This document shows, piece after piece, positions 1 through 32,104 of a DNA stretch of 32,104 bases. How positions within the stretch are numbered: the stretch's first letter is position 1; every line of letters begins with the position of its first letter. The DNA is taken from positions 1 to 32,104 of the forward strand of contig JAFXGR010000153.1 of assembly GCA_017520155.1 (NCBI GenBank), in the 5' to 3' direction. The position numbers and the translations under genes are program-made. The stretch is from Lachnospiraceae bacterium (lineage in GTDB: Bacteria > Bacillota > Clostridia > Lachnospirales > Lachnospiraceae). A model generated the notes under the pieces. That model saw nothing but the letters and a program-made list of their open reading frames with translations. It searched no databases and had not been told where the DNA came from.

Positions 1-111
1 CCATATCACATGCCTATTTTCCTGATAGCAAAGATTCAAAAATCCTCAGCGTAGCCCGCTACGCCTACGTTTTTTGAACTTCACTCTCAGAAAAATATTC
101 TATGTGAATGG
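1..111. repeat. long imperfect palindrome, MITE/REP-like (may extend off the left edge)
   Basis: The first 111 bases fold back on themselves almost end to end. The outer arms CCATATCACAT (1-11) and ATGTGAATGG (102-111) pair. TTTTCCTGA pairs with TCAGAAAA further in, TTCAAAAA with TTTTTGAA, and the centre is a perfect GCGTAG/CTACGC hairpin (49-54/59-64) with loop CCCG. This is more elaborate than a simple terminator and looks like a non-autonomous palindromic repeat. It lies 24 bp past the cheY-like stop codon, so it could also end that transcript. The left edge of the window cuts the region, so its true length and any target-site duplication are unknown. Confidence 0.6.
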
Positions 112-135
112 TATAGTTATTTAGAAACCGTTACA

Positions 136-495
136 CTAGCCCAAACACTTTTCAATTACCTTAATTACGTCACTTCCCTCATAGGGTTTAGCAATAAAAT
201 CTGCCGCTCCGCTTTTAATTGCCAACAGCATTTTTTCCTTTTGTCCTGCTGCAGTAATCATAACGGCCTTTGCATTTTCATCAAATTTCTTTATCAGTCG
301 CAATGCTTCCAACCCATCCATCTTAGGCATTGTAATGTCCAGTGTTACCAAATCCGGCTTTAATTCCTGATATTTTAAATATCCTTCTTCTCCGTTTACT
401 GCTTCCCCTATAATTGTAAAACCATTATCCTCCAATATTCTTCTTAAAATCTTTCTGGAAGTTCTGGAATCATCCACAATTAAAATTTTTACCAT
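136..495 (-). CDS. cheY: CheY-like single-domain response regulator
   Basis: This 119-residue protein is one receiver (REC) domain with no output domain, the usual size for CheY. The acidic pocket is Asp8-Asp9, the phospho-acceptor is Asp53 in LVTLDITMPKMDG, the switch threonine is Thr81 in MITAAG, and the conserved lysine is Lys103 in AKPY. It would be phosphorylated by a histidine kinase (CheA or similar) and act by binding a partner protein. An AGGAGAG ribosome site sits 8 bases before the ATG. It follows the CheX-like gene by 12 bases and is probably cotranscribed with it. No kinase or flagellar genes are in view, so control of motility or of another process cannot be told apart. Confidence 0.9.
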   Translation of the reverse strand: MVKILIVDDSRTSRKILRRILEDNGFTIIGEAVNGEEGYLKYQELKPDLVTLDITMPKMDGLEALRLIKKFDENAKAVMITAAGQKEKMLLAIKSGAADFIAKPYEGSDVIKVIEKCLG

Positions 496-508
496 CTGCA
501 GTTCTCTC

Positions 509-1396
509 CTATTTTATCTCAAAATTATCTCCCAATGTAATTACAAGCTCCACATCTCTTGATAAAAGCTTTAAAGGAAGTACCAGCATTTCCTTTGCTG
601 TTATTGATGTTACATCCTCATAATACTGAGGCGGGCATAAATCCAGCGTAGAGTCCTTATGATTTAACCCTGTGGTTGCCAAACCATTAATACAGTTTAC
701 AATTTCACCAATGGCATCCAAGGCATCCTGATCCATAGTATTAAACACTTCTCCTCCGTAAACACTGGCCGCTTCACATAAGGATACACCTTTACCCACT
801 AAAGCAGTAGTAAATCCCGGATTTCCATCCACTTTTTGCACAGAGCCATTTTCTATTTCATGAGACTGTGTTAAAAATCCTCTTCCCACACAAATATCCT
901 GATCTACCAAACGCATTAAAGCACGCACTGCCACACTGGCAACAGGTTCATACTCCATAGCCTCACCGGGAATAAATAAAGTAAGAATCTGATCAATATC
1001 ATCACATTTTAAAATCTCCATATCAGAAGAGGTAAGTCCGTTATCATACTGGAAATCAATTAATAACTGCTCCAGTTGTTCAATCAAAATTAACCTTTGA
1101 TTTTCCAAAGCCTGTGCAAAAGCAAGATAGGAATTTCCTTGCTTCTTTAATAAGTTCTCTACCTGTACTTCCGTAAGGTATCCCTCTTCCACAGCAATAT
1201 CTCCAAAGCGCATATCCATAATGGCCTGTAATCTGTTAATTCGATCAGCCTCTTCCTGGGTAATCAGTCCTTCTGAAACTGCAATAATTCCCAGCTTTGC
1301 TCTCACCTTTCTATGTTCTTCCAAAAGATCAATCAGCTGCTCTGCCGAAAGCAATCCCTTATCCTTAAGATAGTTTCCTACTATACTGGCAATCAT
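509..1396 (-). CDS. CheX/CheC-like chemotaxis protein with an N-terminal MshEN-like region
   Basis: This 295-residue protein has two parts. Residues 1 to about 95 carry repeats of the form LG-hydrophobic-AVSEGLITQEEA and FGDIAVEEGYLTEVQ, like the GspE N-terminal (MshEN) fold that in other proteins can bind nucleotides including c-di-GMP. The C-terminal half (about 150-295) resembles CheX/CheC, with an E-I-V-N-C-I-N-G helix at about 230 matching the family E-x-x-N pattern. CheX and CheC dephosphorylate CheY-P, which fits the cheY-like gene 12 bases downstream. The start follows a GGAGG site. Phosphatase function is inferred from the partial motif and the neighbour. The binding ability of the N-terminal region is not shown by sequence alone. 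Confidence 0.7.
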   Translation of the reverse strand: MIASIVGNYLKDKGLLSAEQLIDLLEEHRKVRAKLGIIAVSEGLITQEEADRINRLQAIMDMRFGDIAVEEGYLTEVQVENLLKKQGNSYLAFAQALENQRLILIEQLEQLLIDFQYDNGLTSSDMEILKCDDIDQILTLFIPGEAMEYEPVASVAVRALMRLVDQDICVGRGFLTQSHEIENGSVQKVDGNPGFTTALVGKGVSLCEAASVYGGEVFNTMDQDALDAIGEIVNCINGLATTGLNHKDSTLDLCPPQYYEDVTSITAKEMLVLPLKLLSRDVELVITLGDNFEIK

Positions 1397-1649
1397 ACTT
1401 TATCCTCCAAATATAACATAAGCAGCTGTTCTCACCTCTGCTTACCTTTGAATAATCCCACATGCCCATGAATATTTATAATTTTTTACAATTATTCATT
1501 ATTATATAAATTATAGCAGACCACCCTCTTTTATACAAGAAATAATTCATTATTTCCCCCTTCCAACAGTATTCATCCTGTGGTTAAAGAGGCAAAATCC
1601 TTGCTGTTTTATTTACTTAAATATTTATTTTGATATTAATAATATACTC
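1397..1649. other. AT-rich intergenic region between the CheX-like gene and tRNA-Leu
   Basis: No convincing gene is present. The part near the CheX-like gene holds its leader of about 110 nt and a sigma-A-like promoter; the rest is AT-rich spacer leading to the tRNA promoter. Confidence 0.6.
1510..1538 (-). promoter_or_regulatory. sigma-A-type promoter for the CheX-like/cheY-like pair
   Basis: On the minus strand TTGTAT and TATAAT are separated by 17 bases. This would give a leader of about 105 nt before the CheX-like start. Confidence 0.5.
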
Positions 1650-1678
1650 TTGACTTTTGTTTTCTTATATCATATAAT
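1650..1678 (+). promoter_or_regulatory. strong sigma-A-type promoter for tRNA-Leu
   Basis: TTGACT, a 17-base spacer and TATAAT end 11 bases before the first base of the tRNA. This is near consensus and well placed. Confidence 0.85.
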
Positions 1679-1689
1679 AATAAACGTTC

Positions 1690-1769
1690 GCGGATGTGGC
1701 GGAATTGGCAGACGCGCTAGACTTAGGATCTAGTGGGCGACCGTGGGGGTTCGAGTCCCTTCATCCGCA
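1690..1769 (+). tRNA. tRNA-Leu (anticodon UAG)
   Basis: The acceptor stem GCGGATG/CATCCGC (1690-1696/1762-1768) closes perfectly. The anticodon stem CTAGA/TCTAG holds the loop CTTAGGA with anticodon TAG at 1724-1726. The T loop is TTCGAGT. An extended variable arm of about 11 nt marks it as class II, as expected for leucine. CCA is not encoded. It has its own promoter and terminator and is transcribed alone. Confidence 0.95.
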
Positions 1770-1771
1770 TG

Positions 1772-1813
1772 AAAAGGTTTTTGAGACTAATGTAGTTTCA
1801 GAAACCTTTTTTT
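1772..1813 (+). terminator. intrinsic terminator of tRNA-Leu
   Basis: AAAGGTTT...TGA.ACTA pairs with TAGT.TCA.AAACCTTT around an ATG loop and is followed by a run of T. Confidence 0.85.
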
Positions 1814-1935
1814 ATGTTCTTGTTGAATTTATATATATAAGTTTTTCTCTGATTCTTAACCTTTAAATTGTTTGATAATTTTATTTATTAAATATATTAT
1901 GTGTATATAATTATCGTTTTTTGAGGCGGATTCAT

Positions 1936-2160
1936 ATGGCAACTTGTGAAAAACTTACTAAATGTCCTTTTTATCAAGGTAAAATGGATATTAATTCCGG
2001 TTTAGACCGAATGTATATGCAGAAATACTGTGAAGGTGATAAAATAAGCTGTGCCCGTTATATCGTATCTACTCAGTTGGGACCGGATTATGTAACTGAT
2101 AAATTATATCCCAATATGAACGATCAGGCAAAGAAGCTTTTAGCTGAACATAAAAAATGA
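1936..2160 (+). CDS. small cysteine-containing protein of unknown function
   Basis: The protein has 74 residues starting at MATCEK, with GAGGCGG about 6 bases upstream. An in-frame TTG five codons earlier lies over this ribosome site and is not a likely start. The cysteines fall in a regular pattern: C4, C10 in KCPFYQGKM, then YCEGDKISCARY. This suggests a small metal-binding or redox protein, but I cannot name its family or function. The C-terminal part, LGPDYVTDKLYPNMNDQAKK, looks like a conserved helix. There is no signal peptide or membrane segment. It stands alone between the tRNA terminator and a bidirectional terminator. Confidence 0.75.
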   Translation: MATCEKLTKCPFYQGKMDINSGLDRMYMQKYCEGDKISCARYIVSTQLGPDYVTDKLYPNMNDQAKKLLAEHKK

Positions 2161-2180
2161 GTAAATAAGTAATCATCATA

Positions 2181-2225
2181 AAAGAATGACAGGTCTATCT
2201 ATGATAAACCTGCCATTCTTTTTCT
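2181..2225. terminator. bidirectional intrinsic terminator
   Basis: AAAGAATGACAGGT (2181-2194) pairs with ACCTGCCATTCTTT (2208-2221) with one mismatch. Plus-strand transcripts run into TTTTC and minus-strand ones into TTTTATG. It serves both the small plus-strand gene and the end of the sugar operon. Confidence 0.8.
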
Positions 2226-2256
2226 ATCTATAATTCCCCTCTATAGATTTCTGTTA

Positions 2257-4425
2257 TTAAATCTCATACCATTTAATTTCATTTGCTTCCAAATGAAGTT
2301 CAAAGCTGCTGCCGTCTCCTTTGTAAACAGTTGTATCCTGTGGCTCATAGGTATTATTTACTACACAGTATTTTCCATTTTTTACATAGGCATGAACTTC
2401 CACATTAAAGTTGGATGAGAACCATTTGTTCAGCTCATCTTCGCTGTTAGCACTCCAGAGAATACTGCGATATAAAATACGGCTGTTTTCGAAACTGTAA
2501 GGAAGTCCGCTGATATACACACTTCTTCCCTTTCCGAATTCATTTACTGCCATCTGTACTTCTTTTTCTCTTTGTACTAAAATATTTGTTCCTTCGTAGG
2601 CAAAGATACTCTTCTTTCCTTCTCCGAAGTCTACTTCCTTTGTTATATCCTTTAAAATAAAGTGCTCCGGATGCTCTTCCCAGTTGTATTTATCATAGTT
2701 TAAAGTAAAGCCTGTTTCCTTCTCTACTCCAAGAAGATTTGCCAGCTGTAGGAAATGTCCCTGATGCTGGTGACCGGAGGGCTCTCCTACACCGATAAAA
2801 CCACCACCGTTATAAACAAACTCTCTGATTGCAGAAATCACCTCCGGATTCTCCCAGTAATATCCACCGGTATGAGCAGTATCTGCATCCCCTACGTTGA
2901 TAATAACATCTACATCATCAAGCACTGCCTTATTGGCAAGGATGTCATCAAAGGAAATGAAGGCCACATCAAAAGGAGCTCCTGATAATGCTTCAATGAT
3001 ACCTGCATAGCTGTAATTCTGTTTCTGATACAGTGCATGGTGTACCATATGGCAGCCCCATTTTCTGATTTTTCCCCAGCTGTTTAATACTGCTACTTTC
3101 TTTACACAGTGAGGTGTGGTTCCTTTTGCATTTTCATAAAGTTCACGGAACTCATCACATACACTTTCCACATAATCAATAAACTCAGGGAAATCAAGTG
3201 CCAGCTTCAAATATCCTCCATAACCAATACGATCAATGGGCTTTCTGAGAATTGCACGTCTTGCCGTTACCCAGTTTTCCTTTGCTTCTTTTACAGGATC
3301 TCCTCCTTCATGGAAGGTATCCGGGAAAAAGTAAGGAAGAAATCTTCCCTCTGTATATTTTACCCCTTCGATATCTGAAATCAGACGAAGAGTAGAACCA
3401 TTACCAACACTGCCCACTACGGAGTCAAGACCGATGGAAGCAAATTCCTCCATAAAAGGTTCTGTTCCAATCCAGTGATCTCCCAAGAACATCATGGCTT
3501 CTTTGCCGCATTCATGGGTAATTTCCACCATTTCCTTGGCAAGTGCTGCCACTTCTCTTCTCTGAAATGCCTGGAAATCCTTAAATTCTTTGCTGGGAAT
3601 ACGGTACTGATTATTGTAGTAACCTTGATCAATAATAAATTCTGGACGGAATTTGTATCCCACTTCCTTCTCAAACTGTTCCAGAATATAAGGACTTACC
3701 GATGCTGAATATCCATACCAGTCAACATATTTTTCTCTCTTCAGCTCATCAAATACCAAGGTAAACTGATGGAAGAAAGTTGTATAACGAATTACATTTA
3801 CATAAGGATGTTCTTCACAGAATTTGCGAAGACGTTCCATAGAATATTTATGTGTTTTTGGCTGTCTAACATCAAAGGTAATCTGGTGTTCAAAATCTTT
3901 CCAATCGTTTGTTGTCGCATTGTACATATGTACCGGATCCCAAATTAAGTAGGCTAAAAAACTTACTGTATATTCATGGAATTTTGCCGGATTCTTAATT
4001 ACTACACAGCCATTGTCTTCCTGATAATTCCAGCACTCACAGGATACTACTTCACCGGTAGTACGGTCTACAACCTCCCACCATCTGGCAATATCATCTC
4101 TGGTATTTACTTCCATAAGTTCAGGAGAAATCCCCTGCATTAAGGGAATCTCCAACGTATCCTTTGTTGCGGTATAAAATCCTGTCATAATATAACACTG
4201 CTGTACCTCATCAGGATTTGCTTTTGCCCACACATTATCTTTTCTTGTGGTATAGTAAGTGGAATAAATTTTTGCACCTACCTTTGTTAATTCTTCCGGG
4301 AATTCTGTTCCGTCACAGTCGCGGATTGCATCCGCACCCCAGCGTTTTAATATTTCTATTGTTTCAGGAACTACGTCTAAATTCGTGGGAATGGTTACCC
4401 TTCCGGTACGCTTAATTTGTTCCAT
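2257..4425 (-). CDS. GH112 galactosyl-N-acetylhexosamine phosphorylase (galacto-N-biose/lacto-N-biose type)
   Basis: The protein has 722 residues from MEQIKRTGRV, close to the size of characterised GH112 enzymes. It closely resembles the bifidobacterial galacto-N-biose/lacto-N-biose phosphorylase as I recall it: WGADAIR, WWEVVDRTTGEVV, EYTVSFLAYLIWDPVHMYN, EAMMFLGDHWIGTEP with the likely catalytic acid Asp316, and VKYTEGRFLPYFFPDTF. The family splits Gal-beta-1,3-GalNAc or Gal-beta-1,3-GlcNAc with phosphate into Gal-1-phosphate and HexNAc; some members prefer Gal-beta-1,4-rhamnose, so the exact substrate is not settled. No signal peptide, so cytoplasmic. An AGAGGAG sits before ATG 4425. Earlier in-frame TTG (4455) and ATG (4446) starts are less likely because known homologues begin just before the GR-T motif. 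It is the last gene of the ABC operon. Confidence 0.9.
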   Translation of the reverse strand: MEQIKRTGRVTIPTNLDVVPETIEILKRWGADAIRDCDGTEFPEELTKVGAKIYSTYYTTRKDNVWAKANPDEVQQCYIMTGFYTATKDTLEIPLMQGISPELMEVNTRDDIARWWEVVDRTTGEVVSCECWNYQEDNGCVVIKNPAKFHEYTVSFLAYLIWDPVHMYNATTNDWKDFEHQITFDVRQPKTHKYSMERLRKFCEEHPYVNVIRYTTFFHQFTLVFDELKREKYVDWYGYSASVSPYILEQFEKEVGYKFRPEFIIDQGYYNNQYRIPSKEFKDFQAFQRREVAALAKEMVEITHECGKEAMMFLGDHWIGTEPFMEEFASIGLDSVVGSVGNGSTLRLISDIEGVKYTEGRFLPYFFPDTFHEGGDPVKEAKENWVTARRAILRKPIDRIGYGGYLKLALDFPEFIDYVESVCDEFRELYENAKGTTPHCVKKVAVLNSWGKIRKWGCHMVHHALYQKQNYSYAGIIEALSGAPFDVAFISFDDILANKAVLDDVDVIINVGDADTAHTGGYYWENPEVISAIREFVYNGGGFIGVGEPSGHQHQGHFLQLANLLGVEKETGFTLNYDKYNWEEHPEHFILKDITKEVDFGEGKKSIFAYEGTNILVQREKEVQMAVNEFGKGRSVYISGLPYSFENSRILYRSILWSANSEDELNKWFSSNFNVEVHAYVKNGKYCVVNNTYEPQDTTVYKGDGSSFELHLEANEIKWYEI

Positions 4426-4451
4426 TGGTTTATCTACTCCTCTCATTTTCC

Positions 4452-6650
4452 TCAATCTATTTCTGTCTTTCTTTTTAAAAAAATATTCTCTTCCTGATTT
4501 GCCCTCAGTCTGATTTTTTTACAATCTCCCTCAGAGTTTTTCACCACCAGCTCTCTGTCATAAGTTGACAGCAGTATTACCTTATATTCCTTTTGACCAT
4601 CATACTCCAAGGAAACATTAAGATTTCCATAGGCCTTAAAGCCTTTAAAGGATATGCTTTTTTCCCTCCAATGCCTAGGAATAGCCGGTAAAACAGTAAT
4701 TTCATCCTGTTCTGTTTTTAACAGCATTTCCTGCAGTGCATCTGCTGCCCACATATTAGATTCCAAAGTAAAGGGTCTGTAATGGAAGATTGAATATCCT
4801 CTTTTCTTATAATCACCATTTAAATGAAATCCATTAGGGGAGCAAAAACTTTCCCAAAAAATTCTCAATTGTTCATATGCACCCTCACCATTTCCTGCTA
4901 CGGAATATAAATGGGACATCCAGCAAAAGGAAAATCCTACCCACATGCCGCTTCCCCATTTTTCATAATCTAAAATGGTAGCATCTATTACCTCTTTTGC
5001 GAATTGATAATTATATAGCTTAAGAGGCCATATGGCCATTGCATTTGACAGATGTCTATGTGATTCTCTTAAACTTTCTGCAGGAGAAATCATCAATACC
5101 TTTTCTTCATTTACTGCCAAGGAAGGTAGTTTTTTTATATGCCTTTCCCATTCTTCCTGCCTTCCATCCTGTAAAATATAGGAATACTCTTTCAAGGTTG
5201 TAAACAGGTAGAAAAGAAGTGCCAAATCATAATTACTATTGGGTTCTACAAAGGATTCTATCTCATCATCATGAATTTCGGGAGAACTGGAGATGGGTAA
5301 ATAATATTTTCCTTCTCTTTCCTCCAAAAGTCCTAAAATACAATCAGCAGTCTCCTCAAAATATATTTTCGCCCTATCCTTTAAAAAACTTCTGTCACCA
5401 CTATATCTGTAATATTGATCAAAACATTGACATAGCCAAATCTGATGAGTGGGGACTAAAGAATACATAGGCCATCCTCCCAAAGGCTTGCCGTCAATAG
5501 TCATAACACCTGGAAGACAAATCCCTTTCGTCTTATAAAAAGTTTTTGCAAACTTTTTAGCTTGGGGACGAAGATTCCATAAATAATCTAAAAATGCTTC
5601 CCCTTCTTCCCAATGATTTGCCTTTAAATAATGAGTATAACTAATTTGTGTATTTAAATCATTATGATAGTCTCCTTTCCAAGGAGGCAGTTCATGATTA
5701 TCTGCCGTCCATACCCCCTGTAGGGGCATGGGATATTCTCCCTTTCTGGAACAGGATCCTAACAAATAATTTGTTATATACCAATTATGTTCAAAGAGCG
5801 CATCCGGTAAAGATAAGGATGATTTTTTCCAAAATTTGTCCCACCAATCCTGATGTTCCTTTCTCATCCTTTCATAAGAACAATTAAGCTCCTTTTTAAT
5901 TTCCAGTTTTGCCTCTTCCAAGGGGTCTTCACCATCTTTTGATGTGAAAATTTTATAACAAATTGTGGTTTCTTTATCTTCTCTTTTTTTCCCCATAAGG
6001 ATTCCAAAATAAAAATCACTTTCTATTGGCTGTAAAAACCATTGAAAAGATATTTCTCCTTCTTCCTTTCCCTCCTGCAGGGGGGGATAATATAAATCTT
6101 TTGCAGTTCCTTTCGTAAAATCTCTTGTAATCTTTTCCACTTTACTAGTTTTACCGCGATCACAAGAAAATCCGGGAGACAATAAGCATATTTCATACTC
6201 CTTCTCTTTTCCCCGAATACGAATAAAACCGCTTTTCGTTGTTGCATGGCAAAAAGCTTCCAGAGAAATGCCTGAACCCTCCACCTCAAATTCACTGCAG
6301 GCTGTTTTCATTTCCAGCCGTGAAGTGATGTTTTTTCCCTTGGGAAAGGAAAAAATAATTTTACCTACAGGCAGCTTTGTAGGAAGGGGACTATTGTATG
6401 GAGCATCAAATAACTCTCTTATTTCCTCTGTCTTTCCTTCCCTTGCCAGCTGGATTAATGTTCCATAGGTAAACTCTTCGCATTCAATATTTTGAGGTGT
6501 ACTATGGTCCCAAATATCAACTCTGTCCAAACTGAACCTGAACTCTTTTGGGGTTCCCCAGATTAACGTTCCTATTCTTCCGTTTCCTAAAGGGATTCCT
6601 TCATCCCAGGATTCAATGGACTTGTTAAAAAAAAGTTGATGCTCTTTCAT
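4452..6650 (-). CDS. GH95-type glycoside hydrolase (alpha-L-fucosidase-like), divergent active site
   Basis: The 732-residue protein has the GH95 layout: an N-terminal beta-sandwich beginning DEGIPLGNGRIGTLIWG, an (alpha/alpha)6 barrel, and a C-terminal EITVLPAIPRHW region. The family removes alpha-1,2-linked L-fucose or L-galactose by inversion. The general-acid glutamate appears kept (Glu458 in SSSPE). By eye, the Asn-x-Asn pair of the bifidobacterial enzyme aligns with Asp331/Asn333 in GDYHNDLNTQ, and the base-activating Asp with Glu630 in FTLESNMW. Specificity may therefore differ from classic fucosidases. No signal peptide, so it acts inside the cell on imported sugars. It starts after AGGGAG, 9 bp past the 59-aa membrane gene, and its stop lies 26 bp before the phosphorylase start. 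Confidence 0.8.
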   Translation of the reverse strand: MKEHQLFFNKSIESWDEGIPLGNGRIGTLIWGTPKEFRFSLDRVDIWDHSTPQNIECEEFTYGTLIQLAREGKTEEIRELFDAPYNSPLPTKLPVGKIIFSFPKGKNITSRLEMKTACSEFEVEGSGISLEAFCHATTKSGFIRIRGKEKEYEICLLSPGFSCDRGKTSKVEKITRDFTKGTAKDLYYPPLQEGKEEGEISFQWFLQPIESDFYFGILMGKKREDKETTICYKIFTSKDGEDPLEEAKLEIKKELNCSYERMRKEHQDWWDKFWKKSSLSLPDALFEHNWYITNYLLGSCSRKGEYPMPLQGVWTADNHELPPWKGDYHNDLNTQISYTHYLKANHWEEGEAFLDYLWNLRPQAKKFAKTFYKTKGICLPGVMTIDGKPLGGWPMYSLVPTHQIWLCQCFDQYYRYSGDRSFLKDRAKIYFEETADCILGLLEEREGKYYLPISSSPEIHDDEIESFVEPNSNYDLALLFYLFTTLKEYSYILQDGRQEEWERHIKKLPSLAVNEEKVLMISPAESLRESHRHLSNAMAIWPLKLYNYQFAKEVIDATILDYEKWGSGMWVGFSFCWMSHLYSVAGNGEGAYEQLRIFWESFCSPNGFHLNGDYKKRGYSIFHYRPFTLESNMWAADALQEMLLKTEQDEITVLPAIPRHWREKSISFKGFKAYGNLNVSLEYDGQKEYKVILLSTYDRELVVKNSEGDCKKIRLRANQEENIFLKRKTEID

Positions 6651-6659
6651 TTCGGCTCC

Positions 6660-6839
6660 CTATTTATACTTACTATTATAGTAAGCCAATAATCCTAACA
6701 GACCTGCTAAACCAACTAACTGTGTTACAAGTCCTGTCAAACCAATATTACGATGCCCCAAAATAACCAGCGCCACACAAACACAAAATATAATTGCCAG
6801 GATAATTCCTGTTACTATTTTTTTATTTTGCTCTGTCAT
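6660..6839 (-). CDS. small two-helix membrane protein of the sugar ABC operon
   Basis: The protein has 59 residues beginning MTEQNKKIVTG. It has two hydrophobic helices (about residues 8-28 and 33-54) joined by a short GHRNIG turn, and a basic C-terminus. The ATG at 6839 is preceded by AAGGTGA overlapping the permease stop codon, so translation is probably coupled. A GTG three codons earlier is possible but badly spaced. Its place directly after the two permeases suggests a small accessory subunit or stabiliser of the transporter. I know of short unnamed membrane proteins in similar Lachnospiraceae operons, but cannot assign a function. Confidence 0.75.
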   Translation of the reverse strand: MTEQNKKIVTGIILAIIFCVCVALVILGHRNIGLTGLVTQLVGLAGLLGLLAYYNSKYK

Positions 6840-6849
6840 CTTCTTCACC

Positions 6850-7734
6850 TTATCCTTTCAGACCGCCTACTGTCATTCCTTCTGTCAGCTGTTTTTGAAC
6901 TAACATATACAGGATTAATGTAGGAAGCATTACAATTACCAAACCTGCATACATCTGGCCGTATTGAACTGCAGACTTTTGTGCTGCCATAAGGTTCATC
7001 AGACCTACCGGTAAGGTTTTTAACTCCGGTTTTGTAAGTAAGGTCATCGAAATAATATATTCATTCCAGAAGGAAAGGAAATTAAATAAAATTACTGTAA
7101 TAATACTGGGTTTTGCCATAGGAATAATAATCTGAACCATTGTTCTGAAATATCCTGCTCCATCCACATAAGCAGCTTCTTCATAATCTTTTGCCACTGT
7201 TTTAAAGTACCCTGCCAACAAATAAATGGTAAAGGGAAGTGCTGTTGCCGCATATACAAGGGCAAGAATTACAATATTATTTAAGAAAAATGGCTCTCCT
7301 ATGGTTTTTCTTAAAAATGTATCCGCTTCACTGAGCATTAAGAAAATAGGAACTACAATGTAGTTTACATTAATGAATAATCCCGCCATAATTAAGGTAT
7401 TCAAAAATCCGTTTCCAAAGAATTTGAATCGGGATAATACATAAGAAGCCGGAAGTGCAACTACAATCAGAATCAATAAACCTAAGGCTGTTACAATGGC
7501 AGAATTAATCATATAAGATCCCATATCTGCCGTAGTCCATGCATCTACAAAGTTCTGCAGATACACCCCCGCCGGAAGAGCCCAGGGATTACGATAGAAT
7601 TCCACATTTTCTTTGATAGATGCCATAAATACCCAGCCCACCGGCACAATGATCGTTATGGTTAATAAAATAAGAGGTATGTATATCATAACCTTGCTAA
7701 GAAGCGAGGTTTCACCAATCTTTTTCTTGTTCAT
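6850..7734 (-). CDS. carbohydrate ABC transporter permease, MalG/type 2 (CUT1)
   Basis: The 294-residue protein has about six membrane helices. The inner-membrane component motif EEAAYVDGAGYFRTMVQIIIPMAKP, which docks the ATPase, is at about 190-215, and the C-terminus EGMTVGGLKG is typical of MalG-type subunits. It pairs with the upstream permease to form the channel. GAAGGAGAG precedes the ATG, and it starts 15 bp after the upstream permease. No ATPase gene is in the operon; CUT1 systems in Firmicutes often share a genome-wide MsmK-type ATPase, and that is inferred here. Confidence 0.93.
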   Translation of the reverse strand: MNKKKIGETSLLSKVMIYIPLILLTITIIVPVGWVFMASIKENVEFYRNPWALPAGVYLQNFVDAWTTADMGSYMINSAIVTALGLLILIVVALPASYVLSRFKFFGNGFLNTLIMAGLFINVNYIVVPIFLMLSEADTFLRKTIGEPFFLNNIVILALVYAATALPFTIYLLAGYFKTVAKDYEEAAYVDGAGYFRTMVQIIIPMAKPSIITVILFNFLSFWNEYIISMTLLTKPELKTLPVGLMNLMAAQKSAVQYGQMYAGLVIVMLPTLILYMLVQKQLTEGMTVGGLKG

Positions 7735-7749
7735 CTTTTTCTCTCCTTC

Positions 7750-8640
7750 TTATAATTCAATAGGATCTCGTTTTGTCACCTTATTCAAAATAGCAGAAAG
7801 GGCAAAGGAGAAGGTAAATACCACTGAACCAATTGCCATTCCGTATCCATAGGATGAATTGGTATATGCTTCCTGATACATATAGCTTAAGAATACATGA
7901 GATGCACTATCCGGCCCTCCGTTAGTCATGGCTTTTACAAAAAGGAAACTCATATTAATTGTACTGATTACAAAGAAGGTTAAGGTTGTTCTGATGTTGG
8001 TCCAGATTAAGGGCAAGGTAATGGAAAAGAATTGAGTAATCTTTCCTGCACCCTCTAAATCTGCTGATTCATATAAGCTTTCTGACACACTGGACATACT
8101 TGCCATATACATAACCATGTAATAACCTACTGCCTGCCAAATCATTGCAATTACAATACTGTAAATAACAATTTTCTGGCTTCCTAACCATAAAATGGGA
8201 TCTTTATGTCCTCTGAAAACTCCCAGAATAGAATTTAAAAGACCTTGGTTCGGATCATAAATTGCAGAGAAAATAGCACTAATAATTACCACGGATAAAA
8301 TATTGGGAATATAAAAAACAATACGGAAGAAATTCTGTCCTTTAATCTTTTCTCTTGTTAAAATTGCCGCAAATATTAACGCTAATGACATTGTTACAAT
8401 TGTTACAATTACAATCAGGAGAATCTGATTTTGAAAGGAACGCAGAAACTTTTCACTTTGAAGTAATGTTTGGAAATTTTTAAGTCCAACAAAAGTTTTA
8501 TCAGCCGTATATCCTCCCCATTTATAAAGAGACATACGGAATACATCAATGGTAGGAATTACCATAAAAATAACAAATAATGCAATGGCCGGAGCTACAC
8601 AACAAAATATGAATAGCCCTCTTCCTTTTGTTTGTCGCAT
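7750..8640 (-). CDS. carbohydrate ABC transporter permease, MalF/type 1 (CUT1)
   Basis: The 296-residue protein has six predicted membrane helices beginning FIFCCVAPAIALFVIFMVIP. The ATPase-docking loop ESLYESADLEGAGKITQFF lies at about 190-210 and the typical NGGPDSASHVF is near 240. AGGAGAG precedes ATG 8640. It follows the binding-protein gene after an intervening terminator, so it is likely made in lower amounts than that protein. Confidence 0.93.
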   Translation of the reverse strand: MRQTKGRGLFIFCCVAPAIALFVIFMVIPTIDVFRMSLYKWGGYTADKTFVGLKNFQTLLQSEKFLRSFQNQILLIVIVTIVTMSLALIFAAILTREKIKGQNFFRIVFYIPNILSVVIISAIFSAIYDPNQGLLNSILGVFRGHKDPILWLGSQKIVIYSIVIAMIWQAVGYYMVMYMASMSSVSESLYESADLEGAGKITQFFSITLPLIWTNIRTTLTFFVISTINMSFLFVKAMTNGGPDSASHVFLSYMYQEAYTNSSYGYGMAIGSVVFTFSFALSAILNKVTKRDPIEL

Positions 8641-8668
8641 AATTTCTCTCCTATCTTCTATAATTTAC

Positions 8669-8687
8669 GATAACTTTTACCGTTATC
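8669..8687. promoter_or_regulatory. small inverted repeat upstream of the permeases (possible operator)
   Basis: GATAAC and GTTATC flank 7 bases. The minus-strand sequence ATGATAACGGTAAAAG matches a CcpA cre consensus except at one conserved position. It sits between the attenuator and the first permease. This is only a candidate. Confidence 0.25.
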
Positions 8688-8714
8688 ATTTAGAGATACT
8701 TACTGATAGTCTTG

Positions 8715-8750
8715 AAAAAAGCTGGTGCTCATTTGAACACCAGCTTTTTT
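8715..8750 (-). terminator. intrinsic terminator/attenuator after the binding-protein gene
   Basis: A hairpin with arms GCTGGTG/CACCAGC is followed on the minus strand by six T. Partial readthrough would make the binding protein in excess over the permeases and enzymes, a common design in ABC operons. Confidence 0.8.
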
Positions 8751-8772
8751 ATCTTTTCTGTTACCAACAATA

Positions 8773-10155
8773 TTACTGCTGTTTCAGGTTAGCTCTGAAT
8801 GTATCGTTATCTTTAATAATCTGAGCTTTCCAATCATCAATTGTTTTATCTTTTGTTACTAAAGAGTTGATTGGATCACAGAATGTACCACGGATTGTTG
8901 TACCTTCGATAGATTCTGTTGCTGCGAAAGCGTCTAATACTGCTACTGCACCTGTATCATAAATGCTGTAGTAAATCTTAGCATCACCTTCTAAAGTATC
9001 TGCTAAACCATTGATAGGCTGAATAGCACCTTTTTCAGCAAAGATTGCTGCTGCTGCATCAGAGTAAAGGAATGCGATGAACTGTTTTCCGGCATCTACA
9101 TTTACTGCTCCACCGGGCATCCAAACCTGTTCAAACCAAGCATAAGAAGCTCTTTCTCCGCCATCTTCAACTGCAGGAAGTGCTGTGAATCCCCATTCAA
9201 ATCCATCAGCTCTGGGAGCTTCAGCCATTTCACCGATTACCCAGTTTCCGTTAGGCATGAATAATGCTTTATTGTCTAATACTAACTGCTGATTCTTCTG
9301 GAAGTTATCATCGTTAGCATTTGCAGGTGTTGTAGGTTCTGTGTATGTAGCAAGTTTGTCTAAAATTGCAAAGATGGTTTCTGCTTCAGGAGTTTCCCAA
9401 ACACCTTCACCATACTGAAGAACATTTGCAAAGTTATCTCCGAATGCTTCATGCATTAAAGCATAAAGGAAAGCATCAAAGTATCCTGCTGTAGGATAAG
9501 TAAACAAAGAGATTCCTTCTGCTTTTGCAGTATCTCCTAATGCCCACATTTCATCCCAAGTTGTAGGAACTTCCCATCCTTTTTCTGCAAATAATCCTGC
9601 ATTGTAGAATAATCCACAAGGACTGTAGAACATAGGCATAAGATAGATTTTTCCATCGCCGTAAGGCTGTGTAATTGTGTTATTTGTAAATCCACCTAAC
9701 ATTTTATCAGATACTTTAGCAGTTTCTCCGGGAACTGTTAAATCCATAACATCGCTAAGATCTACTAAGTTATTGTCTTTAATGAAAGTTTCTGTCATAC
9801 CGGACTCAGCACCAACTGCACGCATAATAACGTCAGGATAATTTCCAGCTTTCATATCGGGAGAGATAACATCTTCCAAATTCTTATCAACAGTAAGCTC
9901 TACTGTGATACCTGTTGCTGCTTCAAATTCTGCCGCTACATTTTTCCAAATGTCAGCGCCGTATGCAGTTTCAACTGCTGCAACCTTAACAACCTGACCT
10001 TCTCCTGTTTCTTCTGCTGCCGCTTCTTCTGCGGGAGCTGCTTCTTCTGTTGCCGGAGCTGCTTCTTCAGCAGGTGCTGTAGTTGCACCACAACCAGCTA
10101 ATAAAGAAGATACCATTGCTACACTTAAAAGTGTACTTACAAGTTTCTTTTTCAT
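8773..10155 (-). CDS. extracellular sugar-binding lipoprotein of the ABC importer
   Basis: The 460-residue protein has a lipoprotein signal ending LLAGC, with Cys22 as the lipidated residue. An acidic Ala/Glu/Pro tether runs from about 25 to 50, followed by a family 1 solute-binding fold (VVKVAAVETAYGADIWKNVAAEFEAATGITVELT...). Its tail MPGGAVNVDAGKQFIAFLYSDAAAAIFAEKGAIQP is typical of oligosaccharide-binding proteins. It would capture the substrate outside the membrane and deliver it to the permeases. The substrate is inferred from the downstream GH95 and GH112 genes to be a galactosyl-HexNAc oligosaccharide, possibly fucosylated. AAGGAGG precedes the ATG. This is the first gene of the operon. 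Confidence 0.93.
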   Translation of the reverse strand: MKKKLVSTLLSVAMVSSLLAGCGATTAPAEEAAPATEEAAPAEEAAAEETGEGQVVKVAAVETAYGADIWKNVAAEFEAATGITVELTVDKNLEDVISPDMKAGNYPDVIMRAVGAESGMTETFIKDNNLVDLSDVMDLTVPGETAKVSDKMLGGFTNNTITQPYGDGKIYLMPMFYSPCGLFYNAGLFAEKGWEVPTTWDEMWALGDTAKAEGISLFTYPTAGYFDAFLYALMHEAFGDNFANVLQYGEGVWETPEAETIFAILDKLATYTEPTTPANANDDNFQKNQQLVLDNKALFMPNGNWVIGEMAEAPRADGFEWGFTALPAVEDGGERASYAWFEQVWMPGGAVNVDAGKQFIAFLYSDAAAAIFAEKGAIQPINGLADTLEGDAKIYYSIYDTGAVAVLDAFAATESIEGTTIRGTFCDPINSLVTKDKTIDDWKAQIIKDNDTFRANLKQQ

Positions 10156-10175
10156 GTTTTTTCCTCCTTTTTGAT

Positions 10176-10193
10176 CAGTAATAGTGATTACTG
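10176..10193. promoter_or_regulatory. 18-bp palindrome in the leader of the ABC operon (candidate operator)
   Basis: CAGTAAT-AGTG-ATTACTG is a perfect 7+7 inverted repeat. It lies just downstream of the predicted start of transcription and upstream of the AAGGAGG site, a position typical of a repressor operator. Confidence 0.45.
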
Positions 10194-10203
10194 TATGTTA
10201 TTA

Positions 10204-10231
10204 AGTATATCTTTTATTTCAATATGTTCAA
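10204..10231 (-). promoter_or_regulatory. sigma-A-type promoter of the ABC/GH95/GH112 operon
   Basis: TTGAAC and TATACT on the minus strand are separated by 16 bases. The predicted leader is about 40 nt. Confidence 0.6.
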
Positions 10232-10397
10232 TCCTTTTCTTGTCCTTTTTTTTAGTAATATTGCTCTTTTTATAAAAAGTATATATAAACTTTTTTCCAC
10301 ACTTTTTTTCCCTTGTTAAGTTCCTACAATAATCATTAAATTTCTTTATCTATTTTGTCCATTTTATGCAGTAGATTGCTTTTTTTTACTATATCTA

Positions 10398-10426
10398 TTG
10401 CAGACTTTTCCTTTTGTATATATAAT
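10398..10426 (+). promoter_or_regulatory. sigma-A-type promoter for the AraC gene
   Basis: TTGCAG and TATAAT are separated by 17 bases. This implies a leader of about 240 nt before the AraC start, so other promoters closer to the gene are possible. Confidence 0.45.
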
Positions 10427-10575
10427 TTTATTGTTAAAATATTGTTATACTCATTATTATATCACAGCAAGATATAATTATTTTGTATTTAATACTTTAT
10501 AAAAACTTCGTCATTAGTCAGTAAGTGAGTAGTGACCATTATAGATTATTTATATATAGAAAACTTATATATGTT

Positions 10576-10600
10576 ATAGGAATCCCAAAACGGTTCCTAT
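10576..10600. promoter_or_regulatory. inverted repeat upstream of the AraC gene (possible autoregulatory site)
   Basis: ATAGGAA and TTCCTAT flank 11 bases. The repeat lies about 70 bp before the AraC start. Its role is not shown. Confidence 0.3.
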
Positions 10601-10670
10601 TATCAAATAAATGGCACTTTCTATGCCTTTTTATGAAAATTTATATTATTATTCCAAGGAGAATATATTT

Positions 10671-11531
10671 ATGAGTAATGAACGATATGATTTGGTGGAA
10701 GGAAATGCACTTCGCAAGACTGCAAAGCTTCTTTATGTCAGTACAGCTAAATACGGAGGCGACTGGCATAGTATACAGCATACTCATAATTGTTCTGAAC
10801 TCTTCTATGTCATCGAAGGTAACGGACAATTCCTCATTGAGAATCAGACATATCCTGTTTCCATGAACGATCTTGTCATTGTAAATCCCAATGTTTTACA
10901 TACCGAGCTTAGCCTGAATGCCTCTCCTCTTCGTTATATTGTTCTTGGTATTGAAGGTCTGGAACTAAAGGCAAATACAGAGAATGAATCTTCTAATTTT
11001 TGTATTATAAACTTTAAAAATATGAGGGACAGTATCCTACATTATCTTCATCATATGCTGCAGGAAATGGAATCACAATCTCCGGGTTATGAAATCATCT
11101 GTCAGGATTTAATGGAAATCTTAATTGTTATGTTGGGACGACAGACAAATTTCTCTACTACTTTATCTCCTGTAAACAAAAAAACAAACCGCCTTTGCAG
11201 CTCTACAAAACGTTATATCGATAATCATTATAAAGAAAATGTTAGTCTGGAAATTTTGGCTGACCAAAATCATGTCAGTAAGTATTATCTTGCTCACGCT
11301 TTTACCGAAGCTTTCGGTATTTCTCCCATTAATTATTTGATTTCCCGAAGAATTCAGGAGGCAGAACATTTGCTAACCAACACGGACTACTCCTTAGCCT
11401 TAATCAGTGCTACCATTGGTTTTTCTTCTTCCAGTTATTTTGCGCAGATCTTTAAAAAACAAAAGGGAATCAGTCCCAGAGAATTTAGAAAAGAGAGTCG
11501 TAGAATACAAGGTACTCTTCTACAATCATAA
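10671..11531 (+). CDS. AraC-family transcriptional regulator with N-terminal cupin
   Basis: The 286-residue protein starts at MSNERYDLVEG, where CCAAGGAGA sits 9 bases upstream; an earlier in-frame ATG at 10611 lacks such a site. The N-terminal part (about 15-110) is a sugar-sensing cupin with HSIQHTHNCSELFYV and a DLVIVNPNVLH strand. The C-terminal 100 residues contain the two AraC helix-turn-helix motifs, including VSLEILADQNHVSKYYLAHAF and ALISATIGFSSSSYFAQIFKK. It is divergent from the ABC operon and probably activates it when sugar is present. A broken sulfatase gene follows 27 bp downstream in the same direction, so the two were probably once one operon. Confidence 0.9.
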   Translation: MSNERYDLVEGNALRKTAKLLYVSTAKYGGDWHSIQHTHNCSELFYVIEGNGQFLIENQTYPVSMNDLVIVNPNVLHTELSLNASPLRYIVLGIEGLELKANTENESSNFCIINFKNMRDSILHYLHHMLQEMESQSPGYEIICQDLMEILIVMLGRQTNFSTTLSPVNKKTNRLCSSTKRYIDNHYKENVSLEILADQNHVSKYYLAHAFTEAFGISPINYLISRRIQEAEHLLTNTDYSLALISATIGFSSSSYFAQIFKKQKGISPREFRKESRRIQGTLLQS

Positions 11532-11558
11532 TCCCAAGAAACAGAAAGGGAATAGCTC

Positions 11559-12220
11559 ATGAAACAACCTAATACTTTAATAATTACGGAATCGACTGTA
11601 ATCGTTGGGTGGCCAGGCCTTTTCAATATGAGGAAAAATATCACCCTACTAATTGGGTAACGGATCGCAGCATCGATTTTTTAAGACGCAGAGATCCTGA
11701 CCGGCCATTTTTCCTTATGGCTTCTTACTTACGTCCACCTCCACCTTTTGATGCTCCTGCCTGGTATTTTGATTTGTATAATAGAAAAGAATTGTCTCCA
11801 CCAGCCATGGGTGACTGGGAGGATACTACTCTCTTGCAGGAAAGAAGTTGTTATTTCGATTCTCTTACCGGTCCTATTGCCCCCGAGTTAATCCGTCAGG
11901 CCCAAGTAGGATATTACGCCTGTATTACTCACTTGGATCATCAAATCGATCGTTTAATTATGGCACTAACAGAACATGAGCTTCAAAATGATACCGTTAT
12001 TTTGTTTACTTCTGATCATGGAGAAGAATTATGCGATCATCATTACTTCAGAAAATCCATGCCCTACGAAGGAAGTACCAGAATCCCCATGATCCTTTCT
12101 GGAAATCCTGCTTTACTTGGTCTGAAACCAAACTCAGTATGCCATGATATAGTAGAGCTGCGGGATGTTATGCCTACCTGTTTTTTCTTCTACTTCAAGC
12201 TCAATACACATAAAAATTAA
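11559..12220 (+). pseudogene. sulfatase pseudogene with internal deletion and truncated 3' end
   Basis: ATG 11559 follows AAAGGGAATAGCTC and encodes MKQPNTLII, the usual opening of a family S1 sulfatase. The reading frame is then lost. From about 11585 another frame continues as YGIDCNRWVARPFQ and then a recognisable middle and C-terminal section, including DRPFFLMASYLRPPPP, YYACITHLDHQIDRL and FTSDHGEELCDHH. An out-of-frame deletion has thus removed the section that should hold the Cys/Ser-x-Pro-x-Arg formylglycine site. The end is also lost: after RDVMPT, normally followed by about 100 more residues, there is only a short tail and a stop. The product cannot be an active sulfatase. Confidence 0.85.
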
Positions 12221-12260
12221 ACTCCTCTGTCGGTAAATGACCCACAGAGGAGTTCTTTTT
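12220..12260. terminator. bidirectional terminator between converging genes
   Basis: An 11-bp perfect stem AACTCCTCTGT/ACAGAGGAGTT (12220-12230/12244-12254) is followed by CTTTTT on plus and by TAATTTTTATG on minus. It ends both the AraC/pseudogene transcript and the GntR-type regulator transcript. Confidence 0.85.
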
Positions 12261-13370
12261 CTATTCTCTGACCTTTCCTACAGATTCTCCATCATGAATA
12301 TAGGGTTCCAGAACACAGGAATAGTCCCTTTTCCCAAAATCCTTATTTTCCATCATTTTTAAAAGTCGCTTACTGACTTCTATTCCCATAATTCTTCCTT
12401 GATGTACCGTACAGGTAATTCCGCTTTGTGCCCAGTCTTCCTTGGAATAGTCAAAGCAAACCAAGGAATAATCTTGGGGAACTTTTTTCCCCATATTCTG
12501 CAATACTCTTCGTACCATTTTTAGGAGCATATAATTACAGCACACAATAGCTGTACATTGTGGCTGACTTTTAATAAATTTAAAAATTTCCTTTTCAAAA
12601 GCTTTTTTATAAGCAGAAGAGGAAACGCACCATTTCACATAGTCGTCATCAAAAATACATCCATACTTTTGCAACGCCTTTACATAGCCACAAAATTTTT
12701 CCGCACTTTGATAATTATCCGTCACAAAAACCCCCATAATCTTTTTATGCCCCTGCCTTGCCAACCTTAGCACCAATTCGTCCGCACCGGAAATATCATT
12801 ATTCGTAACCTTTGAACACGTTAATTCCTTGTAATAATTATTATAAAAAATGATGGGGATATTTTTAGCCAGTATATTATGATAACAATCTAAGTTAGGA
12901 TTTACAATACTTGCCATAACCCCATCAATAATAAAACCGTCAAAATTATTATGCATCACTTCATCCAAACATGCCCGTTCATTGGAAAAACGATTATTGG
13001 TAAAATACACTCTCAAATCTGTGGTTTCCTCATGTAATACACTTCTGATTCCATTTAGCAATTCCTTATTGGCATCAGGATCCTGCCCCTGCAAGATAAC
13101 ACCTATTTTTCTTGACATACCGGGACGCATTTCCTTATCCCATACAGCTACTTCCTTTTTAAAGAAAGTTCCGCTTCCCTGTACTCTATAAATCAACCCT
13201 TCCTTTTCCAAAATATTCATTACCGAACGAACTGTATCTCTGCTAACCTTCAACCTTCTGGTCAAAGCATTTTCCGAAGGCATCTTATTACTTACAGAAA
13301 AACGATTTTCTTCAATATAATCTCTAAGCCAATGATAAACCAAGGTCTGCTTTCCAATTTTTTTCTGCAT
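12261..13370 (-). CDS. GntR/LacI hybrid (AraR-type) transcriptional regulator
   Basis: The 369-residue protein joins a GntR winged helix-turn-helix (residues 1-72: KMPSENALTRRLKVSRDTVRSVMNILEKEGLIYRVQGSGTFF) to a LacI/GalR-type periplasmic-binding sensor (about 88-365: KIGVILQGQDPDANKELLNGI, NFDGFIIDGVMAS, PIIFYNNYY, QGHKKIMGVFVTDNYQSAEKFCGY). This is the AraR layout, in which a small sugar releases the repressor from DNA. AAGGAGG precedes the ATG. It lies 54 bp downstream of the sulfatase gene beyond a terminator, and most likely controls the tctCBA-sulfatase operon in response to the imported compound or its product. Confidence 0.88.
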   Translation of the reverse strand: MQKKIGKQTLVYHWLRDYIEENRFSVSNKMPSENALTRRLKVSRDTVRSVMNILEKEGLIYRVQGSGTFFKKEVAVWDKEMRPGMSRKIGVILQGQDPDANKELLNGIRSVLHEETTDLRVYFTNNRFSNERACLDEVMHNNFDGFIIDGVMASIVNPNLDCYHNILAKNIPIIFYNNYYKELTCSKVTNNDISGADELVLRLARQGHKKIMGVFVTDNYQSAEKFCGYVKALQKYGCIFDDDYVKWCVSSSAYKKAFEKEIFKFIKSQPQCTAIVCCNYMLLKMVRRVLQNMGKKVPQDYSLVCFDYSKEDWAQSGITCTVHQGRIMGIEVSKRLLKMMENKDFGKRDYSCVLEPYIHDGESVGKVRE

Positions 13371-13383
13371 AATCCTCCTTTTT

Positions 13384-13416
13384 TAAAAAGACAGCTCAGC
13401 TTAATAAGCTGAACTG
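13384..13416 (-). terminator. intrinsic terminator after the sulfatase gene
   Basis: An 11-bp stem with one mismatch (13392-13402/13406-13416) and a 3-nt loop is followed by TCTTTTT on the minus strand. It limits readthrough into the regulator gene. Confidence 0.75.
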
Positions 13417-13424
13417 CTACCTTT

Positions 13425-14777
13425 TTAATCTACAATTCTAGGAACTATATGTTCTGCTTCTTCAATCCAGGAAAGAAGTCTTTTTCGTAAATCTTCCTTT
13501 ATCTGTGCATAAGCAGGGTCTCCGACAATATTCGTTAATTCATGAGGATCCTTTGTCAAATCATACATGAAATCATCTGCATAAAAATCAGATGACGCTG
13601 CTACTCCTCCATGAAGTCCAGGGGCATATACGGAATAAGCATATTCCGGTGTACGAATACATCGTCCTACACGACTTTCCGAAATTTGTGCAAAGGCTTC
13701 ATTTTTACGGTTTGGCAACCTTCCTTCTACAACATCCACCAAATTTTCTCCAATCATGTTATCCCCTACATTTACCCCTGCCAGAGCACAGATTGTTTTG
13801 GGAAGACTGGCTGTACTCACAATATCTTCAAAAGCTGTACCACCCTTAAAAGGACCTCCTGAAATCACAAAAGGAACCTTAAGACATGCATCATGCATGG
13901 AACGCTTGTAGTCATCATAACCATTCAGATGTTCATCTCTGTTTCTGGTAAGAAAATGAGAGCCATGATCCGAAACAAAAATAATCACTGTATTGTCATA
14001 AAGACCTTTTTCCTTCAATTTGGCCACCAATTTCCCAAGATTCTTATCTAAAGAGGCACACTGCCCCAAATAATCCGGATATTCTTCCTTATAATTTCCT
14101 CCTAAGGTTTCCAGATCTACCGGAGCTTCATACTCTTTATATTTCTCCTTAGATCCTATAGGCCCTTCATAACAATTTCTGTCATTTTGATGATGGGGTT
14201 CAATATGAGAAATAGTCATAAAAAACGGCTTTTCTTCCTTTCTTTGGTCAAAAAATTCCAATGCCATATCCGTCAGACAGTCACAACGATATCCCTTAAA
14301 GTCAATTCTGTTATTATTTTCATCAAAAACATAACCATCGTAACCATGACTGGTAAACTCCAATACATCAGAAGCTCTCCAAAATCCTGTATATCCTCCT
14401 CTCAGCTCCTTAGGAATAGCTGTAATCGTATGATCAATAGTTGGTTTTTGTTCTAATTCTCCATCACTTGCCAAATGCCATTTCCCGATATACGCAGTCT
14501 CATAACCTGCTTCTTCCATATAACTTCCCAGCGTCTTCACCTCTGATGGTAGCATAATGTTATTTCTAAAACACCCTGTTTCCGTAGGCCATTTTCCTGT
14601 TTGAAACAAAGCCCGACAGGGGCCGCATACCGGCTGTGGTGAAAATGCATTTTCAAACTTAATTCCTTCCTTAGCCAACTGATCAAGATTTGGTGTAATC
14701 TCTAACTTCTGTCCATAGCATCCACAGGTATCTGCCCTTTGCTGATCAGAAAAATACATCACAATATTTGGTTTCAT
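13425..14777 (-). CDS. Cys-type S1 family sulfatase, predicted cytoplasmic
   Basis: The 450-residue protein has the sulfatase fold. Metal-binding residues lie in YFSDQQRADT (Asp11, Gln12) and IIFVSDHGSHF. The formylglycine site is Cys51 in VCGPCRALFQTGKWP, matching Cys-x-Pro-x-Arg, so in an anaerobe the radical-SAM maturase is needed. It hydrolyses a sulfate ester; the substrate is unknown. The N-terminus begins MKPNIVMYFSDQQ with no signal peptide, so it should act in the cytoplasm. Its ATG overlaps the tctA stop by one base (TAATG) and its ribosome site lies inside tctA, so it is translationally coupled to the transporter. The simplest reading is import of a small sulfated compound followed by desulfation inside the cell. 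Confidence 0.92.
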   Translation of the reverse strand: MKPNIVMYFSDQQRADTCGCYGQKLEITPNLDQLAKEGIKFENAFSPQPVCGPCRALFQTGKWPTETGCFRNNIMLPSEVKTLGSYMEEAGYETAYIGKWHLASDGELEQKPTIDHTITAIPKELRGGYTGFWRASDVLEFTSHGYDGYVFDENNNRIDFKGYRCDCLTDMALEFFDQRKEEKPFFMTISHIEPHHQNDRNCYEGPIGSKEKYKEYEAPVDLETLGGNYKEEYPDYLGQCASLDKNLGKLVAKLKEKGLYDNTVIIFVSDHGSHFLTRNRDEHLNGYDDYKRSMHDACLKVPFVISGGPFKGGTAFEDIVSTASLPKTICALAGVNVGDNMIGENLVDVVEGRLPNRKNEAFAQISESRVGRCIRTPEYAYSVYAPGLHGGVAASSDFYADDFMYDLTKDPHELTNIVGDPAYAQIKEDLRKRLLSWIEEAEHIVPRIVD

Positions 14778-16273
14778 TATTTTACCACTCCCTTCTTAGC
14801 TTCTTTCATTTTATTCACAATAATCATAGATATGGCTGCAATGATCAGCACTAAAAATACAATACAGTACCAGCTACCTACAAAAATAGAAAAGTTTCCA
14901 TCAGTAAGCAGCAGGGCACGACGGAAGTTTGTTTCTGTCATATTCCCTAAAACTAATCCCAACAAAATAGGAACCGTAGGCATATCCAGCTTTTTCATTA
15001 TCCATGCAATGGCAGCAAAAACCAGAATAACCACAACATCAAAATAAGATTTATTTACCGAAAATGCTCCGGCAAAACAAAACATAACAATAATCGGTGT
15101 TAAAATTTCCTGGGGAACAGAAACTATCTTAGCAAACATATCTGTTAAATATCTTCCTTGTAAAAACATAAATATGTTAACAAAAATTAACCCGATCATA
15201 ATGGCATACATAATATCGCCCTGTGTGGTAAATAGTGATAAGCCGGGATTTAATCCATTAATCATTAAGGCAGATAGCATAATGGCTACACATCCGTCTC
15301 CCGGAATCCCCAGAGTCAATAAAGGAATCAGAGTAGCACCCGTTACAGCATTATTAGCAGCTTCTGCTGCAGCAATTCCTTCCACAGAACCATGTCCGAA
15401 TTCCTCCTTATGTTTTGACATTGCCTTAGCCCTGTCATAACTGAACCAGGAAGCCATGGATGCTCCTGTTCCCGGAATAATACCAATAATTACTCCAATA
15501 ATTGAAGAGACCACTGCCGGAAGAATCATACGCTTTCCTTCTTCCTTTGTAATTTTATCTTCCGTTTTTATCTTACTGGTATCCAGCTTTAATGGTCCTA
15601 CTTTTCCTTCTGCCTTACCCAGAATTTCTACCAGTGCAAATAAACCGATTAGACAAATAGCTAAGTCTAAGCCCATGTACAGTCTGGCATTCCCAAAAGT
15701 AAAGCGGTCGTAACCGGTCAAGGGATCTGCCCCCACACAGGAAATCAATAACCCAAGGGCTGCTGAAATAATCCCCTTGATTAAGCTTTTTCCTGAAATA
15801 CCGGCAATAATGGTTAAACCAAACAGGCACACCAAAAAGTATTCTGCAGTTCCCAGCTGTGCTGCTATCTTTGCTACCTGAGGTGCTAAAAACAGCAAGG
15901 AAAGTGCAGAGAAAATTCCTCCAAAGGTAGAAGCATACAAGGCAATTCTAAGGGCTGTTTTTGTACGTCCCTTTTTCGATAAGGGATGCCCGTCCAACAT
16001 GGTGGTTGCCGCATGAGGTGTTCCCGGCGTATTAATTAAAATAGCCGATACACTTCCTCCATACCCACCGGCACAATAAATCCCCAATAAAAACATCATC
16101 CCCGGAATGGCTGTCATTTTATAGGTAAAGGGTAAAAATAAAATAATACATAAGATAACACTTAGCCCCGGAATAGCTGCAAAAATAGAGCCAATAAACA
16201 CCCCCAGGTTCATCCAGAGAAAGTTTTCAAATGTAAATAATTGCTGCAGTGCAGGTCCGATATATTCCAGCAT
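14777..16273 (-). CDS. tctA: TctA-family large membrane subunit of a tripartite tricarboxylate-type transporter
   Basis: The 498-residue protein has about 11-12 membrane helices. It carries the duplicated TctA signatures: IFAAIPGLSVILCIILFLPFTYKM and GGYGGSVSAILINTPGTPHAA in the first half, IGIIPGTGASMASWFSYDRAK and LLTLGIPGDGCVAIMLSALM in the second. With TctB and TctC it forms a secondary transporter driven by an ion gradient. Known members take up citrate and other carboxylates and some aromatic acids. AAGGAGG precedes the ATG. Its last base pairs overlap the sulfatase start, which ties transport to desulfation. Confidence 0.93.
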   Translation of the reverse strand: MLEYIGPALQQLFTFENFLWMNLGVFIGSIFAAIPGLSVILCIILFLPFTYKMTAIPGMMFLLGIYCAGGYGGSVSAILINTPGTPHAATTMLDGHPLSKKGRTKTALRIALYASTFGGIFSALSLLFLAPQVAKIAAQLGTAEYFLVCLFGLTIIAGISGKSLIKGIISAALGLLISCVGADPLTGYDRFTFGNARLYMGLDLAICLIGLFALVEILGKAEGKVGPLKLDTSKIKTEDKITKEEGKRMILPAVVSSIIGVIIGIIPGTGASMASWFSYDRAKAMSKHKEEFGHGSVEGIAAAEAANNAVTGATLIPLLTLGIPGDGCVAIMLSALMINGLNPGLSLFTTQGDIMYAIMIGLIFVNIFMFLQGRYLTDMFAKIVSVPQEILTPIIVMFCFAGAFSVNKSYFDVVVILVFAAIAWIMKKLDMPTVPILLGLVLGNMTETNFRRALLLTDGNFSIFVGSWYCIVFLVLIIAAISMIIVNKMKEAKKGVVK

Positions 16274-16290
16274 TATTCTTCCTCCTTAAA

Positions 16291-16806
16291 TTAAAAGCTT
16301 ACGTTTAATATAAAACGAAATGCCGCCCAAATTCCTACGGCAAAGGTAATAGTAATCATATAGTAACTTTTTTTCTTACAGCGGAAGAAAAGCAAAAAAC
16401 TGACAGCGCAAAACAGTGCACCTAAAACAAATAACCCTGTAAGTCTACAGATTAACCAAAAGACAACTAAAATCCCAAAAATAATCAGTGCCTTTACTTC
16501 TACCAAAGTATTAATAGTTTTTGTATCTACTTCTTCCTTACGAGCTATTTTCAGTATGTCCTTCACTGCAACAAGTATAGAACCACCAATCATAATGTAA
16601 CAAAGATAGGTGGGAAATGCTGCACCGCTGACTACCTCATCCTTTCCTACTGTTACCTGACCGGGTACAAGTAGTAATAATACAATTCCCATCACAAAAA
16701 ATACAGCTGCAGCAGCTAAATCTGTGGGAATTGTAATTTCTTTTTTCTCCAGCTTAGCACCCATGCTGTCAAGCTTTTCTTCCATATTCCTTATAAAATC
16801 TCTCAT
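16291..16806 (-). CDS. tctB: TctB-family small membrane subunit
   Basis: The 171-residue protein has four predicted membrane helices (from about 30, 66, 107 and 148), preceded by a charged cytoplasmic N-terminus of about 28 residues. Size, topology and its position between tctC and tctA identify it as TctB, a poorly conserved subunit. GGAG precedes the ATG. It follows tctC across a terminator hairpin. Confidence 0.85.
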   Translation of the reverse strand: MRDFIRNMEEKLDSMGAKLEKKEITIPTDLAAAAVFFVMGIVLLLLVPGQVTVGKDEVVSGAAFPTYLCYIMIGGSILVAVKDILKIARKEEVDTKTINTLVEVKALIIFGILVVFWLICRLTGLFVLGALFCAVSFLLFFRCKKKSYYMITITFAVGIWAAFRFILNVSF

Positions 16807-16863
16807 CGTTTACTCCATCTCTTTTCATCCTATTGTTTTTCCTGTTCACCTTTTTCTTCAAGG

Positions 16864-16898
16864 AAAAAAGCAGTGCAAGAGTTACTCTCCTGCACTGC
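16864..16898 (-). terminator. intrinsic terminator/attenuator between tctC and tctB
   Basis: A perfect stem GCAGTGCA/TGCACTGC (16870-16877/16891-16898) is followed on the minus strand by TTTTTT. Partial readthrough would give an excess of the binding protein TctC over the membrane subunits, as in the ABC operon. Confidence 0.85.
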
Positions 16899-16916
16899 CC
16901 GCAAATTCAATACTAA

Positions 16917-17876
16917 TTAGTTAGCCACGAGATCGTAGTACTCGTTAACAATATTTTTAACATTGTCGATGTGTTCTAACACTTGTTCCTCTGTCATCGT
17001 ATCTACTTCAAGAAGCATCGTATCACTTAACCATGTTGCAACCTCTTCATCTGCTAAAATCTGTCCATATAAGGATTTTAATGCTGCTACCTTATTTTCA
17101 TCCGCTCCGCTGCGTGCCATAATAAAGCAACGATTACGGAAGTACGGATATCCATGCTTACCAACACCTTCTACCCCTGCAAAAGGACCATCTGCAATAT
17201 CTTCCCCATCAAAAGCACAAACCATAGTAACACCGCCCTGCTGGAAGGTTTCTAAGATTTGAGACTGATGAGAAACTGCAAAGTTGGTTTCTCCTCTTGC
17301 TACTGCCTGAGCTGCCTCTGCTGCGGAAGAATAGGCAACTAATTTTAACTGGTCTCCGTATCCCATTGCTCCGAATAAAGCTGCCGCAAGGAAAGCCTCA
17401 GATCCGGTTGCTCCATTTGTAGCTACGGAAATCTCATTTCCCTCTTCCATGTAAGCTTTCAAACTATCAATACTGTCAATTCCTAATTTTGCATCTGCAC
17501 TCATTACAAAAATAGAAGAGTAAAGATTCTCTACGTAACTAAAGTCTTCATAAGTAAACTGTAATTTTGCAGGATCCAAAATAGAGGTGATAGAGAATAA
17601 ACCTTCTCCTGCAAATACTAACTCAGGATCACTCACTTTTGTAGAAGCTACCCAGGTATTAACTGTTGCTGCATCACCCTTAATTGCATCTGCAACTAAA
17701 ATGATATCTTTTGAATACTCTGTGGAAAGAGATGCTGCTTTCTGGCTAACCACAGCCGCTACACCTGATGGTGCCCAAGGACACGTTACTGTCCAGGTTT
17801 CTGTTTTGTCACCACATCCTACCAGACAGGTACAAACCATTACAACACTTAGAACTAATGAAATAATCTTTTTCAT
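16917..17876 (-). CDS. tctC: TctC-family substrate-binding lipoprotein
   Basis: The 319-residue protein has a lipoprotein signal ending CLVGC (Cys21). It shows the tripartite tricarboxylate transporter receptor fold: the N-terminal WTVTCPWAPSGVAAVVSQKAA strand-turn that replaces the usual PFPPGG, ISVATNGATGSEAFLAA at about 150, and LKLVAYSSAAEAAQAVARGETNFAVSH. In this Gram-positive it would be tethered to the outside of the membrane. Family members bind small, mostly anionic molecules. Given the linked sulfatase, a small sulfated anion is a reasonable guess but not proven. AAAGGAGAG precedes the ATG, and a sigma-A-like promoter lies upstream. It is the first gene of the operon. Confidence 0.9.
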   Translation of the reverse strand: MKKIISLVLSVVMVCTCLVGCGDKTETWTVTCPWAPSGVAAVVSQKAASLSTEYSKDIILVADAIKGDAATVNTWVASTKVSDPELVFAGEGLFSITSILDPAKLQFTYEDFSYVENLYSSIFVMSADAKLGIDSIDSLKAYMEEGNEISVATNGATGSEAFLAAALFGAMGYGDQLKLVAYSSAAEAAQAVARGETNFAVSHQSQILETFQQGGVTMVCAFDGEDIADGPFAGVEGVGKHGYPYFRNRCFIMARSGADENKVAALKSLYGQILADEEVATWLSDTMLLEVDTMTEEQVLEHIDNVKNIVNEYYDLVAN

Positions 17877-17915
17877 CTTCCTCTCCTTTCAATTTCCTTT
17901 AATTATTATGTTATT

Positions 17916-17945
17916 ATTATAGCCTTGTATATTTTTGTTTTTCAA
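17916..17945 (-). promoter_or_regulatory. sigma-A-type promoter of the tctCBA-sulfatase operon
   Basis: TTGAAA and TATAAT on the minus strand are separated by 18 bases, about 35-40 nt before the tctC start codon. No clear palindrome was found next to it. Confidence 0.6.
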
Positions 17946-18073
17946 TCATCTTTTTCTATTTTTATAATAAAGTTGTATGTTTTTTGTTTTTTTCTTTGTC
18001 ACTTGTATGTACATATGTGAATTTATTTATAATATTTTTGTGCATTATGATGTTTTTATATTTTTCACCCATC

Positions 18074-18113
18074 AAAAAAAGACAACAAGTCCAAGAGGAT
18101 CTGTTATCTTTTT
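18074..18113 (-). terminator. intrinsic terminator of the ROK-nucleotidyltransferase-maturase operon
   Basis: A 15-bp stem with three non-Watson-Crick positions (18078-18092/18097-18111) and a 4-nt loop is followed by seven T on the minus strand. Confidence 0.75.
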
Positions 18114-18142
18114 CTTTTCTCAATTTTACTTCTTTTATCTTC

Positions 18143-19252
18143 TTAACTGATTCCATACAGCTTCTGATAAATTACAGCCGCCTTCTCTAGACGCGGGATA
18201 GTATATTCAAAAAATTCATAATAGGCTTTACACAACATATGATGTTCTTTACGATATCTCTTACATCCTCCACGGCAAAGAGGATAATATTTACATGCTT
18301 TACATTTCTTAGGAATCTCCAAGGATTCTTCAATAAAACCAAGTATACTTCTTGCTTCATTAATTTCTTCAAAGGAATTGCTTACTATATTGCCAAGCTT
18401 ATACTCATCCAATACATAAAAATCACAGGGGTATACTTCCCCATCTGCCTCAATAATATGCTGCGGGGTACAAAAACCAGCCATTCCACAAAGACCCGGT
18501 GGCTGACGAAACAGCATTCGTATGTATTCTTCAAAAAGCTGAATATGTACCACCTTTCCCCTCTCCAAATCCTGATACCATAAATCAAACAGGGAGTTTA
18601 AAAACTTTCCATATCCTTGTGGTGTCAAGGAGTACTCATATTTTTCCTCCTCCTTTCCCAAAGGATTTAAACAGGGAATAAATTGCAGATATTCAAATCC
18701 CATCTCCTTATAAAAGGAATAAATATGGGATATTTTTTTCACTACCGCGGAAGTTACTACCGTAAGAATATTATAGTCTACTCCTTCTTCCTCCAGCATC
18801 TTAATTGCCTTTACTACTTGTTCGAAGGTTCCTTTCCCTGAAGCATCCTTTCGAAACATATCATGAGTAAACTCAATTCCATCTAAGGAAATACCTACCA
18901 GAAAATGATTCTCTTTTAAAAATGAGATCCAGTCCTTTGTAAGTTTTGTTCCGTTGGTTTGAATACCATTTGTAAATTTTACCTCTTTTGTTTCATACTT
19001 CTTTTGCAGTCGGACTACTTCCTTAAAAAAATCCAATCCTCGTAAGGTAGGCTCCCCTCCCTGAAAGACAATATTACAAGTCCCTTTGCAATACTGTGCC
19101 GCTTTTTTTATCACTTCTTCCAAAATCTCTTCCTTCATGAAACCATAAGATTCCGTCTCTCTATTTTTAGCTTCATCATAATAAAAACAATAGCTGCACC
19201 GCAAATTACACAAACTGGAAGAAGGTTTTATCAACAAACTAAGATCTGCCAT
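18143..19252 (-). CDS. anaerobic sulfatase-maturating enzyme (radical SAM/SPASM)
   Basis: The 369-residue protein begins MADLSLLIKPSS. The radical-SAM cluster is CNLRCSYC (Cys15, 19, 22) and the SAM-binding glycines are in FQGGEPTLRG. The C-terminal SPASM part keeps LCGMAGFCTP, DGEVYPCDFYVLDEYKLGN and CKACKYYPLCRGGCKRYR, the ligands of two auxiliary clusters and the catalytic Asp expected in anSME. It converts the active-site Cys of sulfatases to formylglycine without oxygen, so it should activate the Tct-linked sulfatase. ATG 19252 is preceded by GGAAG; an upstream GTG overlaps the preceding gene and is less likely. It is cotranscribed with the nucleotidyltransferase and kinase, not with the sulfatase. 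Confidence 0.93.
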   Translation of the reverse strand: MADLSLLIKPSSSLCNLRCSYCFYYDEAKNRETESYGFMKEEILEEVIKKAAQYCKGTCNIVFQGGEPTLRGLDFFKEVVRLQKKYETKEVKFTNGIQTNGTKLTKDWISFLKENHFLVGISLDGIEFTHDMFRKDASGKGTFEQVVKAIKMLEEEGVDYNILTVVTSAVVKKISHIYSFYKEMGFEYLQFIPCLNPLGKEEEKYEYSLTPQGYGKFLNSLFDLWYQDLERGKVVHIQLFEEYIRMLFRQPPGLCGMAGFCTPQHIIEADGEVYPCDFYVLDEYKLGNIVSNSFEEINEARSILGFIEESLEIPKKCKACKYYPLCRGGCKRYRKEHHMLCKAYYEFFEYTIPRLEKAAVIYQKLYGIS

Positions 19253-19257
19253 AGGCT

Positions 19258-20178
19258 TTACTTCCACAACTTTTGGGGATATAATCCACTATCCTTTAAT
19301 TCTTGAATAGCTTTTACCACCACAGGTTTATCTTCTTTATAGGTAACACCATGCCACTGATCCGGTGATTTCAATACTGTTACCGTTGCTTTTTCTTCTT
19401 CCAAAAGCTCACTGACAATGGCCGGTAAATAACACTCACATTTCAAAGGATTTGTTTTTAATCCCTCTTCTAAAAATGCAGGAAATCTTTCATTAATCTC
19501 CTCCAAAATACTCTTGGTAAATCCCCACATATTCATAGAAACAGGAGTTTTCTCATCAAGAAGAGTCCAGCTTTTTCCTTCATCTTCAGTATAGGCAATG
19601 CCTTCCTCTCTTTTTTCTATTCTGGTTCTTTCCGTTACGGAAATTAACTCCCCATTTTCCTTAACTTCACATACACCACGGGACACATAACCATTGTCTG
19701 TTACTGTTTTTCCTACTTCATAGCCCACCATTGCATAACGATATTTTTCATCATCCTGATAAGTAGTTAAAAAATCATAAATTAATTTAAACGCTTCTGT
19801 CCCATAATAATCATCTGCATTAATAACAGCAAAGGGGCCCTCTACCTCTGAAATGCAGCTTAATACTGCATGAGCAGTCCCCCAAGGTTTTACTCGTCCC
19901 TCCGGAACCTGATATCCTTGTGGAATATTATTCACATCCTGGAATACAAAGGCTACTTCCATTTTTGCTGCCACTGCATCTGTGATTACTTCTTTAAAAA
20001 GCTCTAAATTTTCTCTTTTAATAATAAATATCACTTTTTCAAAGCCTGCGCGATAAGCATCATAAACAGAAAAATCCATAATGATATGTCCCTGGGCATC
20101 TATTTTATCGATCTGTTTTAACCCTCCATATCTGCTTCCCATTCCTGCTGCCATTATTACTAAAACCGGTTTCTTCAT
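19258..20178 (-). CDS. sugar-phosphate nucleotidyltransferase (NTP transferase fold)
   Basis: The 306-residue protein begins MKKPVLVIMAAGMGSRYGG, with the nucleotide-binding G-x-G-x-R...K-Q motif at residues 9-22. INADDYYG near 127 is the metal-binding aspartate region, and GYVSRGVCEV and a sugar-phosphate-binding C-terminal half follow. It should make an NDP-sugar from an NTP and a sugar-1-phosphate. The sugar is not clear, and hexose-1-phosphate or HexNAc-1-phosphate are both possible. ATG 20178 follows GGAAGGGAA. A TTG nine codons upstream lies before this site. An 8-bp hairpin (20198-20205/20228-20235) sits just before the ribosome site. It stops 5 bp before the maturase start. Confidence 0.85.
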   Translation of the reverse strand: MKKPVLVIMAAGMGSRYGGLKQIDKIDAQGHIIMDFSVYDAYRAGFEKVIFIIKRENLELFKEVITDAVAAKMEVAFVFQDVNNIPQGYQVPEGRVKPWGTAHAVLSCISEVEGPFAVINADDYYGTEAFKLIYDFLTTYQDDEKYRYAMVGYEVGKTVTDNGYVSRGVCEVKENGELISVTERTRIEKREEGIAYTEDEGKSWTLLDEKTPVSMNMWGFTKSILEEINERFPAFLEEGLKTNPLKCECYLPAIVSELLEEEKATVTVLKSPDQWHGVTYKEDKPVVVKAIQELKDSGLYPQKLWK

Positions 20179-20262
20179 TTTATAAATATTCCCTTCCAAG
20201 CACAACCCAAGAATAAAAGTTGCTTTTTTGTGCTTTTGTTATAAAAATAAGTTTAAAGCTTC

Positions 20263-21204
20263 CTATCTTACTGCATCCAATGCCAGCTTTGCTGCCCCAA
20301 TAATTCCTGCATCATTTCCTAAGGAGGCTAACGCAAATTCCACATCTCTATTGGCAAAAAAAGCTACTTCACGATATTTCTTTTCTACATAATCAATTAA
20401 TACACTTCCTGCCTTAGACACACCTCCCCCTATAACAAAAATAGAAGGATCTGATAAGGCTGCCATATTAGAAAGGCCGTAAGCTAAATAGGTTCCGAAT
20501 TCTTCTGCTATCTCCATTGCCACATCATCTTTTGCCTTAACTGCATCAAATACACTTTTTGCACTAATTTCTTTCTTAGTTAGTAAAGTATCTCTTGTTT
20601 CCTGTGCAAGTTTTTTCTTTGCCAGACGAACTATACCGGTAGCGGAAGCATATTGTTCTAAGCAGCCTCTGTTTCCGCATCCGCAAGATTCTGTCTCTTC
20701 ATAATTTACTCTGATATGTCCCCCTTCTCCGCCGGCTCCGTGACTTCCTACAATCAGCTTACCGCCTACAATAAAGCCGGTTCCCACTCCTGTTCCAAGG
20801 GTTACCATAACAAGATCCTGTTTTCCTTTTCCACCGCCCTGCCACATTTCTCCTAAAGCAGCTACATTGGCATCATTACCGATTACGGAAGAAATACCGG
20901 TTAATTCTTCCAATTCTTTTTTTACTTCTTTATATTTCCATCCAAGGTTTGCGGTACCGTTTACAACTCCTTCCTTTGTTACCGGTGCCGGAACTCCTAC
21001 TCCAATACCGAGACAATCTTCTTTTTTCAGCTCCAGCTGTACCATTTTTTTCTTGATCGCTTCTGCAATATCAGGGAGGATTCTTACCCCCTCATTCTCT
21101 GTGAATGTAGGAATTTCCCATTTTTCAATATTTCTTCCTTCTTCTTCAAAAATACCTAATTTTACTGTAGTTCCTCCAATATCAACGCCAATACAAAATG
21201 CCAT
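20263..21204 (-). CDS. ROK-family sugar kinase (glucokinase type)
   Basis: The 314-residue protein begins MAFCIGVDIGGTTVKLG with the phosphate-binding DIGGTT at 8-13. The catalytic aspartate is Asp111 in IGNDANVAALGE. The zinc-binding ROK signature is GGHIRVN followed by CGCGNRGCLEQ (Cys174, 176, 181). FVIGGGVSKAG completes the ATP site. It phosphorylates glucose or a related hexose or HexNAc at C6, and HexNAc released by the GH112 reaction is a possible substrate. AAGGGG lies 7 bases before ATG 21204, while the ATG two codons earlier is too close to that site. It is the first gene of the three-gene operon. Confidence 0.88.
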   Translation of the reverse strand: MAFCIGVDIGGTTVKLGIFEEEGRNIEKWEIPTFTENEGVRILPDIAEAIKKKMVQLELKKEDCLGIGVGVPAPVTKEGVVNGTANLGWKYKEVKKELEELTGISSVIGNDANVAALGEMWQGGGKGKQDLVMVTLGTGVGTGFIVGGKLIVGSHGAGGEGGHIRVNYEETESCGCGNRGCLEQYASATGIVRLAKKKLAQETRDTLLTKKEISAKSVFDAVKAKDDVAMEIAEEFGTYLAYGLSNMAALSDPSIFVIGGGVSKAGSVLIDYVEKKYREVAFFANRDVEFALASLGNDAGIIGAAKLALDAVR

Positions 21205-21306
21205 AATCATTCCCCTTTTCTTTATTATATTTTCACCTTTTCCTGTTTAACCTTATCATTTCTTTTTTAATTTAGCAAAAACAAGGTTTTTTTTCAACCC
21301 CTTGGC

Positions 21307-21370
21307 TTACTCCTTTTGTTAAACAGCTTGAGTCCGGACTATAATGATCCGGACCCAAAGAAAGGAGTAA
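21307..21370. repeat. nested inverted-repeat element (64 bp)
   Basis: Outer arms TTACTCCTTT and AAAGGAGTAA (10 bp, perfect) enclose an inner GTCCGGA/TCCGGAC hairpin (21332-21338/21348-21354). No T-run follows on either strand, so it is not a standard terminator. It lies between the ROK kinase and the surface-protein remnant. Confidence 0.6.
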
Positions 21371-21388
21371 AATAGATAATATGTAATT

Positions 21389-22300
21389 TTAATTCTGCTC
21401 TTTTTTCTTACTTAAGAACAGTACTGCGCCTACTGCTGCCAAACCTACGAAAGCTCCTCCTAAAAGCAGGAAAATAGGGTTTGTCTGAGACTTTTCTTCT
21501 AAGGAAATCTCAGCAAGAGGTACTTCTTCCTCCGGTAATTCCACTATCTCTTCTGCCTGTTCTCCAGGTACTGTATAGACTACTGCTTCTTCTTCTGAAT
21601 CAAAATCTTCTTCCTCAGCTTTTGCATCCGCCTTTTGTATAAAAGTTACCGTAGCCGCAGGTTTTCCTTGTGTTTGTGTTGCTGCTGCGGCAGTGGTATT
21701 GGTAATGTTATTTATAACAGTTGTTCCCTGCGGTACAGTTTTTACTTCACCGGTTACATACTTAATCACTCTGTTAACCACTTCTTTTACTACTGTATTG
21801 TTGGGGACATTTCCCTCAGTCTGACTCTGGCTGCTATTGCCGTTTCCACCTTGGCCTGTACCATTTTGGGTATTATCATTTGTATGATTTCCACCATCAT
21901 TTCCTGTGTTATCACCGGAATCATTTCCTGTATCTTTTCCCGGATACCTCTCTTCCTCTCCGGTTATATAAATAGACTTAAGAGCTACAGGATTTTCCTT
22001 TGGCGTAAGAATAATCTCATAGATTTCCGGAAGCTTATCCTTGGTCCATGCAATATTGATTGCCAGCACATGAGTATATGCCTTTGTATCAAATTTATTC
22101 AGACTGCCCTTTAATTCTCCCAATTCTACCCATTTCACTTCTTCCTCTTCCACTACCTGTGCTGTTACCTTTGCCTGTGACAGTGTATCAGGATTTTGTA
22201 AAATGGTAATGCGGGAAATCTGGTTCTCTTCAGAAATATAATAGGTAAAGGATCCAATCCGAAAAAATCCTTATCTTGTTGCTGATCCTTCATTTATCAT
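21389..22300 (-). pseudogene. C-terminal remnant of a large surface-anchored protein
   Basis: Open reading continues from 22270 to the stop at 21389, but with no credible start or ribosome site. The same frame also extends upstream (MINEGSATR at 22300-22274) and is interrupted by one TAA at 22271-22273. The translated part begins GFFRIGSFTYYISEENQ and continues with a strand-rich domain, WVELGELKGSLNKFDT...LPEIYEIIL, which resembles the discoidin-like (F5/8 C) modules of big extracellular glycosidases. Then come a Gly/Asn/Thr linker, an acidic stretch, and a membrane helix NPIFLLLGGAFVGLAAVGAVLF with a basic tail. There is no LPXTG motif. It appears to be the tail of a lost surface enzyme or adhesin; expression from an internal GTG (22153) cannot be excluded. 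Confidence 0.65.
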
Positions 22301-22344
22301 AAAAGAACCGGAGCCATTGGTTTAACTACCAGCAGCTCCGGTTC
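22301..22344 (-). terminator. intrinsic terminator of the SGNH gene
   Basis: A perfect 10-bp GC-rich stem GAACCGGAGC/GCTCCGGTTC (22305-22314/22335-22344) with a 20-nt loop is followed on the minus strand by TTTTATG. Confidence 0.75.
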
Positions 22345-22357
22345 CTTTATGACTATT

Positions 22358-23356
22358 TTATTTTACACAATACTGCAAAATCCAGTTGACCCAGTCTCCA
22401 TAATATTTGCCCAGAATATGGGCCTGATCTACGGTATATTCCTTAGATAAATTCCCCTTTTCATCATCAAAAAGCGGATTTACATCTAAATAAAAATACC
22501 CCTTTTCTTCCGCTAACTCCTTCAATCCCTGATTCATCTTATTAATATTGTCATTATTATAGATATCAGAATGCTTTCCCTTCTCATCGGTTACATGAAG
22601 ATTGGCCTGTAAAAAAATAAAGGCATGGGGCTGACTTTCTTCAATCTTAGTCAAGGTTTCCCTAAATCTTTCCATGGTCTTTTCATAATCATACCCCAGT
22701 TCATTTACTCCAAGCATGAAATAAACCTTACCAAATTTATTAGTGTTTAACACTTCCTCCAGAGTCTGTTTCTCTCCCTTTACCAAAAAGCTCTCTTTCC
22801 ATAAGCGATAAACACTCATTCCTGAATTTGCCAAGACAACAGCCTCTCCCAAGTCTCCATATTCCCGCAGACCTTCAGTTCTGGAATCCCCCAGAAATAA
22901 GGCATCCTGAAAATAAGTAGAATCAGAACCAAATATGGTAGGTTCCTCTTTTTTCTTCTCCTCTCCTTGTTCAATTACTGCTGTTTCTTCTATTTCATTT
23001 TCCTTAATATTTATTTTCTCTTCTATAATTTCTTCTTTTTCTTCCTTTTGCTCCCAAAGAAGCTCCCCCTTCTTTTCTTCCTCTGACACACCTGCATTCT
23101 CTTTTAAAAAAGAATTGTCCACACCTGCTTTGGCCAAAGTCCTTAAAATATTTTCCTTTAAAACCTTAAGGTTTTCTGCCAAGTCCACTTGCTGTGCTTT
23201 TTCCCAAAAGGTGGTTTCTTCCTGTAAAAAAACAGAGCTTTGTCCTTCTTTATCTCTATTCACTACCGGCAGATTCCCATTGCCCATTACCAGGACAATG
23301 ATCATACTGATTCCCAGACACAAAAGAAAGGAATATTCTCTCCACCATTTTAACAT
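22358..23356 (-). CDS. membrane-anchored SGNH-fold hydrolase/acyltransferase
   Basis: The 332-residue protein starts at MLKWWREYS, with GGGAG 6 bases upstream; the ATG eight codons earlier directly abuts its AGAGG. A membrane helix (about 9-25) is followed by a long charged Glu/Lys spacer (about 90-138) and an SGNH domain. Catalytic residues can be seen: Ser158 in FLGDSRTEG, Gly/Asn in MLGVNELG (Asn218), and Asp310/His313 in VDQAHILG. The domain should lie outside the membrane. It sits 48 bp downstream of an MBOAT gene, the pairing seen in O-acylation systems (DltB/DltD, AlgI/AlgJ, PatA/PatB), so it probably transfers or removes acetyl groups on a surface or secreted polymer. Confidence 0.82.
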   Translation of the reverse strand: MLKWWREYSFLLCLGISMIIVLVMGNGNLPVVNRDKEGQSSVFLQEETTFWEKAQQVDLAENLKVLKENILRTLAKAGVDNSFLKENAGVSEEEKKGELLWEQKEEKEEIIEEKINIKENEIEETAVIEQGEEKKKEEPTIFGSDSTYFQDALFLGDSRTEGLREYGDLGEAVVLANSGMSVYRLWKESFLVKGEKQTLEEVLNTNKFGKVYFMLGVNELGYDYEKTMERFRETLTKIEESQPHAFIFLQANLHVTDEKGKHSDIYNNDNINKMNQGLKELAEEKGYFYLDVNPLFDDEKGNLSKEYTVDQAHILGKYYGDWVNWILQYCVK

Positions 23357-23404
23357 CTTTAACTCCCAATATCCTTTCATCCTCTGATCAAGCTGTAAAA
23401 AGCA

Positions 23405-24811
23405 TTAAAACTGATAATACAAAAAGGGATCATCCATCCCCATATACATTGTATATACACAGGCCCAGAAAATCATTACCAAAAAGAGAGTAACGAATAA
23501 CCCACGTCCCCTTCTTTTATAAATATTCCCCGGCAATCTGGTACAAAACAACAGAGCAATTATCATAATCCAGCCATACTGCTTTAAATATTTTATATAA
23601 TCTCCCGCAAAAACATTCCCCTGCACCGCTCCTAAAAAAGGAAAAAGTTTTCTTATAAATATACTCCAGCTTCCTAAGTTGGTAATGGCAAATAAGCTCC
23701 AACTTAAGGGAATGGTAAACCATACATATAATCGACCCACAACGGTATGCTTTTTTAAAAATTGATGTAAAATCTTTTTTTCCATCATAATTAAAAAGCA
23801 GTTAAATAATCCCCAAAGAACATAATTCCATCCTGCACCATGCCAAATTCCCGTAAGAATCCAAACAATCCACAGATTCCTTACCAGCGATTTTTTATTT
23901 CCTCCAAGAGGAATATATACGTATTCTCTAAACCACCGCCCTAAGGTCATATGCCACCTTCTCCAAAATTCTGTCATGGAAGAGGACAAATAGGGACAGT
24001 CAAAATTTTTAGGAAACTGAAATCCCATCATTTTCCCAAGCCCCATTGCCATTAAGGAATAGCCAAAAAAATCGAAATAAATCTGCAAGGAAAAGGCAAT
24101 AATCGCCATCCAGGCCAATGGCGTAGAAATACTTTCATAGCCAATTGCTGCAGCCTGATTCCATAATCCCCCTACCCGGTTTGCAATTAATACCTTAGCT
24201 CCCAGTCCCAGAGTAAATATCCGCATTCCCTCTTCTATTGCCTTAAGATTATACTTTCTGTTTTTCAGACTGTCTGCAACCTCATCATAAGTTACAATGG
24301 GGCCCGCAATCAACTGGGGAAACATACATAAAAAGGTTCCCAGTCTCAGAAAGGATTTTTCCGGTTCAATCTTCTTCTTAAATACGTCCACTAAATAAGA
24401 GGTAATCTGGAAGGTATAAAAGCTGATTCCGATTGGCAGAACCAAATTAGTCAATGGTAATTCTCTCTCCTGCTCCATCAGTCTTAACAGACTATTTATA
24501 TTCTCTAAAATAAAATCTAAATATTTAAATACAAATAATTGTCCGAAATTGTAGATAATTCCCAATCCCAGACATACTTTTCCCCATTTCTTGTCCTGAT
24601 ATTTTCCGATGCTTCGTCCCAATACATAATTAATCACTACAGACACAAACATCAAAACCACATAAACTGGTCTCTCCAAAACTCCGTAAGTATAAAAAAT
24701 CAAACTGAATATAAATAAAATAAAATTTTTTATTCTTCCGGAAAAGATGGTATATACGATAAAAAACAGAGGAAGAAAACAAAGCAAAAATTCCAAGCTA
24801 CTAAAAACCAT
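23405..24811 (-). CDS. MBOAT-family O-acyltransferase (AlgI/DltB-like)
   Basis: The 468-residue protein has about 10-12 membrane helices. It shows the AlgI-type core: PIGISFYTFQITSYLVDV, FPQLIAGPIVTY, IYFDFFGYSLMAMGLGKMMGF, and TEFWRRWHMTLGRWFREYVYIPLGG. The catalytic histidine is His324 in TGIWHGAGWNYVLWG. It would move an acyl group, usually acetyl, across the membrane for attachment to an external glycan or teichoic-type polymer with the SGNH partner downstream. Whether the target is peptidoglycan, an exopolysaccharide or another polymer cannot be told: no polymer-synthesis genes are in view and there is no DltA/DltC. AGGA precedes the ATG. Confidence 0.9.
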   Translation of the reverse strand: MVFSSLEFLLCFLPLFFIVYTIFSGRIKNFILFIFSLIFYTYGVLERPVYVVLMFVSVVINYVLGRSIGKYQDKKWGKVCLGLGIIYNFGQLFVFKYLDFILENINSLLRLMEQERELPLTNLVLPIGISFYTFQITSYLVDVFKKKIEPEKSFLRLGTFLCMFPQLIAGPIVTYDEVADSLKNRKYNLKAIEEGMRIFTLGLGAKVLIANRVGGLWNQAAAIGYESISTPLAWMAIIAFSLQIYFDFFGYSLMAMGLGKMMGFQFPKNFDCPYLSSSMTEFWRRWHMTLGRWFREYVYIPLGGNKKSLVRNLWIVWILTGIWHGAGWNYVLWGLFNCFLIMMEKKILHQFLKKHTVVGRLYVWFTIPLSWSLFAITNLGSWSIFIRKLFPFLGAVQGNVFAGDYIKYLKQYGWIMIIALLFCTRLPGNIYKRRGRGLFVTLFLVMIFWACVYTMYMGMDDPFLYYQF

Positions 24812-24880
24812 ATATTTCCTATCCTTTGTATCACTGTTAATCTTTTACTATCTAATAGATGTCTTTATTATCATAAAAGT

Positions 24881-24910
24881 TTCATTTCCATAGAGTGTAT
24901 TTCTATAGAG
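24881..24910. repeat. two tandem 15-bp repeats in the MBOAT leader
   Basis: TTCATTTCCATAGAG and TGTATTTCTATAGAG lie head to tail and match at 12 of 15 positions. They fall just downstream of the predicted transcription start of the minus-strand MBOAT gene. They may be regulator half-sites or chance. Confidence 0.35.
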
Positions 24911-24927
24911 AATTACTTTTACTTTAT

Positions 24928-24958
24928 ATTATACTATCATTTCATCCATGAAATGCAA
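24928..24958 (-). promoter_or_regulatory. promoter of the MBOAT/SGNH operon with embedded palindrome
   Basis: TTGCAT and TATAAT on the minus strand are 19 bases apart. The spacer and -35 edge hold a perfect 8+8 palindrome, CATTTCAT-GG-ATGAAATG in minus-strand reading (24938-24955). This would place a bound regulator on the promoter itself. Confidence 0.45.
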
Positions 24959-25103
24959 CTTATTTTATCTAGCAGGGAAAAAATTATCTCTATTAAAACT
25001 TTTTCAAAAATTTTCATCCTTTCTACATATTTCATGCCCTTTTGTTTCATACTACCTTTATCATAATATGTCAGAATCAAAAGCCCAATTCAATAATCTT
25101 ACT

Positions 25104-25236
25104 TGTGCATAATAGACAAATCATAAAGAGGGTATCTGAAAACGCCGCTCCTTATGCCCTGTATTTTAGGGCATTAGTACCGTTGCGTTTTCAGTTAAAC
25201 GAAAGTGTCCTGATGTTGATTTGTCTATTATGCACA
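25104..25236. repeat. 133-bp element with 20-bp perfect terminal inverted repeats and two nested hairpins
   Basis: TGTGCATAATAGACAAATCA at 25104-25123 is repeated in exact inverted form at 25217-25236. Inside it, CTGAAAACGC/GCGTTTTCAG (25136-25145/25185-25194) encloses ATGCCCT/AGGGCAT (25154-25160/25168-25174). No protein gene is inside and no clear target duplication is seen. It looks like a MITE-type mobile element or a highly structured RNA. Confidence 0.7.
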
Positions 25237-25375
25237 TAACAAAAAACCTAAAGGAGCTTTTGCGCCTGACATCATCATAATATACCGGAAAGAAAACAGA
25301 GATTACTCTTCTTTATTTTACCTTACCTGTTCACTTCCGGCTTATCATCATCAATAATGTGAGGTACCTAATTAT

Positions 25376-26425
25376 ATGAAATCAGATGAACAAATGGGAT
25401 TTCCCAAAAATAAAATGATAGGGCAAAACAGTATTGCCTTTGGTCAGCCTGTGGTAATTCTTACCAGTGCTTCTGTAGTAGGAAAAAAAGAAGGTCAGGG
25501 CCCCTTAGCCCCTCTTTTTGACAAAGTCGGTACTGATGATATGTTTGGTGCCCAAACCTGGGAAGAAGCAGAAAGCTTTCTTCAAGCTCAGGCAGCTTCT
25601 CTTTGCTTGGAAAAAGCCGGTCTTACCAGCCAAGAAATCCGCTATATTTTTGCCGGCGATCTGCTGGGTCAGTGTATTGCCTCAAGTTTTGCTCTGGCAG
25701 AATTCAAACGTCCTTTATTTGGTGTTTATGGTGCCTGCTCCACCAGTGCTCTGTCCATGAGTTTAGGTGCCCTTACCATATCCGGCGGTGCTGCGGATAA
25801 AGTTCTTTGTGTTACTTCCAGTCATTTTGCCAGTGCAGAAAAGGAATTCCGTTTCCCCCTGGAATACGGCAATCAGCGCCCTCTTTCCGCTACCTGGACA
25901 GTAACAGGAAGCGGTGCCTTTCTTTTAGGGGAAAATAATACAGAAAGTAAAAGAGCACTGATCAGCGGCATTACTCCGGGAAAAATTGTAGACTACGGAA
26001 TTAAGGACGCTATGAACATGGGAGCCTGTATGGCCCCTGCCGCTGCTGATGTGATCTTTCACCATCTCAAGGACTTTAAACGAAAACCTTCCTACTATGA
26101 TAAAATAGTTACGGGAGATCTGGGCTTTGTGGGAAAAGAAATCTTACTTCAGCTTCTTTTGGAAAAAGGAATTGATATAGAAAAACAGCATACAGACTGT
26201 GGAATTGAAATTTATGATCCCCTTCTTCAGGATACCCATTCCGGAGGCAGCGGATGCGGCTGTGCCGCTTCTGTACTGTCAGCTTATTTATTAAAAAAAC
26301 TGGAGACAAAGGAATGGAAAAGAATTTTATTTGTTCCCACGGGAGCACTTTTAAGTAAAGTCAGCTTTAACGAGGGGAATTCTGTTCCCGGCATTGCTCA
26401 TGCCATGGTTTTGGAAAGTCCATAG
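25376..26425 (+). CDS. spoVAD: stage V sporulation protein AD
   Basis: The 349-residue protein matches SpoVAD (about 338 residues in Bacillus subtilis) over its whole length: EGQGPLAPLFDKV, IFAGDLLGQCIASSFA, FGVYGACSTSALSMSLGAL, CVTSSHFASAEKEFRFPLEYGNQRP, TGSGAFLL, MGACMAPAAADVI and GGSGCGCAASVLSAYL. It has a thiolase-like fold and binds dipicolinic acid during its uptake into the forespore with the SpoVA channel. GAGGT precedes the ATG at somewhat long spacing. Unusually it is not next to spoVAC: it lies more than 3.6 kb away on the opposite strand, and no spoVAE follows. Confidence 0.95.
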   Translation: MKSDEQMGFPKNKMIGQNSIAFGQPVVILTSASVVGKKEGQGPLAPLFDKVGTDDMFGAQTWEEAESFLQAQAASLCLEKAGLTSQEIRYIFAGDLLGQCIASSFALAEFKRPLFGVYGACSTSALSMSLGALTISGGAADKVLCVTSSHFASAEKEFRFPLEYGNQRPLSATWTVTGSGAFLLGENNTESKRALISGITPGKIVDYGIKDAMNMGACMAPAAADVIFHHLKDFKRKPSYYDKIVTGDLGFVGKEILLQLLLEKGIDIEKQHTDCGIEIYDPLLQDTHSGGSGCGCAASVLSAYLLKKLETKEWKRILFVPTGALLSKVSFNEGNSVPGIAHAMVLESP

Positions 26426-26430
26426 CACAA

Positions 26431-26470
26431 GAAAAATGCAGGATAGTAGCTTGTTTATACTATCCTGCAT
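26431..26470 (-). terminator. minus-strand intrinsic terminator (distal, for tmk)
   Basis: A perfect 13-bp stem ATGCAGGATAGTA/TACTATCCTGCAT with a 9-nt loop is followed by TTTTC on the minus strand. It lies only 10 bp past the spoVAD stop codon, so the ends of the two convergent transcripts would overlap. Confidence 0.7.
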
Positions 26471-26495
26471 AAATAAATCATGGGCAATAATACAG

Positions 26496-26584
26496 TTTAT
26501 GAAGAGGCATGTTTACATGCCGTCAATCCCATTACATAAACTGCTTTTCATAAAAAGGCACAGTATGTGCCGTAAATCTGATTA
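26496..26584. repeat. tandem pair of about 39-nt structured units
   Basis: Units 26496-26534 and 26547-26584 share TTYATRAARAGGCA at the left and GTMAATCYSATTA at the right of a 6-bp hairpin. The stems differ but keep pairing: GGCATG/CATGCC in the first, GGCACA/TGTGCC in the second. The first unit is also enclosed by a 9-bp stem CAGTTTATG/CATAAACTG (26493-26501/26535-26543). On the minus strand the second hairpin is followed by TTTTT and can act as a terminator for tmk. Confidence 0.6.
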
Positions 26585-26620
26585 TACGAACCCTATTTTG
26601 GTTCGTATAATATAGTTTTT
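26581..26620 (+). terminator. plus-strand intrinsic terminator of spoVAD
   Basis: A perfect 12-bp stem ATTATACGAACC/GGTTCGTATAAT (26581-26592/26600-26611) with a 7-nt loop is followed by ATAGTTTTT. It lies 155 bp past the spoVAD stop, after the duplicated hairpins. Confidence 0.75.
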
Positions 26621-26631
26621 CCTTCTTATTT

Positions 26632-27252
26632 TTACAGCATCGGCTCTACTGCCTGCCATATAATGTTTCCTATCTCTTGCGGTGTTTTTGTTCCGTCCAC
26701 AATAAGAACTTTTTCTTCCTCTTTCATCAATTCAAAGGCCTTCAGGTAATTCTCACGAACCTTACTTAATCTGGATTCTTTTTCAAAAAGTTCTGTATGG
26801 AAACGGTTTTTCGTAATTCTGTCCATGGCCTCTTTGGCACTGATATCAATAAAAACAGTTAAATCCGGACGCAGAACCTTTGCACTTTCCTCATTTGTTT
26901 TTATTACCCAATCCATGGGAACATCCACACTGTGATAGGCATAGGAGGAAAAATAATATCGGTCACTGATTACATGAATCCCCTCTTCTATTTTGGAAAC
27001 AATTCCATCTATGGGATTCAAGAGATGATCCAGACGGTCTGCTGCAAACATCGCTGCAATTACCCGATTGTCTGTTTTTATCCTTCCTGTTAAAATCTGA
27101 CGTGTAAGACTTCCTATAGGTCCGGATGATGGCTCACAAGTCTGATAACACCGAATACTTTTCTCTTCAATTTTCTTCATCAGCAATTGAATCTGTGTAC
27201 TTTTCCCACTGCCGTCAATCCCTTCAAATGCTATAAAGATTCCTTTTTTCAT
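26632..27252 (-). CDS. tmk: thymidylate kinase
   Basis: The 206-residue protein phosphorylates dTMP to dTDP in the cytoplasm. The P-loop is FEGIDGSGKST (residues 9-19), the DRY-type motif is VISDRYYFSSYAY at about 94-106, and the LID region is DRITKNRFHTELFE. Length and motif order fit Tmk. The gene stands alone between the GGDEF-EAL gene and spoVAD. The ribosome site is not obvious: GGAAGGG is 14 bases from the ATG and TAGG abuts it. The LID differs from that of well-studied bacterial Tmk proteins as I recall them, so a Tmk-like deoxynucleoside monophosphate kinase is the alternative. Confidence 0.88.
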   Translation of the reverse strand: MKKGIFIAFEGIDGSGKSTQIQLLMKKIEEKSIRCYQTCEPSSGPIGSLTRQILTGRIKTDNRVIAAMFAADRLDHLLNPIDGIVSKIEEGIHVISDRYYFSSYAYHSVDVPMDWVIKTNEESAKVLRPDLTVFIDISAKEAMDRITKNRFHTELFEKESRLSKVRENYLKAFELMKEEEKVLIVDGTKTPQEIGNIIWQAVEPML

Positions 27253-27350
27253 CCTATTTACATTTTCCCTTCCATCCGATTATTTCTGTTGTTCCGGTTT
27301 CCAGAGAAAGAATAATAGCGGTATTTTGGAGTATCTTCCAAATACTTATC

Positions 27351-29975
27351 TTATTTTATATGCTTGGATACATCAAAAATAAATACCTGGAAATATTCTT
27401 CTTTGGTTTCCTTATTCTCTTTCAAATGAGCAAAATCATTTACATAACCAATGGTACCATCTTTTTTCATAATACGATACTTAACATAATCAGTTTTTGT
27501 TTCTACCGACTCTTTTATCTGCCTGGAAATCTCTTTTTGCAAATCCTCCCAATCATCGGGATGTACCATATTTTTGAAGGACCCTTTGGTAAACTCTAAA
27601 AATTCCTCTACAGTTTCACAGCCATATATCCCGGCAACAATCTTATCCACCTCAACAATTTCCTGTTCCTGGTTATTTTTATAAGTAAAAAAGCCACCTA
27701 TGGTAGTAGATAAATCAATGGCCTCTACAGAAAAATTCTTTTTCTTTTTCTCAATAACATCCCGCATAACTCCCTGCAACTCAGAAGCATCTTTTTTCTT
27801 ATTGTAAATCCCTCTGTAATCCATATTCTCAGGATTCTGAATAAGCTTTTCAAAATCCTCAATAGCCATAGGACGGTAGAATAAGTACCCTTGAGCATAA
27901 CGTACCTTCATTTTCATTAAAATATCTGCCTGCTCCTGGGTTTCTACTCCTTCTACGATAATGGGAAGGTTCATCTCATTGGACATATCAATAATGGATT
28001 TTAATATAGTAAGTCCCTTTTGCATATCCTCCTGAGTCATATCCAAAAACTTCATATCAATCTTAATAATATCTACAATAGATTTTCGAAGCATATTTAA
28101 GGAAGAATACCCACTTCCAAAGTCATCCATTAATAAGGTATATCCCTCATGTTCCAGTCGTTCCAAAGTTTCTGTTACTTTTTCTGCATTCTCCACATAT
28201 GCACTTTCCGTAATTTCTACCTTAAGATACTTCTTTTCAATATTATACTTTCTGATTAAAGCATTTAATTCATCTACCACATCCATAGAAAGAATATCAA
28301 TTCTTGATACGTTAATGGAAATAGGTACTGGTTCAACCCCCTCATCCATCCATTTACGAATGTAACGAGCAGCCTCCTCCCAAACGTAAAGATCCAAATC
28401 ACTGATTACCCCGTTCTTTTCCATAACCGGAATAAAAGTTCCGGGCATAATCATTCCCTTTTCCGGATGTCTCCAACGTACTAAAGCCTCAGCTCCTACA
28501 ATTTTACCGCTGGAAATACGGCATTTAGGCTGTACTGCCAGGAAAAACTGGTGTCTCTCCAACGCAATCTTAGCCTCATTCAATATATTGATCTCTTTTT
28601 CCACTACAGAAATCATGCTTTCATCATAATAACAAATTCTGCTGTCATAATTACCTACCACATGCTTAGATGCTTCCAGGGCCATATCATACATTCCCTG
28701 TGCATCCTTGGCATCTGCCGGTACTCTGTAAACACCAATAGCAGGTAAAAATCCAACATTTCTGCTTTTTCTCATGCTGATATTCTTTAAATCTTTTTCC
28801 AAAAGGAATAACAAACGTTCATCATAAGGTAAAAACAGAGCAAAATCATCCCCGCCGATATAGGATGCTATCCCCTGATTTAATCTTTCATAATATTTTA
28901 ATCTTCTGGAAATCTCTATAAGAAGAATATCTCCTGCCTTTCTTCCCAGCCAACGGTTATATAATTTAAAATGTTCAATATCAATAGCAATAACACAGTA
29001 ATTTCCCGGTTCATACTTTAATTTATAATTCATCTGTTCCAAAAACTGATGACGATTATAGAGCCCAAACTGGGTAGAAGTATCTTCCTGAAGATAATAA
29101 TCCATAGGAAAACCATCTTTTAATTTTCGCTTATTACTGTACATATGGGTTTTTGCCTTGGAAATCAGCTCTTCAATATAAATTGCTCCACAGTCCCAGG
29201 CATTTCCCAAGGCTACGGTATATTCTATTGTTCGTTTATCTGCCATCTCCTCCCAGCAGTGCATCCAAAGATTAATAATATCCTTAAAAGAATCCTTACT
29301 GCAGTTTTTGGCCACAACCACAAAAGAATCACGGTCATAACGGTACGCCAGTACATTCTCATTTTCCAAGGATTTAATACTTTCTGAAATTACTTCCAGA
29401 ATATGGTCCTTCTCTTCAATTCCATAATTATCCTGAATCTTCTTAAAATCGTTAATATCGAAAAATAAAATACCACAGGTTTCCATTTCCCGATATTCTG
29501 TTTTTATCATCTCTTCCAATTTAAATCTATTATACAGATAAGTAAGCTTATCTTTATTATGTATGTCCACGATATGAAACATAGATTTCATATCAATGGT
29601 ATGGTCACGACAGAAAATAACAGCCTGTTTTTTTCCTCGATTTTCCATAATTGCAATATTCATTCGCCAATAAGAAGCCAGTCCTCCCCGCTCCTCATTT
29701 TTTACATGATAATTTACACCAAAGGCAAATTCCGAAGGTGCATCCGGTACCATACGGCTGTCCCACAGTTCCAGTACATGCTGATGATCTTCCTCTACCA
29801 CATTTTGTAAAAGCATATATTTTACTTCATCCCATTTTTGTTCCAGTTTCACCTCTTCCAGGGTATGATTCTGCATACAAATGTAACAGCATTCTCCGGT
29901 TTCAAGATCTACTGACATAATATCCGAATAAATATCTACCACGGAATTAATAAATAACTTTTGTAAATAATTCAT
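27351..29975 (-). CDS. GGDEF-GGDEF-EAL-PAS cyclic-di-GMP signalling protein
   Basis: The 874-residue soluble protein starts at MNYLQKLFINS after GGAAGGG; an open frame extends 30 codons further without a ribosome site. Order: a PAS-like sensor (1-125), a degenerate GGDEF domain (135-290, with YRYDRDSF where GGDEF should be), a second GGDEF domain with GGDDF at 374-378, an EAL domain with EALVRW (496), NVS, KVEITES, MDDFGSGYSS (617) and IVEGVET (675), and a C-terminal PAS fold (about 755-870). The EAL residues for metal and catalysis look complete, so it should break down c-di-GMP. The second GGDEF may also make c-di-GMP or bind GTP as a regulator. The C-terminal PAS after EAL is an unusual position. 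Confidence 0.9.
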   Translation of the reverse strand: MNYLQKLFINSVVDIYSDIMSVDLETGECCYICMQNHTLEEVKLEQKWDEVKYMLLQNVVEEDHQHVLELWDSRMVPDAPSEFAFGVNYHVKNEERGGLASYWRMNIAIMENRGKKQAVIFCRDHTIDMKSMFHIVDIHNKDKLTYLYNRFKLEEMIKTEYREMETCGILFFDINDFKKIQDNYGIEEKDHILEVISESIKSLENENVLAYRYDRDSFVVVAKNCSKDSFKDIINLWMHCWEEMADKRTIEYTVALGNAWDCGAIYIEELISKAKTHMYSNKRKLKDGFPMDYYLQEDTSTQFGLYNRHQFLEQMNYKLKYEPGNYCVIAIDIEHFKLYNRWLGRKAGDILLIEISRRLKYYERLNQGIASYIGGDDFALFLPYDERLLFLLEKDLKNISMRKSRNVGFLPAIGVYRVPADAKDAQGMYDMALEASKHVVGNYDSRICYYDESMISVVEKEINILNEAKIALERHQFFLAVQPKCRISSGKIVGAEALVRWRHPEKGMIMPGTFIPVMEKNGVISDLDLYVWEEAARYIRKWMDEGVEPVPISINVSRIDILSMDVVDELNALIRKYNIEKKYLKVEITESAYVENAEKVTETLERLEHEGYTLLMDDFGSGYSSLNMLRKSIVDIIKIDMKFLDMTQEDMQKGLTILKSIIDMSNEMNLPIIVEGVETQEQADILMKMKVRYAQGYLFYRPMAIEDFEKLIQNPENMDYRGIYNKKKDASELQGVMRDVIEKKKKNFSVEAIDLSTTIGGFFTYKNNQEQEIVEVDKIVAGIYGCETVEEFLEFTKGSFKNMVHPDDWEDLQKEISRQIKESVETKTDYVKYRIMKKDGTIGYVNDFAHLKENKETKEEYFQVFIFDVSKHIK

Positions 29976-30087
29976 ATAGGAACCCTTCCTTTTATCTGAC
30001 GAATTAAAAATATACACTTTTATAATAGACTTAATTTTATAAAATTGCAAGGCGAAAAGATACAAATTAAGTGTATGAAATAAAGTA

Positions 30088-30117
30088 TAACAGGATCCCC
30101 CTTACCCCTTCCTGTTA
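30088..30117 (-). terminator. weak terminator after spoVAC
   Basis: TAACAGGA and TCCTGTTA (8 bp, perfect) flank a 14-nt loop. On the minus strand it is followed by only a broken T stretch (ATACTTTATTTC). Confidence 0.4.
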
Positions 30118-30120
30118 CCC

Positions 30121-30564
30121 TTAATTTACTATCCAATATACAACTCCCAATGCCCAGCTAACAAGAATGCCGTATAAAATTACCGGCCCTGCGATGGTAA
30201 AAATCTTACATCCTGTTCCAAATACTTGTCCTTCTTTTTTAAATTCAATGGCTGTAGCTGCTACTGAATTAGCAAATCCGGTAATGGGAACAAGCGCGCC
30301 TGCTCCTGCCCATTTCACAATCTTATTGTACAAATGACAGGCCGTCAACATTACGGAAATTAAGATTAAAATCAATGAACACCATGTACCGGCTATTTCC
30401 TTTTTTAACTGAAAATTTTCCATTAGCATATTGGTAATCCACTGTCCCAAAGTACAAATTACTCCTCCGGAAAAAAATGCCTTTAAAACCTGCTTAATCA
30501 AACTATGAGTAGGCGTCACCTGTTTTACATACTCTTCATATTTTTTCTGCTGCTGTTGATTCAT
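30121..30564 (-). CDS. spoVAC: stage V sporulation protein AC
   Basis: The 147-residue protein begins MNQQQQKKYEEYVKQVTP, with AGGAGG 9 bases upstream. It shows the SpoVAC pattern: PTHSLIKQVLKAFFSGGVICTLGQ, several membrane helices, GAGALVPITGFANSVAATAIEFKKEGQVFGTGCKIFTIAGPVILYG. In other sporeformers SpoVAC is a membrane channel for dipicolinic acid and acts as a mechanosensitive pore. The reading frame stays open far upstream into spoVAB, but that part is a shadow of spoVAB in another frame. It is the last gene of the cluster here; spoVAD and spoVAE do not follow. Confidence 0.95.
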   Translation of the reverse strand: MNQQQQKKYEEYVKQVTPTHSLIKQVLKAFFSGGVICTLGQWITNMLMENFQLKKEIAGTWCSLILILISVMLTACHLYNKIVKWAGAGALVPITGFANSVAATAIEFKKEGQVFGTGCKIFTIAGPVILYGILVSWALGVVYWIVN

Positions 30565-30635
30565 CTCCTTATTCCTCCTGATTTTATTCCTTCTTCCCTT
30601 TAGTTTTCCTTCTCTTGTCTTTTTTATACGTTGGT

Positions 30636-31076
30636 TTACCCTATAGAGAAGAAAAAATAAAACAAAGCTCCTGCACTTTTTCCCAACGCCATAAACAAAA
30701 GCACAATCCCCGTACCGGCTCCCATGGAAATTCTTCTGGAAAAAATAGGAATGGTATTTAACATTTCTGCAATAGCTATGGCAAAGCAGCCCACAAACAT
30801 TCCTGCAAATAAACCAAAAATAAGGAGCATTGCTTCTCCCAAAAAAGAAAGAAAAGATAATCCTCCAAAAGAAAACGGAAACAGCGACAGCAGACAGCCC
30901 ATTACTGCTCCCCATATAATAGCAGTTTCATACTCTTCTATATGATTTGCCGTATGGGTTTTATCTGCCAGCCTGGGTACCAGACCTACCGTAACAAAAA
31001 CAGTAAAAATTCCTGCAGAGGACAAAGCTCCAAACCCAAAACAGCTGATTACTGCCAATAGCTCTCTAAGAAACAT
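30636..31076 (-). CDS. spoVAB: stage V sporulation protein AB
   Basis: The 146-residue membrane protein has four hydrophobic helices and the SpoVAB features FGALSSAGIFTVFVTVGLVPRLADKTHTANHIEEYE and GMFVGCFAIAIAEMLNTIPIFSRR. It is part of the SpoVA membrane complex that loads dipicolinic acid into the spore; its own role is poorly known. ATG 31076 overlaps the end of spoVAA by 11 bp, and a TTG just upstream is less likely. It is translationally coupled to spoVAA. Confidence 0.93.
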   Translation of the reverse strand: MFLRELLAVISCFGFGALSSAGIFTVFVTVGLVPRLADKTHTANHIEEYETAIIWGAVMGCLLSLFPFSFGGLSFLSFLGEAMLLIFGLFAGMFVGCFAIAIAEMLNTIPIFSRRISMGAGTGIVLLFMALGKSAGALFYFFFSIG

Positions 31077-31695
31077 CAATGGTCTTTCCCTCTCTTTCTG
31101 CCAATTCCACTAAGGACTGATTAATCTCTGCTTCATAAGTTCTCATTTCCACAGCAACCGGAGTAGGATCTTTTGTCAGTTTTCGTTTTCCAATATGATT
31201 ATAAAATACAATGATTCCTACGGACAGTCCCACTGAGTAGGCTATTTCCAGCAAAGTAACCCTTTCCCCCTGATCCTTACCTATAATCCTTTTTATTCTT
31301 TCAAACAGGGAAAGTATACTAATATCATTATGATAAGCCATGGTGGTAAACATTGTTCCAAAAAAGCAAAGGCTTGCCACAACAGCAATCTTTATCCGAT
31401 TCCCCCCAAAGAATATCTTTTTTCCCTTTACCTGCTCCACAATGACTTGTGTATCTCCCAAGCTGGTTAATGTCAGCTGAGGTTCCATTTTTTGAATTAA
31501 AGAAATTACTTTTAATACCGTAATCACACATCTTCCCTCATCCTGCTTTTTAAAACGATAAATTTCCATTTCATTTATTCTTTGGGAAACAGCAGAATCT
31601 AAACAATAAATTTTGGCAATATCTTTTAATACAATTACCTCCTTGTTTACTTTTACCTTTGTATTCAAGCTTAAAAATAATGTAGTTTGCTCCAT
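31066..31695 (-). CDS. spoVAA: stage V sporulation protein AA
   Basis: The 209-residue protein has a soluble N-terminal domain (about 1-95, with VLKDIAKIYCLDSAV) and two membrane helices in the second half (about 101-121 and 150-168). This matches SpoVAA, the first gene of the spoVA operon. ATG 31695 follows AGGAGAGGTG; a GTG immediately before it is the less likely start. It lies 8 bp after the sigF stop codon, which is the conserved sigF-spoVAA order of sporeformers. Confidence 0.9.
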   Translation of the reverse strand: MEQTTLFLSLNTKVKVNKEVIVLKDIAKIYCLDSAVSQRINEMEIYRFKKQDEGRCVITVLKVISLIQKMEPQLTLTSLGDTQVIVEQVKGKKIFFGGNRIKIAVVASLCFFGTMFTTMAYHNDISILSLFERIKRIIGKDQGERVTLLEIAYSVGLSVGIIVFYNHIGKRKLTKDPTPVAVEMRTYEAEINQSLVELAEREGKTIDVS

Positions 31696-31703
31696 CACCT
31701 CTC

Positions 31704-32104
31704 CTATCTCTCCAAACTTTTACGCATTCCCTGCAATATTTTTTTCTCCGTTCGAGATACCTGTACCTGACTGATTCCTAGTTTTTTGGCCACCTGTACC
31801 TGGGTTAAATTTTCAAAATATCTCATTTTAATTAGATTTTTCTCATTTTCCTTTAATGCTTCCAGTAATTGTTCCAGAAGCATATGGTTTAATAGCGATT
31901 CCTTTTCCTTATCCTCATGAATTCCCATGCAGGTATTTTTTCCTTCCTTTGCCCCTGCCTGTATTCCCACTGCCTTGGTGCCTCCTGCTGCCACCACCTG
32001 ATCTACAAGATAAATTTCACTGCCATCAGATTGATATACAGATTTATAGATCGACTCCACATGGATGTTAGCCTCCATGGCCATAACAATTTCTTCCTTT
32101 GTCA
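31704..32104 (-). CDS. sigF: sporulation sigma factor F, 3' part (5' end beyond the window)
   Basis: The open frame runs off the right edge; the codons before MAMEANI read TKEEIV, so the gene continues. The visible 132 residues contain the end of region 3 and region 4, with the helix-turn-helix NLTQVQVAKKLGISQVQVSRTEKKIL that reads the -35 element. The phrase GISQVQVSR is the same as in Bacillus subtilis SigF, and the gene is followed by spoVAA as in that species. SigF directs the first forespore genes. The central linker (EGKNTCMGIHEDKEKE) is variable. SigG has a similar region 4, but the genomic order favours SigF. Confidence 0.9.
   Translation of the reverse strand, partial: TKEEIVMAMEANIHVESIYKSVYQSDGSEIYLVDQVVAAGGTKAVGIQAGAKEGKNTCMGIHEDKEKESLLNHMLLEQLLEALKENEKNLIKMRYFENLTQVQVAKKLGISQVQVSRTEKKILQGMRKSLER

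Follow-up and report, generated by a model that had tools for sequence, protein, structure and literature searches.

A tripartite Tct transporter and a sulfatase are encoded in a compact unit that very probably serves to import some small sulfate ester and desulfate it in the cytoplasm. The unit lies within the window, the whole stretch of 32,104 nucleotides that we analyzed. We infer substrate, transport direction, desulfation and sulfate export from gene content, conservation, motifs and linkage, and on these grounds a full uptake-and-desulfation module is probably the best explanation of the locus. We lean towards a sugar sulfate as the imported ester, with a sulfated mucin-type sugar as the most likely ligand; GlcNAc-6-sulfate is our leading, if doubtful, guess.

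Table 1. Features of the tct–sulfatase unit and its surroundings in the window
Feature	Coordinates	Strand	Evidence
GH112 galacto/lacto-N-biose phosphorylase (context)	2257–4455	-	TIGR02336 975.8 bits; Pfam LNB phosphorylase domains
GH95-like enzyme (context)	4452–6650	-	Pfam GH95 domain
Sugar ABC transporter (context)	SBP 8773–10155, permeases 6850–8640	-	TIGR03850 632 bits; permeases by sequence and place only
Regulator, GntR DNA-binding domain and LacI/GalR-type effector domain	12261–13370	-	PF00392 2.6e-14, PF13377 1.2e-12
Terminator-like hairpin 3′ of sulfatase	13391–13417	-	12 pairs
Sulfatase (Cys-type S1, predicted cytoplasmic)	13425–14777	-	PF00884 6e-45
tctA, large membrane subunit	14777–16273	-	PF01970 1e-148
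tctB, small membrane subunit	16291–16806	-	PF07331 5.1e-9
Terminator-like hairpin between tctC and tctB	16868–16900	-	14 pairs and T tail
tctC, divergent solute-binding protein, lipoprotein-like start	16917–17876	-	ORF; profile of relatives
Promoter-like site TTGAAA-18-TATAAT	17916–17945	-	consensus scan
Operator-like element CATACAACTTT, upstream of tctC	17969–17979	-	pattern search across loci
anSME (anaerobic sulfatase-maturating radical SAM enzyme)	18143–19267	-	PRK13758, TIGR03942

Layout and conservation of the unit

As the preliminary description had it, tctC, tctB, tctA and the sulfatase gene run in one direction, all four as open reading frames of the minus strand (Table 1). TctA scores 496 bits against PF01970 (cut-off 28.9) and TctB 36.9 bits against PF07331 (cut-off 29.1). 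The extent first given, 13425–17876, holds for these four genes, but the unit is wider, and the downstream regulator and the upstream anSME gene belong to it. The TAATG in which the tctA stop and the sulfatase start share one base was also read correctly, but it is a local feature that only the nearest relative shares, which makes 2 of the 48 loci measured. At the others the spacing between the two genes is −14 to +33 nt, and it falls within −14 to +13 nt at 42 of the 48; the two are tightly packed at all measured loci.

Comparison was made across 83 loci that hold a close relative of the sulfatase; these loci are related and not independent. tct genes are present at 55/83, and tctA lies within 200 bp of the sulfatase at 52/83. 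By record title, hosts of the tct loci include Lachnospiraceae, Oscillospiraceae, Faecalibacterium prausnitzii ATCC 27768, Anaerotruncus colihominis DSM 17241 and Anaerobiospirillum. At 54/83 loci the sulfatase has an anSME homologue no more than 4 kb away, and at 49/83 a regulator homologue within 2 kb. The other 28 loci lack linked tct genes, so the enzyme can receive its substrate by other means.

A reverse search, with TctA as query against 150 genomes from the family of Flintibacter muris (Oscillospiraceae), found the TctA clade in four genomes: the center genome and three others outside the 80 loci. The sulfatase gene lies directly downstream in all four (the center genome and 3/3 further ones). 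Clade members share 74–82% TctA identity, other TctAs at most 48%, and in the 11 genomes searched, of 28 with only other TctAs, the sulfatase gave no match at E ≤ 1e-20. A pairing not conserved in relatives, which the preliminary description had named as grounds for refutation, was thus not what either direction of search showed. Other Tct clades are likewise paired with sulfatases (loci L040, L045, L113, L140 and L141). One class-level genome, G406, counts against the reading, with 12 sulfatase matches, a 47% TctA, and its best sulfatases unpaired.

Kinship among the 83 loci, which makes them non-independent, would suit chance or inherited synteny without a common function. We regard this as exceedingly improbable, however: on the sulfatase tree, 12 changes of the tct label are counted versus 23.5 in shuffles, gene order and spacing recur, the TctA-led search gave 4/4, an operator-like site stands upstream of tctC, and hosts span, by record title, Clostridia to Anaerobiospirillum.

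Sulfatase, maturation enzyme and binding protein

The sulfatase fold is recognized at 154.3 bits (PF00884; cut-off 25), and the activation motif C-x-P-x-R reads CGPCR at 83/83 loci, in agreement with the earlier assignment to the Cys-type S1 enzymes. The anSME passes the NCBIfam cut-offs of PRK13758 (446.7 bits; 441) and TIGR03942 (400.1 bits; 349.45). The sulfatase had also been described as having no signal peptide, and its start sites bear this out: where the N-terminal core motif was detected (79/83 loci), a Met stands 3–7 residues ahead of it at 76, and at 3 residues at 65. Two of the 79 (L092 and L123) have an in-frame hydrophobic stretch farther upstream, with no Met before the stretch.

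The solved relatives found by profile are a GlcNAc-6-sulfatase (6.7e-49), an exo-L-galactose-6-sulfatase (1.4e-43), a putative sulfatase (8.6e-43) and a mucin-desulfating sulfatase (9e-41); judged by these matches, the nearest ones with known function act on 6-sulfated sugars. We take the best solved match, PDB entry 5g2v, to be BT4656, an enzyme of subfamily S1_11 (6S-GlcNAc/6S-L-galactose). The motif DYKR (83/83 loci) aligns with D-KR of the GlcNAc-6-sulfatase, the Arg directly and the Asp across a one-residue insertion; the O3-binding His, which completes the S1_11 recognition triad, was not located. By residue numbers, D-KR is presumably the position of the O4-binding Asp/Arg. Such a pair is described for S1_11 sulfatases, BT4656 among the members, in the available text of the sulfatase review.

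The window's TctC gave no match to the Pfam family (PF03401) at E ≤ 0.001. Solved Tct binding proteins in the PDB are, however, matched by a profile built from 30 relatives (MatC, 1e-6; terephthalate-binding protein, 4e-5), and we therefore consider TctC a real but divergent family member. According to a review, the almost ubiquitous TctC signature, P-F-x-A-G-G-x-x-D, forms a loop that grips the proximal carboxylate of the ligand, which is held by waters and backbone, not by the Asp side chain. The module's TctC lacks this signature: with four partial rows left out, 44/44 full-length relatives read P-W-x-x-[SD]-G-V-A-[AS], in which the Asp and one Gly are altered. These two changes alone are distinctive, since many other TctCs share the Trp and the non-Thr position. 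The Asp is kept in 7/7 aligned TctCs of other clades, and the sulfatase-paired TctCs of other clades (L040, L045, L140 and L141) retain it; its loss is thus neither required for nor proof of sulfate-ester binding.

The Tct might instead take up a carboxylate, such as an aldonate or hexuronate, and share only a regulon with a sulfatase whose substrate, a sulfated sugar, enters through another transporter. The Tct ligands in the table of a 2018 review are indeed carboxylic acids, sulfolactate included, and 14 of the 28 sulfatases without tct lie near GH112 or sugar ABC genes. This arrangement seems rather improbable, given that the sulfatase accompanies the TctA clade in 4/4 genomes versus 0/11 for other TctAs, that several further Tct clades are paired with sulfatases, and that the TctC signature loop is altered.

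Regulatory elements and neighboring genes

The GntR/LacI-type protein is the probable regulator of the operon. AraR of Bacillus subtilis likewise combines a GntR-type DNA-binding part with a LacI-type effector part, but it senses arabinose and its operator differs from the operator-like element of the module. Across 1.385 Mb of loci the pattern NA[TGC]ACAACTTT is matched 31 times, and 27 of these sites lie upstream of tctC; ACAACTTT occurs in 30 of 38 upstream regions, which are related to one another, versus at most two in five shuffles. The window's own genome holds two further exact matches to the operator motif, both inside coding frames. The promoter-like site agrees with the consensus at 11/12 positions, in a scan that gave 26 sites in the window versus 24.5 expected. 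Hairpins of the type between tctC and tctB are found at 29/43 loci versus 2.2/43 in shuffles, and may possibly be attenuators that yield excess binding protein.

A sulfate/sulfite-type exporter (TauE/SafE or CHR) lies within 7 kb at 23/55 tct loci versus 0/28 others (Fisher 1.4e-5), a linkage that is not significant when corrected for relatedness (independent pairs, median p 0.125). These exporters bear on sulfur scavenging, in which any of several small sulfate esters (aryl, alkyl or choline sulfate) would be imported for their sulfur, the carbon part being incidental. There is precedent in aerobes, where cytoplasmic sulfatases fed by small-molecule importers serve such scavenging, and arylsulfatase and choline-sulfatase models match the sulfatase, although far under cut-off (PRK13759, 159.5 of 481 bits; TIGR03417, 131.9 of 433.45). 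We hold scavenging to be improbable, as the exporters suggest that sulfate is discarded, the regulator bears a LacI-type effector domain, and linkage to GH112 and hexosamine-type kinases recurs.

The sulfatase repeatedly adjoins galacto/lacto-N-biose phosphorylase operons, the window included: GH112 lies within 9 kb at 15/83 loci, for which the fewest changes on the tree, gains or losses, are nine. At L107 and L118 an APH-family kinase, presumably an N-acetylhexosamine kinase, stands between GH112 and the sulfatase, and at L140 two NagK-like kinases (under cut-off) follow the tct–sulfatase set. Because of the GH112 linkage, the hexosamine-type kinases, the LacI-type effector domain, the 6-sulfatase relatives and the DYKR match, we favor a sulfated sugar as ligand over an aryl sulfate, which had also been proposed at first. 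Counting against the main reading, the GH20 enzyme of the window's own genome (81% complete) has none of the 6-sulfo-GlcNAc motifs searched for.

A variant compatible with uptake and desulfation is that the ligand is a sulfated disaccharide, such as 6-sulfo lacto-N-biose or 3′-sulfo galacto-N-biose. The neighboring GH112 enzymes work on disaccharides, and the window's own genome encodes a GH20 plus F5/8 enzyme that could free lacto-N-biose. The available text of PMC13390454 describes a Tct binding protein whose ligands are alginate di- and trisaccharides. A disaccharide is nonetheless unlikely, as GH112 lies within 7 kb at only 4/55 tct loci and the S1_11 enzymes covered in the available review text act on terminal residues.

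Proposed route and known systems

In the proposed route, a small sulfate ester would be caught by TctC on the outer side of the membrane and then taken into the cell by TctA/TctB at the expense of an ion gradient, as is usual for Tct membrane subunits. The anSME would turn the sulfatase Cys into formylglycine, the matured sulfatase would strip the sulfate inside the cell, and, at loci with a linked exporter of the TauE/SafE or CHR type, sulfate would exit through it. The operon would be governed by the regulator, which has an effector domain of a sugar-sensing type and perhaps acts via the CATACAACTTT site. The 6-sulfated sugar (GlcNAc-6-sulfate, or else a different hexosamine or a galactose sulfated at that position) would be imported as such in the window's tct-type operon; where the sulfatase is instead part of a GH112 operon, the phosphorylase would free the sugar inside the cell. 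The conserved pairing, the missing export signal, the linked anSME and exporter and the operator-like site lend sequence-level support to the reading first put forward, uptake with internal desulfation.

Tentatively, gut Clostridia may take up mucin-derived GlcNAc-6-sulfate (or a close 6-sulfated sugar), freed by other microbes, via a Tct rebuilt for sulfate esters, desulfate it in the cytoplasm and export the sulfate, the pairing having arisen more than once; this would amount to a cross-feeding route dedicated to free sulfated amino sugars. The module looks like an unrecognized route by which gut bacteria eat sulfated sugars, for example those released from mucus. If so, Gram-positive commensals such as Anaerotruncus and the butyrate former Faecalibacterium could draw on sulfated sugars with no need for an exported sulfatase, and the sulfated monosaccharides that sulfoglycosidases release would have a sink. 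Mucin sulfation protects the colon, and exported sulfate would feed sulfate reducers, tying mucin use to sulfate supply. The ligand range of the understudied Tct family would broaden, with tctA–sulfatase pairs as a ready genomic marker for further such systems. We know of no other Tct system for a sulfate ester, and the module would be the first. The preliminary description had said the same, and our literature search found none described, nor does the table of the 2018 review hold one.

Desulfation routes in the available text of the sulfatase review are the exported sulfatases of Bacteroides and Pedobacter. The Bacteroides S1_11 6S-GlcNAc sulfatases (BT1628, BT3177 and BT4656, the last taken as the nearest solved relative by profile) share the 6-O-sulfated GlcNAc chemistry but are, in that text, periplasmic or otherwise exported, whereas the module's sulfatase is leaderless and stands behind a Tct importer. 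The 6-sulfo-β-GlcNAcases (BbhII, Bt4394 and SGL) yield free 6S-GlcNAc, the module's candidate ligand; theirs is a glycosidase step preceding uptake, and the word "transport" is absent from the available text of their paper. The step to a sulfate ester is smaller than was first supposed, as a sulfonate and alginate oligosaccharides are already among the known Tct ligands. The Tct of Vibrio sp. C42 takes alginate oligosaccharides and, like the module, combines transport of a charged sugar with a GntR regulator and cytoplasmic degradation; its ligand is a uronate oligosaccharide, its Phe, Thr, Asp and Pro ligand residues are kept, and a sulfatase is not mentioned in the available text (PMC13390454). 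SlcHFG, the Tct for 3-sulfolactate in Roseovarius and Chromohalobacter and putatively in Taurinivorans muris, also lies beside sulfur-removing enzymes and has a ligand with a sulfur oxo-acid group, according to the available text of its sources. That ligand is both sulfonate and carboxylate, and a sulfo-lyase releases its sulfur, whereas the module has a sulfate-ester sulfatase and a TctC with an altered signature loop.

Architecture of the tct-sulfatase module

The window is one entire contig of 32,104 bases from an assembly of 81% completeness. The preliminary description had placed tctC, tctB, tctA and a sulfatase here, and all four genes lie where it put them. The overlap that it noted between the tctA stop codon and the sulfatase ATG is likewise present, with one base common to both. 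Flanking genes and candidate regulatory elements are collected in the table.

Features of the tct-sulfatase region in the window
Feature	Position	Strand	Remark
anSME (anaerobic sulfatase-maturating radical SAM enzyme)	18143-19267	minus	
Operator-like element	17969-17979		above promoter-like TTGAAA-18-TATAAT
tctC	16917-17876	minus	
Terminator-like hairpin	16868-16900	minus	strong, T-tailed; in the tctC-tctB gap
tctB	16291-16806	minus	
tctA	14777-16273	minus	
Sulfatase	13425-14777	minus	
GntR/LacI-type regulator	12261-13370	minus	
Degraded second sulfatase	11609-12220	plus	beyond regulator
AraC gene		plus	beyond regulator, with degraded sulfatase
Sugar ABC transporter, GH95-like enzyme, GH112 galacto/lacto-N-biose phosphorylase		minus	after AraC gene

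Only the C-terminal part of the degraded sulfatase is open, and its catalytic Cys motif is absent; its closest relatives, at 28-30%, are the second sulfatases of three other Tct-linked loci (L113, L040 and L045). PF00884 occurs at three places in the window's own genome. Two are the window sulfatase and its degraded neighbour; in the third, a frame of 626 aa on another contig (C99), the searched Cys/Ser motif was not found, and the protein looks like a membrane-bound relative of LTA synthase. Hence, no intact Cys-type sulfatase other than that of the window was seen in this 81% complete genome.

An exported mucin sulfatase would carry a leader. We reject that reading, as no leader was found; the leader count covers the 79 of 83 surveyed sulfatases that show the N-terminal pattern.

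Conservation of the sulfatase-tct pairing

Species contigs of GTDB were scanned using four aligned sulfatases as the query; of at least 490 relatives, the 80 best were retained (identity 70-91%). The nearest of these, at 91%, is in a Lachnospiraceae MAG, which suggests that the window too comes from Lachnospiraceae. Together with L040, L045 and the window, these make up 83 loci, with L034 and L096, which are the same contig, counted once. Linked tct genes were found in 55 of the 83 and tctA within 200 bp of the sulfatase in 52; anSME lay within 4 kb in 54/83 and a regulator within 2 kb in 49/83. Many contigs end close to the sulfatase, so that these linkage counts are lower bounds. The common gene order is tctC-tctB-tctA-sulfatase-GntR/LacI. 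Across the 48 loci measured, the tctA-sulfatase gap ranged from -14 to +33 nt (1-4 nt in 29), and the one-base overlap was confined to the window and L054. Two loci from records titled Anaerobiospirillum (L094, L117) hold the operon with no adjoining GntR/LacI gene, and horizontal transfer is the likely origin of the operon there.

To avoid circularity, we also searched with TctA only, in 150 genomes from the family to which Flintibacter muris belongs, here assumed to be Oscillospiraceae. TctA matches occurred in 32 genomes, with best identities either at 77-78% or at 48% and below and nothing between. The high-identity group comprised four genomes, namely the centre genome, already known from the forward scan, and three others whose contigs lie outside the 80 loci. 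In all four, the window-type sulfatase (74-79%) sits directly downstream of the clade TctA. The remaining 28 genomes have TctAs of other kinds only; in the 11 of these that were searched, no window-type sulfatase turned up (E<=1e-20). Class-level samples of 391 genomes each contained no further TctA of the clade. In one genome from these samples (G628), the window-type sulfatase (70%) and the sole TctA match (36%) are on separate contigs; another (G406) has 12 matches to the sulfatase, and one of these, at 31%, lies some 2 kb away from a TctA at 40%. We reject chance association as an account of the pairing.

TctC relatives of at least 50% identity were found in 2 of 299 genomes of the window's own family, as three copies, two of which lie in the operon. 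The third (L035:1156-2109, own contig C83) is 52% identical to the window TctC; no tctA or tctB was found on the 19.9 kb of contig that were inspected, and the contig starts 1.2 kb upstream of the gene.

Other Tct clades are paired with sulfatases as well. L040 and L045 share the order sulfatase, tctC, a small frame at the tctB place, tctA, LacI and a sulfatase of the window's clade (66%). L140:1012-7753 carries tctC, a small frame, tctA and a different kind of sulfatase, followed by two N-acetylglucosamine-kinase-like (NagK-like) genes (NF046058, below cut-off). L141 has tctC and tctA of another clade and then two sulfatases, and L113 has tctC-tctB-tctA followed by a sulfatase of a different kind. 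Hence, Tct plus sulfatase is a recurrent design.

If sulfate is released inside the cell, an exporter nearby would fit. Of the 55 tct loci, 23 have a homologue of a TauE/SafE protein (representative PF01925) or of a CHR transporter (representative PF02417) no more than 7 kb away, versus none of the other 28 loci (Fisher 1.4e-5). On independent pairs every differing pair runs in the expected direction and the median p is 0.125, which is not significant; we therefore use this linkage as support only.

Regulation and the TctC binding protein

Of 38 regions upstream of tctC, 30 contain the 8-mer ACAACTTT, versus at most 2 in five shuffles. The extended pattern NA[TGC]ACAACTTT has 31 matches in 1,385,030 bases of loci, 27 of them upstream of tctC. 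When the window's own genome was searched with the operator, the only other exact matches were two that fall inside coding frames. We infer that the operator-like CATACAACTTT element is the site of the GntR/LacI-type regulator. In this protein, as in AraR, a DNA-binding domain of the GntR family is fused with an effector domain of LacI type, an arrangement that suggests a sugar effector. Hairpins like that after the window tctC follow tctC in 29/43 loci versus 2.2/43 in shuffles, and may allow the binding protein to be made in excess over the membrane subunits.

The window TctC is too divergent for a Pfam family match; profile searches returned MatC (1e-6), a terephthalate-binding protein (4e-5) and, weakly, AdpC 5oei (0.0088). 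A 2018 review describes the signature P-F-x-A-G-G-x-x-D as almost ubiquitous; its loop, together with a second one, encloses the proximal carboxylate of the ligand, with most contacts made by backbone and two waters. For the Vibrio alginate TTT-C, PMC13390454 reports that binding needs the site's Phe, Thr, Asp and Pro, described as conserved. In 44 of 44 full-length TctC relatives (four partial rows left out) the signature reads P-W-x-x-[SD]-G-V-A-[AS], with the first Gly and the Asp lost. A pattern requiring the loop and not the Asp picked out a TctC in 11 of 20 loci, 4 of which are clade members. In the aligned TctCs of other clades, Asp is kept in 7/7, Trp is present in 6/7 and Thr in only 2/7, so the Trp and Thr positions are not distinctive of window-type TctC, whose distinction lies in the Gly and the Asp. 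The sulfatase-linked TctCs of other clades (L040, L045, L140, L141) retain the Asp, which calls for caution in reading much into its loss. We reject the reading as an ordinary citrate-type Tct operon, given the sulfatase pairing and the TctC signature.

Candidate substrate and comparison with known Tct systems

The sulfatase profile ranked a GlcNAc-6-sulfatase (5g2v, which we take to be BT4656) first. It was followed by exo-L-galactose-6-sulfatase, then a putative sulfatase, and after these a mucin-desulfating sulfatase; the matches of known function are 6-O-sulfatases, the mucin-desulfating enzyme presumably included. DYKR is invariant in 83/83 sulfatases and aligns, with one residue inserted, with D-K-R of 5g2v, a place that we assume from residue numbers to be that of the O4-reading Asp/Arg pair. 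An Asp/Arg pair that reads O4 is described in PMC10154612.

In ten loci, a window-type sulfatase without tct is part of, or adjoins, a GH112 operon that includes a sugar ABC transporter, and GH112 lies within 9 kb in five tct loci, the window included. On a quick sulfatase tree GH112 linkage requires at least nine changes (gains or losses) and thus recurred. Two loci (L107, L118) place an APH-family kinase, probably an N-acetylhexosamine kinase, between GH112 and the sulfatase; L129 has a GH20C enzyme in a GH112-linked context; and at L123:4633-6138 a second, unlike sulfatase (CGPAR) sits in the GH112 operon between sugar permease and phosphorylase. A sulfatase acting on free 6-sulfated hexosamine would cover both contexts: Tct would import the sugar directly, and in GH112 operons the phosphorylase would free it from a sulfated disaccharide.

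A search for a sulfoglycosidase in the window's own genome (81% complete) gave GH20 frames. One, L150:3-3713 on own contig C157, encodes 1237 aa that combine GH20 and F5/8 domains, contain repeats and end in a hydrophobic C-terminus; it has none of the searched 6-sulfo motifs and is possibly a surface hexosaminidase or lacto-N-biosidase.

Taken together, conservation and gene anatomy back the proposal, first made from the window, that the module imports a small sulfated compound and removes its sulfate inside the cell, and the sequence comparisons support a narrowing of the predicted substrate towards sulfated sugars. We found no report in the open-licence literature of a Tct system with a sulfatase or for sulfate esters, and passages of some papers that name both use the terms in separate contexts. 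Tct systems are described for sulfolactate, the only sulfur oxo-acid ligand in the table of the 2018 review, and for alginate oligosaccharides in Vibrio (PMC13390454).
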